A stretch of 60,229 nucleotides of DNA from a virus. Both the position numbers and the translations under genes were made by a program. The notes under the pieces were generated by a model. It had not been told where the DNA came from. It saw only the letters and a program-made list of their open reading frames with translations, and made no database searches. The stretch is taken from positions 1 through 60,229 of the IMG/VR virus record IMGVR_UViG_3300025101_000003; one strand, given 5' to 3'. Shown piece after piece: positions 1 through 60,229 of the stretch; the first letter of the stretch is position 1; each line of letters starts with the position of its first letter.

Positions 1-99
1 CCAGGGTCTGTTCTTGTAGACGGTCCAAGTCATGCAATGGGAGGCCACTCAAAACCAACTCATGGTTCACATGGTTCTCACGATAAGCATGACAGTCAT
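1..99. repeat. Terminal redundancy, left copy
   Basis: The first 99 bases are identical to the last 99 bases of the window (60131-60229). The repeat lies inside an open reading frame that continues in frame across the joined ends. This is the signature of a circular or circularly permuted contig written with a k-mer-length overlap, not of a functional terminal repeat. The unique genome length is therefore 60,130 bp. Confidence 0.95.
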
Positions 100-690
100 G
101 GTGAGCATGGCAGTCATAGTGAAAAGCCAGTAAAGAAAAAACATGCGACGTCTCACGCTAACCATTCTACATTGCCACTCGGCGCTAAAATTGATATGGG
201 TATAGAGTCTGTGGTAAAATCAGTCCCGTTGGCGAGGCAAGGGAAACAAATGCTGAACATGACTGGGGCTGGTAATATTGCCAAGGCCGCTGGTAGTGGT
301 GCTGCTGAAGCTTACTTGGGCCATGCAGCTTTTGATTCTGGGCTGACTCTCGGACAAAGACTGGGAGGCGCTTTGCCTTTCATGGGTGCCGAAGGATACA
401 GAACAGACGCAGACGCAGAGAAAGAGCTGCAACGACAGGGGGGGCAGACTTTCATGCAAAACTTAGGGGAGAATTTCCTTTATGAGCCAGGCAAAGGTCT
501 TGACCGCTTGCAGACTGCAGTAAGAAAGCTGCCGGGAGATTTATATCAAATGCAAAAAGACGCACAGAAAACCAAGGACATGGAGTTCCAGCAGAGAGCG
601 CGTCGTGGGGCAGCGGCAATGAACAAACCTGAATATGGAGACAACATTAGGATGCTCCAAGGGCTTATGGGTAACAGACAGCAATACTAG
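1..690 (+). CDS. His-rich probable internal virion protein (3' part; gene starts at 60080)
   Basis: This is the 3' part of a gene that begins at 60080 and crosses the circle junction; joined it encodes 246 residues. Position 1 is already in frame, so the ATG at 37 is internal. The N-terminal quarter of the joined protein is a histidine-rich, low-complexity segment made of H-G-S and H-x-x-H spacings (about eleven His in forty residues) followed by a lysine patch. The rest is Gly/Ala/Gln-rich and probably helical. It is the last gene of the morphogenesis run, after the large internal proteins, so a minor virion protein is likely. The His cluster could bind metal ions. I do not recognise the family. 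Confidence 0.7.
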   Translation, partial: PGSVLVDGPSHAMGGHSKPTHGSHGSHDKHDSHGEHGSHSEKPVKKKHATSHANHSTLPLGAKIDMGIESVVKSVPLARQGKQMLNMTGAGNIAKAAGSGAAEAYLGHAAFDSGLTLGQRLGGALPFMGAEGYRTDADAEKELQRQGGQTFMQNLGENFLYEPGKGLDRLQTAVRKLPGDLYQMQKDAQKTKDMEFQQRARRGAAAMNKPEYGDNIRMLQGLMGNRQQY

Positions 691-742
691 ACGAAACCTC
701 TTAAATACCCTAATTTTCCACTACTTAAGGAACATAAGCAAC

Positions 743-787
743 TTGAAATTTTCCCTATTGACTTTCTTTAATAGACACGCTTACACT
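743..787 (+). promoter_or_regulatory. Candidate early promoter(s)
   Basis: Between the end of the morphogenesis genes (690) and the exonuclease start (825) lie two overlapping sigma70-like candidates. One is TTGAAA at 743-748 with TTTAAT at 767-772 (18 bp spacer). The other is TTGACT at 758-763 with TACACT at 782-787 (18 bp spacer). The region is AT-rich and is the only sizeable gap before the DNA-metabolism operon. Confidence 0.5.
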
Positions 788-824
788 GCCTCCGCAGATC
801 ACGCCCCCCCTATTACAGAAGTCA

Positions 825-1730
825 ATGGTAGCTACTCAAGAAAAGCCTCAAGCAGAAGCACCGGATCAAAGCAACGACTGTGCAGATCTTATTGCTCGCC
901 TCAATTCGTTCGTTGCAACTGTCACGGTTGGCGAACCTATAACCAAATATCACGGCGACAAGAGCCGGATAAGCTGCTCTAGCTTCAAGGACTTCTTGCA
1001 TGGTTCTGACTACTACCATGCTCGGCATGTCGACAAGACTCTTCCGGCACCGTACTCGAACTCTTTGACTCACGGTACTCTACTTCATCACTGGTTTGAA
1101 ACGGCAGACGACGACCTGTCTTTTGCTATTTCGCCCCCTTCTTCAATGCTAACTAGCACGGGAGCGATTGGGAAGAAGGCTAAGGACTGGGCTAAAGAAA
1201 ACTGTCCTGACTGCATGATAGTAGGCCCCAAGGAAAAAGATCAGCTTGCTTGGGAGGTGAAGAATCTGCTACAAAACAGAGCGTTCTGTGAATGGCGGGA
1301 ACAGATCGTTCTTGCCGAAGCAAGCATTCGCTTTGAGGGACCAGAGGGGATTCTGATGCGGACTCGATTTGACGCCGCTACGCTTCTGCGATGGCTAGAC
1401 CTCAAGACGACTAAAGAAACAGACATATTGGGAGGTGGATTTGCCAAGAGCGTTAGGACGTTTGGTTATGACATTCAGGACGCATGGTATCAAATGGCGA
1501 TGGAAGCTTGCGGCCTTGACCCCCAGCCCCTCGTTTTTATTGTAGTTTCTACAGTCCCCCCTCACAGAACACAGTGCCTGACGCTGCCACAAGATGCGGT
1601 GCGGAAGGCAAAAGACGTTGTGCTTAGAGGTCTTGCCGATCTCCGTCTAAGAAGAGAACTCGACTGGTGGTTGCCGGATACCACTAACGAAACCGTGGAA
1701 ATGAACTATCCGGATTTCTATAGGAGATAG
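825..1730 (+). CDS. PD-(D/E)XK recombination exonuclease (RecB/DUF3799-like)
   Basis: The 301-residue protein looks like a phage recombination exonuclease that resects double-stranded DNA to give single strands for annealing. The nuclease core shows the order expected for RecB-type PD-(D/E)XK enzymes: a HGTLLHHW helix near residues 83-90, Glu165, Asp183 in RTRFDA, and the D-x-K pair Asp192/Lys194 in LDLKTTK. The ERF-like annealing gene follows after three bases, the usual exonuclease-annealase pair. The first about 40 residues are low complexity. The ribosome site before ATG 825 is weak (AGAAG), but the start follows the candidate promoters closely. Confidence 0.85.
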   Translation: MVATQEKPQAEAPDQSNDCADLIARLNSFVATVTVGEPITKYHGDKSRISCSSFKDFLHGSDYYHARHVDKTLPAPYSNSLTHGTLLHHWFETADDDLSFAISPPSSMLTSTGAIGKKAKDWAKENCPDCMIVGPKEKDQLAWEVKNLLQNRAFCEWREQIVLAEASIRFEGPEGILMRTRFDAATLLRWLDLKTTKETDILGGGFAKSVRTFGYDIQDAWYQMAMEACGLDPQPLVFIVVSTVPPHRTQCLTLPQDAVRKAKDVVLRGLADLRLRRELDWWLPDTTNETVEMNYPDFYRR

Positions 1731-1733
1731 AGA

Positions 1734-2318
1734 ATGGAACGACCAACTTTATTTGGCGAGCGTTCGCAAAGCATTGGAGAGCTTACTAAGGCTCACGCGA
1801 AGGCTATTGGAGAAATGCGAAATGCCCCTCGCAATCATCAAGGTCACTTCGGAAAGTATGCTGACCTCGGAGATATTATTGACGCGATTCGCAAACCTTT
1901 TTCGTCTAACGGCCTGAGGTTCTCACAAGAGTTTCAGCCGTTCGGTGATCAGTGGGTTCTTGTCACAGAGCTTTCTCACGTTAGCGGCGAGTGGCAGCGA
2001 TCTGCATTGCCTATCAATCATCGTCTTAAGCCTCAAGATTTCGCAGCGTCAGCAACATACATGAAGCGAATTGCGTTGTCTGCGATAGCAGGTATTGCGG
2101 CGGAGGACGAAGACGACGGCACTGTCGCTCAAACTTCCGCGATGGTTAGTGAAGTCGATGACCGCATTCGTTATGAGAAGATCATCCGCGAAAAGTGGGA
2201 TGCTGCTGACACGGAAGAGAAGAAGGAACAGGTTATTGCCCGTGCCATAAAGGGCGTTGAGAAGGGCATGATTAGTAATCAATTTGTTGAGTCATTGCAA
2301 GCCGCACCGCAAGCATGA
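1734..2318 (+). CDS. erf: ERF-family single-strand annealing protein
   Basis: The 194-residue protein matches the ERF superfamily pattern: an N-terminal helix with K-x2-HAKAIGEM, then an NHQGHFGKYADLGDIIDAIRK segment, a G-L-x-F-x-Q-E strand, a middle section giving LVTELSHVSGEW, and an A-x-x-Y-x-K-R segment (ATYMKRIAL) with acidic EDEDDG after it. ERF proteins anneal complementary single strands in phage recombination and genome circularisation. An AGGAG site lies seven bases before the ATG. Pairing with the upstream exonuclease suggests a two-component Red-like system. The 78-base gap after it contains a small GC-rich hairpin (2334-2352). Confidence 0.85.
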   Translation: MERPTLFGERSQSIGELTKAHAKAIGEMRNAPRNHQGHFGKYADLGDIIDAIRKPFSSNGLRFSQEFQPFGDQWVLVTELSHVSGEWQRSALPINHRLKPQDFAASATYMKRIALSAIAGIAAEDEDDGTVAQTSAMVSEVDDRIRYEKIIREKWDAADTEEKKEQVIARAIKGVEKGMISNQFVESLQAAPQA

Positions 2319-2396
2319 ACGCGGGTCTCCTATGCGCTGCGCGGTCCAGCGCCCAACATGCAAGGCCGCAACCATACACTTTAATTAGGAGATGAA

Positions 2397-2660
2397 ATGA
2401 TTGACAGTAAGTTAGTAGACGAAGCTCGTGCTTTCGTGACGGTTATTGGGTCGGGCAGATCAGAGCTAAGCTATGAGCAGATTAGGCTTGCTTTCCTTAG
2501 ACTTGTGCCTGACTTGATTGCCGAAGTAGAGATCATGTCGGCCATTCAAATGAGCCTTCCTGTGCCGAAGAAACCGAGGGTTCACAGTGCCCCTAAGAAG
2601 AAACGGGCTGCAAGAAAGACTACAAAGCGAAAGGCCGCCAAGCGTAAGACGAAGAAATGA
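2397..2660 (+). CDS. Small protein with histone-H1-like Lys/Ala tail
   Basis: The 87-residue protein has an ordinary helical N-terminal half and a C-terminal tail of about thirty residues made almost only of Lys, Arg, Ala, Thr and Pro, in KKKRAARKTTKRKAAKR style. Such tails occur in H1-like bacterial proteins and bind nucleic acid without sequence preference. It has a good GGAG site and overlaps the helicase start by four bases (ATGA), so the two are translationally coupled. Inference: a nucleic-acid-binding accessory to the helicase or recombinase. No family is recognised for the N-terminal half. Confidence 0.75.
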   Translation: MIDSKLVDEARAFVTVIGSGRSELSYEQIRLAFLRLVPDLIAEVEIMSAIQMSLPVPKKPRVHSAPKKKRAARKTTKRKAAKRKTKK

Positions 2661-4168
2661 AAACACCAAGAGATTACCAAGGAAGGTCTTTTGGTGTGGT
2701 TGTGGACAGGGCAACACAGGGTCATCGGAAGACACTCATTGACTTAGCAACTGGAATGGGCAAGACGTACATTATGTGTATGTTGGCTGCTGCTGCAAAG
2801 AAGCCGCTGCTCATCACGAACAGTTTGCCGATCATGAAGCAGGTGCTAAACGCTCTGTCTATTCACTTAGACCAAGACGTGGACTTAGAGCAAGCTGAGA
2901 ACTTTATTAGCAACAGTCCTATATTTAGACGCAAAGCCCAAGTTGCTAGCAAGGACTCGTTACTTCGAGGCAGGTATAAGCGAGAAGCCTTTAAGGACAG
3001 GACTATTGTTCTAGTCGACGAGGTTCATCACGGTTGCTCTAGTCCACGATTCATTGAGATGATGGAATACTTTGAGAGCATCGGTGCTTTCATTGTTGGG
3101 TTTTCTGCTACGCCGTACAAGGGCAACGGATTGCCTTTGCCATACTGGGGCCGTCCAGATTTTTCGTACTCGTTCCGCGATGCTGTCAGGGATGGTTGGC
3201 TTGTTCCTGAAGAGTGTGTTATTAGCGAAGCAATTTCTCATGACCTTTCGGCAGTCAAGACAGTGCAGGGTGATTTCCATAGCGGTCAACTAGAAGCCAT
3301 ATTATGCGAAGAGCAAGCTGTGCAGGAGGCTTCCAGTCTTGTGCTGCAGACATTTAATGGTCAGCCTAGCGTCATTTATTGCAGCGGTAAGAGACAGGCA
3401 GTCTTGCTGTTCGAGGTGTTTGAGCGATACGGTGCGACTGTTTCCATTGTTCACGACGGACAGACACAAGCCGAAAGATTCATGAACATGCAGATGTTTG
3501 AGACCGGCGAGTCGAAGATTATCATCAGCATTGATGTCTTGGGGTTTGGTTGGAATTTTCCTGAGCTCAGGAATATCTACAACTTGGCTCCAACGAAGTC
3601 TGTCACGAGAATATTGCAGCGTTTAGGACGTGGGGCCCGGACTAGGGACGCGGTACTCAAGGAAGGTATGACTCGCGAAGAACGTCTATCGGCCATTGCA
3701 GCCGACGAGAAGGACCATTTCAAGTGGTATGACGGAACAGAAACAATTTCTGGCTTCCAGATGAAGTCGACTCACGAGATAATGAACGAGGCGGAGGAAA
3801 GGGAACGCAACAAGAGAAGAAGAAGGGGTGTCCGGAAGAACAAGGGAGAAGGCAGCAATGAAGATTACGAGCCATCTGAGTATGATCCGGACGAACGTCG
3901 TGAACGTCGGCAAGGGATCGTTGTTGGTCACAGCTTTCAGCATGCCGACCGTGATTTAGATACAGCTCCAACCAAGAAGAAGCGTGGGTGGAGAATGCTT
4001 TGGGGTCCTCACAAAGGGAAGCTGATTGCAGACCTGCCGACAAGCTATTTGCAGAACGTGCTTCGGAATCGAAGGGTTCCTAAGACAGAAGAAGGAAAAC
4101 GCAAACATAAAGAGCCGCCGATTTACTCTGGAATCCGAAGAGAACTTCAGCTCAGAGAGGCTGTCTGA
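2657..4168 (+). CDS. SF2 DEAD/DEAH-type helicase with C-terminal DUF3820-like region
   Basis: The 503-residue protein has the superfamily 2 helicase motifs in order: Q-type DYQGR at the N-terminus, Walker A DLATGMGKT (29-37), Walker B DEVHHG (near 122-127), motif III GFSATPYKG, and motifs V/VI in DVLGFGWNFPE and RILQRLGRGART. The box is DEVH rather than DEAH. After residue about 380 there is a charged linker, then a C-terminal stretch (GPHKGKLIADLPTSYL) that resembles the DUF3820 pattern in which a G-K-H-x-G-K motif precedes D-L-P-x-x-Y-L. It probably unwinds or remodels DNA during recombination-dependent replication, since no replicative helicase or polymerase is encoded. Confidence 0.88.
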   Translation: MKTPRDYQGRSFGVVVDRATQGHRKTLIDLATGMGKTYIMCMLAAAAKKPLLITNSLPIMKQVLNALSIHLDQDVDLEQAENFISNSPIFRRKAQVASKDSLLRGRYKREAFKDRTIVLVDEVHHGCSSPRFIEMMEYFESIGAFIVGFSATPYKGNGLPLPYWGRPDFSYSFRDAVRDGWLVPEECVISEAISHDLSAVKTVQGDFHSGQLEAILCEEQAVQEASSLVLQTFNGQPSVIYCSGKRQAVLLFEVFERYGATVSIVHDGQTQAERFMNMQMFETGESKIIISIDVLGFGWNFPELRNIYNLAPTKSVTRILQRLGRGARTRDAVLKEGMTREERLSAIAADEKDHFKWYDGTETISGFQMKSTHEIMNEAEERERNKRRRRGVRKNKGEGSNEDYEPSEYDPDERRERRQGIVVGHSFQHADRDLDTAPTKKKRGWRMLWGPHKGKLIADLPTSYLQNVLRNRRVPKTEEGKRKHKEPPIYSGIRRELQLREAV

Positions 4169-4557
4169 TGTACGACAAGCTCAAGACAACTCAGGTTGGT
4201 CAGATAGGGGTTTTACTTGTGATGGCCGACTTAATCCGTCACGGATTTGAAGTTGCTGTTCCTGTTAATGACATGGGATTTGACCTTCTTGTGTCGGAGG
4301 GGTCAGACTACTGGCGACTGCAAGTAAAGTCGCATTACAATCCCAAGCGAAATTTGGTGAGGACTAGGAGGTCTAGGGTTTCAGGCAAGCAACGCCCCTA
4401 CGATAAGGATGTGGTTGACGCATTCGCGTTTATCTGCCTTAAGACGGGTGACGTACAGGTTGCTTCGATAGGAGACCTTGAAGGAAGAACCGGCATTACC
4501 ATAACATCAGACCTTCTTGCGTCAATAGACACATTGAGAGAGATAGATCCACATTAG
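4168..4557 (+). CDS. PD-(D/E)XK endonuclease, I-Ssp6803I-like family
   Basis: The 129-residue protein has a compact restriction-like fold pattern: GQIGV helix (11-15), HGFEVAVP strand, Asp39 in MGFDLLV, and the Q-x-K half-site Gln52/Lys54 in WRLQVKS. This Asp...Q-x-K arrangement and length fit the PDDEXK_5 family, which includes the group I intron homing enzyme I-Ssp6803I. The start ATG overlaps the helicase stop (TGATG). It is followed by a 259-base non-coding stretch rich in hairpins, so it may be a homing enzyme or a debranching/repair nuclease of the recombination operon. Function is inferred from the fold only. Confidence 0.7.
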   Translation: MYDKLKTTQVGQIGVLLVMADLIRHGFEVAVPVNDMGFDLLVSEGSDYWRLQVKSHYNPKRNLVRTRRSRVSGKQRPYDKDVVDAFAFICLKTGDVQVASIGDLEGRTGITITSDLLASIDTLREIDPH

Positions 4558-4617
4558 CTGTTACATTTTCTCGTACGGACCAGCGAACAGAAATTAAAAC
4601 CGTCGAGCATAAATAAG

Positions 4618-4798
4618 CTGCCTTGAACTTGATCAGGCAGGTAGTTGACCTCGCTTGAAATCCCGGCAACGAGTTGGTATTAGATCCAACACAACCCCCG
4701 CGTCCGGTGTCAGAGCTGAAACTTAGAAGACTAAGGGTGAGGTTGGCTCTCCTAAGGACAGGAGTGAATGGAAGTTATCCCCTTTCAGCAGGGAGGGG
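4618..4798 (+). ncRNA. Candidate structured RNA (leader or intron-like)
   Basis: This 259-base non-coding gap (4558-4816) holds a series of pairings: CTGCCT/AGGCAG (4618-4623 with 4635-4640), CTCG/CGAG (4650-4653 with 4670-4673), GTTGG/CCAAC (4673-4677 with 4686-4690), CTTAG/CTAAG (4722-4726 with 4731-4735), CTCCT/AGGAG (4749-4753 with 4760-4764), and a perfect seven-pair long-range match GCTGAAA/TTTCAGC (4715-4721 with 4783-4789) enclosing the last two. It ends at the ribosome site of the next gene. It follows a homing-type nuclease, so a group I intron relic is one option; a cis-regulatory leader is another. I cannot identify the conserved group I core, so the class is open. Confidence 0.45.
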
Positions 4799-4816
4799 GT
4801 GTACACGGAGGACATT

Positions 4817-5119
4817 ATGTCGATGCACGAAATAGGAATCTTAACCGCGTCCGACGCCAACGACGAGAGTCTGTTCGCAACGATGTACGATGGCGTAAAC
4901 GGGAGTCTTGTCCGGGTCTACGGAGAGGACGGCGGACTCGATATTGAGTTTGGGAACAGTGACTTTGAGCTACAGGAAAACAGCAGCATTATCGTGCGGA
5001 CAAGTGGGGTGCTTCAGTTCACCTCGTCGTCCGAGGTACTGCATCTGTCGATGTGGTTTGAGCGAGCTGCTATGTGGCTAGCGATGATGGAAGAGCAACA
5101 AGGAGAAGGTGATTATTGA
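4817..5119 (+). CDS. Hypothetical acidic protein
   Basis: The 100-residue acidic protein is not recognised. The start is ATG 4817, because GGAGG (4807-4811) lies five bases before it; an upstream in-frame GTG at 4799 has no such site. The sequence alternates short strands (VRVYGEDGGLDIEFG) and ends in a helix with aromatic residues, which suggests a small beta-rich fold. It overlaps the next small gene (TGATG). Its leader is the structured non-coding region 4618-4798. Confidence 0.7.
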   Translation: MSMHEIGILTASDANDESLFATMYDGVNGSLVRVYGEDGGLDIEFGNSDFELQENSSIIVRTSGVLQFTSSSEVLHLSMWFERAAMWLAMMEEQQGEGDY

Positions 5120-5289
5120 TGTGCGCAGTTGGAGACTTGGCAGAGGTTGTTGTGAAACATGCACCGTTTCAAACAGCCGTGGCTGATGGCGGGTTATTGG
5201 TTTCAGAATTTGCAAATGAAGAACACGCAGCAGAGTTTGTGCAAGCTCTCGAAAAGTTGTGTGAACACTGTAAGAAAGAACCAGGATGA
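5119..5289 (+). CDS. Small hypothetical protein, 56 residues
   Basis: A 56-residue frame fills the interval between two genes and overlaps both (TGATG at the start, ATGA at the end), the usual mark of a translated operon gene. AAGGAG at about 5099-5106 may serve its start. The protein is helical in its second half and carries a terminal C-x-x-C (CEHC). No family is recognised. Confidence 0.65.
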   Translation: MCAVGDLAEVVVKHAPFQTAVADGGLLVSEFANEEHAAEFVQALEKLCEHCKKEPG

Positions 5290-5993
5290 GCAATGAAACA
5301 CTCGGACAATTTGCAGAGCAGTTCCAGTACTGCGCAGTTTGCTGGTCCCCGGAAGGGCTGCACATTCACCACATCGTCGGGGGTGCAGGGCGTCGACACG
5401 AGCGTTACAACCTCGTCCGATTATGTCACACCTGCCACCATAAAGTTCATTCCGTCTCAGGACGGGAAGGCTTGTCGCATGGTGCCGTCCTCAACGCGAA
5501 GAGGCTGTGTGACGACTCGTTTTATTCGCCTCGGTCCTTGGCTGCTTTGCGTCACAGGCAAGCTCTCCCGTATAGTCTCGAGCCTTTGCCGGACTGGGCG
5601 AAGGATATCCGCAAGGGTTATGATCCTTTTATTGGGGAGGAATTAATGCCTATCAATTCTAGGAGGAAGGGGAAAGCCCGAGAGCTAGAGCTGGTACACA
5701 AGCTCAAAGACATTCTTCCAGCGTCCGGGGCTCGTCGTGCCCAGCAGTATTCGGGGACTGAGAGTGCCAGTGATGTGATAGCGACAGGGCTAAGCGGTTT
5801 GTGGATTGAGTGCAAAGGCGTTCAGAATTTGAATTTACACAAGACGATGGATACGTCTGTTGAGCAGTGCGGGGAACTCGTTCCTGTCGTGTGTCACAGG
5901 AAGAACGGAACTGGTTGGCTCGTTTCGGTTCGCATTGAAGATCTTATTGAGTTTGCAGAGGAGGTCGTTCAATGCCGAAAAAGAAGCGCCTAA
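5286..5993 (+). CDS. HNH endonuclease fused to PD-(D/E)XK (resolvase-like) nuclease
   Basis: The 235-residue protein joins two nuclease domains. Residues 12-60 form an HNH domain with zinc-ligand pairs Cys16/Cys19 and Cys47/Cys50, the HIHH motif at 26-29, Asn42 and HHKVH at 51-55. Residues 121-225 look like a phage Holliday-junction-resolvase-type PD-(D/E)XK domain: Glu133 in KARELE, Asp163 in SASDVI, and Glu175-x-Lys177 in WIECKG. A strong ribosome site and ATG sit exactly at the domain boundary (codon 121), so the second domain may also be made alone. Likely roles are packaging-associated nicking for HNH and branch resolution for the second domain; both are inferred. Confidence 0.8.
   Translation: MSNETLGQFAEQFQYCAVCWSPEGLHIHHIVGGAGRRHERYNLVRLCHTCHHKVHSVSGREGLSHGAVLNAKRLCDDSFYSPRSLAALRHRQALPYSLEPLPDWAKDIRKGYDPFIGEELMPINSRRKGKARELELVHKLKDILPASGARRAQQYSGTESASDVIATGLSGLWIECKGVQNLNLHKTMDTSVEQCGELVPVVCHRKNGTGWLVSVRIEDLIEFAEEVVQCRKRSA
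5634..5648 (+). promoter_or_regulatory. Internal ribosome binding site and start within the nuclease fusion
   Basis: GGGGAGG at 5634-5640 is followed after five bases by an in-frame ATG (5646-5648, codon 121 of the fusion). The downstream segment starts MPINSRRKGK, which is how stand-alone phage resolvase-type proteins commonly begin. The gene thus probably yields both a long fusion and a short C-terminal nuclease. Confidence 0.6.
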
Positions 5994-6304
5994 AGCTTTA
6001 CCCAAGAACAAAGAAGTGGTTGCGCCGCAATTACCCTTTGCCTTGGCCGTGTCGTATACGCCTCACAGACGAGGGTACCATCAAGGGTTTGCTTGGTCAG
6101 TTCTTGCATGACGGTGAGCGTGGTCTTATTCGCATCTGCAAACAAAGCCCCATGCCAATACAGGCCGAGACGCTAATAGAAGAGTATGCACATGCCCTAA
6201 GACACGCACTTCCTGTCGACGTTGACTATGATGGTGAGCCGCATGATGCAATCTTTTGGGCAATCTACGGAGAGTTAATTAATAAGTGGAGGTCAAATTG
6301 CTAG
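5972..6304 (+). CDS. Zincin-like phage protein with altered HExxH motif
   Basis: The 110-residue protein has the layout of a common small phage family with a metalloprotease-like signature: a basic N-terminus, then LIEEYAHAL, then a downstream His (PHD) and FWAIYGELINKW. In the usual form the motif reads H-E-x-x-H; here the first position is Glu (EEYAH), so the zinc site is probably incomplete. A strong GAGGAGG site lies seven bases before the ATG and the gene overlaps both neighbours. Function is unknown. The family comparison is from memory and is moderately certain. Confidence 0.65.
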   Translation: MPKKKRLKLYPRTKKWLRRNYPLPWPCRIRLTDEGTIKGLLGQFLHDGERGLIRICKQSPMPIQAETLIEEYAHALRHALPVDVDYDGEPHDAIFWAIYGELINKWRSNC

Positions 6305-6786
6305 ACGTTGAATTGACGCTTACTGAGTTTCATGCTGCAGTCTCTGTCGGTATGCAGCGGTTGATTGAAAGCTCTGCATTAAGGCTAAACGCTCACAACG
6401 TGGGTGTGTCTAGGACTTGGATGGAAAGGCTGGGTGACGAAGTTCGTGGCGCACTCGGAGAGATAGCTTGGGCTAAGCACAGGAACCAATTCTTCTGTGG
6501 CAGCTGCGGGACATTCCATCACGAGCCTGATGTCCAGGGTGTGGAAGTGCGTTCGATGAGAAGACCAAACGACTCGCTGATTGTTCGCAGTAATGATGTT
6601 GCCGAACGACCGTTCGTTCTGTCTTATGCGACAGGCGAAAAGGTTAGCTTTATGGGATGGATATATGCGAAAGATGGCATGATAGATAAGTTTAAGAAAG
6701 CACCTCGTGGTGGAAACGAGGCATGGTTTATACCGCAAAGAGCACTAAATGACTTCTCTAGTTTTCCTTATCACGAAAGGGGGTAG
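6298..6786 (+). CDS. Putative PD-(D/E)XK-like protein
   Basis: The 162-residue protein is given a TTG start at 6298, because GGAGG (6288-6292) ends five bases before it; a GTG at 6286 lacks a site. It shows a nuclease-like order: Glu55 in GALGEIAWAK, Asp78 and then E-V-R (83-85) in EPDVQGVEVRS, followed by a hydrophobic strand and GWIYAKDG. A Cys67-x2-Cys70 pair could bind zinc. Lys of the usual E-x-K is replaced by Arg, so activity is uncertain. It overlaps the previous gene by seven bases. Confidence 0.6.
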   Translation: MLDVELTLTEFHAAVSVGMQRLIESSALRLNAHNVGVSRTWMERLGDEVRGALGEIAWAKHRNQFFCGSCGTFHHEPDVQGVEVRSMRRPNDSLIVRSNDVAERPFVLSYATGEKVSFMGWIYAKDGMIDKFKKAPRGGNEAWFIPQRALNDFSSFPYHERG

Positions 6787-6845
6787 ACATGCTGACAGCC
6801 AATAGATACAACGAGCAGCTGGTCAATAGAATAAAGGAGAAAAGC

Positions 6846-7220
6846 ATGAGCAAAGAACCGAAGAAGGTGAAGCTCGGTAATACTGTAGAGTATGAGACTG
6901 GAGCCGTGCGTTCCAGTGACGCCGAGCCTTATCGTTTTGATTTAATTAGTCCGGTTGGTTTGAAGGCAGTTGCAAGAGCGTGTGCTGAAGGTGCGAAGAA
7001 GTACAGCGACTTCAACTGGGAGGCCGGGATGCCTGTGAATGATTTACTTAATCATGCCATTAGGCACATTTACGAATACCTGTCTGGAGACAGGGACGAG
7101 GATCACCTTGGGCATGCCGCATGGAATGTCATTGGTGCTATACACTCCGTTGAGCTTTGGCCTGATATCAACGAGGGTGCTTTACGAGAGCAAGGCTGCA
7201 AACCCCCTGTTAAGGAGTAA
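6846..7220 (+). CDS. dATP/dGTP diphosphohydrolase-like protein
   Basis: The protein resembles the phage dATP/dGTP diphosphohydrolase N-terminal family. It begins with EYETGAVRSS and RFDLISPVGLKAVARACAEG, then KKYSDFNW, the helix LLNHAIRHIYEYLSGD and the acidic DEDHLGHAAWNVIGA segment, which resembles the metal-binding helices of all-alpha NTP pyrophosphatases. It would trim deoxynucleotide pools during replication. AAAGGAGAAA precedes ATG 6846 (124 residues); an alternative in-frame ATG at 6789 after GGGGG would add 19 residues. SSB follows after three bases. There is no visible adenylosuccinate-synthase-like PurZ, so a modified-base genome is not implied. Confidence 0.72.
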   Translation: MSKEPKKVKLGNTVEYETGAVRSSDAEPYRFDLISPVGLKAVARACAEGAKKYSDFNWEAGMPVNDLLNHAIRHIYEYLSGDRDEDHLGHAAWNVIGAIHSVELWPDINEGALREQGCKPPVKE

Positions 7221-7223
7221 GTT

Positions 7224-7592
7224 ATGGAAGGTTTGAATCAGTGTACCTTTACTGGAAACGTGACGAGAGATGCAACAGTTCGCAAAGTTAATGACAAGGA
7301 TGTCGCAAGCTTTGGTATTGCTGTGAACGGTCGTCAGAACCAAGACGTCCTTTGGGTCGACTGCAGTTACTGGCGTCCGAATGGTGTGATTGAGTACATC
7401 AAGAAAGGCAAGCCGATTCTTGTAAGTGGGAATGTTCAGCTGAACACCTACGACTCGAAGTCCGGCGAAGTTAAAGCGGTGCTACGCTTGAATGTACAGA
7501 AGCTATTGCTGCTTGGAAGCGGTGGTGGCAATTCCTCAAATGCCGTGCCAGTTGGCGCTCAAGGCAAGGAGGATGACTGGGGTGGTTTCTAA
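7224..7592 (+). CDS. ssb: Single-stranded DNA-binding protein
   Basis: The 122-residue protein has an OB-fold SSB pattern: NQCTFTGNVTRDATVR at the N-terminus, FGIAVNGR, the aromatic VLWVDCSYW strand, YIKKGKPILVSGNVQLNTYDSKSG and a final beta strand. A short Gly/Ser/Asn linker leads to an acidic tip ending DDWGGF, comparable to the DDxxF tail that SSB uses to recruit repair and replication partners. It is the last gene before a strong terminator-like hairpin, closing the DNA-metabolism operon. Confidence 0.92.
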   Translation: MEGLNQCTFTGNVTRDATVRKVNDKDVASFGIAVNGRQNQDVLWVDCSYWRPNGVIEYIKKGKPILVSGNVQLNTYDSKSGEVKAVLRLNVQKLLLLGSGGGNSSNAVPVGAQGKEDDWGGF

Positions 7593-7596
7593 CGCA

Positions 7597-7992
7597 ATGG
7601 ATTGCATTGAGATCGGGGGCCCCAAGGAAGGGGCCTCCGGTTTTTCTGAAGACACTAACTACACAGGCGTCAAAAGATTCGCTGCGACCGTGATGTCTCA
7701 GGCCATCAAGTCTTCTAGGTTTGTCGCTGAACAGGCTCGCACGTTCCCTCAGGGCTCCCGTATGCCATTCAGTAGGGTTGTTGACGATAAGCTGCTAGAC
7801 GGCTGTGCTGCGTGGCTGTGGATGTCAGGAGAGGGAAGTAGGGACCTTACGTTTGAAGAGTGCTCATGGGCTACTGGCCTTGACCCAGACTGGGTGCGGG
7901 AGAAAGTAATGCTCCCGTACGGGGATTTAGGGGACATAAATAAATGGGTCCAAGAAAGGGCCAATTCCCTTGGTCCTCTTTGGGGCGATTGA
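7597..7992 (+). CDS. Hypothetical protein with ambiguous start
   Basis: The frame open from 7597 gives 131 residues; a GTG/ATG pair at 7689/7692 would give about 100. Homologous-looking phage proteins include the helix KRFAATVMSQAI, which would be cut by the later start, so 7597 is preferred although no clear ribosome site precedes it. The remaining pattern (WLWMSGEGSRDLTFEECSWA, GLDPDWVREKV) resembles short phage proteins with a helix-turn-helix-like C-terminus. A terminator hairpin (7615-7645) lies inside the first codons, which is odd. Function unknown. Confidence 0.6.
   Translation: MDCIEIGGPKEGASGFSEDTNYTGVKRFAATVMSQAIKSSRFVAEQARTFPQGSRMPFSRVVDDKLLDGCAAWLWMSGEGSRDLTFEECSWATGLDPDWVREKVMLPYGDLGDINKWVQERANSLGPLWGD
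7615..7645 (+). terminator. Rho-independent terminator-like hairpin
   Basis: GGGGGCCCC (7615-7623) pairs with GGGGCCTCC (7630-7638), nine pairs with one G-U, around the loop AAGGAA, followed by GGTTTTT. It stands 23 bases after the SSB stop and would end or attenuate the early operon transcript. It overlaps the 5' end of the next reading frame if that starts at 7597. Confidence 0.8.
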
Positions 7993-7997
7993 GTTGC

Positions 7998-8267
7998 ATG
8001 GAAAACACGTACAGGCAGTCCGGCAAATTTCCGCAGCACATGGCATCGTTGAGTCGTATAAACAACTTGCGTCAGCTTGCGAAGGTTAGCCCTACTGATA
8101 CGAATGTGGAGGCGGCTTACGACGCAATGCTTGGTATCGCATCTCACATGTCGTGGTTGCCTGAAGATCTAGGTGATCGAATGCCAACGCTTCAAGAACT
8201 AGAACGCGCCGTGGACCGTGGGACGCAAAATATAGTCAATGCTCAAAACGCTACGATGGGTGGATGA
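7998..8267 (+). CDS. Hypothetical protein
   Basis: The 89-residue protein starts at ATG 7998, five bases after the previous stop. It is mostly helical, with DTNVEAAYDAMLGIASHM and LQELERAVDRGTQN segments, and has no recognisable motif. The last codons overlap the next start (ATGATGG). It opens a run of small, tightly packed genes that become increasingly basic. Confidence 0.6.
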   Translation: MENTYRQSGKFPQHMASLSRINNLRQLAKVSPTDTNVEAAYDAMLGIASHMSWLPEDLGDRMPTLQELERAVDRGTQNIVNAQNATMGG

Positions 8268-8458
8268 TGGCAGACAAAGCAGGTGACCGAGTACGCAAAG
8301 CTAAGGGTTCGGGTATGACTGAGCGTCAATCTGATGCGTTAAAAAGACACGCTAGTCATCATACACCCGAACACATGAAGGTCATGATGAGTGCAATGCG
8401 TTCAGGTAAAACCTTTAGTGAAGCTCACCAAATAGCCATGAGTAAAGTAGGTAAATAA
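8264..8458 (+). CDS. Small basic protein, paralogue of next gene at N-terminus
   Basis: The 64-residue protein (ATG 8264, or 8267) begins MMADKAGDRVRKAKGS, nearly the same as the start of the next gene (MADRKGDRVRKARRG), so the two N-termini look duplicated. The rest is rich in His, Met and Lys (RHASHHTPEHMKVMMSAM) and ends with a short helix, HQIAMSKVGK. It may bind nucleic acid. No family is known to me. Confidence 0.65.
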   Translation: MMADKAGDRVRKAKGSGMTERQSDALKRHASHHTPEHMKVMMSAMRSGKTFSEAHQIAMSKVGK

Positions 8459-8459
8459 G

Positions 8460-8744
8460 GTGGCAGACAGAAAAGGTGACAGGGTACGCAAGGCAAGGAG
8501 GGGCAAGAAGACTCCTGCTTGGACTCGCAAAGAAGGACAAAACCCAGAGGGTGGCCTGAATGCAAAGGGTCGTGCTTCATATAATAAGGAGACTGGTGGG
8601 AATCTAAAGAGACCTCAACCTGAAGGTGGCAAGCGAAGAGATAGTTACTGTGCTCGGTCTGCCGGTCAGATGAAGATGTTCCCTAAGGCAGCTAAAGATC
8701 CGAACAGTCGTTTGCGCAAAGCAAGAAGGAAGTGGAGATGCTGA
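8460..8744 (+). CDS. Small basic protein, DUF6321-like
   Basis: The 94-residue protein starts with GTG, two bases after the previous stop. It carries the pattern PAWTRKEGQNPEGGLNAKGR, a YNKETGGNLK segment, and a SYCARSAGQMK...RKWRC end, which fits DUF6321, a family known to me from phages and marine viral contigs. It has a strong net positive charge. It is probably a nucleic-acid-binding phage protein, perhaps packaged. It shares its first sixteen residues with the preceding gene. Confidence 0.7.
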   Translation: MADRKGDRVRKARRGKKTPAWTRKEGQNPEGGLNAKGRASYNKETGGNLKRPQPEGGKRRDSYCARSAGQMKMFPKAAKDPNSRLRKARRKWRC

Positions 8745-8920
8745 TGGCTAAGAGTAAAGTCAATGAGGCTGGTAACTATACCAAGCCTGGGATGAGAAAG
8801 AAATTATTTAATAGCATTAAGGGCCGTGCTACTCACGGCACTGCTGCTGGTCAGTGGAGTGCTCGCAAGGCACAGTTGTTAGCAAAGCTCTATAAAGAAA
8901 AGGGTGGGGGTTACACTTAA
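8744..8920 (+). CDS. Small conserved phage protein, DUF5872-like
   Basis: The start ATG 8744 overlaps the previous stop (TGATG) and follows GGAAGTGGAG. The 58-residue basic protein contains KSKVNEAGNYTKPGMRKKLF and GQWSARKAQLLAKLYKEKGGGY, the invariant core of a small family (DUF5872-type) found in many phages and some bacteria. The function of the family is not established; the charge suggests DNA or RNA contact. Confidence 0.75.
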   Translation: MAKSKVNEAGNYTKPGMRKKLFNSIKGRATHGTAAGQWSARKAQLLAKLYKEKGGGYT

Positions 8921-9171
8921 TGGGTGTGCTGTCCGGGCTAAGAAAAAGCCAGAAGTCCTTAAAGGATTGGGGGAAGCAGAAGTGGCAGACTAAGAGTGGG
9001 AAGAAGTCTAGCGACACAGGGGAGAGATACCTACCGAAGAAAGCAATCGAGTCTCTGAGTGACAATGAGTACGCAGCTACCACTCGTGCTAAGAGAGAAG
9101 GCAAATCAAAAGGCAAACAGTTCGTAAGGCAGCCTAAGGGGATAGCAAAAAAGACAGCGAGGTACAGATGA
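8920..9171 (+). CDS. Small basic conserved phage protein
   Basis: The 83-residue Lys-rich protein has KWQTKSGKKSSDTGERYLPK followed by AIESLSDNEYAATTRAKREG and GKQFVRQPKGIAKKTARYR. This matches a pattern I associate with small phage proteins that sit with the two preceding families. It begins exactly at the previous stop (TAATG) and overlaps the next gene. Likely nucleic-acid binding; function unknown. Confidence 0.65.
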   Translation: MGVLSGLRKSQKSLKDWGKQKWQTKSGKKSSDTGERYLPKKAIESLSDNEYAATTRAKREGKSKGKQFVRQPKGIAKKTARYR

Positions 9172-9350
9172 AATCCAGGTCAGTTCTAGGAGGGTTAAGA
9201 AGCAATAACCCTAAGGTTTCAAGGACAGGTTACATGGGAGGAGCGACCCAAGGGCGTGTGCAAAGGGGTCCTGCTAACACAGTAGGCCGCTTTCAAAGAG
9301 GTGGTGGGGGTAGGGCTCAGCGCAACTCTCAGTATGGGAGAATGCGATAA
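9168..9350 (+). CDS. Small Arg/Gly-rich basic protein
   Basis: The 60-residue protein is rich in Arg, Gly, Gln and Asn, with RGG-like spacing (RFQRGGGGRAQRN). Such composition is typical of disordered RNA- or DNA-binding segments. It overlaps its neighbours (ATGA upstream, TAATG downstream), so it is translated with the cluster. Confidence 0.6.
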   Translation: MKSRSVLGGLRSNNPKVSRTGYMGGATQGRVQRGPANTVGRFQRGGGGRAQRNSQYGRMR

Positions 9351-9712
9351 TGCCAGAACGACCAGAGCTGAAGGCTAGTAAAGCCGCTGAGTTTATACAA
9401 GACATACAGGTTGCTGTTGAGGCTGCTGCTGCAAAGGCGCATGACGGTTTGACTCTTAAAGAGTTCGGTGAAATTTTCTACGACTTCATGCGAATAACAG
9501 TTGAAGGTTTAGAGTCAGTCCCAGTACCAGGGCCTCTCAAGAAGAGGTGGGCTTTGGATGCAATCACTGCACTGTTTGACGCTATCGCTGACAAGGCTGT
9601 GCCTGTCTACTTCTATCCCGTGTGGCTGATTATCAAACCGTCCGTTCGGTCGCTCTTAATTCATTTCAGTGACGGTGCAATCGAATCTGTTCTTAGACTG
9701 TTGAGGGAATAG
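9350..9712 (+). CDS. Putative membrane-associated (holin-like?) protein
   Basis: The 120-residue protein has an amphipathic N-terminal helix, then LTLKEFGEIFYDFMRI, and an about 20-residue apolar stretch (AVPVYFYPVWLIIKPSVRS) that could cross or lie on the membrane. The pattern recalls holin-like phage proteins that start with a D-G-x-L-T-x-x-E segment, but only one clear membrane segment is visible. The next genes also encode membrane-anchored or exported proteins, which supports an envelope role. Confidence 0.5.
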   Translation: MPERPELKASKAAEFIQDIQVAVEAAAAKAHDGLTLKEFGEIFYDFMRITVEGLESVPVPGPLKKRWALDAITALFDAIADKAVPVYFYPVWLIIKPSVRSLLIHFSDGAIESVLRLLRE

Positions 9713-9969
9713 TGACTTTATTATTAATCGCAGTAGGACTTGCTGTGTTGTTTTGGCCTAGTAAGCAGAAGGGTAAGTCGACAGGGTTTGACTTGTCGGA
9801 TTACGAACTCGACCCACCTCCTGCAGGTGAGTGGCCTTCGTTTCCTGAGTCAATAGGCTGCTTAGCGAATGTTAGAGACAGGCTGGAGAAGACAGAAGAG
9901 CTTAGTTCTATAGAGCTTGAATCGATTGATGTGATAACTCTTGCTCTAGTAAGAGGGAGTGGAAAGTAA
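9712..9969 (+). CDS. Small N-terminally anchored membrane protein
   Basis: The GTG start overlaps the previous stop (TAGTG). The 85-residue protein begins with one hydrophobic segment (TLLLIAVGLAVLFWP) followed by a basic stop-transfer patch and an acidic tail with a single Cys. The topology suggests an inner-membrane anchor with a cytoplasmic tail. It overlaps the next gene (TAATG). Function unknown; a spanin or holin-accessory role is possible by position only. Confidence 0.55.
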   Translation: MTLLLIAVGLAVLFWPSKQKGKSTGFDLSDYELDPPPAGEWPSFPESIGCLANVRDRLEKTEELSSIELESIDVITLALVRGSGK

Positions 9970-10415
9970 TGAGGCGTCTCATTGGTATTGCTGTGCTGAT
10001 TGCTGCGTGTGTGATCGCTTATGTTGAGTATCAAACAGCTGCCCCTTCCCCTGCTCCGGTTGAGAACGACATACCTTTGAAGGGGCTGTTTATTGGACCC
10101 ACTGCAGGTGAAGACGCTTTGCTAATGGCTGCGTTGTGCGAAGAAGTTGCTTCAGAGATTGAGTGGGATGGCATGCAAGAAGATCCTGTGTTGAATACAG
10201 GTGTGCAGTATGATCTGTTGAGAGTCAGGGCTCGCAATCTTTTTCTCCGTGGAGACAGCATCGGCGAACGACAGCCCCATGTGGCTGATGCAGTTGGAGA
10301 ATACTTAACGAACAAGCTCGGCGTGTCTGGTGGTCCGGTGACTCCAGAGCAACGTGCGAAATGGGTGACGGCGTATAGAGAACTAGCGAGGTCGGCAGAA
10401 TATGCAGCGCGCTAG
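9969..10415 (+). CDS. Exported or membrane-anchored hypothetical protein
   Basis: The 148-residue protein starts with MRRLIGIAVLIAACVIAYV, a signal anchor with two Arg before the core. A Pro-rich linker and a mostly helical domain follow (ALCEEVASEIEW, LRVRARNLFLRG). It is likely to sit on the outer face of the inner membrane. It overlaps the papain-like peptidase gene by 14 bases, so the two products may work together. Confidence 0.6.
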   Translation: MRRLIGIAVLIAACVIAYVEYQTAAPSPAPVENDIPLKGLFIGPTAGEDALLMAALCEEVASEIEWDGMQEDPVLNTGVQYDLLRVRARNLFLRGDSIGERQPHVADAVGEYLTNKLGVSGGPVTPEQRAKWVTAYRELARSAEYAAR

Positions 10416-11442
10416 GATCTTTGCGATAGCGGCAATCCTTGGGGTTGCCTTGTGTAGTACGTGCTCGGCACCACGCCCAACTGCCGAGGCACTTGGTCTA
10501 GGGTACGATCCAAATCCCGAGGGAACGCAAGCATTCCTTAGTGAATTGGACCAGCCCCTATTCCGAGACGCCGGGAGGGAGGTGATCGAAAAATCTCGTG
10601 GCATTGACACGTTCCTTTATAGGTCAATGTTTCGTGCGCACCAAGCGCGATACAACAAGCCCTGGGTTCCCGGAAACCAAGGCTCTGTAGGCAGCTGTGT
10701 TGGCTGGGGCTTTAGTCAAGCAGCTTACTGTTCATTGTGTGTGGCGTGGTCAGAAGGAGAAGTCCCAGAGCCTCCGTTACTTACCAGTCCCACTAGCTGT
10801 TATGGTGGAAGTAGGGTTGAGGCGCGTGGAAAGCCTGAGGGGACTGGGGGCTACCGAGACGGAAGCTACGGTGGAGCTGCGGCCAAGTGGTTGTCGCAGT
10901 GGGGGCTGATCTTCCGGGACAATGTTGGCGGACATGACTTGCGGAAGTACTCGGTATCTCGGTGTAAAGACTGGGGCCATTGGGGTAACGGTGGAGAAGG
11001 CGACGAAGGTAAGCTGGACTCTATTGCCAAGCGGCACCCAGCTCTGCATGTTGCCCTAGTCACAAACTTTGATGAAGCCGCTGCAGCTATAGAGTCAGGT
11101 TTCTGTGTGGCTATATGCTCTGGTGTAGGTTTCAACCGCACTCGTAATGCTGATGGGTGGTGTGAACGAAAAGGCAGCTGGGCTCATTGCATGTATGCAG
11201 CAGCTGTGCGATACAAAAAGAATGGGAGCAGCCATGACGGACTGCTAATTATTAATTCGTGGGGGGATTATGTGAACGGAGGCAAGTTCCCCGACGATCA
11301 GCCGGACGGTTCTTTCTGGGCAAAGCGTGACGTGGTGGACTCGATGCTCGGTACTTGGCGCGATTCGTTCGCGATTGGTTCAGTTCAAGGATTCCCTTAT
11401 CGAGACCTTCATCATGGAGATTGGTTGGATGCAAGTCAGTAA
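10402..11442 (+). CDS. Secreted papain-like (C1-type) cysteine peptidase
   Basis: The 346-residue protein has an N-terminal signal sequence (RARIFAIAAILGVALCST) and a papain-type catalytic layout: oxyanion Gln93 and nucleophile Cys99 in GNQGSVGSCVGWG, His262 in GSWAHCMY, and Asn285 with Trp287 in LLIINSWGDYVNGG. Nothing like a long inhibitory propeptide is obvious beyond about 60 residues. It would act outside the cytoplasm. It lies in a cluster of membrane proteins where lysis genes might be expected, and no peptidoglycan hydrolase is recognisable elsewhere. It could attack envelope or surface-layer proteins during release; that is inference. The lipobox is poor, so it is probably not a lipoprotein. 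Confidence 0.8.
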   Translation: MQRARIFAIAAILGVALCSTCSAPRPTAEALGLGYDPNPEGTQAFLSELDQPLFRDAGREVIEKSRGIDTFLYRSMFRAHQARYNKPWVPGNQGSVGSCVGWGFSQAAYCSLCVAWSEGEVPEPPLLTSPTSCYGGSRVEARGKPEGTGGYRDGSYGGAAAKWLSQWGLIFRDNVGGHDLRKYSVSRCKDWGHWGNGGEGDEGKLDSIAKRHPALHVALVTNFDEAAAAIESGFCVAICSGVGFNRTRNADGWCERKGSWAHCMYAAAVRYKKNGSSHDGLLIINSWGDYVNGGKFPDDQPDGSFWAKRDVVDSMLGTWRDSFAIGSVQGFPYRDLHHGDWLDASQ

Positions 11443-11674
11443 GAAACAATTAATACTAGGGGTCTTCCTAGTCTTTGCAATCGGTTACGGCGCGTGCTCT
11501 TATGTGGAGTATAAAAAGAATGACCGGCCAGTTCTTACATTCATTATGAAGGCAGCTCGCATGGGGTTGTGGGTCATGATGTTTGCAGAACCTCCAGATG
11601 TTTTTGATAAGAATACAGTCGGTGCATCTCCTGCATCGGACGCTCCGTATTTGGATCACTCAAGGAGCCTTTAA
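11429..11674 (+). CDS. Small membrane protein
   Basis: The start ATG 11429 lies inside the end of the peptidase gene, after GGAG at 11415. The 81-residue protein has one clear membrane segment (LILGVFLVFAIGYGACSYV) and a second apolar stretch (MGLWVMMF). The tail is polar. It shares the Y-V-E-Y motif after the first segment with the product of 9969-10415. A holin or spanin-like role is possible by position only. Confidence 0.55.
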   Translation: MQVSKKQLILGVFLVFAIGYGACSYVEYKKNDRPVLTFIMKAARMGLWVMMFAEPPDVFDKNTVGASPASDAPYLDHSRSL

Positions 11675-11934
11675 TGTGGAAGTATATTCTTGGCTTATTA
11701 GCCACATTGTCTGCTGACCCTAGCCAAAGAGATGACATGCGGCACGACGCTATCGTTGCTGTATCAGTAGCTCGAGCAAGCCTAGAGCGAGTAAAGATAA
11801 GAGAGGAAGAAGAGGAGGAAGAGGAACTTCCTGAAGAAATTGCCCCCGAACAGGACGTATCTACACAAAAAAAGGCAGAGACCCCAGCCTGTCCTGATGG
11901 CAAATGCAACGTGGTCATTCGACGCAGACGTTGA
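11674..11934 (+). CDS. Small protein with poly-Glu segment and CxxxxC end
   Basis: The start overlaps the previous stop (TAATG). The 86-residue protein has a short hydrophobic start (MWKYILGLLATLSA) that may be a signal peptide, a helix, a run of eight Glu (EEEEEEEE region), and a C-terminal ACPDGKC motif before an Arg cluster. Two Cys five apart could form a disulfide if exported. Function unknown. Confidence 0.55.
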   Translation: MWKYILGLLATLSADPSQRDDMRHDAIVAVSVARASLERVKIREEEEEEEELPEEIAPEQDVSTQKKAETPACPDGKCNVVIRRRR

Positions 11935-12022
11935 CTTACCAAGGACAAACCAGGGTCTCCCGATTGTGTTTCCCTATTAGTGTGATGCGTAATAAAATCA
12001 GCTACCTACGGGGGGTAGATAG

Positions 12023-12544
12023 GTGAAACGTCTTACAAAAAAACAAAGACGTCTAGCTGAAGATGCGCTTGAGATTGTCCCGAAAGCAATCCACGGTTTT
12101 TGCAAAGCTTATCCAGGTATCCGAAGAAAGCTTGCGCGCATCGACGCAGTTGAGGTAGCTAACCTCGCAGTTGTCAAGGCAGCTAAGACGTACGACAAAA
12201 GCAAGAGTAAAGTCACCACGTATTTCACGATGGCGATCTTCAACTCGTTGCTTAAGGAACTCGCACGGGAACAGCGACGAGGATGTGATGGTCCCGGGCG
12301 GGTCCCGCTTGAGTTCCTAGATTGCGATGAAACCATTGACCTTCGGTCTCGTGATGTACGAAACGCAATGTCTTCGATACCCGACGAGTCTCGGAGACTG
12401 CTTCACAGCAGGTACTTTCACGGTAAGACGCTTGAAGAAATGGCTGGTGAGTTTGGCATTGACCGTCGCACTGTAAGGCGAAGGTTGGAGATTGCTGTTA
12501 CCCAGTTATCATCCGCTTGGGATAACCTCGCTCCCTTGCGATGA
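12023..12544 (+). CDS. Phage sigma70-like sigma factor
   Basis: The 173-residue protein (GTG start after GGGGGGTAG) has a two-domain sigma layout. Residues 38-85 resemble region 2 (VEVANLAVVKAAKTYDKSKS, TYFTMAIFNSLLKEL). Residues 113-165 form a region 4-type helix-turn-helix (RYFHGKTLEEMAGEFGIDRR). It probably redirects host RNA polymerase to later phage promoters, since no RNA polymerase is encoded. Candidate targets are the two related promoters at 25029 and 27973. Its 3' end overlaps the convergent recombinase gene by 47 bases. Confidence 0.78.
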   Translation: MKRLTKKQRRLAEDALEIVPKAIHGFCKAYPGIRRKLARIDAVEVANLAVVKAAKTYDKSKSKVTTYFTMAIFNSLLKELAREQRRGCDGPGRVPLEFLDCDETIDLRSRDVRNAMSSIPDESRRLLHSRYFHGKTLEEMAGEFGIDRRTVRRRLEIAVTQLSSAWDNLAPLR

Positions 12545-13205
12545 GAGCTCGGCGGATTGTGTTCCGATTCCAGAAGCGACCATTAGTCCTTTTGATCCTG
12601 CGACTTCTTTGCTCTAGCTTCTCGTACGACAGGTGCTCTGACATACGCTTATCTCGTATGCTGCTGATCTGCTTGCGTTCTTCTTCGTCGGGAACAAAGT
12701 AGCCGTGACCGTTAGATCCTATCTTCTTCCATCCGTATGGCACGTAGGGTCCGTATGGTTTACCTTCAGCCTTTAGTTCTTGCATGGCAACTGAAGTACG
12801 AGCACCACCGACATCTCGTTCTAGTTCAGCAAAGACTGTCTGCGTTCTACTGAATGCCTTGCCGTAGGGATTCTCGAAGTCAATGTCTTGGTCAACACAC
12901 TTAAACGTAATCCCTTTTGCTTGAAACATCTTGACAGTCTTGATGCTGTCTTCGAGATCACGAAACGCTCTGTCTAGTTTAGACACAACAACGTAGTCTC
13001 CGGGCTGAGCTAAGAAGTAGATGCCTCTAGCTTCTGGTCTCTCAGAGAATGACTTGCCACCTGACACAGCTGCATCATAGCTCCAGCTAAACTCAACGTC
13101 ATCTCCGAATGTTCGCTTCGCGTACTCAGATACGGATTGCTGTTGGGCTCGTTCAGTAATATCTTGATCGTCTGTTGAGTGACGACCGTATCCCCATACT
13201 TTCAT
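12498..13205 (-). CDS. Serine recombinase (resolvase/invertase type)
   Basis: The 235-residue protein has the serine recombinase catalytic domain: Arg8 and nucleophile Ser10 in YGRHSTDDQ, then SKLDRAFRDL with Asp78, Arg79 and Arg82. A short DNA-binding part follows with PYGPYVPYGWKK, as in the recombinase domain, and a basic C-terminus. It is too short to be a classical large serine integrase with zinc ribbon and coiled coil. GGAGG lies five bases before the start. It could resolve multimers, invert a segment or integrate; no att or inversion sites were seen. It is convergent with and overlaps the sigma gene. Confidence 0.85.
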   Translation of the reverse strand: MKVWGYGRHSTDDQDITERAQQQSVSEYAKRTFGDDVEFSWSYDAAVSGGKSFSERPEARGIYFLAQPGDYVVVSKLDRAFRDLEDSIKTVKMFQAKGITFKCVDQDIDFENPYGKAFSRTQTVFAELERDVGGARTSVAMQELKAEGKPYGPYVPYGWKKIGSNGHGYFVPDEEERKQISSIRDKRMSEHLSYEKLEQRSRRIKRTNGRFWNRNTIRRALIARERGYPKRMITG

Positions 13206-13369
13206 ATCACCTCCTCTTCTACTTCGGTATGTCCGTACTCCCAGTCAAGGTCGTTTAACTTTCCGGTGCCGTCCCGCAAGTCAACGCTTAGTTCGCATAG
13301 CACCTCAGCTAAGTCTACATCATTTGCTACCCGGAATTTTACCGTGATCTCTTGATGAACTACTTTCAT
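13202..13369 (-). CDS. Small hypothetical protein, 55 residues
   Basis: A 55-residue frame fills the gap between the recombinase and its upstream neighbour and overlaps both by four bases (ATGA). It reads MKVVHQEITVKFRVAND and continues acidic, with beta-like alternation at the start. AGAGGAGAAAG precedes its ATG. The double overlap makes it a credible translated gene. Function unknown. Confidence 0.65.
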   Translation of the reverse strand: MKVVHQEITVKFRVANDVDLAEVLCELSVDLRDGTGKLNDLDWEYGHTEVEEEVI

Positions 13370-13719
13370 TCTGTCACTTTCTCCTCTCTAAAGAATACAT
13401 TCCGGATTGCTTTTACTGCTGCTTTTAGTCTTGTTGACGTCAGGTAGTAGTCCTCTTCCACACTGAACATGGTCTTTCGATGATGACAGTAGTGTTTTAT
13501 GGTGAAGTTTAATGCGTCCAAGACTTCTGCTGCAATCTCCTTCTGTAGGTACAGGGTACCGGCCTCTAGTTCCGGGTCGTAACAATCATCACACAGGAAC
13601 CGATGTCCATCGGGGGAGTTGATGTCGCATCGTTGCGGGATGTCTTCTCCGCAACCGTCGCATGGAATTTCGTCACCCTCGTACGGAGAGTTATGGTCAT
13701 TGCTACACGAGTTCGTCAT
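13366..13719 (-). CDS. Hypothetical protein with zinc-finger-like Cys pairs
   Basis: The start is ATG 13719, nine bases after AGGAG, giving 117 residues. The N-terminal half carries Cys pairs C-x2-C (CDGC) and C-x2-C (CDDC) plus His residues, probably one zinc site. The second half is helical (AAEVLDALNFTIKHYCHH) and resembles helices in several other small proteins of this strand. Function unknown. Confidence 0.65.
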   Translation of the reverse strand: MTNSCSNDHNSPYEGDEIPCDGCGEDIPQRCDINSPDGHRFLCDDCYDPELEAGTLYLQKEIAAEVLDALNFTIKHYCHHRKTMFSVEEDYYLTSTRLKAAVKAIRNVFFREEKVTE

Positions 13720-13846
13720 TGGCTTGATCTCCTGCTGCTTCGTCGTTAGGGAAAACATTACACTCATCACACTTCTCTATAGTCCATCGTGATAGATTGA
13801 TATTAAACGTCAGTAGCCATCCTTTGTTATTGCAAGGTTCACACAT
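13703..13846 (-). CDS. Small zinc-ribbon-like protein, 47 residues
   Basis: The start is ATG 13846, five bases after AAGGAG. The protein has CEPC near the start and CDEC about 24 residues later, with an aromatic stretch between (GWLLTFNINLSRWTIEK), the layout of a minimal zinc ribbon. It overlaps both neighbours. Such mini-ribbons in phages often modulate host enzymes, but nothing more specific can be said. Confidence 0.6.
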   Translation of the reverse strand: MCEPCNNKGWLLTFNINLSRWTIEKCDECNVFPNDEAAGDQANDELV

Positions 13847-14144
13847 TGTCGTCTCCTTCTTCGAGGCTTGCGAGGTGAGCGTCATGCTGGACTTGCCATG
13901 CGTATGCAAGACGCTCTTTCAGCGCAGAGAAAGAGTCCCTGCCTGTCATACGCTTTAGCTTTAACCCCAATTCGATTCCAATTCCTTCAAAGAAGTCCAA
14001 CCGCTTTTCCCACCAGACAGAAGTGTCTTCGCAATCATGCGCTTGCTTGACCGTATCGGTATAGAAGTTAAGGGCGAACATGATAGCGTCCACTTCTTCA
14101 GGAAGCAGGTTGTATTCTATTCTTGTTGGTTCTAAGTCTGACAT
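13839..14144 (-). CDS. Hypothetical helical protein
   Basis: The start is ATG 14144 after GGAGACTAC. The 101-residue protein is helical and begins SDLEPTRIEYNLLPEEVDAI; its L-P-E-E-V-x-x-I-M-F-A-L helix resembles those in 13366-13719, 18256-18471, 19805-20044 and 21713-22123. Tryptophans flank a D-E-T-S loop. Function unknown. Confidence 0.6.
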   Translation of the reverse strand: MSDLEPTRIEYNLLPEEVDAIMFALNFYTDTVKQAHDCEDTSVWWEKRLDFFEGIGIELGLKLKRMTGRDSFSALKERLAYAWQVQHDAHLASLEEGDDNV

Positions 14145-14154
14145 GTAGTCTCCA

Positions 14155-14195
14155 AATAAAAAAGCGAGGGGCGCAGCACAATGGCCGCGCCCCTC
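14155..14195 (-). terminator. Strong intrinsic terminator on the minus strand
   Basis: Read on the minus strand, GAGGGGCGCGGC (14195-14184) pairs with GCTGCGCCCCTC (14177-14166), twelve pairs with one G-U, followed by GCTTTTTT. It ends transcription of the amidoligase/GATase genes before the next small gene at 14144. Confidence 0.9.
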
Positions 14196-14205
14196 TAGGT
14201 GTGGA

Positions 14206-14526
14206 TTAGTTATGGTGAGCACCAAGGTTGGTGCGATCAATCTTCGGTCCGATCAAGTCTGATGCAGCACGTAAGGCACGGAAGTTGTGGTGCCGTGTGT
14301 CCTCTACGTACCCAGTCTCGTACAGATGCCTGATGCTAGCAAGAGAGTACATGAAAGCAGTTAGTACTAGCGGGACGATCTCTTTTGTTTTCGCTTCCCG
14401 TTCAGACTTTTCTGCCCAAGTACCCTTTAGCTTTTCGTAGTGTGCTTTGAGGATCTCTGGTCCAAGCTCTGGGCCGTCACCGTACTCGTCGAACACGGCT
14501 CGGCTAGTGCTGGGCAAAGTCGACAC
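14206..14526 (-). CDS. Hypothetical protein downstream of the GATase
   Basis: The 106-residue protein overlaps the end of the GATase gene by 23 bases and is the last gene before the terminator at 14155-14195, so it belongs to the amidoligase transcript. It is helical with a hydrophobic middle (IVPLVLTAFMYSLASIRHLY) too polar for a clear membrane span. Function unknown; it may be an accessory to the amidoligase module. Confidence 0.6.
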   Translation of the reverse strand: MSTLPSTSRAVFDEYGDGPELGPEILKAHYEKLKGTWAEKSEREAKTKEIVPLVLTAFMYSLASIRHLYETGYVEDTRHHNFRALRAASDLIGPKIDRTNLGAHHN

Positions 14527-15556
14527 CCCCTAACTTGAAAGGATTGTCGTCTATCTGGTCACACAGGTGGCAGTACAGAACCTCTGCGGCTTCCGGGTCC
14601 CAGTTGACAAGTTCCTCAAGGGTTGCGAGGGGCAGTCCATTCGTTGCTAGGCACTGCACTGCCTCGTAGTCTGATGCTGACAAGTCCTTGAACGCTGCCA
14701 GTATTGGGTCGTCTGCATCAAGAGCCATCATGTCTCTGTCGTTCTCGTCAAGATGCGATGAGTCGTTGTACTGCTTCCTGTCGTTCTCCCGCCACAGCTT
14801 CTCGTGCTCATCAGCATCTGCTTGAGCCTGTTCATCAATCTCCTGAACGTGGCTCGTGTACTTGTTAGTGGACTTGTAGTAATCATCGAGGTAGGGGTTG
14901 CTTTCCTGGTGACCACTAGAGACGCCAACTCCTGTGGTAGTTGTGCCTCGGAAGTTCAACCAGTTGTTGGAGGCTGACGTCACCTTCTTAGGCTTGCCCG
15001 TGTACCGGCTGTAGCTGGTGTAGCTGTAGTTGCTGTACCAGTGCTTGTCTGGTGCTCGGTGTCCTAGATCTGAGTTCCAGATAGTGTGCTCGCCTGTTGA
15101 TTTGAGGAACACCATCTTGTTTCCGTTGCCAAGGAACTGCTCGCCAAGAAACGAACTGCCATGATTCCAAGGGAAGTTGCAGTCACCCTCACACATTGGA
15201 CGAAGCACCTGTGTTACGAAGTGCCATGTGTCGGACATCTTCTTGTTGATGTTGAGTTCTATGTCAAGTATGCCGTTGTGAATAACACACAAGTCTTCGG
15301 TAACTGCAAACGGATGACAGTTCTTGTCGTTGATCTCACCGCTTGTCCTGATCCTGAAGTGTACTAAAGCAGGGTATGCTCGGTACCTCTGGAACTTCTT
15401 CTTGAAATTATTGAACGACGTTGTGCCCTTCTGTGTGATGAGCTTGCCGTCCTTTGCTACAGCGAAACCCCAACCGTCTGGGTTAGACTTGAAGGCTCGC
15501 TTGTACGCGGCCCAGTCAGGCTGGGTCTTGCGTGGTTTGAATATTGCGATGCACAT
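14504..15556 (-). CDS. Class II glutamine amidotransferase (Ntn-hydrolase) protein
   Basis: The start is ATG 15556, so the protein begins Met-Cys-Ile-Ala-Ile-Phe; removal of Met exposes Cys as the N-terminal nucleophile, as in class II glutaminases. Other expected elements follow: NPDGWGFAVAKDGK (25-38), HFRIRTSG (66-73) with the substrate Arg, and HNG (93-95) in CVIHNGIL. The first about 120 of 350 residues form the glutaminase; the rest is Tyr/Ser/Asn-rich with an acidic C-terminus and is not recognised. It would hydrolyse glutamine to supply ammonia. The amidoligase genes end exactly at its start (TAATG), pointing to a shared reaction. Confidence 0.85.
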   Translation of the reverse strand: MCIAIFKPRKTQPDWAAYKRAFKSNPDGWGFAVAKDGKLITQKGTTSFNNFKKKFQRYRAYPALVHFRIRTSGEINDKNCHPFAVTEDLCVIHNGILDIELNINKKMSDTWHFVTQVLRPMCEGDCNFPWNHGSSFLGEQFLGNGNKMVFLKSTGEHTIWNSDLGHRAPDKHWYSNYSYTSYSRYTGKPKKVTSASNNWLNFRGTTTTGVGVSSGHQESNPYLDDYYKSTNKYTSHVQEIDEQAQADADEHEKLWRENDRKQYNDSSHLDENDRDMMALDADDPILAAFKDLSASDYEAVQCLATNGLPLATLEELVNWDPEAAEVLYCHLCDQIDDNPFKLGGVDFAQH

Positions 15557-16650
15557 TAGGCACCCCTTTCTGCTGTTCGAGTGTAAGAGCGGGAGATATC
15601 TACGAATGATCTGCCGCTTGGGACACTTGCCCCATTTGATCCCATCATGAATGAGTGTCGCATGGGTGATGCCTTCGCTACATCTAAGAACCATCTGCGA
15701 AGGAACGGATACTTGTGGTGATTCTCTCCGACGAACCATCCGTACGTTTTGTCGGAAGTATCGTCCAGCATATACAAAGGAGTTTCCTCCATGAGGTCGA
15801 TGATAGACTCAACGACTTCGATGTTGCGGAGAAGCATCAACGGGTTGAGAGATGAGCGAAAGCCCCTGAACTCAACAAGTGATCTTGGCTTGACGCGAAG
15901 CTGAGAATACTTCTCGTACCCAAGCATGTTGTCAAGCTCCTCTTCGTCGTAGTCTGAGTCCCCGCTGAAAGCACGACGTATGCTGTCGTACGCTTTGATG
16001 TCACTGCCGTACAACTTCCACGCACGCTCTCCGTTTACCATCGCTCGTCTCTTCAGGCGAACACTCCGAGTGTTGCAGTAGTTGGTTGGCTCACGCAAGA
16101 ACAGCGTCTTGTGCATACCGTAACGAGCGATATGGTTGATCCAGTACAAAGTCTTGCACCATGTCAACCGAGAAGCACTCCTGTCAGAGACAGTAACGTG
16201 CATGCCGCAGGACCTGTTAGTCCAAGCACCACCTGTCGGAAACCAACGACGACGGTTGCCTACCATCGACCGAAGTGCATGCCGGTAGGTAGTTGGAACC
16301 GTGTTCGCCTTGTGCTGCTTGCGGCTGAACAACCAGTGATAGAGCGTGTGCTCTGTCTTGGTAAGCGGCACGGTCTTGAGCTCTGCACTCGGCCCACTGC
16401 GAGCCCTGATTGAACCGTCATCGGTGGGCAGGTAGTAGGCGTCAGCAATCTTCACGCCTAGCAACTCGTCCTGAAGCCAGTTCCATATTGAGTCAGCTTC
16501 TTCAGCCTCGTACTCATCGAAGTTATCCATCTCAACCTCGATCCCGTACAGTCTGTTGCTGCTTGTTTGAGACTGCCGCAACCTATGTCTTCTGTCATAG
16601 TTCAGATGACTAAGGGGACAGCAGTCGTATCCGTGGATATCAGTCGGCAT
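15556..16650 (-). CDS. Amidoligase 1 (glutamine-synthetase-fold COOH-NH2 ligase)
   Basis: The start is ATG 16650 after GGAGGAGG, giving 364 residues. It shows the signature of the putative amidoligase (Amidoligase_2) family: YGIEVEM (35-41) and AELKTVPL (89-96) for metal/ATP carboxylates, DGSI (78-81), CGMHVTVS (148-155), and a late LVEFRGFRSSLNP with the E-x-R substrate/phosphate pair. These ATP-dependent enzymes join a carboxylate to an amine. The N-terminus has a CC pair. It overlaps amidoligase 2 by 11 bases and abuts the GATase. Substrate unknown; host peptide, cell-wall peptide or a small metabolite are possibilities. Confidence 0.8.
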   Translation of the reverse strand: MPTDIHGYDCCPLSHLNYDRRHRLRQSQTSSNRLYGIEVEMDNFDEYEAEEADSIWNWLQDELLGVKIADAYYLPTDDGSIRARSGPSAELKTVPLTKTEHTLYHWLFSRKQHKANTVPTTYRHALRSMVGNRRRWFPTGGAWTNRSCGMHVTVSDRSASRLTWCKTLYWINHIARYGMHKTLFLREPTNYCNTRSVRLKRRAMVNGERAWKLYGSDIKAYDSIRRAFSGDSDYDEEELDNMLGYEKYSQLRVKPRSLVEFRGFRSSLNPLMLLRNIEVVESIIDLMEETPLYMLDDTSDKTYGWFVGENHHKYPFLRRWFLDVAKASPMRHSFMMGSNGASVPSGRSFVDISRSYTRTAERGA

Positions 16651-17740
16651 CGTACCTCCTCCATGCGCCCAGAGCTCTGTCTGGATCTTCTGTGGGTAGT
16701 TTAGAACAAAAGTCTGCGTACTCAACAAAGTCTGCCCACATCTTGGCGTGTGCAGTTCTGTCGATTGCAGCGATACTATAGAAGCGAAGGAACTCTATCG
16801 AGCACTCGATACAAGTGAGTGCGTCTGACAATTCCTTGAGTGACGCCGGTGACTTGGGTAGTCGTATCTCGATAGTCTTCCGTCGATGAGATACTGCGTC
16901 AGTCCTGCTGAACTGGCGTCTGTTGATGCGTGAGTTAGCCCCTCGGCTGTATGTCCTTGGGCGATCTCTCCATCCCGGTCGTTGATACGGAGTCTGAATA
17001 CCTTCAATCGGTCCGGGCTCACAGTAGTCTGTGCATTTCCTGCCGAACACATTGCCTTGGTACCCCTGGTTTGACACGATGTTCCAGAACAACGACAGCT
17101 TGCCGACGAGCAAAGGGGTTAAGTCTCTGCGGTCGACATGAACATGCAGTCCGCAGTCCGGCCTGTCCTGAAAGTAATCGAAGTCTACCGTGCTCCAACA
17201 AGCAAGGTGGTTGGCAGTTGTCGCTGGTATGCAGCTGAACTCTGTGCCGATGCCAGGAATGCTTCCGTCATTCTTTGCAATGCAATAAGCACTGGCCTCT
17301 CTTTTCGACAACATGCTGTAGTTGCGATTGAGTTGTGCGTACAGCTCAGTGAATGCGTACGAAGCTGCCACTTTAGCGGAAGCCCCGCGTGGATTGTTAA
17401 GAACATCGTCACGATAAGAGAGTTCAACCTCGATCCCAAGACGGACGCTGCTTTGTCTGAACTTGCGGCTGAAGTTAGTCTTCTCGATTGGGTCTGCTCG
17501 GTAGTGATGATTGCGGATCGTGTACTTCGGGGGGTCTTTGAGCCGGAGGCTACCAACGATCATCAACTGGCCGATTGTTGCAGAGTAGTCCGGCATGTCG
17601 TAAGCAACCGGATAGAGCCAACCACCACAACTGTCACAACGAGCCGCCGTCCTCATCCGAAGCCTTGACGGGTGTCCGTTGCACTCGCACTGGCTCTGCA
17701 TTGAATTAGGCAGGTCGCTTATGGGTATTGCTTCAGGCAT
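16640..17740 (-). CDS. Amidoligase 2 with N-terminal zinc-ribbon-like segment
   Basis: The 366-residue protein has the same family signature as its neighbour but is clearly diverged: LGIEVELS (101-108), KNDGSI (156-161), GTEFSCIP (165-172), CGLHVHVD (196-203) and TIEIRLPKSP (289-298). In addition, residues 18-38 carry CEC and CDSC pairs, a probable zinc ribbon not seen in amidoligase 1. All acidic and His positions expected for catalysis look intact in both copies, which argues for two sequential or complementary reactions rather than decay. Its leader carries hairpin copy G and a terminator-like stem (17767-17801). Confidence 0.8.
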   Translation of the reverse strand: MPEAIPISDLPNSMQSQCECNGHPSRLRMRTAARCDSCGGWLYPVAYDMPDYSATIGQLMIVGSLRLKDPPKYTIRNHHYRADPIEKTNFSRKFRQSSVRLGIEVELSYRDDVLNNPRGASAKVAASYAFTELYAQLNRNYSMLSKREASAYCIAKNDGSIPGIGTEFSCIPATTANHLACWSTVDFDYFQDRPDCGLHVHVDRRDLTPLLVGKLSLFWNIVSNQGYQGNVFGRKCTDYCEPGPIEGIQTPYQRPGWRDRPRTYSRGANSRINRRQFSRTDAVSHRRKTIEIRLPKSPASLKELSDALTCIECSIEFLRFYSIAAIDRTAHAKMWADFVEYADFCSKLPTEDPDRALGAWRRYDAD

Positions 17741-17766
17741 TTAGTTTGCCTTTCTAGTTAGGGGAG

Positions 17767-17801
17767 AAAAGAGGGACAGGAACACGCTGCTCCTGCCCCT
17801 C
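17767..17801 (-). terminator. Terminator-like stem-loop before amidoligase 2
   Basis: On the minus strand GAGGGGCAGGA (17801-17791) pairs with TCCTGTCCCTC (17781-17771), eleven pairs with one G-U, followed by TTTTCTCC. It sits only 27 bases before the amidoligase 2 start, leaving no room for a promoter after it, so it may act as an attenuator or a stabilising 5' hairpin rather than a simple end of transcription. Confidence 0.75.
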
Positions 17802-17808
17802 AAAAGAA

Positions 17809-17830
17809 AGAGCCGACCCTGTAAATAAGG
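17809..17830 (-). repeat. Hairpin element copy G
   Basis: The minus strand reads CCTTATTTACAGGG then TCGGCTCT, directly after the TGA of the 25-residue gene at 17831. It is one of six copies of the consensus hairpin (CCCT, U-rich loop, AGGG) plus TCGGCTCT. A strong stem-loop follows. Confidence 0.75.
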
Positions 17831-17908
17831 TCAGATAAACATACGCCCAAGCAGTTCAATGACGAACCTCAAGAGCGTTTGAACAATCCAAATCTGTGTC
17901 TCATCCAT
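17831..17908 (-). CDS. Tiny hydrophobic protein, 25 residues
   Basis: The frame begins at ATG 17908, 11 bases after AAGGAG, and encodes 25 residues starting MDETQIWIVQTLLRF and ending in a hydrophobic helix. Its stop codon is followed at once by hairpin copy G, exactly as other confirmed-looking genes here are followed by their copies, which supports translation. A small membrane peptide is likely. Confidence 0.5.
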   Translation of the reverse strand: MDETQIWIVQTLLRFVIELLGRMFI

Positions 17909-17923
17909 AAGACATCGATCTCC

Positions 17924-18244
17924 TTAAAGTGCTTGGACATCAAAGCAGAAACTAATCTCTGCTTTCCTTTTACTAGGCCCCCTCTTCCTACTGTGATGCT
18001 TCGGCATCGCATGCGGGGCATACTCGTGCATGCCTTGAAGAATGGGGTACTCAATACCATGCCTTCTGTAGAACATCTGGCATAGCTGCCACTCCATGTG
18101 GCTCAGGCTAGCAAGCTGCTTGAACTCTTTGAGCGAGAACTGTGCAGCCTCTGCTTGCTTGAGAAGCTTCAAGACTTTACGTGCCTTGCGAGCTCTTGCA
18201 CTTGTCCGTCTCTTCCTGCGAAACGGAAGTTTGGTTTGCTTCAT
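17924..18244 (-). CDS. Hypothetical basic protein
   Basis: The 106-residue protein starts with a strongly basic segment (KLPFRRKRRTSARARKARK) followed by a helix, AEAAQFSLKEFKQLASLS. The C-terminal half contains several His and Arg. It may bind nucleic acid. AGGAGA-like site (GAAAGGACCGG) precedes the ATG. Function unknown. Confidence 0.6.
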   Translation of the reverse strand: MKQTKLPFRRKRRTSARARKARKVLKLLKQAEAAQFSLKEFKQLASLSHMEWQLCQMFYRRHGIEYPILQGMHEYAPHAMPKHHSRKRGPSKRKAEISFCFDVQAL

Positions 18245-18255
18245 CCCGGTCCTTT

Positions 18256-18471
18256 CTAATGAGATGGTTCACTGTACTTCTTAACTCTTAACATCAACGC
18301 ACGGACTTGTGTAATCTCACGCAGGTTAGCCTCGTCATCTGTGGAACTGGGTGTGTCCTCGATGAAGTCTTGGTAGTCGCCAAGAGCTGCAACTAGAATC
18401 CCAAGATCCTCGAATGTGAACTTGCAGTCCACTTGATGACGTGAGCATTCCCGTTCTTCTTGAATAATCAT
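18256..18471 (-). CDS. Small hypothetical acidic protein
   Basis: The 71-residue protein has the helix TFEDLGILVAALGDYQDFI, resembling the recurrent helix of this gene block, and an acidic loop (EDTPSSTDDEAN). GGAGGATGA overlaps its start with the upstream gene's end (ATGA). Function unknown. Confidence 0.6.
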   Translation of the reverse strand: MIIQEERECSRHQVDCKFTFEDLGILVAALGDYQDFIEDTPSSTDDEANLREITQVRALMLRVKKYSEPSH

Positions 18472-18704
18472 TCATCCTCCTTGATGATGGCTATGGTTTC
18501 TTTCCGGTTCACTCGTATCTCGACATGACCACGACCGGCCATGACCACGTTAGGCTGACTGTTCCTATGACGAGTGGACACAGGAACAGTGCATTGAATA
18601 TGATCCACGTAATGACAAGTACCCCTCTCGTGAACAGTCATGGTTGGTTTGCCACGCTGACGCGAGAGGGGCTTGTTGAAGTGGAAGAAAAAACTTCTCT
18701 TCAT
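18468..18704 (-). CDS. Small hypothetical protein
   Basis: The start is ATG 18704 after AGGAGACACG, giving 78 residues. It is rich in His, Arg and Thr and has alternating strand-like stretches (CHYVDHIQCTVPVS, GHVEIRVNRKETIAII). A beta-rich small fold is likely. It overlaps the next gene by four bases. Function unknown. Confidence 0.6.
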   Translation of the reverse strand: MKRSFFFHFNKPLSRQRGKPTMTVHERGTCHYVDHIQCTVPVSTRHRNSQPNVVMAGRGHVEIRVNRKETIAIIKEDE

Positions 18705-18712
18705 CGTGTCTC

Positions 18713-19012
18713 CTATGCACAAGCTGCAAGGGAGTCCCAGAACTCGACAGTGCTTTCCATTCGCTCCTCGGATTCGATCCTCGACTCTGCGTCCATCGTG
18801 TCGAAGATGTGCTGAGCCACAAACCCAGCGAACTGAGCGTCGTCAATGCTATCGTAAGGGTGATTGATCTCATCATCAGAGAACCTGTCGTCCATCAAGA
18901 CAACATGGAAATGAAACCCACGCTGAAAGATCCAGCCGATGCGATTGGCATGGGCATCAGTGACGTAAGCTGCAATGTGACCGTCGCAAGTGGTGGTAGT
19001 TGTCGAGTTCAT
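18713..19012 (-). CDS. Hypothetical acidic protein
   Basis: The 99-residue protein starts after AGGAGACTC. It contains GWIFQRGFHFHVVLMDDRF, a strand pair, and then acidic helices. No motif is recognised. It is the first gene after a very strong terminator (19046-19084) and hairpin copy F. Confidence 0.6.
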   Translation of the reverse strand: MNSTTTTTCDGHIAAYVTDAHANRIGWIFQRGFHFHVVLMDDRFSDDEINHPYDSIDDAQFAGFVAQHIFDTMDAESRIESEERMESTVEFWDSLAACA

Positions 19013-19045
19013 AATTAAGAGTCTCCTATTGCATGGTTGATAAAA

Positions 19046-19084
19046 AGAAAAAGGGACCAGTCACCATGCAGTAACTGATCCCTT
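19046..19084 (-). terminator. Strong intrinsic terminator on the minus strand
   Basis: On the minus strand AAGGGATCAGTTAC (19084-19071) pairs with GTGACTGGTCCCTT (19064-19051), fourteen pairs with two G-U, followed by TTTCTTTTT. It follows hairpin copy F directly and lies about 35 bases before the next gene start (19012). Confidence 0.9.
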
Positions 19085-19092
19085 CACAAGTA

Positions 19093-19117
19093 AGAGCCGA
19101 CCCTATAAAACAAGGGT
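19093..19117 (-). repeat. Hairpin element copy F
   Basis: The minus strand reads ACCCTTGTTTTATAGGGT then CGGCTCT, two bases after the TGA of the small gene 19120-19257 and just before the terminator 19046-19084. It is one of six copies. Confidence 0.8.
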
Positions 19118-19119
19118 CT

Positions 19120-19257
19120 TCAAGGTTTGCTGTCCGTGTATAGAGACGGACTGATAACAGCGGTCTGCTTTACAGGCATTGACCGTACTATGTCCAGTAA
19201 GTGCTGGAGTTGATTCTTAGTAGAGCTGTCCTTGGATGGTGAAGCTTTCTTCTTCAT
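19120..19257 (-). CDS. Small basic protein, 45 residues
   Basis: ATG 19257 lies 11 bases after AAGGAG within the end of the upstream gene (41-base overlap in another frame). It encodes 45 residues, basic at the start (MKKKASPSKD) with a helix NQLQHLLDIVRSM. The stop is immediately before hairpin copy F, matching the stop-hairpin arrangement seen at other genes, so it is probably real. Function unknown. Confidence 0.5.
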   Translation of the reverse strand: MKKKASPSKDSSTKNQLQHLLDIVRSMPVKQTAVISPSLYTDSKP

Positions 19258-19426
19258 CAGGATTGTCACTCCTTCCTTCTTCACGCCTTTCTATTGCGGT
19301 TTTAATCTTGTCGTAGTGATACCACAGGTTGTACCACTCGTAGATATGACAAACGCTGTCTGTTCTCATCACTTCTATGTCAGTCAGCATTGACTTGACC
19401 ATACGCTCTAGTGCTAAGTCAGGCAT
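19217..19426 (-). CDS. Small hypothetical protein
   Basis: The start is ATG 19426, five bases after AAGGAG; a GTG two codons earlier has no space for that site. The 69-residue helical protein includes ERMVKSMLTDIEVMRT and an aromatic patch IYEWYNLWYHYD. It overlaps the preceding gene by eight bases. Function unknown. Confidence 0.6.
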   Translation of the reverse strand: MPDLALERMVKSMLTDIEVMRTDSVCHIYEWYNLWYHYDKIKTAIERREEGRSDNPDEEESFTIQGQLY

Positions 19427-19808
19427 CTTCACTCCTTACTTTTGGGGGCCAAAACTTTGATGGGTAATCTGTGTTGAACATGTAGATCTTGCAGTCGTCA
19501 AACTCTGGATCAACTTGCTCAGCCCAGTCTTCCTTGAAGACGAACTCGCACATGTCCTTGCGGTACATGCCTCGACTTACGCCCTCGATTGCATCAGCTG
19601 TCTTCTCTGCCTCTTCGGTGAGTGTGCAAAGAGATAACTTAAGCTGTCCGTACTTGGATGGTAGTATTCGTGCGACACCATACTCGTAGTCAACATTCCA
19701 TCCAGGAACTGCAAGCTCGTCACTGATGACTTTGTAACCGTCTGAACCAAACGCTCGTCGCCGCGTCGGGTCATCTCTGAATATGCCATAGAAGGCAAAG
19801 CTACTCAT
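19419..19808 (-). CDS. Hypothetical protein
   Basis: The 129-residue protein starts after AGGAGATATCTACGA. It has an N-terminal FYGIFRDDPTRRRAFGSDGY segment, strand-like VDYEYGVARILPS and an acidic C-terminus. No family is recognised. Its ATG overlaps the end of the upstream frame (ATGA). Confidence 0.6.
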   Translation of the reverse strand: MSSFAFYGIFRDDPTRRRAFGSDGYKVISDELAVPGWNVDYEYGVARILPSKYGQLKLSLCTLTEEAEKTADAIEGVSRGMYRKDMCEFVFKEDWAEQVDPEFDDCKIYMFNTDYPSKFWPPKVRSEDA

Positions 19809-20044
19809 TCGTAGATATCTCCTGGGTTAAGGGGCCTTGTAAAAGGTAGAGCCGACCCTGCAAAACAGGGGGTCATGCTCATCTCCTGCATCTCTTCTTG
19901 TCGAAGCAGCTCGTCGCGAAGCTTCATGCACTGGTCGCACGCAACAGTGTGTCTCTCTTCGTTCTCAAAGTAGTAGTTGCGAACCATCGCCAAGCTGTTG
20001 ACGATAAGATCAAACTCTGACTCACTCACGGTTATGTTTAGCAA
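19805..20044 (-). CDS. Hypothetical protein with hairpin copy E inside its 3' end
   Basis: A TTG start at 20044 is chosen because AGGTAGGTG lies four bases before it and an identical junction precedes the TTG-started gene at 20521. The 79-residue protein has the recurrent helix SESEFDLIVNSLAMVRNYY and a C-x2-C (CDQC). The last about 20 codons run through hairpin copy E, so the element has been translated or the C-terminus is recent. It ends with an ATGA overlap on the next gene. Confidence 0.5.
   Translation of the reverse strand: MLNITVSESEFDLIVNSLAMVRNYYFENEERHTVACDQCMKLRDELLRQEEMQEMSMTPCFAGSALPFTRPLNPGDIYE
19848..19872 (-). repeat. Hairpin element copy E (inside a reading frame)
   Basis: The minus strand reads CCCTGTTTTGCAGGG then TCGGCTCT, a five-pair stem. 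Unlike the other copies it lies inside an open frame (19805-20044) and the following stem-loop is weak (AAGG/CCTT). It is 40 bases before the gene start at 19808. Confidence 0.75.
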
Positions 20045-20051
20045 GAAGCAC

Positions 20052-20333
20052 CTACCTTTCATTAGGGTTTGTACGCATAGGGGAAGGGTCAATCCACCTG
20101 TACTTGCCTTGAAGAAGTGGGATGATATCTGTCGGCCCCTCGTCTTCGTCTTTTCCGTAGACATACAGTCGCAGCTCGTCTTGACTCAATTCGATTACGA
20201 CAAGCGGGTCCATTTCATTGACGCCAAACTGCACGTAATTGGATGTGACTTTGGTTACTGCACCCTCAAGCACAGACCCATCATCTCCACGCAATACGTG
20301 TCTTAGTTCCATAGGAACAGGTGATTGCTTCAT
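20052..20333 (-). CDS. Hypothetical protein
   Basis: The 93-residue protein starts after GGAGTGCTAA. It is beta-rich (VTKVTSNYVQFGVNEMD, VVIELSQDELRLYVYGKD) and may adopt a small barrel. The end is AAT-GAA-AGG-TAG; the stop TAG is embedded in the ribosome site of the next gene. Function unknown. Confidence 0.6.
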   Translation of the reverse strand: MKQSPVPMELRHVLRGDDGSVLEGAVTKVTSNYVQFGVNEMDPLVVIELSQDELRLYVYGKDEDEGPTDIIPLLQGKYRWIDPSPMRTNPNER

Positions 20334-20521
20334 TTAGCACTCCATTTCTTAGTACATCGAGTTGATATGTAAACAGGCATACCGCACAGCCTGTACTCTT
20401 CAACGAGTCTTAATAGCTCGAGCTTGTATTGACTGAAGATCTTGAAATCTCTGCGGTCGAGTTCATCTACAGTCTCTACGCCTTGTTTGCCTCGCATGTT
20501 GAGGTATCTCAAATGCTGCAA
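20330..20521 (-). CDS. Small hypothetical protein, TTG start
   Basis: The TTG start at 20521 follows AGGTAGGTG by four bases, the same junction as at 20044. The 63-residue protein is helical with many Arg (DELDRRDFKIFSQYKLELLR). It overlaps the next gene by four bases (ATGA-type). Function unknown. Confidence 0.55.
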   Translation of the reverse strand: MQHLRYLNMRGKQGVETVDELDRRDFKIFSQYKLELLRLVEEYRLCGMPVYISTRCTKKWSAK

Positions 20522-20528
20522 AGATCAC

Positions 20529-20879
20529 CTACCTTTCTGTGTTGTTTGCCATGCTGGTCTCAAGCTCAGTGAATGCAAGCTTGTCGAACTGTTTCTCTTC
20601 AAGGCCGTTGACTGCAAGCATGATCGCTCGCACGTCTGTTTTGTTTGTAACATGTAGGCCATGCTCTTCCAGACGTTGGACCCATTCCTCCAGGTGGTAC
20701 TTTGGGTAAGCCCACTCAGCGTTATTATTTGCATCCTTCCTCATAGCACGGTACTGATTCCATGTAAGCTTCTTGAAGAAAGCAAACTTTTCTTGAGTGT
20801 TGATATCCGTGGGATCGTATTGCCCAGTCTCGGCGAACGCTCGCTCGTATAATTCTGGGACAGCGTAACTGTCGTACAT
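20529..20879 (-). CDS. Hypothetical protein
   Basis: The start is ATG 20879, six bases after AAGGAG, giving 116 residues. It is helical and aromatic-rich (FAFFKKLTWNQYRAMRK, YHLEEWVQRLEEHG) and carries the recurrent helix TDVRAIMLAVNGLEEK near the end. Its leader contains a hairpin, CACCCAG/CTGGGTG (20924-20949 region). Function unknown. Confidence 0.6.
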   Translation of the reverse strand: MYDSYAVPELYERAFAETGQYDPTDINTQEKFAFFKKLTWNQYRAMRKDANNNAEWAYPKYHLEEWVQRLEEHGLHVTNKTDVRAIMLAVNGLEEKQFDKLAFTELETSMANNTER

Positions 20880-20961
20880 ATTTTGCTCCTTAAGCAAAGG
20901 TTATCGAACAAGAAACATCATGGCACCCAGCATCCAAAGACACTGGGTGACGTGGCACCTC

Positions 20962-21261
20962 TTACTCGGGGTGAACGATTGAACCAACTAATGCCTCCCT
21001 GATGTTGGTCAGGTGACGCATGGTTCCTTCAGTTGCATCAACAATAGTAATGAACTTCTTACGTTCCTTGGACTGCAGCTTCTCTTCGAGTTGCTGAATC
21101 CGAACACGCAAGACCTCAACCTCGGATGGCTGCTGCATCCTATCGACAACAGCCTGACACTGACCACGCCAATACTTACTGGCATTGCTAATCTGACCCT
21201 GGCCGAAGTAACCACCACAAATGCCAAGGGTAAAGAACGCAAGACAAATACTGATACGCAT
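20962..21261 (-). CDS. Signal-anchored coiled-coil protein
   Basis: The 99-residue protein starts after GAGGTACCT with a hydrophobic segment (ISICLAFFTLGICGGYFG) that is a signal peptide or anchor. A coiled coil follows (VLRVRIQQLEEKLQSKERK). The arrangement resembles small inner-membrane phage proteins such as Rz-like subunits, but position outside the putative lysis region and lack of a lipoprotein partner make that uncertain. Confidence 0.55.
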   Translation of the reverse strand: MRISICLAFFTLGICGGYFGQGQISNASKYWRGQCQAVVDRMQQPSEVEVLRVRIQQLEEKLQSKERKKFITIVDATEGTMRHLTNIREALVGSIVHPE

Positions 21262-21325
21262 AGGTACCTCATCTTTCTAAAGGGAAAAGAAACAAGGAGC
21301 AGCAGAGTGCTGTCCCTCAATAGAT

Positions 21326-21350
21326 AGAGCCGACCCTATAAAAATAGGGG
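21326..21350 (-). repeat. Hairpin element copy C
   Basis: The minus strand reads CCCTATTTTTATAGGG then TCGGCTCT, immediately after the TAA stop of the gene 21351-21716. This copy has the longest stem (CCCTAT/ATAGGG). A second stem containing CAGCA/TGCTG and a T-rich run follow before the gene at 21261. Confidence 0.8.
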
Positions 21351-21716
21351 TTAAACGAACTTACCGGACAAAATTCTCTCAAGATCATCAGCTAGGGAGA
21401 TAGCGTAGGCAGAACCGAACCTGCCCTCTCCTCCTTCGGCATACTCGTCCGCAAGGCTTTCGCCCATGCGTTTGAGTGCTTGAATGATTGAACGCATCTG
21501 CGGGGGTGTGATTGTGTAATTATCCCTACCCTCAAACTTCAGGTCATCGTAGAGCTTCTCGTTCACTGCCCTCACTTCCTTAAGCTCCTCGCTAAGCTTG
21601 AGCTTCTCTTGCATAACTTCCTCCCAAGCTTGATTGGCCGCTGTTACCGACTTACGTAAGTCAGCTTGCTTGTCGAGAAGCCTGGCAAGCTTATAGACGT
21701 TAATCTTTACGTTCAT
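21351..21716 (-). CDS. Hypothetical coiled-coil protein
   Basis: The 121-residue protein is mostly helical with heptads (EEVMQEKLKLSEELKEVRAV) and a later segment TPPQMRSIIQALKRMGESL resembling the recurrent helix of this block. It overlaps the upstream gene by four bases. Its stop is followed directly by hairpin copy C. Function unknown. Confidence 0.6.
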   Translation of the reverse strand: MNVKINVYKLARLLDKQADLRKSVTAANQAWEEVMQEKLKLSEELKEVRAVNEKLYDDLKFEGRDNYTITPPQMRSIIQALKRMGESLADEYAEGGEGRFGSAYAISLADDLERILSGKFV

Positions 21717-22123
21717 GAATCTCTCTCTTTCTTGAGTTCTAGGTACTGATCAAGTAACGTCTTCGCGACATCAACCCACTTATCCATAGGTGGGTCTACA
21801 ACTGAGGGGCCGTCGTCAAAGTGACCCTTGGCGTCTATGGAATAGTCCCACAATGCGTAGTACATACATCTCTTTGCCTCGACATCGAACTCGCCAAGCG
21901 GCTGTTCCCAATATGCCTGATCCCTTTCTTCTTTTTCAGGAAGCTCCTCGCACAGGTCCTTGTCCTTCATTAAAGACTTGGCTGCCTCCAAGTGTTCAAG
22001 CTTTGGGTTGACGAGGTTGAACTTCGCATAGTCGTACGGCCTAGCGTTCTTGACGTGGTAATCAAGCACGTAAAGCACACAGTTCAATTCAGCATCACTG
22101 AGTTGTACTTGTGTAGTTGTCAT
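21713..22123 (-). CDS. Hypothetical acidic protein
   Basis: The 136-residue protein starts MTTTQVQLSDAELNCVLYV, with the recurrent helix near its N-terminus, and continues acidic with several Tyr and Trp. The leader has two hairpins, one with a UUCG tetraloop (22174-22197). Ribosome site AGAAAGAGAGATAG. Function unknown. Confidence 0.6.
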   Translation of the reverse strand: MTTTQVQLSDAELNCVLYVLDYHVKNARPYDYAKFNLVNPKLEHLEAAKSLMKDKDLCEELPEKEERDQAYWEQPLGEFDVEAKRCMYYALWDYSIDAKGHFDDGPSVVDPPMDKWVDVAKTLLDQYLELKKERDS

Positions 22124-22173
22124 ATCTATCTCTCTTTCTTAAAGGGGAAGGTTGATGCAAAGGTACATCAATC

Positions 22174-22197
22174 CGCCCAGCCCCGAAGGACTGAGCG
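22174..22197 (-). promoter_or_regulatory. UUCG-capped leader hairpin
   Basis: On the minus strand CGCTCAGTCC (22197-22188) pairs with GGGCTGGGCG (22183-22174) around TTCG, ten pairs with two G-U, closed by C-G. A second hairpin, TTGATG/CATCAA, follows before the gene at 22123. It resembles the stem-loops that follow the hairpin repeat elsewhere but has no repeat copy in front. Confidence 0.6.
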
Positions 22198-22210
22198 ATT
22201 TGGCGAACCC

Positions 22211-22423
22211 TTACCAAGGCTGACCCAGCTCCCACGCTAGGCTGGACTCGAGCCGGACAATGGTGTCCCGAACGCTACTCGGCATTGGCTTGCCTTCGTA
22301 GTCGCGTACGACCTGCTCCATGCTGTGCAGGAGGTGGTGAACATCGTCTGCTCGGTCAGCAACGAAGTCACCGGCTTCGACAGCCTCGCGTAAGGCAGGG
22401 TTCGGGATGTATGAAAGCGGCAT
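22211..22423 (-). CDS. Small hypothetical protein
   Basis: The 70-residue protein starts after AAAGAGAGAATGCT. It is helical with acidic character (REAVEAGDFVADRADDVHHL). No family is recognised. Hairpin copy B and a short stem-loop (22460-22480) lie in its leader. Confidence 0.55.
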   Translation of the reverse strand: MPLSYIPNPALREAVEAGDFVADRADDVHHLLHSMEQVVRDYEGKPMPSSVRDTIVRLESSLAWELGQPW

Positions 22424-22486
22424 AGCATTCTCTCTTTCACTAAGAGGGGAAAAGGAAGGAGAACAAGACTGTCTCGTTCTACCTAT

Positions 22487-22509
22487 AGAGCCGACCCTAG
22501 GAACAAGGA
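22487..22509 (-). repeat. Hairpin element copy B
   Basis: The minus strand reads CCTTGTTCCTAGGG then TCGGCTCT, directly after the TAG stop of the membrane protein gene 22510-22872. A second stem follows (22460-22480: AGAACGA with TTGTTCT). Confidence 0.75.
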
Positions 22510-22872
22510 CTAAGCGGCTTTCGTAAACCGCCCAGTCTTTGGGTCACGTAACCTACGCTGTATCTTGGCAACCGAGTCACGGGTAGAATCCAGACGGACG
22601 TGGTTGTAAGTGACGACATCCTTGATGCGGTGGACTAAGTTCCGCAGTGTCATCAGCGTGACGAAGAACCAAGCAACCATGAAGACACCAGCAATCGCAA
22701 GGATATCTGTAACCGTCAGCGTTACCTGTGTGCTGCTAACCCATGCAGCAACAGTGGGCATAGCTTCTGCGTACAAGTCCTGTGCCAAGCGTACGGTGTT
22801 GTCGAACCCGTAGCGGTTAGCACTGTAGATACCTGAACCAACAACAGCACCAAGCATGAATACAAATCGCAT
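22510..22872 (-). CDS. Membrane protein with two hydrophobic segments
   Basis: The 120-residue protein has an apolar N-terminus (RFVFMLGAVVGSGIYSA) and a longer membrane segment near residues 50-75 (VTDILAIAGVFMVAWFFVTL). It ends RDPKTGRFTKAA, a tail frequently seen in small phage proteins. It is the first clear gene of the minus-strand block. TAGGAGATTGAGCT precedes the ATG. Function unknown. Confidence 0.65.
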   Translation of the reverse strand: MRFVFMLGAVVGSGIYSANRYGFDNTVRLAQDLYAEAMPTVAAWVSSTQVTLTVTDILAIAGVFMVAWFFVTLMTLRNLVHRIKDVVTYNHVRLDSTRDSVAKIQRRLRDPKTGRFTKAA

Positions 22873-22936
22873 AGCTCAATCTCCTAGCAGGTAGCAGTAG
22901 CAGTCACCGTTGCTGCCACTGTCATCCGCTACAGAT

Positions 22937-22960
22937 AGAGCCGACACTAGGAAAACAGTG
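22937..22960 (-). repeat. Hairpin element copy A, with compensatory change
   Basis: The minus strand reads CACTGTTTTCCTAGTG then TCGGCTCT. Relative to the other copies, the second pair of the stem changes from C-G to A-T on both sides (CCCT/AGGG to CACT/AGTG), which keeps the pairing and is direct evidence for a selected hairpin. A further stem, AGTGGCAG/CTGCTACT, lies downstream before the gene at 22872. Confidence 0.8.
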
Positions 22961-23041
22961 CTAAGCCACAGGGCAGCGGTAGGGTATAAGAGGAAGAAGG
23001 AAACACGGTGGGGTGTTATGGTGCTCGCGTCGTCTTAGCAT
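22961..23041 (-). CDS. Doubtful 26-residue frame before hairpin copy A
   Basis: A short frame starts at ATG 23041 and stops (TAG) directly before hairpin copy A, the same placement as real genes before copies B, C and G. Its composition is Arg/His- and Pro-rich and its ribosome site (GGTGGGACC) is poor, so it is listed only because of the stop-hairpin placement. The rest of this 316-base divergent region holds no gene. Confidence 0.25.
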   Translation of the reverse strand: MLRRREHHNTPPCFLLPLIPYRCPVA

Positions 23042-23070
23042 AGATGGGGTCCCACCTGTTATGGTATAAC
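23014..23070. promoter_or_regulatory. Candidate operator in the divergent intergenic region
   Basis: TGTTATGGT occurs twice, at 23014 and 23057, 43 bases apart. The second is part of an inverted repeat GTTAT-GGT-ATAAC (23058-23070). The region 22961-23188 separates the minus-strand block from the late plus-strand genes and is the natural place for a switch. TATATT at 23138-23143 could be a -10 element, but no matching -35 is clear. Confidence 0.35.
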
Positions 23071-23188
23071 GCTAGGAATTACGGCAGAAACGGAGGCAAA
23101 TTGCAAAGACCCCTTCCCCCCCATCGCGGTCAAATCATATATTACGTTCCGCCCCTGGATTTTTTCCCGATTTTGCGTTTGAGGTCAC

Positions 23189-23434
23189 ATGACGTCCATC
23201 CACCAATGCTCGCCTGAAATTCACGTATTGACCCCAAAAGGCGAGGGTCATTGCCTGTTTCTGATTGACTATGGCCCCATGATCAACACTGTGTGGGTGG
23301 TGCATTTGTTTAAGGACGGTACGGTTTTACACTTTGATTCCTCAGATGTCCGTATCTACGGCAACTTGATGTATGGGATCAAGGACCCTGAGGAGCATCA
23401 TTGCACCAAGACGGTAGATACTGGGCATGAATAA
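23189..23434 (+). CDS. Hypothetical protein
   Basis: The 81-residue protein starts after TTTGAGGTCAC. It is beta-rich (GHCLFLIDYGPMINTVWVVHL) and includes GTVLHFDSSDVRIYGN. It is the first gene of the late plus-strand block. No family is recognised. Confidence 0.6.
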   Translation: MTSIHQCSPEIHVLTPKGEGHCLFLIDYGPMINTVWVVHLFKDGTVLHFDSSDVRIYGNLMYGIKDPEEHHCTKTVDTGHE

Positions 23435-23437
23435 AGT

Positions 23438-25021
23438 ATGGACCCACTAGATAAAGCAATTTACGACTCGCTGTTTACTCCTAGCAATCCAGGTCGACCT
23501 GGTGATGACTATGAGGCAATGTACGGGGATTACCAGTTAGCTGGTGATGTAGCAGGGACAGGCACCCCGGATTCTTTGGAAGAACAGGCAGCGTTAAGGG
23601 AACAACTCCTTAATCAGTTAAATGACAGATATAGTCGGTCGGGTCCTGGGGCTCGCTTTTCACCGCAAGTATTGGCCGACAGGACTGGTGAAGCGTATCG
23701 GAGAGAACTTGAACGTCGCGGGTTTGATCCTGACGAGTACATTAATCCCGAGGGGGTTAGGATAAAGTATCCCGAGCTGATGTTTGACAATGCAGGTCAG
23801 ATGGAGGCAGCAAAGGCGGCTTATCGTAGGCAGGGTGTCCCCGGCTTGATTGAGCTGGACCCCGAAGGCTATGGGGCATACGAAGGCTTTGAGCCAAACT
23901 CGGACTTTCTGGCATCAGGTAGAAATACTGACGCCTATGCGGAACATCTACTTCCCCCCGGCTATGCGGACCTGCTTCGTGCTGAACGCGATTACGATAT
24001 CGCAAGAATGATGGCAAAAGATCCGGAGCTAGAGGAACTTGGGATGGGTCCTCTCCGGGCGTATACGCAGGACAACATACCGTTCAGTAGACACAGCAAT
24101 CTAGCTGGTGAGCCATATTACCCAAGGTTTCAGGGGACAATGCGTGGCATGTTGAACGCTATGGAAAGTGGATCAAATGCTCCTGTCATGAGTGGCATGG
24201 AGCAAACGATGGGTCTTCTTCCCAACGCTATTTACTTCAATGCCGACACGCCCGTTAGCACTGGTGGTCCGGTTGCAACACCAGCCGGTGTGATTTACCC
24301 ATCGTCACCCCAGCAAGACTCCGACTTCGGTTCGTCATTCGATAAGGCGAGTAAGTTTCTAGGGGAGCGAGCTGACGTCAGAAGCGGCATGGCAGACAAG
24401 ACAGCATTGGACAACCCATACGGCACATCGACATCAGACAACATTAGAAGTCTTCGCAACGAGGAAGAAAGGTTGCGAGACAGAACACCTGCGATGGGGA
24501 CGGACTCAATACGAAGCCTCACTGGTTTAAGTGTGCCACCTGTTCTTGGTGATATTTATGACGGTGTAGCTAATGTAATGGACGGCAGTCAGGCACTTGG
24601 CTTGATAGGCGGAGGGCCTCTTGGTCCTGCTTTAACTGCCACAGCAAAGGGCTTGAAGGGAGATGCTGCTCTCGACCTTGGGATAAGCTCAACGCTTGGT
24701 GCTGCTTACGGAGGAAACCCGGATCGAAGTTGGGGAGAATATCTCTTTAAGCCTGATACAGAAAGACAAGCTGCTCCTCAGGCAGTAGTCGACCAAAGGT
24801 CGCGCGAGCCTGTGTTTGGCACTGGTGAACGAAAGTTTGGCACCATGAGTGAAGCCAAGGAGTTCGCTAAGTATGCCACACCCCCTGAATTAGCAGAACA
24901 ATATAAAAATTCGCGAAGCGAACGCGCGGCGCAAATGTTGCAGAAGCAACGCGAAAAACGCGAGGCTGAAGCCGCAAGGCAACGAGAGATCATGGGGAAC
25001 CCATTTAAGTTCCAACCATAG
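23438..25021 (+). CDS. Hypothetical virion-associated protein
   Basis: The 527-residue protein is Gly/Pro/Asp-rich with little regular structure in its middle, a hydrophobic Gly/Leu-rich segment near residues 385-415 (LIGGGPLGPALTATAKG) and a highly charged helical C-terminus (MLQKQREKREAEAARQREI). Such composition fits a minor virion or injected protein. It lies just upstream of scaffold and capsid. The ribosome site is weak. No enzyme motif is visible. Confidence 0.6.
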   Translation: MDPLDKAIYDSLFTPSNPGRPGDDYEAMYGDYQLAGDVAGTGTPDSLEEQAALREQLLNQLNDRYSRSGPGARFSPQVLADRTGEAYRRELERRGFDPDEYINPEGVRIKYPELMFDNAGQMEAAKAAYRRQGVPGLIELDPEGYGAYEGFEPNSDFLASGRNTDAYAEHLLPPGYADLLRAERDYDIARMMAKDPELEELGMGPLRAYTQDNIPFSRHSNLAGEPYYPRFQGTMRGMLNAMESGSNAPVMSGMEQTMGLLPNAIYFNADTPVSTGGPVATPAGVIYPSSPQQDSDFGSSFDKASKFLGERADVRSGMADKTALDNPYGTSTSDNIRSLRNEEERLRDRTPAMGTDSIRSLTGLSVPPVLGDIYDGVANVMDGSQALGLIGGGPLGPALTATAKGLKGDAALDLGISSTLGAAYGGNPDRSWGEYLFKPDTERQAAPQAVVDQRSREPVFGTGERKFGTMSEAKEFAKYATPPELAEQYKNSRSERAAQMLQKQREKREAEAARQREIMGNPFKFQP

Positions 25022-25028
25022 TTCCTGC

Positions 25029-25057
25029 TTGGGCCTATCTCGGTACAGACGTATACT
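25029..25057 (+). promoter_or_regulatory. Candidate late promoter before scaffold/capsid genes
   Basis: TTGGGC (25029-25034), a 17-base spacer and TATACT (25052-25057). The spacer end reads CGGTACAGACG, matching TGGTACAGTCG in the promoter at 27973. A leader hairpin, CTGCGG/CCGCAG, lies at 25059-25081 just before the scaffold ribosome site. Confidence 0.65.
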
Positions 25058-25091
25058 TCTGCGGTCCCTTCAAAACCCGCAGGAGTAAATC

Positions 25092-26183
25092 ATGAGCGAA
25101 GAACAAGCTCCGGAACAAGAAAATGCAACTGTTGCTGATCAGCCTGTGGAGGCGAGTCCTCCAGTTGAGAATACGTCGCCCGAACAGGAAGTGGCGTCAA
25201 CGGTGGATCAGCCGGTCCCATCAACTACCGAACAGCCTTCGGTTTGGAACGCCTTTCGCGCTCTCCCTGACTTCCAAGGGCAAGAAGACTCTGCGATTGC
25301 TCAAAGCCTATACGAAACAATGGAAAGAGAACGTGGGGCTCAAAAAGCGCTAGCACAATATCAGCAGCTGATTCCATACGCCAACGAGTATCTTCGTCAC
25401 CGGGATGACTTTGAGACTTTCTTAGCGAGCCGAAACGGTCAGGTCCAACAACAATCGCCAACTCCAGTGCAGCAACCTGCACAAGAACAGTCTTGGTGGA
25501 ATCCCCCTGAACTGAAAGATAGTTTCAAGAGATTTCTCGTAAGAGACGAGCATGGCCGAGAAGTTGTTTCGGAGGATGCTCCGCCCGAAGCTCGACTTGC
25601 CATAGAAGACTTCATGCAGTATCGGGCCGACTTTGCTCAAAAGTTCTTAGCAAACCCCGAAGAAGCACTTGGTCCGATGGTTGAGAAGGTGGCAACTCAA
25701 AGGGCCCAGCAGCTCTTAGAAGACACCTTAAGTACCCGTGATAATGAAACGTACGTTAATTCGTTAGAGCAAGAGAATGCAGATTGGCTGTATGAGGCTG
25801 ACGGGTCAACTCCTACGCAAGAAGGTTTAGCAGTCCAGCGGTACATAGAACAAGCGTCACAGCTTGGTATTCAGAGTGCTGAACAGCGATGGGAGTACGC
25901 TACTTCTATGGTTGAACGAGACCTTCTGGTGCAAATAAAGGACTCGGATGAGCGTCAGGCTGCAATTAGTCAGGCTTTGCAAAACCCAGCAGCTCAACCC
26001 GCAGCGGCTCAGGAGGCTCAGATACCCCAAAACCAAGCTGAACAGGACATAGATTACTTAAGAAGGGAAGCCTCTAGGAACCCGTCGCGATCAAAGGGAT
26101 CGTCGGACCCAAGGGCTCCCCAACAGCCAATGACGTTTGAGCAAAGGCTAAAGTCGCAGTTGGCAAAAGACAACTTAATTTGA
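25092..26183 (+). CDS. Scaffolding protein
   Basis: The 363-residue protein is acidic, Glu/Gln/Pro-rich and predicted largely helical and disordered, with repeated P-V-E and E-Q-E stretches at the N-terminus (EEQAPEQENATVADQP) and a basic C-terminal helix (FEQRLKSQLAKDNLI). This composition and its place directly before the major capsid gene are typical of scaffolds that shape the procapsid. AGGAG precedes the start. No protease domain is visible. Confidence 0.8.
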   Translation: MSEEQAPEQENATVADQPVEASPPVENTSPEQEVASTVDQPVPSTTEQPSVWNAFRALPDFQGQEDSAIAQSLYETMERERGAQKALAQYQQLIPYANEYLRHRDDFETFLASRNGQVQQQSPTPVQQPAQEQSWWNPPELKDSFKRFLVRDEHGREVVSEDAPPEARLAIEDFMQYRADFAQKFLANPEEALGPMVEKVATQRAQQLLEDTLSTRDNETYVNSLEQENADWLYEADGSTPTQEGLAVQRYIEQASQLGIQSAEQRWEYATSMVERDLLVQIKDSDERQAAISQALQNPAAQPAAAQEAQIPQNQAEQDIDYLRREASRNPSRSKGSSDPRAPQQPMTFEQRLKSQLAKDNLI

Positions 26184-26193
26184 AAGGTATAAC

Positions 26194-27312
26194 ATGCCGT
26201 CGAGTACAGATTGGGCCAGGACTATCGGGACGACGTTAGTCACCCACCTCAAAGAGGAAGAGCAGACTACGTTTCGCAAGTTCAAAGTGTTCGCTGCCTT
26301 GGAAGGTAGCGGTCGTGTTGCAATGAACCAAGGTGGTCGTGGTTTCGACTGGCAGGTTCGTTGGAGAAATCAACCAGTGACATCCAACAACGGAGAGTCA
26401 CCAAGAGTTTTCAGTCGTCATAACCTATGGCACCGAGCATATCTTCCCTATCGTGGCTACACCGTCACGGACCAAGTAACAAAACGGGAGATGCTTGAAA
26501 ACAGAGGCGCACAGGCGCTTGTCGACGTTGCAGGTAAAATGGCTTCGCGACTACAAGAGTCCATGCAGGAACATCTCTCCAAAGAGATTTACATTGACGG
26601 TAACTCTGCTGGTAATGAAAACCGATGGCACGGCCTAGAGTCAATCTTTGCTGTCAACGGCACTGTAAACATTAACACTGGAGCCCAGCGTGCAGCAACT
26701 GCTGATGACATGTTTGGCTTCCCGGCTGACACTTATGCCGGTCTTAACACTGGTCTTGGTCACTACGCTGGTAGTCAGACTGAAACTGGTTCATGGCCGA
26801 GTGCAGCAGCCGACCCAGAGTATGACTTCTACTCTCCTGTAGTTGTTAATTACACGAGCACTGGGTTTGGTGGTGCAACCGCGACTTGGAAGGATCAGTG
26901 CATCGAGGCAATGCGAGAGGGTGTTCATCACGCCAAACGCAATGACACTCGTGAAAGCCAGATCGACATGATCTTGGTTAATCGCAAGATGTACATTGAC
27001 TTCCTTAACCGACTAGATAGCCGTGAGCGAGCAATCGTTTCAAAGACTAACGGTCTACGTAGCTACGGATTCGGCGACGTCGTTGAACTCGATGGTATCG
27101 AAGTTTCAACAGAGTACTCAGTACCTGCTGGTGTTGGCTATGGAGTCAGCATTGGTAACATGGAACTGAAGTGCATGGAAGGTCAGTTAATGGTTGGCGA
27201 GGGTCCTTTCTACAATGAAGAACTTCAAAGCCATCGTTATGCCGTTTCAGTCTTGGCAAACATCAAGATGAAATCGCCTCGTAACTTCGTCAAATTCGCA
27301 GCGCTTGCTTAA
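26194..27312 (+). CDS. Major capsid protein
   Basis: The 372-residue protein has no exported or catalytic features and the composition of an HK97-fold coat protein: a mixed N-terminal arm, strand-rich centre, and an A-domain-like end (NMELKCMEGQLMVGEGPFYN). Features such as GRGFDWQVRWRNQPVT, RAYLPYRGYTVTDQVTKRE and QIDMILVNRKMYIDFLNRL recall coat proteins of short-tailed marine phages. Position after the scaffold and before the small decoration-like gene supports the call. AAAGG lies before the ATG. Confidence 0.82.
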   Translation: MPSSTDWARTIGTTLVTHLKEEEQTTFRKFKVFAALEGSGRVAMNQGGRGFDWQVRWRNQPVTSNNGESPRVFSRHNLWHRAYLPYRGYTVTDQVTKREMLENRGAQALVDVAGKMASRLQESMQEHLSKEIYIDGNSAGNENRWHGLESIFAVNGTVNINTGAQRAATADDMFGFPADTYAGLNTGLGHYAGSQTETGSWPSAAADPEYDFYSPVVVNYTSTGFGGATATWKDQCIEAMREGVHHAKRNDTRESQIDMILVNRKMYIDFLNRLDSRERAIVSKTNGLRSYGFGDVVELDGIEVSTEYSVPAGVGYGVSIGNMELKCMEGQLMVGEGPFYNEELQSHRYAVSVLANIKMKSPRNFVKFAALA

Positions 27313-27327
27313 TCCAGAAAGGTACAG

Positions 27328-27882
27328 ATGAGCACTCTTACTACAGATCCCGGTTTTCCTCGCGGTTCAACGCTTGGTATTACCAACAGTAACACGTACG
27401 ACGCACAAGTCGGCGATGGCAGTCATCTTCTTGGGGTACATAAAGTATTCCTTGATACAAATCCTGCCACGCAGTCGGTCACTACCAACGAAACCGTTGA
27501 GTGTATCGCTGTGAAAAATTGTTCAGGTAGCGCTCTGCTGCCTAAGACCCTTGTCAAGTTTAAGGAAGCGGCAACGCTTACTCAAGTTGACGCAGCAGCC
27601 AACAACACGCATATCCGTGTTGGGGTTGTTGATGAGTATCTTCCTGCTACGGGGGTACCAAACAATGAGGTGTTCTGGGTTGTTGTACGGGGTCCAACAA
27701 CTATCCTCAAAACGTCAGGTTCTGGGGAAGCAATCACCGCTGGTGAGTTTGTTTCCGTTGCGACTTCCAGCGATGCTGGTAAATGTCTCGACGGAACGGG
27801 AGCAAAGGTAGGCATCGCCATTGAGGCTGCCGGAGATAATGCTACCGAACTCCGAGTACTTGCGAAAACTTCTGCTGTCTGA
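27328..27882 (+). CDS. Head decoration-like protein
   Basis: The 184-residue protein is Thr/Ala/Gly/Val-rich with short strands (VECIAVKNCSGSALLPKTLV, FWVVVRGPTTILK, ITAGEFVSVATSSDAGKCL). This layout is seen in small capsid-decorating or DUF2190-like proteins. It sits between the capsid gene and the terminator-like hairpin 27911-27946. The same GAAAGGTACAG leader motif as used by the capsid gene precedes its ATG. Confidence 0.65.
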   Translation: MSTLTTDPGFPRGSTLGITNSNTYDAQVGDGSHLLGVHKVFLDTNPATQSVTTNETVECIAVKNCSGSALLPKTLVKFKEAATLTQVDAAANNTHIRVGVVDEYLPATGVPNNEVFWVVVRGPTTILKTSGSGEAITAGEFVSVATSSDAGKCLDGTGAKVGIAIEAAGDNATELRVLAKTSAV

Positions 27883-27910
27883 GCATGACTCGATAGCAGA
27901 TGGGGGGGCT

Positions 27911-27946
27911 AAGCGGCGCTGGGGTACCACGACCTCAGCGCCGCTT
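27911..27946 (+). terminator. GC-rich hairpin at the end of the capsid operon
   Basis: AAGCGGCGCTG (27911-27921) pairs perfectly with CAGCGCCGCTT (27936-27946) over eleven bases. No clear T-run follows (GCTGTATG), so it may be a weak or factor-dependent terminator or an mRNA 3'-end stabiliser. It stands between capsid genes and the next promoter. Confidence 0.6.
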
Positions 27947-27972
27947 GCTGTATGTATAGGGATAAATTGAGC

Positions 27973-28000
27973 TTGCCCACCATTGGTACAGTCGTATAAT
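27973..28000 (+). promoter_or_regulatory. Candidate late promoter before the terminase operon
   Basis: TTGCCC (27973-27978), a 16-base spacer and TATAAT (27995-28000), the best sigma70-like match in the window. The spacer ends TGGTACAGTCG, shared with the promoter at 25029. It lies 42 bases before the ATG at 28042. Confidence 0.75.
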
Positions 28001-28041
28001 GTACACCAATTCCCCCCTAACTAGAGAAAGAGGTCTACGTG

Positions 28042-28248
28042 ATGGATAATCAGCCAACTGATGACAGGCCACTTACTGACGAAGAAGTTCGCGAACGACT
28101 GAAAAGATTTGCTCGTTCACTACGAAGCGCAGGATTGGTAGGCGACACTGCCGCTAATGTTGGAGAGGCTCGTGAAGCCAACATTAACCAAGACCCTAAT
28201 GATGGACTTCCTCCCATGATGAACTCGGTTCCTCAAGTTGACCGTTAA
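28042..28248 (+). CDS. Small hypothetical protein
   Basis: The 68-residue acidic, helical protein starts at ATG 28042 (or GTG 28039) after AAAGAGG. It contains DEEVRERLKRFARSLRSAG and an Asn/Pro-rich end. It is the first gene after the terminase-operon promoter. Function unknown. Confidence 0.6.
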   Translation: MDNQPTDDRPLTDEEVRERLKRFARSLRSAGLVGDTAANVGEAREANINQDPNDGLPPMMNSVPQVDR

Positions 28249-28254
28249 TGACAC

Positions 28255-28932
28255 ATGGATCACAAGACATGTATGGACTGCGGGATGGATTTACCTGCAG
28301 ACAGCGAACACTTCAAGGCCGATAAAGATGGAGCTTTAGGTCCTCGCTGCCTACCGTGCCATAGAGCAAAGCGTCAGGAGTATAAGAAGAACGAAAAGCA
28401 GAAGACGATGAACGACGTGGAGCACGAAGCAATGACTTCGTTTCTGCGTCAGACATCTTCTGGTGGAGAGAACATACCTCATTCAAGTGAAGTGCTTGAA
28501 CGAGTGATGTTATATCTCGGTGGTGTTAATGGGTTTGCTGGTTGCCTTGTCAAGCAGATGTTTGACTCCCCCCCAGGCAGTGCCACGCGAACCAAGATGC
28601 TAGAGGCCGTACTGCGGCTAATAGTGAAGAACACAGAGATGGGTGGTGCGAAAAAACCACTTGAACAGTGGAGCGATGCCGAACTTGAAGACGAGTTAGA
28701 CAATCGCCTTAAACGAATTGCCGCGCAGTTTGGGGGAGTAATAGTAAATGGCTCGCTCGCCGAAGAAGGAGCATCAGCCGACACCAATTCCTTCCTTGGA
28801 ATCAATGGGGGAATTTCAGGCAGCTCAACTGAAGGAGATACAGGCGGAACTGTCGAACAGGAGCATAGAAGCCCTGAAGCTGTACCGTCCAACAAAAGAT
28901 CAAGAAAAGATTCACGAAAGCAAAGCAAGTGA
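28255..28932 (+). CDS. Probable terminase small subunit with N-terminal zinc finger
   Basis: The 225-residue protein starts with a zinc-finger-like region, CMDCGMDLP and CLPCHRAK, used in phages by many small DNA-binding and packaging proteins. A helical middle follows (SEVLERVMLYLGGVNGFAG, TKMLEAVLRLIVKNTEMG), then an acidic segment and a Ser/Gly-rich tail. It lies immediately upstream of the large subunit, so a DNA-recognition small subunit is likely. Its last 185 bases overlap the large-subunit gene in a different frame. Confidence 0.65.
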   Translation: MDHKTCMDCGMDLPADSEHFKADKDGALGPRCLPCHRAKRQEYKKNEKQKTMNDVEHEAMTSFLRQTSSGGENIPHSSEVLERVMLYLGGVNGFAGCLVKQMFDSPPGSATRTKMLEAVLRLIVKNTEMGGAKKPLEQWSDAELEDELDNRLKRIAAQFGGVIVNGSLAEEGASADTNSFLGINGGISGSSTEGDTGGTVEQEHRSPEAVPSNKRSRKDSRKQSK

Positions 28933-30430
28933 AATCTTAGTTATCGGTGGTAATAGATCCGGTAAGTCACTGTCTACATTCGTAGAAGATGCCCGTGCTG
29001 TTACAGGCATGGACCCTTTCAAGAAGTACCCTGAGAAAGACGGGAACCTTGTTATTATTGGGAGGGACTGGAAGCACATAGGTATGGTCGTGTACCCTAT
29101 GCTGTTTCGAGCCGGTGCATTTAAGATCATAAAGGACAAGAAGACTGACGAATGGAGGGCATACAATCCCATAAAAGATGCCAAACGCAAGGATGAAGCT
29201 CGTCCAGCCCCACCCTTAATACCTCCACGTATGGTCGAAAAGACTTCTTGGCTTCTTAAAAGTGCGAGCTACATACAGTCAACAACCCTGACAAATGGTT
29301 GGACTATCTACTTCTTTAGTTCAGAAGGCGAGCCTCCTCAAGGTTTCCAAGCCGACCGCGTTCATATCGACGAAGATATCGCGAATGAGAGCTGGGTTCC
29401 TGAGATGCAAGCAAGGCTTTCTGACCGCAAGGGATGTCTGTGCTGGAGTGCTATGCCGCACTCTCGAAACGACGCCTTGTTGGGACTGTCTGAGCGAGCT
29501 GACGCCGACGAGAACAAAGACAATCCAGATATAGCTAAGTTCGTCCTGAGGTTCTTGGATAACCCTCACATTGACGAAGACGAGAAAAGAAAGAACGTAG
29601 AGCGATGGTCTGCTTTGGGCAGAGATGTTCTTCGCATGAGAGCTGAAGGCGAGTTTATATCTGACTCAATACTCGTTTACCCTACATTCTCAATGGATGT
29701 TCATGGGTATGACCGAGCAGACCTTCCGCAGAATGTAGTACCTCCTGACTGGGCTCGGTATGTTGCTATTGACCCAGGACACGCTGTAACTGCTGCTATA
29801 TTCTGTGCGATACCACCAGATGAATCCATAATGCTGATATACGACCAGCTGTACATCAGGCAGTGCAACGCTCAGATATTTGGTGAACAATTCGAGAAGA
29901 AGTGTCGTGACCAATACTTTCAGTCGTTTATTATCGACATGCACGGTGGGCGACTGCGAGACATTGGCTCAGGACGTCTTCCGGTTGAGCAGTACACGGA
30001 GCAGCTTCGCGACAGGAACTGCAAGAGTGCCGTAACGGGCCATAGTTTTATGGCTGGTTGTGATGACATAGCAGCACGACTAGAGGCTACTCAGAACTAC
30101 ATTTACATAAACCCTACCACAGGGCAGCCTAAACTGCGTGTCTTACGCGGAGCTGTTCCCGATTTGGAGAGGGAAATCAAGAAATACAAGAAGAAGGTGA
30201 ATAACTTGGCCGGTAACTACATAGTTACTGATCAGCCTAACACCAGAGGGGAAGTTCACGCCTGTCAATGCGTCGAATACCTTTGTGCGTACAGACCTCG
30301 GTATGTCCAACCTATGCTCGCGCAGGAAGAGGAACCGTGGTATGTTGAATGGGCTCTCAGGCGAAAGAAGAAAAAGCAGGGGGGCGATGGATTCGTATTT
30401 CTTGGACCACGATCAGGAGGAACAGAATGA
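28748..30430 (+). CDS. terL: Terminase large subunit
   Basis: The 560-residue protein is the packaging motor. The ATPase shows Walker A IGGNRSGKS (66-74) and Walker B DRVHIDED; a C-terminal RNase H-like nuclease is indicated by YVAIDPGHAV, FIIDMHGG and a later acidic position. It cuts and pumps DNA into proheads through the portal. The ATG at 28748 has GGGGGAG eight bases before it, which places the start inside the small-subunit gene. The four-base ATGA overlap with the next gene indicates coupling. Confidence 0.92.
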   Translation: MARSPKKEHQPTPIPSLESMGEFQAAQLKEIQAELSNRSIEALKLYRPTKDQEKIHESKASEILVIGGNRSGKSLSTFVEDARAVTGMDPFKKYPEKDGNLVIIGRDWKHIGMVVYPMLFRAGAFKIIKDKKTDEWRAYNPIKDAKRKDEARPAPPLIPPRMVEKTSWLLKSASYIQSTTLTNGWTIYFFSSEGEPPQGFQADRVHIDEDIANESWVPEMQARLSDRKGCLCWSAMPHSRNDALLGLSERADADENKDNPDIAKFVLRFLDNPHIDEDEKRKNVERWSALGRDVLRMRAEGEFISDSILVYPTFSMDVHGYDRADLPQNVVPPDWARYVAIDPGHAVTAAIFCAIPPDESIMLIYDQLYIRQCNAQIFGEQFEKKCRDQYFQSFIIDMHGGRLRDIGSGRLPVEQYTEQLRDRNCKSAVTGHSFMAGCDDIAARLEATQNYIYINPTTGQPKLRVLRGAVPDLEREIKKYKKKVNNLAGNYIVTDQPNTRGEVHACQCVEYLCAYRPRYVQPMLAQEEEPWYVEWALRRKKKKQGGDGFVFLGPRSGGTE

Positions 30431-30747
30431 AGGCAAATCAAGAAGTTCGCTTAGGCGATTGCGTTTACTGGTATTTAGACCCCCTAAATCCTGGCGATCC
30501 ACAGCTAGGCTGGGTGTGCCGAAGACCGGGGCAAAGCACGGTTTCTATCCTTGTTTTTGCTCCAGATGTTGGATGGGTCGAAAAACCCAGTGTTCGTCAC
30601 ATAAATGATACAGGGCTACTTGAAAATCCAGCTTGGCAGGAATGGGGATGCTGGGACTTCGCCGATTGGATGAAGGACCTGAAGAAAGCCAACACTGTCA
30701 AGAATATCGTACAGAGTGAGCGCAGCAAGGTAAAAGCGAATGTCTAA
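30427..30747 (+). CDS. Hypothetical Trp-rich small protein
   Basis: The start is ATG 30427 after AGGAGGAACAG. The 106-residue protein is rich in Trp (eight) with a beta-like first half (VRLGDCVYWYLDPLNPG, STVSILVFAPDVGWV) and a helical second half. It sits between terminase and portal and overlaps both. It may be a small packaging or head protein; no family is recognised. Confidence 0.65.
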   Translation: MKANQEVRLGDCVYWYLDPLNPGDPQLGWVCRRPGQSTVSILVFAPDVGWVEKPSVRHINDTGLLENPAWQEWGCWDFADWMKDLKKANTVKNIVQSERSKVKANV

Positions 30748-32776
30748 TGAACAACCGGAAGATGTACTGAAGTCTATTGCTAGAGGTTGGTTGAAGAAGA
30801 TTGAGTTAGCTAAAAAACACAAGCGGCCTTTCACAGAGGACGCTCGTGAAGCTATGGACTTCTTTGATGGTCCTCAGAACTGGTTCTGGAAAGAACAGTA
30901 TTCAAAGAGTGAGTATGGGTACAACAGATCCATCGCTCCCCCCGGTTTCCGCATGCAGGTAAACCGAGTCTTTGAAGCGGTTAAGCTATTTGCTTCAGTT
31001 ATCTATCATCGCAATCCGGTTCGGTCAGTTAGTCCCAACAAGTATCCCACGCTAACGCCAGAGTCTATTGGGCTGAATCCTGAAGACCCTATGGCTATGC
31101 AACAATTTGAGATGGCTACTCAGCAAAGCGACATGCTTAAAAGTAATCGCTCAACAGTTGCACAGCTCATGGCAAGATTGCTGAACTACACTCCCAATGA
31201 GCTTGACTTAAAAAGCCATTCTAGGCGAGTTGTAGATGAAGCAATTATCAAGGGTATGGGTGTTTGGTGGACAGAAATGGTTACGTTTAGTAACGGTCGC
31301 CGCATGGTCGGTTCGTTTGCTGATTCAGTAGACAACCTGATACTAGACCCAGACGCAACGGAGATTGAAGACATCTTGTGGTGCGCGAGGCGTTGTGTTC
31401 ACCCTATTGACGTCGTGGCTGAAAAGTACGGCGTTGATAGGGAGAAGCTCAAAGGAAACCTTCAGGGAAGGAATGCAACTCGCTCTGGCGACGGTTCAGG
31501 AATGCTGGAAGACGACAGCTCCCTTGATTACAAGCAAGTTGGCAAAACAAACGAGCTTGTCACTTATTATAAAATTTGGTCAAAGACCGGAATAGGTGAT
31601 CGCCTGAAAGACATGCCTAAGGAGGTAAGAGGCATCTTTGATGGTGTTGGCGAAAACTGTTATGTGGTAGTAGCACAAGGATTGGACGAGCCACTAAACA
31701 TACAACCTAATCTCCTGCAGGAGCCTGTTGATCCAGAAACAGGATTGCCTCCGAACTTATTCAGGTCAGTTCAGTGGCCTATCCCTTTCTGGGCAGAGAA
31801 CAACGGATGGCCGTTCACTGGTTTGGCGTTTCACAGGAAGCCTGGGTACGTTTGGCCCATCTCGCACATTAAGCCAGGGATACCTGAGCTCAGGTTTCTT
31901 TGCTGGGCGTTTTCGTTCTTGGCTCAACGTGTTGCTACAAGCTGCGAGACTCTCATTGGTGTAAGTAAGTCAGCTGATCAGGATATTAAGGATCAGATAC
32001 TTAGTCAGTCAGAAGCTGGATTTAAGATTGTTGAAGTATCAGAAATGATGGGACGGTCTGTAAACGACCTTATCTCAGTGTTTCAATTACCAGACGTTAC
32101 TGGGGAAATCTGGGGCGTCATTTCAGCAGTCACTGACATGCTGGACAAAAGACTTGGAATGACTGAGCTGATCTATGGTTTAACGTCTAGTCAGATGAGA
32201 TCAGCAACAGAAGCTTCAGTTAAGTCTGAGCAAATCAGTGTTCGTCCAGACGACATGGCCGAGCAGCTAGAGAACTCCATGAGTCAGCTTGCTCGAAAGG
32301 AAGCTATTGCTTCCCGTTGGCTTTTAGAGCCAGAAGACGTCGCGTCTATCTTGGGTCCTATTGGTGTTTACGCTTGGCAGCAATACATCATGCCACTTGA
32401 TCCTTCAGAGGTTTCTCACGAATACGACTACAGGATTGAGAGTGGAAGTGCTCGCAAGCCTAATAAGGCTACTCGTGTCGAGCAGATGAACACTGCATTG
32501 CAAACCCTTGGTCCGGTTTTACAGCAACTAATACCAATGGGCAATGTACAGCCGTTCAACGCCTTGGTTATGGATTGGGCGGATTCTATGGACCTTGATG
32601 CCACGCCATACCTGATTCCAGAAATGGCTCCGCCGCAACCAGAACTTCCTCTTCCCGAAGGTGGGCAGCCATTGCCGTCGCCGGAAGAAGCCCAGTCTGT
32701 AGTGGATGCGGGTGCTGCACCCGAAGCACCGGCTGAAGAGCCTCCGCCACAAATACCTCAGGAGCTGCAAGTATGA
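30740..32776 (+). CDS. Portal protein
   Basis: The 678-residue protein has the length and composition of a podovirus portal. It contains the crown/wing-type alternation, with FRMQVNRVFEAVKLFASVIY near the N-terminus, DSVDNLILDPDATEIEDI, QRVATSCETLIGVSKSADQD, and a Pro/Glu-rich C-terminus (LPEGGQPLPSPEEAQ). It forms the twelve-subunit vertex ring for DNA passage. It follows the terminase and is overlapped by the next gene (ATGA). Confidence 0.85.
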   Translation: MSNEQPEDVLKSIARGWLKKIELAKKHKRPFTEDAREAMDFFDGPQNWFWKEQYSKSEYGYNRSIAPPGFRMQVNRVFEAVKLFASVIYHRNPVRSVSPNKYPTLTPESIGLNPEDPMAMQQFEMATQQSDMLKSNRSTVAQLMARLLNYTPNELDLKSHSRRVVDEAIIKGMGVWWTEMVTFSNGRRMVGSFADSVDNLILDPDATEIEDILWCARRCVHPIDVVAEKYGVDREKLKGNLQGRNATRSGDGSGMLEDDSSLDYKQVGKTNELVTYYKIWSKTGIGDRLKDMPKEVRGIFDGVGENCYVVVAQGLDEPLNIQPNLLQEPVDPETGLPPNLFRSVQWPIPFWAENNGWPFTGLAFHRKPGYVWPISHIKPGIPELRFLCWAFSFLAQRVATSCETLIGVSKSADQDIKDQILSQSEAGFKIVEVSEMMGRSVNDLISVFQLPDVTGEIWGVISAVTDMLDKRLGMTELIYGLTSSQMRSATEASVKSEQISVRPDDMAEQLENSMSQLARKEAIASRWLLEPEDVASILGPIGVYAWQQYIMPLDPSEVSHEYDYRIESGSARKPNKATRVEQMNTALQTLGPVLQQLIPMGNVQPFNALVMDWADSMDLDATPYLIPEMAPPQPELPLPEGGQPLPSPEEAQSVVDAGAAPEAPAEEPPPQIPQELQV

Positions 32777-33336
32777 CTGCCGCATTCGACAAACACTACC
32801 CGTTAGAGATAGCACGACAGGGACACCACGTAAGAGCCGCATACGACAGAATGATTGCAGACGGGCAAACCGAGCAATGGGCCGTCATGTGTGCATTACA
32901 GCAGCCTCCGGGCACAAAAGGCTCGGACAGGGCCTTTATGGAGGGGCGAAATAATATGGAGTGGATGAATAATATGCCCCCACATCAAGCAGCACGAATG
33001 GTCCGGGAAGCCGCTGCATCGGGCATAAATACTTCAGGCAAGTTTTATATGGGGGGCATTGCTGACAAACGCGGACACCGCGATCCAGAAGCATGGGTTG
33101 GTTCAGTAGATGATGTGAAACATGTCGCAAAACGTCGAAATCTTGAAGTTCACGGAAGCGTGGAATACACCCCACCTCAAAAAGATACCCGAAAGAAGAA
33201 GGTCGATATTGCACCAGACATTCTTGCCGAACAGGTTAAAGCTGAACGCAAGAAGAATCCCGATCTATCAATGGGTGATGCCACGGAAAAAGTTAAAGAC
33301 AAGATCGTTCCTCGCTGGAAGAGAAAGAAGAAATAA
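32773..33336 (+). CDS. Hypothetical basic protein after portal
   Basis: The 187-residue protein is basic, especially at the C-terminus (KIVPRWKRKKK), and helical. It contains RMIADGQTEQWAVMCALQQP and PHQAARMVREAAASGINTSG. The position after the portal suggests a head-maturation or packaged protein. No family is recognised. Confidence 0.6.
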   Translation: MTAAFDKHYPLEIARQGHHVRAAYDRMIADGQTEQWAVMCALQQPPGTKGSDRAFMEGRNNMEWMNNMPPHQAARMVREAAASGINTSGKFYMGGIADKRGHRDPEAWVGSVDDVKHVAKRRNLEVHGSVEYTPPQKDTRKKKVDIAPDILAEQVKAERKKNPDLSMGDATEKVKDKIVPRWKRKKK

Positions 33337-33650
33337 TGCCAAATAAGATTGAAAGACTTAGTAGCGTCACCTCGTCATTGTCAATTACTGCAAGCGCCTC
33401 AACAACACCCGTCATTCCGTTTGGTGCTGCGGCTGGAGGGACTGTATTCGTCGATTCGGTCAGTGGGGCAAGCTCAATATCTTGGGTCGTGATGCACGAT
33501 ACGGAAGGAACGAACTACGCTACGAGCGAAACTACCAGCGTGTCTGCGTCAAATGCGTACGCAATTCCAGACGCTCTTTATGCTGCACCGTTCCTCAAGG
33601 CTGTATGCAATAGCGGTACGGCAGTCATTACGGTTAGCGTTAAAGGTTAA
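33336..33650 (+). CDS. Small structural protein
   Basis: The 104-residue protein is rich in Ser, Ala, Thr and Val, with alternating strands (SSLSITASASTTPVIPFG, FLKAVCNSGTAVITVSVKG). This is typical of small head or fibre decoration proteins. It starts directly at the previous stop (TAATG). Confidence 0.6.
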   Translation: MPNKIERLSSVTSSLSITASASTTPVIPFGAAAGGTVFVDSVSGASSISWVVMHDTEGTNYATSETTSVSASNAYAIPDALYAAPFLKAVCNSGTAVITVSVKG

Positions 33651-33655
33651 TTCGC

Positions 33656-35014
33656 ATGGCAATGGACCACAAAAAGATGCGACCAGCTGCTTCTGGTGGC
33701 GGAGGCGGAGGAGGACCGACTGCACCGTCTGTACCTCAAAGTCTTTCTGCGACTAGAGGAAATGCTCAGGTTGCGTTGTCGTGGTCAGCGCCGTCCAGTG
33801 ACGGTGGTGCAACAATAACAGGGTATAAAGTTTATCAGAGCACTGATGACGCTAGCTTTACCGAAGTAGCTACTCCATCTGGAACATCGCAAACAATCAC
33901 TAGCCTTTCAAACGGAACGCCTTACTACTTCAAAGTTGCAGCTGTAAACTCGGTTGGACCTGGTACGCAGACTGCTTCCGTAACTGCCACTCCTGCAACA
34001 GCTCCTGCTGCACCTACGAGCGTTGCTGGAACAAACGGAGACACGCAGTCTGTCATCACTTGGACGGCACCGACTAACACTGGCGGCTCTGCAATTACCG
34101 GCTACAAGATAAAGTGCGGCACAACAAGTGGCTATCCGGGAAGTGCTACTGTTCATCACCAAACAAACACAAGCACGACGTACACCAAAACAGGCCTGAC
34201 CAACGGAACAGAATACACCATTCAGGTTGCAGCAGTGAATGATGTTGATGACGGCACATACAGCAGTACGACGACAGCAACACCAGCAGCACCTAGCACT
34301 GGAATTACTCCAAACACGGACGGAAGTGCTCGGTTCTACCTTCCTGCATCAGTAACAGTGTTCAAAATATCTGCAAACACAAGCACCGGATACTACAAGA
34401 TATCGTCCCCTGGAAAGTCGGATGTGATTGGTCAAGAGTACACAGCTACAGCACCAACGTACTACGCGGGTTTGAATAACGGAACTCAAGCTACTGCCAA
34501 TATTCAAATGACTGGATTGTCGTCGTCTGCGGTTAAGACAGTAACTCTATCCTCTTGCAATTCCGGAGGAACTGTTACTGGGAATATTCTGGGCATAGAT
34601 ATCGGTTCAGATTCCACCAACAACATAACCGCCGTTGATGTTTCTGGCTGCACCTCATTAGCGACTTTTCATGCTGGTGCAACTGGCGGATCTTCAGTCC
34701 AAAACGCTCGGTTTGCTGGTGGCGGACCTGCAGGTACTAGGGCTATGGTTAGCAGCATAGAAGAAGTTCGTGCAGTTAATTGCGACTTTAGTGGAGCCAA
34801 TGGATATACATCTCCTTACACTCCAGCGACTATTTACGCTGCGGCTGGAGGATGGGATTTGTTCGGCCATGACATGGACGCTACTGCCTTAAATCAGATG
34901 TACACGGACTTAAGTGGCGGAACTGGTGGAGGTGGGATTTTTGTCGGCGGAAACCCTGGTACTGGAAGTGACAATCCAAGCATCGCATCAAACTACAATA
35001 TTCACGGGTCATGA
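33656..35014 (+). CDS. FN3-domain virion protein
   Basis: The 452-residue protein starts with a Gly-rich linker (seven Gly in a row), followed by two fibronectin type III domains (residues about 23-118 and 119-215), recognisable from PSVPQSLSATRGNAQVALSW, ITGYKVYQS, YYFKVAAVN and repeats of these. The C-terminal half is strand-rich with a leucine-rich-like unit (ITAVDVSGCTSLATFHAG). FN3 domains on phage particles often help weak carbohydrate adhesion. It overlaps the sulfotransferase gene. Confidence 0.8.
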   Translation: MAMDHKKMRPAASGGGGGGGPTAPSVPQSLSATRGNAQVALSWSAPSSDGGATITGYKVYQSTDDASFTEVATPSGTSQTITSLSNGTPYYFKVAAVNSVGPGTQTASVTATPATAPAAPTSVAGTNGDTQSVITWTAPTNTGGSAITGYKIKCGTTSGYPGSATVHHQTNTSTTYTKTGLTNGTEYTIQVAAVNDVDDGTYSSTTTATPAAPSTGITPNTDGSARFYLPASVTVFKISANTSTGYYKISSPGKSDVIGQEYTATAPTYYAGLNNGTQATANIQMTGLSSSAVKTVTLSSCNSGGTVTGNILGIDIGSDSTNNITAVDVSGCTSLATFHAGATGGSSVQNARFAGGGPAGTRAMVSSIEEVRAVNCDFSGANGYTSPYTPATIYAAAGGWDLFGHDMDATALNQMYTDLSGGTGGGGIFVGGNPGTGSDNPSIASNYNIHGS

Positions 35015-35616
35015 TGAACTATTTTATTTGCGGTAATAGGCTGTTGGCTTTCAATGCAAAGTGCGCAACGTCGTCTTTTAGTTGGGCGATTTTGCGTCAA
35101 TATCACCCTGAGGTTGTTGAGCAGCTAAAGAAAGATCAATGGGCGAACGGGCAGAGCGTTGAAAATCAAATGCTTCACCGTTGGGTACCAAAGCGTTTTA
35201 GTTCGAGAGGATTTATGGTTGCCCAAATTGTTCGTGAGCCTGTGGAAAGATTCCGAAGTGCTTATGGATTCATGGGCTTAGGAAAACGAATCGGCTCTGT
35301 GGATGCTGTGCTTGACGACCTAATTAATGAAACCCACGCTTTAGACTCAATACGTGGCACTATCGCCTCTAATATTCACTTTCGTCCACAAAACAGGTTT
35401 GATGGAGACATAACATTTTTCAGAATGGACCAGCTCCAAGATTGCGCAGATTTTCTTGGAATAGAAGTTCCCTTAACTCGAATCAATCAGACAAAAGTAG
35501 AGAAGCCGATTTTGACGCTTGCTCAAGAAAAAACAATACGCGATTACTATGCAGAAGATGTTGACCTGTGGGACTCGCTGCAAGAGAGCAATAAGAAGGA
35601 GATGGCATGGCTGTAG
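35011..35616 (+). CDS. PAPS-dependent sulfotransferase (Sulfotransfer_2-like)
   Basis: The 201-residue protein has the two PAPS-binding signatures of Golgi-type carbohydrate sulfotransferases: a 5'-phosphosulfate loop-like NAKCATSSF (15-23) and the 3'-phosphate motif IVREPVERFRSAY (73-85) with Arg75 and Ser83. Later HFRPQ (123-127), INQTK (158-162) and IRDYYAEDVDLW (176-187) also match that family. It would move sulfate from PAPS made by the host onto a hydroxyl or amine, probably a glycan. It lies between the FN3 protein and fibre genes, overlapping both, so a surface or virion glycan is the likely target. Confidence 0.85.
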   Translation: MMNYFICGNRLLAFNAKCATSSFSWAILRQYHPEVVEQLKKDQWANGQSVENQMLHRWVPKRFSSRGFMVAQIVREPVERFRSAYGFMGLGKRIGSVDAVLDDLINETHALDSIRGTIASNIHFRPQNRFDGDITFFRMDQLQDCADFLGIEVPLTRINQTKVEKPILTLAQEKTIRDYYAEDVDLWDSLQESNKKEMAWL

Positions 35617-36488
35617 TACCTAAAAATTACCCCGGTGCAGGAAGGGCTCCGTCTGCCTCAAGCCTTGTGGAGGGCGAGCTTGCTCTAAATACTGGCGACG
35701 GCTGTCTTTACACTAAGCTTCGGGACGGTCGTGTTGTTAAGATTGTTGCCCGAAGTTACTCAGGCGACGAACAAACAGGTGGGACAACCGTCTCGTCCGA
35801 TATAAGTTTTATAGATGTATTAGACGTCACTTCTTACGCTGGATCAGCAATGGCTACTGTTCCTGGCACTCTTATACTAGATGCCGGTAACGGAAAGGTT
35901 GAGCTTCAAGGTGGGTCAGGAAACAGTGCTGAGCTTACTTTTAATTGCAGTGCAAACTCGCACGGCGTAACAATTAAAAGCCCCCCTCATTCTGACAACG
36001 CGACCTACTCTTTGATTCTTCCAACGACAGCTGGAACAGCAGGGCAAGTGCTGACAACAAACGGCTCAGCAGGTGTTCTCAGCTGGTCAACAATGTCATC
36101 TAGTGGAACAAATCACGGATCAAATCACCATACGGGTGGCGCTGATGAATTAACACCGGCGAATATAGGTGCGGCGGCAGCGAGCCACTCATCAAATCAT
36201 CACACGGGCGGCAGTGATGCTTTGACCCCAGCAAACATCGGTGCAGCGGCAGTCAGTCACTCATCGAGTCATCACACGGGGGGCAGTGACGCTTTGACCC
36301 CAGCAAACATCGGTGCAGCTGCAGCGAGCCACGCTTCAAATCACCACACAGGCGGAAGTGACGCACTGACACCTGCAAGCATTGGTGCCCCTGCAAGCAC
36401 AACAATTACGCATATCGTAAAGCTGACACAGGCTCAGTATAACGCGCTGAGTTCAACACCAGCAACAACCCTGTACATAATCACATAG
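35607..36488 (+). CDS. Tail fibre-like protein with HHTGG repeats
   Basis: The 293-residue protein is Ser/Thr/Gly/Ala-rich. It begins with GEXALN-type fibre start (VEGELALNTGDGCLYTK), shared with phage fibre and Mtd-like N-termini. Residues about 168-263 hold four 24-residue repeats with H-x-S-x-HHTGG and SDALTPANIGAAA. The paired His recall the metal-coordinating H-x-H of short tail fibres, which stabilise trimers with iron or zinc. It ends in a short strand-rich tip. A trimeric fibre or baseplate connector is likely. Confidence 0.75.
   Translation: MAVVPKNYPGAGRAPSASSLVEGELALNTGDGCLYTKLRDGRVVKIVARSYSGDEQTGGTTVSSDISFIDVLDVTSYAGSAMATVPGTLILDAGNGKVELQGGSGNSAELTFNCSANSHGVTIKSPPHSDNATYSLILPTTAGTAGQVLTTNGSAGVLSWSTMSSSGTNHGSNHHTGGADELTPANIGAAAASHSSNHHTGGSDALTPANIGAAAVSHSSSHHTGGSDALTPANIGAAAASHASNHHTGGSDALTPASIGAPASTTITHIVKLTQAQYNALSSTPATTLYIIT
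36108..36395 (+). repeat. Four 72-bp tandem repeats in fibre gene
   Basis: Four in-frame units of 72 bp encode the HHTGG repeat of 24 residues. The second and third units are nearly identical at DNA level over the SDALTPANIG part (shared tail GACCCCAGCAAACATCGGTG), while the first and fourth have diverged. The unit length allows expansion or loss without a frameshift. Confidence 0.85.
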
Positions 36489-36507
36489 GGACTAACGGAG
36501 TAACAGA

Positions 36508-39500
36508 ATGACACTGGTACGAGTACAACTACGCAACGACACGGCAGATAACTGGCAAACTCTAAATCCACTTCTTCGTGCCGGTGAGTTGGGATGTGAA
36601 ACAGATACAGGGAAGGCCAAGATAGGCGACGGAAGTCGCAACTATAACTCGCTTCCGTACGTCGGTGGTTCTTTTAGCTCTGCCTCACCAAGTACGATTG
36701 GCACTTCTAGCGTTGGTACGTCAACCACAGTTGCAAGGTCAGACCACAACCATGCACTGCCTGACGCAGTTTCGGTGACTCAAGTTACTGCTAGTGGCGC
36801 AACTATTAACGGGAACCTCACAGTCACCGGGAATCTTTTAGGCAACGCAGTACACCTTCACGATATCGCTGACGTTACCGGACTGTCAACTGCCCTAAGC
36901 GGCAAGGCTGACACGAGTCACAATCACACAATCGGAAGCCTTACAGACACTCCCACAACACCTACAGACTCCACAGAGAGGTATCTGCACTGGAACGGAA
37001 ATGCTCTTGTGTGGACTAGCACGTCATCTCTTGGTGGTTCTGGTCAAACCAGCATTTCCAATGAAGCTATTGATGACAGGGTTGCAGCTCTGCTTCAAGG
37101 TGGGTCGGGTATTGATGTCGTTTATGATGACGCCGCAAACACGCTTACCGTGTCGACCGACATAGAACAGTACATACCAGAGCCGACAGTTCCAGAAACA
37201 CCAGAGCCTAACCTTCCTCCGGCCCCACCTGTTTCGCCGATGGAGCTAACGACCGATCTTCCGCCAAGTTTAACAGTCGGCGGAGAAGGGTTTGCTGTAA
37301 CAGTAACTGTTAGCGGAGGAACTTCCCCTACTTTTCAGTGGCAGAAACTTAACCTAACTTCGACGATATATGAAGACCTTGCGGCTACATCCAATATAAC
37401 TGGCGTTACAACAGGCACCCTGTCTTATGCCGCAACAGATGAAGTCGATAATAATACACTACTGCGGTGTGTTATTACAGACGGCGACAATCAGATCATA
37501 TCAGGCACAATGGGAGTAGTTTGGGTCAGTAGAACTGCTCCCGTGCCACCACTAGCTGTGATATTCGCTGCTGACAGTCTCAGTACTCCGAATGAAATAG
37601 AAGTAGTCGAAGACTCTAATGGAAACTATGACGTAAGTTCCGCTCTTTCTGTTACTGCATCTGGTGGCGCAGAAAGCTACGTTTATCAGTGGCAAGCTGC
37701 TAATGTCAGTGGTTCTGTGGTGTCAGGCTTTGGCAGAGGAACTCTCTGGCAAAACATCCCTGGGGCTACTTCGACGTCTCTGGCAAACATAAGTGCTTCA
37801 AATGTTATTTGGCTGCAACATGCAGCCGACAACCCATCGCTTGAAGATCAGATAATTTTTGTCCGTTGCAGGGTAACTTCAGTAACAGACGCCTTTAACC
37901 AATCCGGCCCTCAGGTCGTAACTAATGAATGTCGTGTTGTCATAAAGGCACCTATTGCAGCTGTCACTGTTCAGCCAACAGACCAGGCTATGTCTAATAC
38001 TGGCACGGCGTCTTTCACTTGCACTTATCAGGGTCGAGCCATAGCTGACTGGGAAGTGCAGACGAATGATGGCATTGTTAGAGATGTTGCTGAATCAAAC
38101 ATGGAGTCTGTAATCTCCAACGGAGGCAATCCAGAGACATTTACAGCCACACTTGCATTAGCAGACTTGAAAACAAACAACATCGGGAATCGGTTCCGCT
38201 TAAGGTTTACGTCTCCGGACGGAAGTCAAAATGCGTTTAGTAACTGGGCGAACCTTACGGGAACCCCTGTTGCCATTACGCAAGAACCACCGACTACATT
38301 AAATGTCATCTACGGAAACGCTGCGAATGTTTCATTTGCCTTCACTCCAGCCGGTGGAGCCACTATTTCCTGGGAAGAGCGTGACGATGCGTACGACACC
38401 ACAGTCACAACGATATCAGGACAAACAACCACCACGCTATCGCTGTCGAGCGTTACAGCCAATAAAGAGGTGCGAGCTAGGGTCACAACTGCTGCTGGAG
38501 TGTCAATAACAACATGGTGTCTGATTGGGGTATCTGTTCCTTCTTCAAATACGGGAGACCCTCAATTCACGCAAAACCTTGTTGGTGGAGCAGTGTACGA
38601 AAACGGATCGTATACAGATGAGTGTACATCCAATCTCTTGGCCGGTTCTGCCGCAATAGATCATTACGCAGTCTTGTTGGTGGCATACGCTGACGGAAGA
38701 AAGCAAGTTAGGCCGCTAGCAAATGGAGTTTCCACAGAGTTTGGCCCCTTGAAGTTTTTTCCAGCCAACAGCGGGTATCAGAAATATCGAGTTAATACCA
38801 CTCTTGATGGGGACTGTGATGTAAGCATTATGACAACAACCACTCCGCATGCGTACAGCGGAACAAGTGGTGCTGTACAGGCTACTCCTTGGGCAAGGAT
38901 TGGTAATAGTGGCTCGCGCTACTTTTCTCAGGACGCACTGAGACCAACCATAAACTTTCCTCAAAGTGCTAAAACGCATGCCAATGCAGTCTTCAATGGA
39001 AGTCTAAGCTACCCATTCCCGTTATACGGCTTTGCTGAGAGTCAAAGGGTTACAATAAACATACAGAAGCAAGAGCCTTTTTACGGCCCGATTGAGCACG
39101 CATTTTGGTCTCCTCCGCAATCCTACTCGTTTCGTGGTGCTGCAAACACGAGCAATGTAGTTGTTGCGTGTCCTCACATCCACCCAGACTCGACGTACTT
39201 AAGGAGTACTGACCAAGGAAGGACTTGGGATTCGTATTTCATGCCCTACTCTTGCCAAGCTTACGACGTTGTTTTTTGGAACAGCAAGTTTTATATGCTT
39301 ACTTGCGACCCAACTAACAAGATTACCGCGCTTGTCAGCTCCAACGGACTAAGCTGGACTCCTACAAACTGGACGTTTTTTGCGAGACAAAACCTGACCG
39401 GCACTCAAGGGTACAATGATAATTACGAAACGATGTTTACGCCAGACACGTATGACCCCACAATGCCTACTAAGAAGGCTGAAGACTTTCGCATGTCTGT

Positions 39501-40431
39501 CGTGAATGGGGCTCTTTACGTCACTGGATTTCATTGGACATCAGGTTACGCCAATTTTGGGCATTATGGCGCTACTTACCCAAAAGTTGTTAGCGTTGTC
39601 TGGCGATTAGTCAGTGGTGGAACGTGGAGCAGAAAAGAACTTCCTGCACCCACTGGAGTAGTCACTGGACCGTCAAACTATCTAGTTGCCGGTGATTGTT
39701 ACAGCACTAACGGCGGCTCTACTTGGTCGCGGTTTCCTGGTGGATACAGCTATCCTCAGTATTGGAATGGAAGGTCGGGCAACAATGCAAGATTCACAGG
39801 ACATCTGAGTAATGGCAATAGCGGAATTGCCGCGGCCTCAACATATTTTGGCTATAGGCCGTCTCACGGTCAAAACTGGCAGATGAGACGAGTATCCCCA
39901 GCTCCGTCAGCTACCTACTTTATTTCTCAAAACCGTCCCGACGACCGCAATCACTACCACTACACTCCAACTGCTGCAAACCCAGGATCAAGGATTGCCT
40001 CCTTAGATTCATATGTCTCTGCGTCTGGTGGGCAGCAAGGATGGAGGTCTTTCATTGGCCCACCTATTGGCAATTACTTGTATGCCATGACAGGCGACTT
40101 AAAGCTGGTAAGAATTGATGCTCGTTATCCAACAAGTCCTTCTGGACCAGAAACTGTGGTTGAGTTTACCGACGTAGCTAACGAGGTAGTTGACACGAAG
40201 GCTTTTGACTTTGGTCAAACATCGTCTTCTATCTATCGCGGTGGCTACCAGTACGGAACAAAAGATCAACTTGACGACCAATACTTAAACGGAACGTATT
40301 CTCCTAACAGCGGACCTTTGATCTTCTGTAAAGATAGGGTGTTGGCGATGTTCCGTACATACACCGGAAGACCAGCTAGTACCGGACGTCCAGGTTGGGG
40401 AACAGCAGCCGCTGGTTTCATACGAAGATAA
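36508..40431 (+). CDS. Large receptor-binding/tail fibre protein
   Basis: The 1307-residue protein begins with an Mtd/major-tropism-type N-terminal segment (LLRAGELGCETDTGKAKIG), shared by many phage fibres. Residues about 60-230 are a fibre shaft with further H-N-H and H-L-H motifs. Several Ig-like domains follow (for example SGGTSPTFQWQK, GGAESYVYQWQAAN, GATISWEER). The C-terminal 450 residues contain BNR/Asp-box-like motifs (STDQGRTW, SSNGLSW, STNGGSTWS), suggesting a beta-propeller like sialidase folds. It is the best candidate for host recognition or glycan binding. Confidence 0.8.
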   Translation: MTLVRVQLRNDTADNWQTLNPLLRAGELGCETDTGKAKIGDGSRNYNSLPYVGGSFSSASPSTIGTSSVGTSTTVARSDHNHALPDAVSVTQVTASGATINGNLTVTGNLLGNAVHLHDIADVTGLSTALSGKADTSHNHTIGSLTDTPTTPTDSTERYLHWNGNALVWTSTSSLGGSGQTSISNEAIDDRVAALLQGGSGIDVVYDDAANTLTVSTDIEQYIPEPTVPETPEPNLPPAPPVSPMELTTDLPPSLTVGGEGFAVTVTVSGGTSPTFQWQKLNLTSTIYEDLAATSNITGVTTGTLSYAATDEVDNNTLLRCVITDGDNQIISGTMGVVWVSRTAPVPPLAVIFAADSLSTPNEIEVVEDSNGNYDVSSALSVTASGGAESYVYQWQAANVSGSVVSGFGRGTLWQNIPGATSTSLANISASNVIWLQHAADNPSLEDQIIFVRCRVTSVTDAFNQSGPQVVTNECRVVIKAPIAAVTVQPTDQAMSNTGTASFTCTYQGRAIADWEVQTNDGIVRDVAESNMESVISNGGNPETFTATLALADLKTNNIGNRFRLRFTSPDGSQNAFSNWANLTGTPVAITQEPPTTLNVIYGNAANVSFAFTPAGGATISWEERDDAYDTTVTTISGQTTTTLSLSSVTANKEVRARVTTAAGVSITTWCLIGVSVPSSNTGDPQFTQNLVGGAVYENGSYTDECTSNLLAGSAAIDHYAVLLVAYADGRKQVRPLANGVSTEFGPLKFFPANSGYQKYRVNTTLDGDCDVSIMTTTTPHAYSGTSGAVQATPWARIGNSGSRYFSQDALRPTINFPQSAKTHANAVFNGSLSYPFPLYGFAESQRVTINIQKQEPFYGPIEHAFWSPPQSYSFRGAANTSNVVVACPHIHPDSTYLRSTDQGRTWDSYFMPYSCQAYDVVFWNSKFYMLTCDPTNKITALVSSNGLSWTPTNWTFFARQNLTGTQGYNDNYETMFTPDTYDPTMPTKKAEDFRMSVVNGALYVTGFHWTSGYANFGHYGATYPKVVSVVWRLVSGGTWSRKELPAPTGVVTGPSNYLVAGDCYSTNGGSTWSRFPGGYSYPQYWNGRSGNNARFTGHLSNGNSGIAAASTYFGYRPSHGQNWQMRRVSPAPSATYFISQNRPDDRNHYHYTPTAANPGSRIASLDSYVSASGGQQGWRSFIGPPIGNYLYAMTGDLKLVRIDARYPTSPSGPETVVEFTDVANEVVDTKAFDFGQTSSSIYRGGYQYGTKDQLDDQYLNGTYSPNSGPLIFCKDRVLAMFRTYTGRPASTGRPGWGTAAAGFIRR

Positions 40432-40446
40432 CAGGAATTAGTTTTT

Positions 40447-41379
40447 ATGTATTACTGCGCCCAAGACATAATTGAGTATTTAATGTCTTCTGTCGGAGGT
40501 GGTGCTCACGACAACGAGCATCGACTGCTTCGTCAAGCTGCACATCACGGCTACAGGGATGTTGTGTACGCAAGGGCGTGGAGGTGGCACGAAGACTCTG
40601 CTGTACTAGGAACTCCATTAACTGGAACTAACAACAAGGCTTTCTTGCTGCCGTCTGGTGTTCGTGAGATTGACGCTCTTGTAACTCCTGATAGGACTAC
40701 AGGTACAGCTTATGTCACAAACCAAGAGTACATACGATTAGAAGAATACCCTTCAAGTTACGGAGATGTGGTTTTCTATACCGTGATGTCATCACCAAGC
40801 TACCCTGGCCGTTGGCAGTTAAACATAGCCGGTAATCCAGCAAGCGTCGATGTCAACCGGCAATACTTCGTTACCTTTAGAAGAAAGCCTTCGCCTCTGA
40901 AACACATGGGGTACGAGAAGGCATCTCGGGACGGATCTCTTACTGCATCCAATGCTGCTGGTGCTGTAAAGAGATACGGAACGCTAGACCGTTTTCCCGA
41001 AGGGCCTTCCGGCGCATATCCGTTTACAGCAGAAGAAGTACTGGGTACTGCAAATAGCTTAATAGGAACACCACCTGCTAACGCAAAGACCGCAGTCTCT
41101 GATAAGCTCGATATAGCAGAACACATGTTCTCTGCAGTTTTATCTGGAGCTGAAGTGTGGCTTGCTCGTCTGCAAGGCAAAAATGTAGAAGGTGCCATGA
41201 CTGTACACATGAGAGACATGAAACTTGCAATGGAAGCAGATACTGTAAATCCTGCTGCCGGTAGAAGACTTAATGTCAACCGTCAGCCTGAAGGCATACA
41301 GATTCCGTACTCTGGGCAAACAAGTACGGCGCGTGACCTTGGATACTATTCACCATCACAATCCGACACTGGAACATGA
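40447..41379 (+). CDS. Head-tail adaptor/tail tubular protein
   Basis: The 310-residue protein sits between the fibre and the nozzle-like genes. It starts with helices and YRDVVYARAWRWHEDS, followed by strand-rich sections (GVREIDALVTPDRTTGTAYV). The order and size resemble T7 gp11 or P22 gp4-type adaptors, but sequence evidence is limited to composition and position. It overlaps the next gene (ATGA). Confidence 0.55.
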   Translation: MYYCAQDIIEYLMSSVGGGAHDNEHRLLRQAAHHGYRDVVYARAWRWHEDSAVLGTPLTGTNNKAFLLPSGVREIDALVTPDRTTGTAYVTNQEYIRLEEYPSSYGDVVFYTVMSSPSYPGRWQLNIAGNPASVDVNRQYFVTFRRKPSPLKHMGYEKASRDGSLTASNAAGAVKRYGTLDRFPEGPSGAYPFTAEEVLGTANSLIGTPPANAKTAVSDKLDIAEHMFSAVLSGAEVWLARLQGKNVEGAMTVHMRDMKLAMEADTVNPAAGRRLNVNRQPEGIQIPYSGQTSTARDLGYYSPSQSDTGT

Positions 41380-41942
41380 GAGCAGAGAATTGGCCTGGAC
41401 TGTTTAGTAACGCATCACCGTTCGCACTTCCTCCGGGTGCCGCAACGGAGCAGGTTAATTTGTGTTCTGACGTGATGGGTCAAATCTACTCTCGTGGTGG
41501 CATGGCTCCTGTAACGTATGCAACAGCCGCCGGAGAAGTTTTAGATACACACTCCTACGTCGAAGACAATAAAGAGTACATCATAGCACTTACTGCTAAC
41601 GGTTTAGAAATACTTGAGTCACCAGCAATACAGGAGAGAAATGAAAACGCCCTCGATCCTGCGCTCAGTGCTTCAGCAGGTCAAACGCAAACTTCGTATC
41701 TCTACAAATACGACAGCGCAATCGAATCTTCGCTGCAAACGACGACGCCGGTTGTAACGACAGCTGAGTCTCTTATTTATGGCGGACTAGCATCAACGGC
41801 AGATTCCGCTTACCTGCATTACATAGACGCTAATACACAATGTAGCGGCAGTAATAGAATTTCTGAGTTCACTTCAGGTAATGCAGGGACTACTTCGTAC
41901 CCAGAAGGTGCGTTCGAGGAATCGCAGCTTTGCGACAATTAG
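41376..41942 (+). CDS. Probable tail nozzle/stabilisation protein, N-terminal-type
   Basis: The 188-residue protein begins WPGLFSNASPFALPPGAATEQVN and then YSRGGMAPVTYATAAGE, which resembles the start of podovirus nozzle proteins, where the early section reads N-L-x-S-D-V...Y-x-R-G-G. The size is small for a nozzle, and the 1088-residue protein at 42869 carries similar following parts. It may be a separated N-terminal part or an independent tail protein. It ends LCDN. Confidence 0.5.
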   Translation: MRAENWPGLFSNASPFALPPGAATEQVNLCSDVMGQIYSRGGMAPVTYATAAGEVLDTHSYVEDNKEYIIALTANGLEILESPAIQERNENALDPALSASAGQTQTSYLYKYDSAIESSLQTTTPVVTTAESLIYGGLASTADSAYLHYIDANTQCSGSNRISEFTSGNAGTTSYPEGAFEESQLCDN

Positions 41943-41954
41943 TAAGGTGATGTC

Positions 41955-42842
41955 ATGGCAGAGGCAAGAACGGGCTCAACTTTACCGGCTGACTACAAAG
42001 TTGGTGATGCAGATGTAAATAAAATTTACTCTGGCGATACGTTAATTTGGGAGAGGTCTAGTAGCGGCACTGGCAATGAGCCAACGAATTTTAGTGTCTC
42101 ACCTCCAATAAGCTCTCCTGCTACCATGTCTATAACTGAAAGGACTAATGCTAGCGCATGTGTCGATCAGCTCTTAATCGACTTACCTAGTCACTCAACG
42201 TACACAAGCGCAACTTATGCTTTGTCAGTCACTGGGACGGGTAGTCATGACGACACTTATGGTGCGACTTACACTGCAACGCTCACTGACACTGGTGGAT
42301 TGGCAGACCTTGGCGGTAATACGAATAACTGGAGTATTACGCATAGTCACACGTCCGGGAACAGAACAGCCGGAACATGGTCTATGAGATTTAATCCTGT
42401 CGAAGCAGCATCAGCAACTACTAATACTGGTTACGGGACGTTTAACTGGATGAACAATGTCGTTAGTGACGGAAGGTTCTCTAATGGCAGCTTAACTATA
42501 AATATTTTCGGTGCTGGAGATTTGAATACAGATTTTACTTGGAATGCGCCTTCAAGTCCAACCGGTACTATTACTGGCTACCAAATACAATACAAGAAAC
42601 TAACAGCTATCACTTTTGACTGGCAGGACTACCTCGGGGCGTCAAGTGTGTCTGGCTCAAGCTACACATTAAGCGACTCTGCAAGTGAGTACGAACACGA
42701 GCATCAATATAAATTTAGGATTCGATCCCTGTTATCTGGTAGCAATAGCGACTGGGTTGAAGACCCAGCTACGTACACCATGCAACTAGCGACTCATAAT
42801 GCGACGAAGACAGGTATAGCGCACGCTTACTGCGATGATTAA
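41955..42842 (+). CDS. Minor structural protein with FN3-like region
   Basis: The 295-residue protein is Ser/Thr/Asn-rich and strand-rich. It starts with GSTLPADYKVGDADVNKIYSG, followed by a possible FN3 domain in residues about 190-270 (DFTWNAPSSPTGTITGYQIQ, SDSASEYEHEHQYKFRIRS). It lies between two nozzle-like genes. Likely a tail-decoration or adhesion subunit. AAGGTGATGTC precedes the ATG. Confidence 0.6.
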   Translation: MAEARTGSTLPADYKVGDADVNKIYSGDTLIWERSSSGTGNEPTNFSVSPPISSPATMSITERTNASACVDQLLIDLPSHSTYTSATYALSVTGTGSHDDTYGATYTATLTDTGGLADLGGNTNNWSITHSHTSGNRTAGTWSMRFNPVEAASATTNTGYGTFNWMNNVVSDGRFSNGSLTINIFGAGDLNTDFTWNAPSSPTGTITGYQIQYKKLTAITFDWQDYLGASSVSGSSYTLSDSASEYEHEHQYKFRIRSLLSGSNSDWVEDPATYTMQLATHNATKTGIAHAYCDD

Positions 42843-42868
42843 TACACAGGACTTTACCGGAGTGATGG

Positions 42869-45800
42869 ATGCCACTTACCACGAGATTTAATCAAACGAA
42901 GCCTCTATGCACAGCTCAAGGTCGTTACGGCGAGATGATTGTTGTGCAAGGAGACGGAGTTAGACCATTAAGAATATCCAGCCCTACTGTCGCTGTAGAT
43001 GCCGGTATGGATAAACCTGCGTCAGCACCATCATGCGTATTAGACCCGACTGACAACTATTATGTTGCTCGCTGCGATGTGGTTAAGCCGGGAGCCGTGT
43101 ACAGCTCGCCTCCAGAAGTGACTTTTACACCTTCTCCTAGTGCAACACTGGGTAGCGCCACAAAAGCAAAGTCTTACTTAAGCCAATCAACTGTTTCTGA
43201 AGTTCTCGTAGAGTCCGGAGGAAAATATTATCCATCACCGCCTCTAGTGCAGCTAAGTGCTACGCATGGATCTGGTGGCGTAATAGAGGCTGATACAGGC
43301 GCAAGTGACTCCACAGGCGTCAACGAATGGATTGTAGCAGCGACTAATGAAAACGATCCTTCACAAGACAGATTAGATAAAACAAGATATCCGATTCCGC
43401 CAATGAAAATAGGTTTGGAGATAACAGGCAACGGCACCTTCTCTAAGAATATACTTGACTGTATTAACATTGCGTATCCCAAAAGAGGATCAAACAACTA
43501 CTTCACAAAACGAGTGTTTGCAACAGACTCTACGGACTTTAGCGCACCTACCCAGCCAGGATGTGGATCGCAAGCACAGCTAAACTCCTTTCTTGCAGCA
43601 GGGTGGACTGACCAAGTTAAATACAGGGTCAGTGGTTTTACGCCCGGAGCTTCCAAAATAGTCCTTCTTGTTTTTGGAGTAGATTATTTAAGGCGTGGGG
43701 GCTGTGCTGACCTGCATAGCTTCGGTGGTATTGGTGCTTTTCAGTCTGCATACGGAAGCTCGCAGATTGGTGCAATAACTGCCAGAGAAGTTGGTTCTGG
43801 TCACGCGCAAGATGAAATTATTACAGTTGAAATACTTCCAAGCTGGAAAATAGGTCAACCTCTTATCATAGAAGGATTTCCTGTTGGGCATCCAGAGAAC
43901 ACTAAAACAAAAGGCCAGTCGATACGGAAAATGACGATTACTAACAAGGGGTCTGGGTATGTAGTAACACCTCAATTAGAAATCGTTAGCCAAACAGGTT
44001 TTGGCGGATACGCAACATGCACCATAAATAGCAATGGAGAATTAGACACAGTTACGCTAGAGAACAAGGGCGGCAACTATAAGACAGATCCTGAAGTGCG
44101 AATCTTATCTGGAGGCGCAGAAGCTTTTGCAGTTGCTCGACCTCACTTGCGAGGAAAGTACCAGTGCTATTACAGGCATATTGATGACACACCGAAAGAT
44201 AAGGGTGGGCCATTCCCTTCTGTCCTGTCGGATGTCACTGAAGTAGATGCAGGTGAAGCATCGACAAGTATTGCTTGGACAGTACCCGCACCTTCAGGAA
44301 GAGCCAAGAAGATGGAGCTTTGGAGATCAACTAGCAATCAAGCTCTTACTCTTTACAAGGTAGCGACTATAGATGCGCAAGAAGCAGTTTCTATAGCTAG
44401 TATAACTGTTACTGACGGAGGCCTGAATTACACTTCCACGCCTACCGTGACCATAACAGGAGGCAGTCCTTCTAGTAACGCAACTGCGACAGCAACGGTT
44501 GCAGGTGGAGTCGTGACGTCAATCACTATTACGGATGCTGGTTCTGGTTATGTATCTGCTCCAACAGTAACAATTACAGGCGGAGGCGCTATTGCAGATG
44601 CGACAGCAACAGCAACCCTGACAACAGGACTGGCATCAACTGCCACGTTCTTAGACGACCTGACGGATATGGAGCTTAGAGATCCTGACAGAGCTGAATA
44701 TGCAGCAATGCCAATCATATTGCCTAACGGCGAACTAAACGCTCAACGATTCGTTCCTCCGCCAAGCGACAAAAAGGCTGTTGTGAAATTTCAAGACAGA
44801 TATTGGTATGGAGTTGGTGGCAGTAATCCGGACTCCATCTTATTCTCTGAGTTAGATGAGCCAGAGTCCGTTCCAGTAGAGAACGAAGTGATTATTCAAG
44901 AGAACGCGACGAGCACAGATTCCCTGAAGGCAATGATTCCCTTAGGTGGCATGCTGATGCTGATGCAATCACGTCATGCCTACGGTCTTACGTTTTCTAA
45001 GCAGCCGTTACTTGACGCTCAAGTGTCACAAATTGCATACAGGGGGTGCTTGAATCAAAGATGTTTTGATGTCCACGGCGGATTTGCTTATGTCATGGAT
45101 CAGTACGGCGTGTATCAGATTGGTCCATCGGGTGCTACAAAGAACTTGTCGGATGCCATTGACGACCTGTTCAGAAAGGAACTGGACCTTGGCAGAACAG
45201 ACTGGAACTTTGTTCGCATTGACCCAAAGACAAAAACTCTTCGAGCGTTTGCGGTATTTACAAGCGATGGCCTTTCCGTGTTTCCAACTCGTGCGTTGTG
45301 CATGAACTTAGACACGAATGCTTGGTGGATTGAGATGTACCCTCAAAGGATTTCTAGCAGTACATTGACTACATTTAGCAATGGAATGCACGGCGCTTTG
45401 TATGGTGGGCAAGGAGGGACATACGCACTTAATAACGGACCAACTGATGCAGCAAGAGGGAGTATCAGTACAGTCACGTTGACAAACTCTGGTACGGGAT
45501 ACACAAAGCCTCCAAAGGTGACTGTGCAAGGCGGCTTGTCAGGCAAGGTTCAGGCAACAATCTCAAACGACGGAACGCTGTCTGGTCTGTGGATTTTGAA
45601 CCCCGGTCACGGCTACACCAGCGGTACCCTTTCTATTGAAGCACCGAATCGTTCCGGTGGCGTGCAAGCAACTGGGACCTTTACAGCAACATCTTTGACC
45701 CAAGACACAGCACTGGCTCCAACCTTCCGCTATCGAAGTGGTTTTTACGAATTACCTAACGACAGCAACGCAAAGGACGGTGGAACTGACCAAAGCAGAA

Positions 45801-46135
45801 GCATCGCGTTGTCTTATGAACCTCAGGAATCTACGAACGAGGTCAGCGTAAGGACTTATTACAACGGCTCGCAAGTACCTCGACCAAACTTAGTTTCTAG
45901 GGATAGGGGCGATGGCTTTCGGCATAGTGTCGTAGACCCAGCAGCTAGGCTTAACCTTGGTCAAGAGGAAGACTACTCTCCAGACACCGGGGTTGCTGTT
46001 GCTAAATACAGCGGCAAGAGCATGGACGACATGAAAAGCTCAGACCGGCATGTTGCAGTCGGATTAAACGGAGCCCGAGGGAATGGCGAAGAAGTTGTGT
46101 TTTACAAGTTGGACGTTTACGGAGTCGGTGAGTAA
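42869..46135 (+). CDS. Large tail nozzle-like protein with GxGY repeats
   Basis: The 1088-residue protein starts TTRFNQTKPLCTAQGRYGEM and has a body strongly reminiscent of tail nozzle and tubular B-type proteins (AQGRYGEMIVVQGDGVRPLR, RYWYGVGGSNPDSILFSELD, CFDVHGGFAYVMDQYGVYQI). Seven short G-x-G-Y-x-x-x-P-x-V-type beta motifs occur near residues 114, 357, 397, 514, 554, 871 and 910. These are strand repeats of unknown binding role. Most likely it forms the tail nozzle. Confidence 0.7.
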   Translation: MPLTTRFNQTKPLCTAQGRYGEMIVVQGDGVRPLRISSPTVAVDAGMDKPASAPSCVLDPTDNYYVARCDVVKPGAVYSSPPEVTFTPSPSATLGSATKAKSYLSQSTVSEVLVESGGKYYPSPPLVQLSATHGSGGVIEADTGASDSTGVNEWIVAATNENDPSQDRLDKTRYPIPPMKIGLEITGNGTFSKNILDCINIAYPKRGSNNYFTKRVFATDSTDFSAPTQPGCGSQAQLNSFLAAGWTDQVKYRVSGFTPGASKIVLLVFGVDYLRRGGCADLHSFGGIGAFQSAYGSSQIGAITAREVGSGHAQDEIITVEILPSWKIGQPLIIEGFPVGHPENTKTKGQSIRKMTITNKGSGYVVTPQLEIVSQTGFGGYATCTINSNGELDTVTLENKGGNYKTDPEVRILSGGAEAFAVARPHLRGKYQCYYRHIDDTPKDKGGPFPSVLSDVTEVDAGEASTSIAWTVPAPSGRAKKMELWRSTSNQALTLYKVATIDAQEAVSIASITVTDGGLNYTSTPTVTITGGSPSSNATATATVAGGVVTSITITDAGSGYVSAPTVTITGGGAIADATATATLTTGLASTATFLDDLTDMELRDPDRAEYAAMPIILPNGELNAQRFVPPPSDKKAVVKFQDRYWYGVGGSNPDSILFSELDEPESVPVENEVIIQENATSTDSLKAMIPLGGMLMLMQSRHAYGLTFSKQPLLDAQVSQIAYRGCLNQRCFDVHGGFAYVMDQYGVYQIGPSGATKNLSDAIDDLFRKELDLGRTDWNFVRIDPKTKTLRAFAVFTSDGLSVFPTRALCMNLDTNAWWIEMYPQRISSSTLTTFSNGMHGALYGGQGGTYALNNGPTDAARGSISTVTLTNSGTGYTKPPKVTVQGGLSGKVQATISNDGTLSGLWILNPGHGYTSGTLSIEAPNRSGGVQATGTFTATSLTQDTALAPTFRYRSGFYELPNDSNAKDGGTDQSRSIALSYEPQESTNEVSVRTYYNGSQVPRPNLVSRDRGDGFRHSVVDPAARLNLGQEEDYSPDTGVAVAKYSGKSMDDMKSSDRHVAVGLNGARGNGEEVVFYKLDVYGVGE

Positions 46136-46896
46136 TGTCTTTCCAAAGTCAACACGGTTCTATAGCTGCCGAGCTTCGCAAGCTTGGAGTGTCTGTTGAT
46201 ACAGCCACAAGACTAGCTACGATACTGGGCAATCCAAATCAAGAGACTCGATCTGGGCCGCAAGTCCAAGACCTAACACCTAAAGCGTTGCGTTACGTTG
46301 ATAGCCAAACAAGAAAGTTGCAGCTTTCTAACTTAGACTTTAACGAGGGTGACCCTGACTTTAGAAGATCTCATGTGAGGCCGGGGCAAGAGGCTGTAAG
46401 ACCAACTCAGATAAGTTCTGTGCAAAGCTCAGTAGCTCCTCAAGCATCAAGTGCAAGCCTTGGTGTTTCCTCAGGAAATTTCACTTCGGTTAAGTCCCAA
46501 GGAGATTCTGTTCAAGTCGGCCTTAACATAAAAGGCAAAGGCAACTTGATGGCAATGAATCAAGGTGGAGACCAGCTGCTTGGCAAAAACCTTCGCGTTG
46601 ACGCACAGTCTCTGCAGGAATCTGGATTGTCTGCCTCGTTGGAGAACTACGGAAATGAAATGGCTATTAAAATGGGAGTTGACCTTCCAAAGTTATCCGA
46701 GGCTATAAGTGGTTCTAATCCTACCAGTGTGCCAAGCCCTGTACCACCAGGAGATGAACCGGGACCTGTACCGGGGCCAAGCGACAATCCGTGCGACACC
46801 AAATCAGACAGGACAACTGTAGTTACAGGAGTTTCTTGCGTCAACGGAAACCTTGTTGTTACTACAGGAACAATCCCAGTACCAAGTTGTAGCTAG
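46135..46896 (+). CDS. Structural protein with Pro-rich linker
   Basis: The 253-residue protein begins exactly at the previous stop (TAATG). The N-terminal 70 residues are helical (IAAELRKLGVSVDTATRLAT), the middle is Ser/Gln/Asn-rich, and residues 200-225 form a Pro/Gly linker. A short end has two Cys pairs (NPCDTKS, GVSCVNG, and final PVPSCS). Such a tail may disulfide-link or bind the following Cys-rich protein. Function unknown. Confidence 0.6.
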   Translation: MSFQSQHGSIAAELRKLGVSVDTATRLATILGNPNQETRSGPQVQDLTPKALRYVDSQTRKLQLSNLDFNEGDPDFRRSHVRPGQEAVRPTQISSVQSSVAPQASSASLGVSSGNFTSVKSQGDSVQVGLNIKGKGNLMAMNQGGDQLLGKNLRVDAQSLQESGLSASLENYGNEMAIKMGVDLPKLSEAISGSNPTSVPSPVPPGDEPGPVPGPSDNPCDTKSDRTTVVTGVSCVNGNLVVTTGTIPVPSCS

Positions 46897-46898
46897 AG

Positions 46899-47759
46899 AT
46901 GCCAACAATAAACCTTGGCCCGTGCGCTTGTTGCGGTGCCGTAGATCCTTGTGCTTCAGTTACGTGTCCTTCAGACGACGTGTGCCTAGAAGGTACATGC
47001 TTCCCGCTTCAAGCCTTCTATTGTTGTTACGATGAGACTCCACCTGCGGATGTTTCGTTGCTAGCAGACTTCTTAAGAACAGCAGAGTTTAGTTGTCAAT
47101 TTGGCCCATGCTTCGACGAGAGCTCTTCCACTGGGGGTGGCATAACTTACAATGCACGCAAAGTGAAGGCTGGTCCATTCGTCACAGATATTGAGTGCGA
47201 TGCTGTTTGCCAGAGATTTACTTGCGCGGGATTGCCAAACTATCAGTGCATCCCTGACCCCAATGGCGAATACCCTACAATGGATGAGTGCCGAGAGGCA
47301 TGCAGGGATTTAACGGCATGTCAGCCGGGGCGTGCAGCTGATAGCTTTTCTAGCATAGATTTGTCGTCTGGGTTCGCGCCTAATCCGGGCATCGGAAACT
47401 TAGGCGATAACTTTATCAGCGTGGTTGTTCAGCTTCCTTATGCAGCTGGGCAGGTCAAACTAGATTACCGAGCCTTCAACATACCAGACCGATTTCAGCT
47501 TTGGGGTCCTACCCTCGATGGTCAGAATAACATAATTGCATCGAGAGTAATTAAAGGAGACAGTCAGTATAGGGGCAACGAAAACAGTTTAGGCAGCTGT
47601 CCCGATGACCATACAATTAACATCGAAGGTCCGGGTGAAGGCTATATCATCTGGAACAAACCAGAAGCCGCTTGCTACGTAGAGTTAGCCGTTTTTGCTC
47701 CGTGTGCCGGAACTGCTTGGGATGCTACTTTGACATTCACGGAGAACAGTGCGCCATGA
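46899..47759 (+). CDS. Cysteine-rich virion protein
   Basis: The 286-residue protein has more than twenty Cys, most in the first 145 residues (PCACCGAVDPCASVTCPSDD, DECREACRDLTACQ). Spacing such as C-x4-C-x4-C-x5-C suggests small disulfide or zinc knots. The second half is a strand-rich domain with SFSSIDLSSGFAPNPGIGN. There is no signal peptide, so disulfides would form after release or metals would be bound. It stands among tail and internal proteins. No known family is recognised. Confidence 0.65.
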   Translation: MPTINLGPCACCGAVDPCASVTCPSDDVCLEGTCFPLQAFYCCYDETPPADVSLLADFLRTAEFSCQFGPCFDESSSTGGGITYNARKVKAGPFVTDIECDAVCQRFTCAGLPNYQCIPDPNGEYPTMDECREACRDLTACQPGRAADSFSSIDLSSGFAPNPGIGNLGDNFISVVVQLPYAAGQVKLDYRAFNIPDRFQLWGPTLDGQNNIIASRVIKGDSQYRGNENSLGSCPDDHTINIEGPGEGYIIWNKPEAACYVELAVFAPCAGTAWDATLTFTENSAP

Positions 47760-48217
47760 AGTTACTGCGTTCACATGTCGAAGGAAGGGCGGATGAGAGG
47801 GGATACGATCCTGAGTGGATTTTGCCGTGCTTCGTGAAGGATCTCGGTGATGGTTATTGGGAGGTTGATGTTGATCACGAGAGGTACCCAAGAAAAAGAA
47901 ATATCGCAGTTAATAAGAACGAAGAAGAGCCTGTCGTGGGAGGCCCTGGCACTGAGCTCAAGAAGCTCTTGGCGTTTGCTGGTATTACCAGTAGCCCGAG
48001 CTGCAAATGCAACGCTAGGGCGAGGACAATGGACGCAATGGAAGCACAATTTCCCGGCTGGTGCAAGAGGAATATGGAGACAATACTAGGTTGGCTCAAA
48101 GAAGAATCGTCCAAGAGAAAACTGCCTTTTATACCTTTTGCTGCAGAACAGGCCGTAAATCTTGCAATCCGGCGTGCGCAAAAAAAGGCGACAAAACACG
48201 GGGGGAAGAGGACATAA
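47756..48217 (+). CDS. Hypothetical protein
   Basis: The start is ATG 47756, overlapping the previous stop (ATGA), with GGAG upstream. The 153-residue protein ends strongly basic (RRAQKKATKHGGKRT) and includes CKCNARARTMDAMEAQFPGW, a possible metal or nucleic-acid motif, and ELKKLLAFAGI. The pattern E-L-K-K-L-L-x-x-x-G-I...C-x-C-x-x-R recalls small phage proteins found near tail genes. Function unknown. Confidence 0.6.
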   Translation: MKLLRSHVEGRADERGYDPEWILPCFVKDLGDGYWEVDVDHERYPRKRNIAVNKNEEEPVVGGPGTELKKLLAFAGITSSPSCKCNARARTMDAMEAQFPGWCKRNMETILGWLKEESSKRKLPFIPFAAEQAVNLAIRRAQKKATKHGGKRT

Positions 48218-48237
48218 AATCATGAGGAGAGTTGACA

Positions 48238-48507
48238 ATGATAGGGTTTAATCATCCGGCACTGGCACACCATAGAGACATGGTGAAAGAGACCAATAAG
48301 AAGGTCGGTCAAATTCTTGAGGGAAATGCCGAACGCATAGCTCAGCAAAGACGCCACAACCAAAGAATGCTTGGTGATAAGATGGCAGTGGAAGCTGAAG
48401 AGCGAATAGCAACAAAGAAGATTGAAGCTGACCGGGAGCAGGAACAGGCTAAAAGAAACCTGCTAAAAGGACTTCTTGACAAAGCAGGTATAGAGGTCGA
48501 TGTATGA
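48238..48507 (+). CDS. Small coiled-coil protein
   Basis: The start is ATG 48238, after GAGGAGAGTTGACA. The 89-residue protein is a charged coiled coil (MAVEAEERIATKKIEADREQ) ending LLDKAGIEVDV. It overlaps the next gene by four bases. Likely a minor virion or scaffold-like protein. Confidence 0.6.
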   Translation: MIGFNHPALAHHRDMVKETNKKVGQILEGNAERIAQQRRHNQRMLGDKMAVEAEERIATKKIEADREQEQAKRNLLKGLLDKAGIEVDV

Positions 48508-48854
48508 ACCTTCTTGGTGGATTGAAACAAAAGCGAAACACCAACGCCGGTCAAGCTGCGTACGGTCGCTCTATGGCTAATAAGGCCAACTTAAATTTAA
48601 CCAAAGAGCAGAACAAGTCAGACTTTTCTGCCAAACAGTTTGCTGCTGACCAAGACGCGAGGATGAAAGAATCGGGTCTTAAAGGCAAGCGATCAACTGA
48701 TCACCAAGGTCTTCGTGTGGATCGTGCTGGATTAGCTAGTCGAAAAGCTGTATTTGATCAGCAAATGAAAGACGCCTACGACTTAATAAACCGAAGGAAG
48801 AAAGTTAATTTCAAGCAAGCTTTAATAAACCAAGCATCAAGGCATTTCACGTAA
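48504..48854 (+). CDS. Basic helical virion-type protein
   Basis: The 116-residue basic protein is rich in Lys, Asn, Gln and Ala (RNTNAGQAAYGRSMANKANL) and largely helical, ending RRKKVNFKQALINQASRHFT. Its ends overlap or abut its neighbours. It is like small internal core proteins of podoviruses, but no family is recognised. Confidence 0.6.
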   Translation: MNLLGGLKQKRNTNAGQAAYGRSMANKANLNLTKEQNKSDFSAKQFAADQDARMKESGLKGKRSTDHQGLRVDRAGLASRKAVFDQQMKDAYDLINRRKKVNFKQALINQASRHFT

Positions 48855-49387
48855 TGGCATTAGGAACAGACAACAAGCTCAAAAGTTCCTTAGTATCGCC
48901 TCTTAAGCCCCGCAAGGCCCCGGCGTTAAAAACTAAGGCAACCCCTGCGTTCTCGCCAATGATAAAGTTGGTAGACCAGGGTGCAGTCGATGACGTAAAT
49001 AATAATGTGCTCGCTCAAGCCGCCGGTTCTGGGAGAATGGCTTCAGACAGCATGGCAGGTCGAGGAATGTCTGCGGGGAGAGGTCAGCAGTATAGAGCTG
49101 ATTTAGCCCAAGGATCGGCAGAAGCTGACGCCGCGTTAAAAGCCAATCAAAACAATCAGCAAGCAATGCAGCAAAATAAGTTGAAGCAGCTTGCGTACGA
49201 TTCAGCAATGAAGCAAGAAGACCTAGCCAACCAAGGACTGTTGCAGCAACTTAGGATGGGCAAGTTTGGTGAAAGCCTTGCCAAACAAGGGTTTGCTCAA
49301 GACATGCTTGAAGCAAAACGTCGAGGGCAATTAGCACGCGATCAGATCTACGCCGATTATACGCCATTACTTAAAGGGTTAGCATAG
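48854..49387 (+). CDS. Gln/Ala-rich internal virion-type protein
   Basis: The 177-residue protein has a basic N-terminus and a long Gln/Ala/Asn-rich helical region (ANQNNQQAMQQNKLKQLAYD). Such composition is typical of podovirus internal virion proteins such as T7 gp14-like subunits. It precedes the large internal proteins. Function is inferred from position and composition only. Confidence 0.6.
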   Translation: MALGTDNKLKSSLVSPLKPRKAPALKTKATPAFSPMIKLVDQGAVDDVNNNVLAQAAGSGRMASDSMAGRGMSAGRGQQYRADLAQGSAEADAALKANQNNQQAMQQNKLKQLAYDSAMKQEDLANQGLLQQLRMGKFGESLAKQGFAQDMLEAKRRGQLARDQIYADYTPLLKGLA

Positions 49388-49680
49388 TGAGTAAAGAAAT
49401 AGACAGCTACGAAGTTGACATTGAGGATCTTCCAAGAAAAGAACTCCTAAAGATGATCCGCAAGATGAAGGCCGGTCGTGTTAGCTCTACAGAGGAAGAG
49501 AAAGAAGAAGACATCAAGAAGTCTGAGGAAGAACGCGAAAAGCTCTCTAAGCTTCGCGAAGAGAAGAAGGGCAAAGCGGATAGCCCTAAGGTCGAGAAAG
49601 ACGACTTGCCAGAAGGCTTTGGCAAGAAGAAAGAAGACGACGAAGATAAAGACGAAGACGACTCAGATAAGGACGACTGA
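49387..49680 (+). CDS. Highly charged small protein
   Basis: The GTG start at 49387 follows the previous stop by overlap (TAGTG). The 97 residues are almost only Lys, Glu, Asp and Arg in a coiled-coil helix with an Asp-rich end (KKEDDEDKDEDDSDKDD). It may scaffold or neutralise internal basic proteins. Function unknown. Confidence 0.6.
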   Translation: MSKEIDSYEVDIEDLPRKELLKMIRKMKAGRVSSTEEEKEEDIKKSEEEREKLSKLREEKKGKADSPKVEKDDLPEGFGKKKEDDEDKDEDDSDKDD

Positions 49681-52600
49681 TGGCTTCACCAAGTGCTGCC
49701 CGTAAAAGACGGATTCTCAACCGTCTTAAAGACGGAACTCGACAGACAAAGCCTGGGCCAAATGCGCCGAGGCCCAGCCGTCTTCGTGGTATGTCTCAAG
49801 CAAACCGCAGGTCTGTGCTTCGGATGCAGCTGGACAAAATAGCAGACGAGCTCAGCCTACCACGCGATGAGATAGCACAGCTTTTTGATGCCAAGGATGT
49901 CCTTGATTTCTTGGAGGCGTACAACCCCAAAGAAGACATATTTGCTAGAGGCATGCTGCGAGACGACGTAGTTAATTTCCTTAGGGAGGAGATGCTTAAC
50001 TCTCGTAATCAAGACTACACTTCGATGAAGGCGAGGCTTATCAATGCTGAGAAGTCTGCGCCCCAACCAACACGCCCCGGTCAAGACTTAAGCGCAGACC
50101 CTGACTTAGCTGAAGAAGCTATTCAAGGACAGATAGGCGAACCAGCACCAGAGGTTGCACCCGAGCTTAAACAAAAACCTTTAGGTGAAGGCAATGTCAT
50201 GGGCGACCCCGACTTGCCTCCGCGTTCTGGCGAGTCTATTGGGCCGTCTGATAAAAGAAGTCAAGCAAGGACAGCTTCCAACGAAATGCTTGAAGGTCTA
50301 AGGACCAATCAGGAAACGCCACCTGCTGGTACTAGGACGATTGTCCGTGATCCCGATAACGCCATAACTAAGCCAACCGGATCAATCCTGCCTGAAGAAA
50401 TAATAAGAGGCGAAGAGCAGATGCTCCAAGGCCTCCTGAAGCAGCAAGATCAAGGCAAAATACCATTAGGGGAAAGACGTTACGGTCCTATTACAGGGCA
50501 AGAAGGTTCGCGTGTCGTTGAAGGACCTGATGGTCTAGGCGTGTTGCGAGGTGAAGAGCAAGTTGGTGGCAACTTGTATTCTGTTGATGATGGCAACATG
50601 TATATCTTCCAAGATGAAAATGGTGCTTTGTTTAGGTTTGACAACCCAGACGCCGATCCTGTGGAGATAAGCGACCTTGAACTTCGCCGTATGGTTTATG
50701 AGACCGGGGGAAAGGTTGAACCGCAGGGGCAAGCAAGTCTTGCCGAACTTCCTCTTCGCGCTGTAGGCGACCCTAACTCTATAGAGCAACTTGCATCGCA
50801 GCTACCAGAGTTCTTAGACCCTACGTACAAGACCTTGCGTTTACCGGATAACATTAACCTACAAAACCTCCAGCAGTTGATAGAGCAATACGACTTACTG
50901 GTCGAGATTGATCCGGACAACGCCTTGCAAATTATAGCTCGTCAATTTGACGGGGACGCGGATCAAGCAAATCAAGCAATGCGTAACGCCTCTCAAGTCT
51001 TCGATGAGATTACAGAGGCTCGCAGTAGAAGCAGGTTGTTGCCAAGATCCGAAGAAGCTCCTATTACGCCTCAACGCCGGACTCCACCTTCTGATGCCGA
51101 ACTGCAAGCAGCGAACGAGAGGCTTGCTGACAATAAGCAAAAGAAGGAAGATATTGAAATTATTCTTCGGAATGCAGACACTCTCATAAAAGCTGATGAA
51201 CTCAACCAGCTTACTGATGACATGCTTATTGAGTTTGTTGAAAGCAACAGACTTTCTCAGATTGAGTTCGACGAGTCTAATCCTTTTAGCGACCTTGCTT
51301 ACAAGTTAAAGAATGAGGGTGTATCGGCAGGAAGCATAGACACTATTCGGCAAGTCCAGTTAGAAGCTCAGCCAGTTCTTTACGAACTTGACAAGAGTAT
51401 TGCTAGAGACAATCTCTTATTTTCTGGTCCTGACCAGCCGACAGATGCAGAGTTCCTTGGCAACCTGTCTCCAGGAGGGAGACGTTTTACGCCAGATAAT
51501 GAACTTATTCGTATTAAACAGAAGACCCGTTTTGGTGGCGAGGAGACTGGTTTCTTCACTCGGGCTGAACTTGAAGAGACTCTGAAAGCGCTAGAGGTAA
51601 GTGATCTTCCGGATGCTGAAAGCACTGCTCGGGATATTCGCAGACAGATGGGTAATGTTACTACGGTTAGCGACCAGCCTAATCTTCCTGGGGACGCTGC
51701 TGTGCCTCCTCGTTCAACAATGCCTCCTATTCTAGGAAATATAAAAACTTCTATTCGGGAAGCGTTCAGGTCTAGGCAAGCTACTCCTCCACCTATGTTC
51801 ACTAGGGTCCTTGAGGACAGATCAAAAACCCTTAGGGGAATGCCAACTGAAGCTGACATTGCTGACTACAATGCTGCAAAAGCACCGTTGTTAGAGCAAA
51901 ACACGCCAGATGCCCAGAGGCAACTACGAGAACTGGATCAAGATTTTCTCTCAAGGTTTAGTCGTGACGCAGACTCTCTTCCACCTGCGCAGGTAGCAGG
52001 AGAAATTCAACGTCGGACACTGGAGGGAAGCGGACCAGCAACCCAAGAAGTGCTTGAGTCTGAGTTGGGTCTAAAGGACCTGAGCATATACGATCAATAT
52101 CAACGTATTAACCCATTCGTCGATGCACCTGCCGACCTGACTCCACAAGAGTCCCTTGCTAGACAGGCGATACAAGACCAGTTTGGGAATGATGAAAATT
52201 CTTTTAGTAGAGCAATAGAGGCTATCTATGTTGGCAACAAGAACCCAGAACTAGCCAACCAAAGACTAAGAGTTGCCGGTGATATAGAAACTGCTGAAGC
52301 AAGACAACAGTCAGTAGCATCTAAGCGTCCGGGCTTGATCATGCGTCTGCTTGGCCGAAGTCCAGAAAAAGTGGATCGCGTTAGCGGCAAGATTGGTGAT
52401 AAGATAACAGGCCTTAAGAAAGAGGCCGCAGACTTAAATCAACCACTGCTTAGCGTCAATGATGGACTTATTGAGAGAGCAGCAGTATCAGGCGGAAGCG
52501 GTCGGGGTCGTGCTAGAAGAGCAGAGGCTCCGATAGAAGGCGACTCTCTGCCGCCGTTCTCTAAAGAGGAAGCAACAAAAGACATTGACTATGATCCCAA

Positions 52601-53873
52601 CCCCGAGACAGCGACACAGGCAGACGCACCTGAGCGTATAAGCACTTTTGAAGATACAGATTCCGTAGTCCGTTGGAACAGCATAGAAGCCGATATGGAC
52701 AATGCCGTTCCATTAGATCCAACATCGCCGCTGTACACAGACACGGCTGGACAGGCTGAAATTCTGTCGAGGCTAAGGACTGGTACGCCTCTTGATAATT
52801 TGCCTGAAGACCTAAAGGAAGCGGCTGATAGCCTTGGCCTAAGGATGGAGATGCCCGGAGATCGGTCGCAGCAGCTGCGAAGACTTAACGAGCAAGACAC
52901 ACCTACAGGATTCGAGCTATACGAGCTTGATGACGGAAGAGTTTTTGCCAAAGCACAAATCAACCTTGTGACGCCTAACGGAGCAAGGAGTCCAAAGAAG
53001 CTTACAGTCGGTGTCCCGGTTTACACTAAAGAAACTCGCCCTGTGGGATTAGGAAAGCAAGTGGTGTATGAAGTGAGCCCTCGTGGCGAGGCTCCTAGAC
53101 GCATGGTTCGTGACGGAGACAAGCTAGAGGCAGCTAGATACGAGGAAGCGTTTAAGGGCACCCCTTTCTCTCCTGACTTCATGGACACATCCGGAGGCAA
53201 AGTTAAAGGTCAGGCATCAACAACCGACAATATCAGGGCTGGTCAAAAGAAAAAGCGCAAGAAGGTTGTTGCCGAGAGCGACTCTGCAACTGGAGCCGGA
53301 AGTGACGAGACAGATATTAGTGACACACTTACATTGGAGGAACGTGCTGCTGCTCAAGACCCCGAGATGCTCGAAAGTCTCCGCACCGGCAAGGAGCCTG
53401 ATACGTCAAGCCCCGTCGTGGAAGTTGAAAGCAAGAAAAGAACATCATCCGACGAGTACTTGGATGAACAAAACAAGACTATTGCAAGGCAAGCAGGAGA
53501 ACAAGGCGAATCTATACCAGAGCATCGCCGAGACCGAGACTTTGACTACAGCGACCCTGATGAAGCTCCGCCTCGTCCACGAAAGGTAACAAGTGCGGAT
53601 CGAATAAGATCAGCCGCTAGGAAGGGACTTCTTCCTGCGGTTGGGGCTGGTATCGTTCTTGGTACCCAGACAGGTATGGCCCCAGAAGGAATGAGTGCAT
53701 ACAACGGAGAAGTCAGTCCCGAGGACATAAATACTGCACAGCAACTAGCCGCTCTTGGTGCTGGTGAAACAGACGCACTCTCTCGTGCGGAACGAATAAG
53801 ACGTTTACGCGGTGGTCGATCAGGTAAATTAGGCCCAGCAGCTTTTGGAACATATCAGAATATCTCTCCATAA
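49680..53873 (+). CDS. Giant internal virion/ejection protein
   Basis: The 1397-residue protein has a basic N-terminus (RKRRILNRLKDG), long charged segments of low regularity with many Pro, Glu and Arg, and a hydrophobic patch near the C-terminus (GLLPAVGAGIVLGTQTGMAP). No enzyme motif is visible; in particular no transglycosylase or RNA polymerase motif. The length, position after small internal proteins and stage-like gene order fit large ejection proteins of podoviruses that enter the host with the DNA. It ends just before another giant gene. Confidence 0.65.
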   Translation: MASPSAARKRRILNRLKDGTRQTKPGPNAPRPSRLRGMSQANRRSVLRMQLDKIADELSLPRDEIAQLFDAKDVLDFLEAYNPKEDIFARGMLRDDVVNFLREEMLNSRNQDYTSMKARLINAEKSAPQPTRPGQDLSADPDLAEEAIQGQIGEPAPEVAPELKQKPLGEGNVMGDPDLPPRSGESIGPSDKRSQARTASNEMLEGLRTNQETPPAGTRTIVRDPDNAITKPTGSILPEEIIRGEEQMLQGLLKQQDQGKIPLGERRYGPITGQEGSRVVEGPDGLGVLRGEEQVGGNLYSVDDGNMYIFQDENGALFRFDNPDADPVEISDLELRRMVYETGGKVEPQGQASLAELPLRAVGDPNSIEQLASQLPEFLDPTYKTLRLPDNINLQNLQQLIEQYDLLVEIDPDNALQIIARQFDGDADQANQAMRNASQVFDEITEARSRSRLLPRSEEAPITPQRRTPPSDAELQAANERLADNKQKKEDIEIILRNADTLIKADELNQLTDDMLIEFVESNRLSQIEFDESNPFSDLAYKLKNEGVSAGSIDTIRQVQLEAQPVLYELDKSIARDNLLFSGPDQPTDAEFLGNLSPGGRRFTPDNELIRIKQKTRFGGEETGFFTRAELEETLKALEVSDLPDAESTARDIRRQMGNVTTVSDQPNLPGDAAVPPRSTMPPILGNIKTSIREAFRSRQATPPPMFTRVLEDRSKTLRGMPTEADIADYNAAKAPLLEQNTPDAQRQLRELDQDFLSRFSRDADSLPPAQVAGEIQRRTLEGSGPATQEVLESELGLKDLSIYDQYQRINPFVDAPADLTPQESLARQAIQDQFGNDENSFSRAIEAIYVGNKNPELANQRLRVAGDIETAEARQQSVASKRPGLIMRLLGRSPEKVDRVSGKIGDKITGLKKEAADLNQPLLSVNDGLIERAAVSGGSGRGRARRAEAPIEGDSLPPFSKEEATKDIDYDPNPETATQADAPERISTFEDTDSVVRWNSIEADMDNAVPLDPTSPLYTDTAGQAEILSRLRTGTPLDNLPEDLKEAADSLGLRMEMPGDRSQQLRRLNEQDTPTGFELYELDDGRVFAKAQINLVTPNGARSPKKLTVGVPVYTKETRPVGLGKQVVYEVSPRGEAPRRMVRDGDKLEAARYEEAFKGTPFSPDFMDTSGGKVKGQASTTDNIRAGQKKKRKKVVAESDSATGAGSDETDISDTLTLEERAAAQDPEMLESLRTGKEPDTSSPVVEVESKKRTSSDEYLDEQNKTIARQAGEQGESIPEHRRDRDFDYSDPDEAPPRPRKVTSADRIRSAARKGLLPAVGAGIVLGTQTGMAPEGMSAYNGEVSPEDINTAQQLAALGAGETDALSRAERIRRLRGGRSGKLGPAAFGTYQNISP

Positions 53874-53886
53874 CTGAGGATAAGAA

Positions 53887-56355
53887 ATGGCAATCGGCAA
53901 GAAACAATCAACATCACGTTCTGATATAGCAAAGTTGCGCAAGGAGCGAGAAGAAAAGAAACGTCAAGAAAAAGATCGCAAGGATTACCAAGAGGAACAA
54001 GCTAAAAAGCCTAAGCCGAACATTGGAACAGAAGGCAAGAAGAAGCCTGAGCAGGACGCTCCTTTCATGAAAGGCATGAAGAGAAAGGGACCAGATGATT
54101 TAAGAAAGGACCTTAAGTCATCTGCTAAAGACGCTGAATCCAGAGGCGATGTCAGCCGCACTGCCAGTGAAACTGTTGGAGCAGCTAAGGATTTTGGTTC
54201 TAAGCTAATGACTTCAATCAAGGACATTGGCAAGGCTGCTACTGCACCAGACGAAAAGGTGCCTGTTGGTTCACAAGGAAAGCCAACTAATCCATTTGAT
54301 GAAGGCTACATGTCCGCTGATGACCAAGATACTATGACTGGAATTGGAGACATCGGCCAGTACTACTACAATCGATACAAAGACCCAGTACGAAGAGGAA
54401 TCGGAACAGCAAGCGACTTTATTCGTGGAGCACAGAAGAAAGCTCGCGAGGGCGCTCGCAGTGTTGCCGATTACATGTCTGATGACAGTATAGAAGCAAG
54501 GAAGCAAGAGGCAGCTAAGAACAGGTCGAACGACAGGGAGGTCGAGCGTGGTGAAGATCTTCAGAAAGAACTGTCGGAAGCCTATACCAATAAGAATATG
54601 CAGAAGGCTTACGACAGGTACTTAAAGAATCTCAAGAAACAGTATCCTAATGCAGAGAACATGTGGGATTATGAGAAAGGGTCGGAAGACTACGAGATTG
54701 GGTACCAAGAGTTTGTGCAGGACATGACAGGCATCTCGCCTAACGAAGACACATTCGCCTTGCAGTCACACGAAAGACACAACGCTGGTATTACTGGAGA
54801 GCAAGCCCTGCAAAATATTAAGGGCGAAGTACCAATGAGTATGCCGGGCGCAGTAAAGATTCCTAACGCTCAAAGAGATTTAACAAACGCAGAACGAATA
54901 CGAACGATCAAGGGTCAACGTGTTGCCGCAGGTAAAGATGAACTTGATGACGGAATGAAGCAATACTCCAGCGAGACTGGCGTCGATCTGCAAACAGGAC
55001 TTCCTGTTATCAAGGGCGACGTAATGGTCGGCGATGGTGCCGGAGGGTTTACACGTAACCGCAGAGCTCCAACGGACGAGCTAATGGACGTAGTGAATCA
55101 GCTGCCTCCAGGTGAGAAGGAATTGTACTTTGCTCAGCAAATGGGATTAAACCTAGAAGCGATACCTGAAAATCAGCGCATTGCTGCTGCTCGCAAGTTC
55201 TATGCCGCAAAAAACCCCGATGCAATGGGGGAAAACTTTGAGGCCGTTCCAGACCTCGACGCACTGGGTTACGACGACGACGGCAATATTATCCAAGGCT
55301 CTGCCCCAATGGTTTACAAGAGGAGCGAAAAGGGAAGGCAGCAGCTGGAAGACCGAAAGAACTATCAAAACTTCTTGCGTCAGACTAGAAGCCATAACGC
55401 AAGCAGCGCTTTTCAGAATAACGACGGTGGCGTGTTCACTAACAAGTATCGTCTTGAAGACGGTAGCTTTGACGCCGAAAGCTTTAACGCAGAAAACCCC
55501 GGCATACTTCCGGTAGACGAAGAAGGCAACCTTAATCCGAATGACCCTGGATACAATCAGAGGCTTCGCAGGGTAGAGGATGCCATTGATAGGGGCACTG
55601 CAGTTAAGCAGCAAACCATCAACCGTGGCTACATGCAGAACCTGCAAAGTCCAACCCTTCGTCCAATGATGATGAAGCAGAGCTTGGATCAGACAGACGA
55701 TCTTCGTGAGAAAGCAGAGATTGCTGTAGCCCACGGAAGGCCGGACCTGGCTGAAATGTACATACAGATGGACGCTGACGACACTGCGCTGTTAATGGAA
55801 CAGGAAAAGGCAAAGGCAGCACAAGAGTCTAAAGAGTTTGACCCTGAAGTACCCGGAGCTATTGCTGGTCTCCAGATAAAACAGATCCAAAGCGGTCAAC
55901 AAAACACTACTGGTTTAGCTACCGAGTTGGCAGCTACAGGAAACATGACCAAAGAACAAGCGTCCGATTACGCTGCTAAGCAGGGAGTGAGAGCTCTTAA
56001 GGACCGAATGCCTACCAAGATGATTTTAGCAGACCCTCAGGTCATGGCTTCACTCGACAGAATGTTGACTGGGCAATACGGGCTTAGTGATGAAGTTCCA
56101 GATGCCATGCGAGGCAAAAACTTCTACCACATGGCCGAGGAAATTCCTGTAATACGAGACAAGTTTATCCGTGACGCCATGATGACTTACGGATTTGCTG
56201 CGGGGTCTGAGGCTGACTTAGGGGAGTACTTCGATGTATTCCAGAAAGAAAGATACAACTACGCAAACTTCAAAGTACTTCCTACTTATAGTAATCGACA
56301 AGATCAAACCGAAGGCTCTGCTGTTGACCAACCTCCTGCTGGTGAGAACGCATAA
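53887..56355 (+). CDS. Large internal virion protein
   Basis: The 822-residue protein starts after GAGGATAAGAA with a very charged N-terminus (RKEREEKKRQEKDRKDYQEE). The remaining sequence is polar with many Asp, Asn and Gln, and has no recognisable domain. It lies between two other giant genes, and is probably part of the internal core or ejectosome. No hydrophobic segment is evident. Confidence 0.65.
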   Translation: MAIGKKQSTSRSDIAKLRKEREEKKRQEKDRKDYQEEQAKKPKPNIGTEGKKKPEQDAPFMKGMKRKGPDDLRKDLKSSAKDAESRGDVSRTASETVGAAKDFGSKLMTSIKDIGKAATAPDEKVPVGSQGKPTNPFDEGYMSADDQDTMTGIGDIGQYYYNRYKDPVRRGIGTASDFIRGAQKKAREGARSVADYMSDDSIEARKQEAAKNRSNDREVERGEDLQKELSEAYTNKNMQKAYDRYLKNLKKQYPNAENMWDYEKGSEDYEIGYQEFVQDMTGISPNEDTFALQSHERHNAGITGEQALQNIKGEVPMSMPGAVKIPNAQRDLTNAERIRTIKGQRVAAGKDELDDGMKQYSSETGVDLQTGLPVIKGDVMVGDGAGGFTRNRRAPTDELMDVVNQLPPGEKELYFAQQMGLNLEAIPENQRIAAARKFYAAKNPDAMGENFEAVPDLDALGYDDDGNIIQGSAPMVYKRSEKGRQQLEDRKNYQNFLRQTRSHNASSAFQNNDGGVFTNKYRLEDGSFDAESFNAENPGILPVDEEGNLNPNDPGYNQRLRRVEDAIDRGTAVKQQTINRGYMQNLQSPTLRPMMMKQSLDQTDDLREKAEIAVAHGRPDLAEMYIQMDADDTALLMEQEKAKAAQESKEFDPEVPGAIAGLQIKQIQSGQQNTTGLATELAATGNMTKEQASDYAAKQGVRALKDRMPTKMILADPQVMASLDRMLTGQYGLSDEVPDAMRGKNFYHMAEEIPVIRDKFIRDAMMTYGFAAGSEADLGEYFDVFQKERYNYANFKVLPTYSNRQDQTEGSAVDQPPAGENA

Positions 56356-56364
56356 GGAGATGCC

Positions 56365-59300
56365 TTGCAACCTTCCAACCTGTATCAAAACAATCCGTAT
56401 CAAAGGCGTCTTGCCTCGCAGCAACCAGCCCAGACCGGGATTGGAACTCTTCTTGAGTCTCTGACCTACCCGCAGCGTCTTGCGTTCGGTGCCGCAATCG
56501 GTCGGCCCTTGGGGGAAACGGCTGAGATAAGCGATGTCTATAGAAGATATGGGATAACCAGCAATCCGGTTACTCGCACAGTTGGCGAGGTAGTATTAGA
56601 TCCAATTAACCTTATCGGCATTGGGCCACTTACTAGAGCGGGTAAGGTTCTTCAAAGGGCAGGTAAGCTAGATGACGCTGGTCGTTATCTGACTAGAGCT
56701 GCACAACTTGGCAAGGCTTCTCCTCAGGTTACACAGAGAGCAGCGAAAGGTGCCCAGAAACTTGGGAAGCGTCTTGAGGATTTATCAAGGGCAGAGATTG
56801 CCGGTATGCCAACGGTTCGACCTCGTGCTGCTAGACGCTTCGGTTCTATTGAGCAGGTGGCATCTGGCATGGATAACGCGGAGGATGCACAGAAGTTAAT
56901 ACAAAGCGTTGAGGGGAAAACCACAGGGCTATTCGGGCAAGCGCCCTTAAAGCAGCAACAGCTAACGAAAGACATTGGCATTGGCTTGCCATTCATGAGA
57001 CCAATAGTATCTATGGATGTTCCTGGCGGACGAATTGTTCGGGACGCTATGGACGCAGCTGTGCTTGGGGCTAAGACCAGTCGAGTCGGAAGGGGTGTGC
57101 GACAGGCTTTAGACAAGACTGTGGACAACGCCTTCGCGCTAGACGAACAGATCTTGTCGACGGGTGCTAAAACTCTTGCTAAAGAAGCCGAGCTGAAAGC
57201 TACTGCTGAAGGTATCGCAAGCATGACTAAGCTGCGGTCTCAGGTCCCTGAAGCATTTGAAACGACAGGCGCACGCGCTTTAACTAGGCTGATAGAGAAA
57301 CCAAAAGTAAACCCATTAGCCGCAGCTGACGAGGCGTTTGAAGCAGCCAACCCAGCCATCAAAGAATACATGGACTGGTGGTCTAAGAAGAGCGACGACT
57401 TACTTACTGAATCTGAATCGCTGGGCATTGGCTCTAAGAAACTCGTTGACGAGAACGTAGAGGGCTACCTTCCAAGGATAGCAAGAGACGTTACCGAAGA
57501 TCCTATCTCTCAGATACTGGGCGAATCACCAGCCCCACAAAGAACCCTTTCTCCATCAAGCCCCGATCAAATGGCACGGGCTGACTTTACAAAGATACCT
57601 GGAGGAAAAGACAGACTGGCTTATGAGCTTGCTAATCCAGAAACAGACATTGGCAAGAAGCTAGTAGGTGGAGCACGGTCAGCTGCAAATGACGATGAGG
57701 CTGCTGATGTTATCGGCCAAGCATTATACGGAAACCCAAAGGCAAAAAGGGAAGACACCAAAAGGCTTGCCACACTCCTGAGTAAGCTAGATCCGAAAAA
57801 GATGGGAGCTACAGGACTCTTCCAAGAGAACCCTACAACCGCGATAGCTCAATACACGAAGAACCGAACGAAGGCTATTGAGAACGCCAAGTCCATAGCG
57901 GATTACATGGGCAGCAAAGCGGTCAAGAGCACAGAAAGCCCTCAGACGTCTGTGACTGTCAGAGAAGCACTGAAAAGAGGTGGTCTGCAGAACGCAGAAA
58001 AAGGCGCTGAAGGGGCGATGGATATTGTTCGTGATGTCTTAGGCCGAAGGTTTAACATTGACCCGAAGAAGATTGATCTTACCGAGTTCTCTGTCCCGAT
58101 GTCTGCTGTAGAAGGTGTCACTAATCTTGTAAAACCAAAGACTGTTGAACAGCAAGGCAAGCTTTTCGAGCTGCTGAATTACGTCAGTCGAATCTGGCGC
58201 AACTCCATACTTTCCTTTCCTTCTCGCTATGCAAGAGATGTTGTCGGTGGTATTTACGCCAACTTCCTAGAAAGTGCTTCTAGTCGTTACGGGTATACAA
58301 CAGCTCACAGAATAATGCGTCACGGCATCGAGAAATCAGTAGCACTGATTAGAAAGATACCTGCTTATTCTGGAATAGAGGACAACTCTGCGCTGGTCAC
58401 TAAATTCTATAGTGACTTAGCAGGAACTGGACTGATGGAGTCAACCCTGAAGTATGACCTTGGCAGGGCTACAACAGGCGTCACCCTTCCAGGCTTAGAC
58501 AAAATCGCTCCGTCCTTGTCGCTTCGTGATGTTACAGTCGGCTTGCCTAAGAATATTGGCAAGATGGTTGGGGGTTCTTTTTTTCCAGACTCTGACTTCG
58601 CAAAGGGCGCTAATGCCCTTAATGATTACGTTGACACTTTCTCTCGCCTTGCTGGTTATACAGAGCTTATGAGACAAGGCTTTGATCCAGCCGAAGCAGC
58701 AAAGCGAATGCTTCGGACTCATGTTGATTACGCAAACCTGTCCGATGTAGAGAAACAAGTAAAGAAGCTGTACCCCTTCTATACATATACATCAAGGATA
58801 ACAGGTGAGACTGCTAGAAAGCTTGTCAGCGAGCCAAGAAGACTGGTCGGCTCAATGAAAGCATTTGAGGCAGCGCCAGAAATCTTCGAGAACCCGACAC
58901 TAACAGGAGATGTCGCAGAAACAGATTCGACGTACATACCGAAAAGCCGAAGAGAGAACTTTGCGGTACCACTTAGCTCTGGGCCTGAAGGACTTACTAC
59001 CTTCGGGAACATTGACCTTCCAGGGTTCCGAGAAATAAACAGAGCTTTTAGTGACGGTGGGCTCCTGTCAATGACTACGGATATAGGTCCGCTTCCGAAG
59101 GCAGCTATCGAGCAAATGACAGGACGAGACCTGTTTACTGGTGGTCCTATATCGAGAAAGAGGGGTCCTTTACAAAGGGTAACTGGATCAGATAACGAGC
59201 TGGTTAGATATGCGGATGCGATTGGGGAGCAGATGCCTCTGGTTCCGCGATTCGGAAGGCTTGCTGCTAACCTACTTCAGGACAGCGACACTGTTCCTCT

Positions 59301-59559
59301 TAGCACTCGTGCGTCAAACGCTGCGTTGAATGCCTTAACCGGCTTCAGGAGAGACACATACACTCCAGACGAATTAAATCGACAGCGGCAGTACGAAATG
59401 GAAGACGAGCTCCGGCCATACATGAGCACGTTTGAAAACCAATACGTTCCTGAAGATGTCTTTAATGCCATGTCTCCTGCACAACAAAGACAATACGAGC
59501 TTCTCAAGAAGCTTCGGTATGCCAACAAGAAGGCAAGAGAAAGGCGGAGTGGAGGATGA
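56365..59559 (+). CDS. Giant helical internal virion protein, TTG start
   Basis: The TTG start at 56365 is chosen because AAGGAG (56354-56359) is five bases before it. The 1064-residue protein is mainly helical and Ala/Leu/Lys-rich with conserved-looking segments RNSILSFPSRYARDVVGGIY and YPFYTYTSRITGETARKL. Those segments resemble large structural proteins of phage ejection systems that associate with membranes. No catalytic motif is visible. It overlaps the next gene by four bases. Confidence 0.65.
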   Translation: MQPSNLYQNNPYQRRLASQQPAQTGIGTLLESLTYPQRLAFGAAIGRPLGETAEISDVYRRYGITSNPVTRTVGEVVLDPINLIGIGPLTRAGKVLQRAGKLDDAGRYLTRAAQLGKASPQVTQRAAKGAQKLGKRLEDLSRAEIAGMPTVRPRAARRFGSIEQVASGMDNAEDAQKLIQSVEGKTTGLFGQAPLKQQQLTKDIGIGLPFMRPIVSMDVPGGRIVRDAMDAAVLGAKTSRVGRGVRQALDKTVDNAFALDEQILSTGAKTLAKEAELKATAEGIASMTKLRSQVPEAFETTGARALTRLIEKPKVNPLAAADEAFEAANPAIKEYMDWWSKKSDDLLTESESLGIGSKKLVDENVEGYLPRIARDVTEDPISQILGESPAPQRTLSPSSPDQMARADFTKIPGGKDRLAYELANPETDIGKKLVGGARSAANDDEAADVIGQALYGNPKAKREDTKRLATLLSKLDPKKMGATGLFQENPTTAIAQYTKNRTKAIENAKSIADYMGSKAVKSTESPQTSVTVREALKRGGLQNAEKGAEGAMDIVRDVLGRRFNIDPKKIDLTEFSVPMSAVEGVTNLVKPKTVEQQGKLFELLNYVSRIWRNSILSFPSRYARDVVGGIYANFLESASSRYGYTTAHRIMRHGIEKSVALIRKIPAYSGIEDNSALVTKFYSDLAGTGLMESTLKYDLGRATTGVTLPGLDKIAPSLSLRDVTVGLPKNIGKMVGGSFFPDSDFAKGANALNDYVDTFSRLAGYTELMRQGFDPAEAAKRMLRTHVDYANLSDVEKQVKKLYPFYTYTSRITGETARKLVSEPRRLVGSMKAFEAAPEIFENPTLTGDVAETDSTYIPKSRRENFAVPLSSGPEGLTTFGNIDLPGFREINRAFSDGGLLSMTTDIGPLPKAAIEQMTGRDLFTGGPISRKRGPLQRVTGSDNELVRYADAIGEQMPLVPRFGRLAANLLQDSDTVPLSTRASNAALNALTGFRRDTYTPDELNRQRQYEMEDELRPYMSTFENQYVPEDVFNAMSPAQQRQYELLKKLRYANKKARERRSGG

Positions 59560-60080
59560 CATTAGGACCATGCTTCTGGCCTTGCATTAGAACTTTTGTG
59601 CGAACACTGTTCTACCAGCTATTCCTCACGTTCACGATTGCGGCCATCACCTTCATTGTAATGCCTGAGCAAGTTGGCTTTCGGTCCATGACTCTGTACA
59701 TGAGCTACATAAACCACTTTCACCAAGTGGAGTTTGAGAGAGCATTGCCGTTACTTAAAGGCATGGGGCAGTGGCGGATCTGGATAATGAACAGAAGCCC
59801 AAAAAACTTCAGGGTTATTGAAGATGCGATAGCTGCCGAGGAATGGTATTGGTGCAAGTTTGAGTACGAAAACAGTCAAGGAAACTTGGTAACAGACATA
59901 CAGAGCTTAAGGATCAGGTGGAAAACTTGGGAGTATTACTACGAATTAGAGCCACCGATGAGCGAAGAGGACATGGTTGAATATCTTAATGATGGCTCTC
60001 TTAATAGCCAAGAAACAGATAGAGCTTTTAAGCTAATGCGTGAATTGAAACAAATGCAACAATCGAGGACTGAAATATAA
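59556..60080 (+). CDS. Hypothetical membrane-anchored protein
   Basis: The 174-residue protein starts with a hydrophobic segment (LFYQLFLTFTIAAITFIVMP) followed by a polar, aromatic-rich domain (RIWIMNRSPKNFRVIEDAIA, EYYYELEPPMSEEDMVEYLN). GGAGTGGAGG lies immediately before its ATG (ATGA overlap). It ends TAATG with the His-rich gene start. The role is unknown; late position suggests a particle or host-membrane function. Confidence 0.6.
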   Translation: MTLGPCFWPCIRTFVRTLFYQLFLTFTIAAITFIVMPEQVGFRSMTLYMSYINHFHQVEFERALPLLKGMGQWRIWIMNRSPKNFRVIEDAIAAEEWYWCKFEYENSQGNLVTDIQSLRIRWKTWEYYYELEPPMSEEDMVEYLNDGSLNSQETDRAFKLMRELKQMQQSRTEI

Positions 60081-60229
60081 TGGGAATGCTTGATGCGGGT
60101 AGAAAACTGTTGGGTGGATTAATTCATGCACCAGGGTCTGTTCTTGTAGACGGTCCAAGTCATGCAATGGGAGGCCACTCAAAACCAACTCATGGTTCAC
60201 ATGGTTCTCACGATAAGCATGACAGTCAT
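60080..60229 (+). CDS. His-rich probable internal virion protein (5' part; continues at position 1)
   Basis: ATG 60080 (TAATG overlap) starts MGMLDAGRKLLGG and runs in frame to 60130, after which the sequence is the same as from position 1. The 17 codons here join with the frame 1-690 to make a 246-residue protein. The last 99 bases of this entry are the duplicated redundancy. Confidence 0.85.
   Translation, partial: MGMLDAGRKLLGGLIHAPGSVLVDGPSHAMGGHSKPTHGSHGSHDKHDSH
60131..60229. repeat. Terminal redundancy, right copy
   Basis: Exact copy of positions 1-99, starting CCAGGGTCTG. It lies inside a gene and should be removed once when the circle is closed. Confidence 0.95.

Follow-up and report, generated by a model that had tools for sequence, protein, structure and literature searches.

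A predicted amidoligase-glutamine amidotransferase unit of a virus, with a second, deeply diverged ligase

Genes for an amidoligase and a glutamine amidotransferase (GATase) occur together in several groups of phages. A ligase-GATase pair has been described in the OM43 phages MEP401 and MEP402 and in over 30 related viral genomes (PMC10580990), and the planctomycete Phage-ZRK32 also encodes an amidoligase and a GATase (PMC10945688). More elaborate sets are found in RIO-1-like phages, where a seven-gene cassette includes two amidoligases, an ATP-grasp enzyme, a gamma-glutamyl cyclotransferase and a GATase; this cassette has been hypothesised to change the host surface against superinfection (PMC5498523). 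Superinfection is likewise the published guess for cassettes of the phiEco32 type. In the LUZ24-like phage UFV-P2, PF14395 and PF12224 ligases are found with a GATase (PMC3890496). No tested substrate was found in the published accounts of phage amidoligase-GATase pairs.

How does the locus described here compare with these systems? The window, that is, the whole stretch of DNA analysed, is the 60229-base virus record IMGVR_UViG_3300025101_000003, which carries genes for the head, portal and tail together with one for a likely terminase. When these were searched with a view to assigning a host, the major head protein gave no match and the likely terminase only distant ones. Four overlapping genes, in the order A1-A2-GAT-X, lie on the minus strand between two terminator-like hairpins:

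17771..17801, minus strand: terminator-like hairpin (14-pair stem), then a T-rich tract; lies just upstream of A1
16640..17740, minus strand: A1, Amidoligase_2-like ligase, 366 aa
15556..16650, minus strand: A2, second, deeply diverged Amidoligase_2-like ligase, 364 aa
14504..15556, minus strand: GAT, predicted class II glutamine amidotransferase, 350 aa
about 14206..14517, minus strand: X, small conserved protein, about 103 aa
14166..14195, minus strand: terminator-like hairpin (12-pair stem) with a T run, directly after X

An 11-base overlap joins A1 to A2, whose start codon (ATG, 16650), chosen from its conservation in the related viral contig L002 and from the sequence upstream, is preceded by a strong GGAGGAGG. 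The A2 stop codon and the GAT start codon have one base in common (TAATG, 15556), and the 3' end of GAT contains the start of X, taken here as TTG 14517; the ORF listing begins at GTG 14526. L002 has an equivalent hairpin upstream of its A1 and a hairpin of identical sequence after its X. The hairpin after X closes the four-gene unit; the upstream hairpin stands just 30 bases from A1, so it may be part of a leader and not the end of a separate transcript. The unit is thus predicted to be translationally coupled and bounded by two conserved hairpins. The first-pass annotation had described three overlapping genes; A1, A2 and GAT indeed lie at about 14.5-17.7 kb, but the unit has four genes, and the start previously placed at 14206 includes X. 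No hydrophobic segment of transmembrane strength was found in the proteins of the unit, the highest 19-residue hydropathy being 1.5.

Are A1 and A2 amidoligases? The Amidoligase_2 group is held to have a glutamine-synthetase fold. In the Pfam scan, A1 scored 15.7 bits for PF12224 (Amidoligase_2), under the gathering cut-off of 22 bits, and A2 had no PF12224 match; neither protein is a Pfam-defined member of the family. The MEP401 ligase, an accepted phage member of PF12224, is borderline too, at 21 bits. Since the Pfam evidence for A1 and A2 is weak, a profile-level comparison was made with a purpose-built HMM of 23 phage and bacterial Amidoligase_2-type relatives, from which the present phage lineage was excluded; the target set was the 1402 six-frame reading-frame segments of the window. 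A1 was matched with an E value of 6.8e-22 and A2 with one of 2.4e-15, while the next of the 1402 segments reached 0.08. The real proteins scored 74 bits (A1) and 53 bits (A2), against 7 and 6 bits for the best of 2000 shuffles of each, and hhalign gave each of them a probability of 98% against phage Amidoligase_2 ligases. Profile similarity beyond chance thus assigns both A1 and A2, as judged from their sequences, to an Amidoligase_2-like superfamily. Searched against PDB sequences, the ligase profile found no significant relative, and AlphaFold models of A1 and A2, made from alignments of only two sequences, had a pLDDT of about 31-33 and were unusable for checking the fold.

The third gene, GAT, is predicted to encode a class II (Ntn) glutamine amidotransferase, an enzyme of the glutaminase type. 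An HMM built in the same way as that for the ligases matched GAT with an E value of 8.4e-53, the next of the window segments reaching 0.7. Its score for Pfam GATase_4 was 20.4 bits (E 2.7e-4; cut-off 23 bits), NCBIfam glmS gave a partial match (E 1.2e-8), and the GAT family profile matched the GlmS glutaminase domain 1xff at 2.4e-9. The catalytic residues Cys2 (the Ntn residue, after the initiator Met), Arg68, His93-Asn94-Gly95 and Asp109 are all present, and the protein bears a long C-terminal extension. The idea of two diverged amidoligases with a glutaminase that has an N-terminal Cys, put forward in the first-pass annotation, is therefore borne out: the purpose-built HMMs match these three proteins and nothing else in the window, although at the Pfam level A1 and GAT stay under the cut-offs and PF12224 misses A2. 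For X, no convincing match was found in Pfam, PHROGs, NCBIfam or PADLOC; its counterpart in L002 has an identical position and GAT overlap, with 61% identity.

When motif columns were scored over 29 aligned ligases, ExE, the D and S of DGS, the next Glu, the first His and ExR were invariant, in A1 and A2 as in all others, and the metal-site residues are conserved in both. In A1 the motifs are E104xE106, D158-G-S160, E167, H199xH201 and E291xR293; in A2 they are E38xE40, D78-G-S80, E90, H151-V-T153 and E260xR262. Thus, A1 carries the full ExE, DGS..E, HxH and ExR set, and A2 is without the second His, which is found in 27 of the 29 ligases and is replaced by Thr only in A2 and its L002 counterpart. 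The Asn of RYxxxN is present in 25 ligases, the sole exceptions being Ser in the A1 lineage and Arg in the A2 lineage; the Tyr of this motif is gone from A1 and kept in A2. The earlier statement that the expected catalytic positions are intact in both ligases consequently holds for ExE, DGS, the Glu, the first His and ExR, but not for the second His of A2 or for the Asn in either protein. It had also regarded a zinc ribbon as an addition to one ligase. A1 does have an N-terminal CxC..CxxC ribbon (C18, C20, C35 and C38); however, such ribbons are usual among related ligases, and it is A2 that stands out by having none.

The two ligases also differ in their relationships. The best phage matches of both A1 and GAT are from MEP401/402, and A1 clusters with OM43-type phage ligases on the tree (bootstrap 100), at only about 27% identity to the MEP401/402 proteins. 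A2 forms a long branch with no supported placement; its sequence had no match in phage records, two motif patterns did not retrieve it from the genome collection, and its only relative in viral contigs was in L002. An origin of A2 by recent tandem duplication of A1 was rejected: the two share 21% identity when the ligase alignment is trimmed and do not cluster on the tree, although A2 is weakly placed there.

All four genes are kept in L002, with protein identities of 61-77%. All are under purifying selection, with dN/dS values against L002 in the range 0.12-0.24 (A1 0.20, X 0.24), and the lowest of the four is that of A2, at 0.12. The tested neighbour genes are 89-94% identical to those of L002, which means that the unit evolves faster than its surroundings or diverged earlier.

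How widespread is this arrangement? The adjacent, same-strand order of ligase then GATase by which a phage amidoligase-GATase pair is recognised was found for A2 and GAT, which share a base, with A1 in turn overlapping A2. Viral loci were retrieved via A1 or GAT, and 80 bacterial loci via a ligase alignment. A ligase gene lies immediately before the GATase gene, usually overlapping it, in most of the viral loci, and immediately before it in 38 of the 80 bacterial loci; in over half of the bacterial ligase loci, no GATase match was found within the fetched stretch at the cut-off used. The recurrence of this order, usually with overlap, argues that ligase and GATase act together. MEP401/402 (phages of Methylophilales) and mycobacteriophage Marvin resemble the window in having the ligase directly before the GATase, zinc-ribbon-like Cys residues ahead of the ligase domain and the same catalytic motifs. 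They have, however, one ligase per GATase, whereas in the window a diverged second ligase stands between the two and X follows behind. In OM43-type contigs the start of the ligase gene is overlapped by an ORF of 54 aa; its product was weighed as a candidate substrate and set aside, there being no counterpart in the window.

Since the ligase directly precedes the GATase in other phages, A2 looks inserted into an older A1-GAT pair; the alternative history, in which A2 was lost in other phages, is possible. What sets the unit apart is the deeply diverged extra ligase that stands between A1 and GAT and recurs only in L002. The first-pass annotation knew of no characterised phage version of this exact trio, but the rarity is less than it suggested: the ligase-GATase pair is widespread and common in the viral loci, two amidoligases with a GATase are known from RIO-1/phiEco32-type phages, and the set that contains A2 recurs only in L002. 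An inserted second ligase would be one route by which amidoligase-GATase modules diversify.

With the 'peptidoglycan modification' cassettes of the RIO-1/phiEco32/LUZ24 type, the unit shares more than one amidoligase, a GATase and a predicted role in peptide modification (PMC5498523, PMC3890496). Those cassettes add a gamma-glutamyl cyclotransferase and an ATP-grasp enzyme, joined in UFV-P2 by a PF14395 ligase; the window yielded none of these. PF06094, PF08443 and PF14395 gave no match there at E <= 1, RimK being the sole ATP-grasp family so tested; with no gamma-glutamyl cyclotransferase, COOH-NH2_lig or RimK-type ATP-grasp match, the fuller cassette behind the cell-wall idea is absent. Elsewhere, a link to gamma-glutamyl chemistry counts in favour of an amide-forming role: StenR_269 carries GATase, ATP-grasp, GGACT and PF12224 genes together, and phage C75C1 has the fused GATase described below. 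Being compact, overlapping, hairpin-bounded and without extra cassette genes, the present unit offers a convenient minimal set for expression and testing.

What might the unit do? Glutamine-dependent amide chemistry is likely, and the unit probably encodes a cytoplasmic amide-forming system that depends on glutamine and ATP. The amidation module proposed in the first-pass annotation thus continues to be the best reading of the sequence evidence, with the correction that the two ligases are not equally canonical. GAT would free ammonia from glutamine and hand it to a bound ligase, which would use ATP to turn a carboxylate into an acyl phosphate and then amidate it. A1 may be the primary partner of GAT, because it groups with the ligases that sit directly before the GATase in other phages; A2 would have joined later, in diverged form, and most likely serves a second carboxylate or a second step. 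As a class of target, a peptide carboxylate is the most plausible, be it in a cell-wall precursor, a protein end or a side chain. Among these a cell-wall peptide precursor is the best published guess, which can be adopted here only tentatively. MurT-GatD has the folds of a Mur ligase and a class I GATase; these differ from the folds expected here, and it is not a relative of the A1-A2-GAT-X unit. As outlined in its published account, it nevertheless works alike, a separate ligase and glutaminase amidating a peptide carboxylate in peptidoglycan D-Glu amidation (PMC3267633).

Is A2 itself an enzyme? It may well be active, although a role as a non-catalytic or regulatory partner of A1, a pseudoenzyme subunit that leaves the chemistry to A1 and GAT, has a smaller but appreciable probability. 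Such a role would account for the loss of the second His of HxH in A2 alone and for the Arg in place of the conserved Asn, as well as for the missing zinc ribbon and the unplaced position on the tree; moreover, in most phages the pair suffices without A2. On the other hand, ExE, DGS, the following Glu, the first His, an Arg and ExR are kept in both copies of A2, and its dN/dS is lower than that of any other gene of the cassette. In addition, HVN was seen by eye at the HxH site of two StenR_269 proteins that resemble ligases, one of them annotated as an L-glutamine synthetase, so a ligase without the second His could still be active.

It is about equally doubtful that the ligases couple a carboxylate to an amine, such as an amino acid, giving isopeptide or gamma-glutamyl bonds, and that GAT removes or recycles amides rather than feeding ammonia. 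Ligases with the glutamine-synthetase fold that are of the glutamate-cysteine ligase type take amines and not ammonia. Phage C75C1 encodes a fusion of its GATase with a gamma-glutamyl cyclotransferase, a hint that the wider family may take part in gamma-glutamyl chemistry, and the GATase of the RIO-1-like cassette has been listed among degradation genes (PMC5498523). Yet the regular, overlapping ligase-to-GATase order across phages fits a supplier of ammonia, and no cyclotransferase was found in the window.

A bolder reading is rather improbable: A1 and A2 would work only together, as a heteromeric amidoligase whose active site is shared or divided between them; a single GATase would feed both, X would perhaps direct them, and jointly they would carry out a two-step peptide modification unseen in other phages. 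The divided site is suggested by the complementary losses, A1 keeping the HxH that A2 has lost and A2 keeping the RYxxxN Tyr that A1 has lost.

A role in auxiliary nitrogen metabolism, in which the module aids nitrogen assimilation by the host with no special modification, is quite improbable: bacteria generally already own glutamine synthetase and glutamate synthase, and A1 and A2 are far from those families. This reading was offered for the amidoligase and GATase of Phage-ZRK32, but on the evidence of cell growth with the whole phage and not of single-gene tests (PMC10945688). A role as a defence system was also considered and dropped, there being no PADLOC support for it. A nucleic-acid target, such as a carboxylated base or tRNA to be amidated, is very unlikely, for although the pair adjoins primase, helicase and polymerase genes in OM43-type phages and zinc ribbons can bind nucleic acid, the gene position may merely reflect early expression and no partner gene for base modification was recognised among the scanned window proteins.

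One other retrieved locus has two ligases and a GATase. This is L053 (IMGVR_UViG_3300028734_000012), a 176-kb viral contig in which two PF12224 ligases (32 and 24 bits) likewise lie near one GATase. In contrast to the deeply diverged A1 and A2, whose genes form an overlapping run with GAT, the two ligases of L053 are most closely related to each other (bootstrap 100), lie on either side of the GATase, separated from it by gaps, and have both kept HxH.

Past the terminator-like hairpin that follows gene X, the small-protein gene closing the four-gene unit, the window (about 14150-14166) and the related viral contig L002 (about 3530-3560) have TTTGGAGACTACATG in common. Different genes come next, a 133-aa ORF in the window and a resolvase in L002, a pattern suggestive of a modular joint. 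Across window positions 11900-23300, both strands together carry 26 terminator-like hairpins, compared with 9.4 in shuffles (~3-fold), and this excess may mark many small transcription units. Other genes of the window are as follows:

10402-11442, plus strand, 346-aa protein with papain-like motifs by eye
12023-12544, plus strand, sigma-70 family factor
12498-13205, minus strand, serine resolvase N-terminal domain protein

The sigma factor and resolvase genes are convergent and their ends overlap. The 346-aa protein has a lipoprotein-like N-terminus, and its papain-like motifs were recognized by eye (QGSVGSCVGWGF, AHCM, and LLIINSWG); searches of Pfam, PDB, and NCBIfam gave no convincing match. 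Its L002 counterpart is 94% identical.

About 17 OM43-type contigs carry a small ORF (DVFWKDGWDNC..), roughly 54-68 aa long, that overlaps the start of the ligase gene; it is a possible third member of their ligase-GATase module.

L005, L007, and L026-L038, small ORF upstream of the ligase

Butyricicoccus pullicaecorum DSM 23266 has six ligase loci in one genome:

L084, L103, L111, L113, L115, and L123, ligase loci

Each lies on a separate contig and a GATase follows the ligase at five of the six, which suggests that they are mobile copies.
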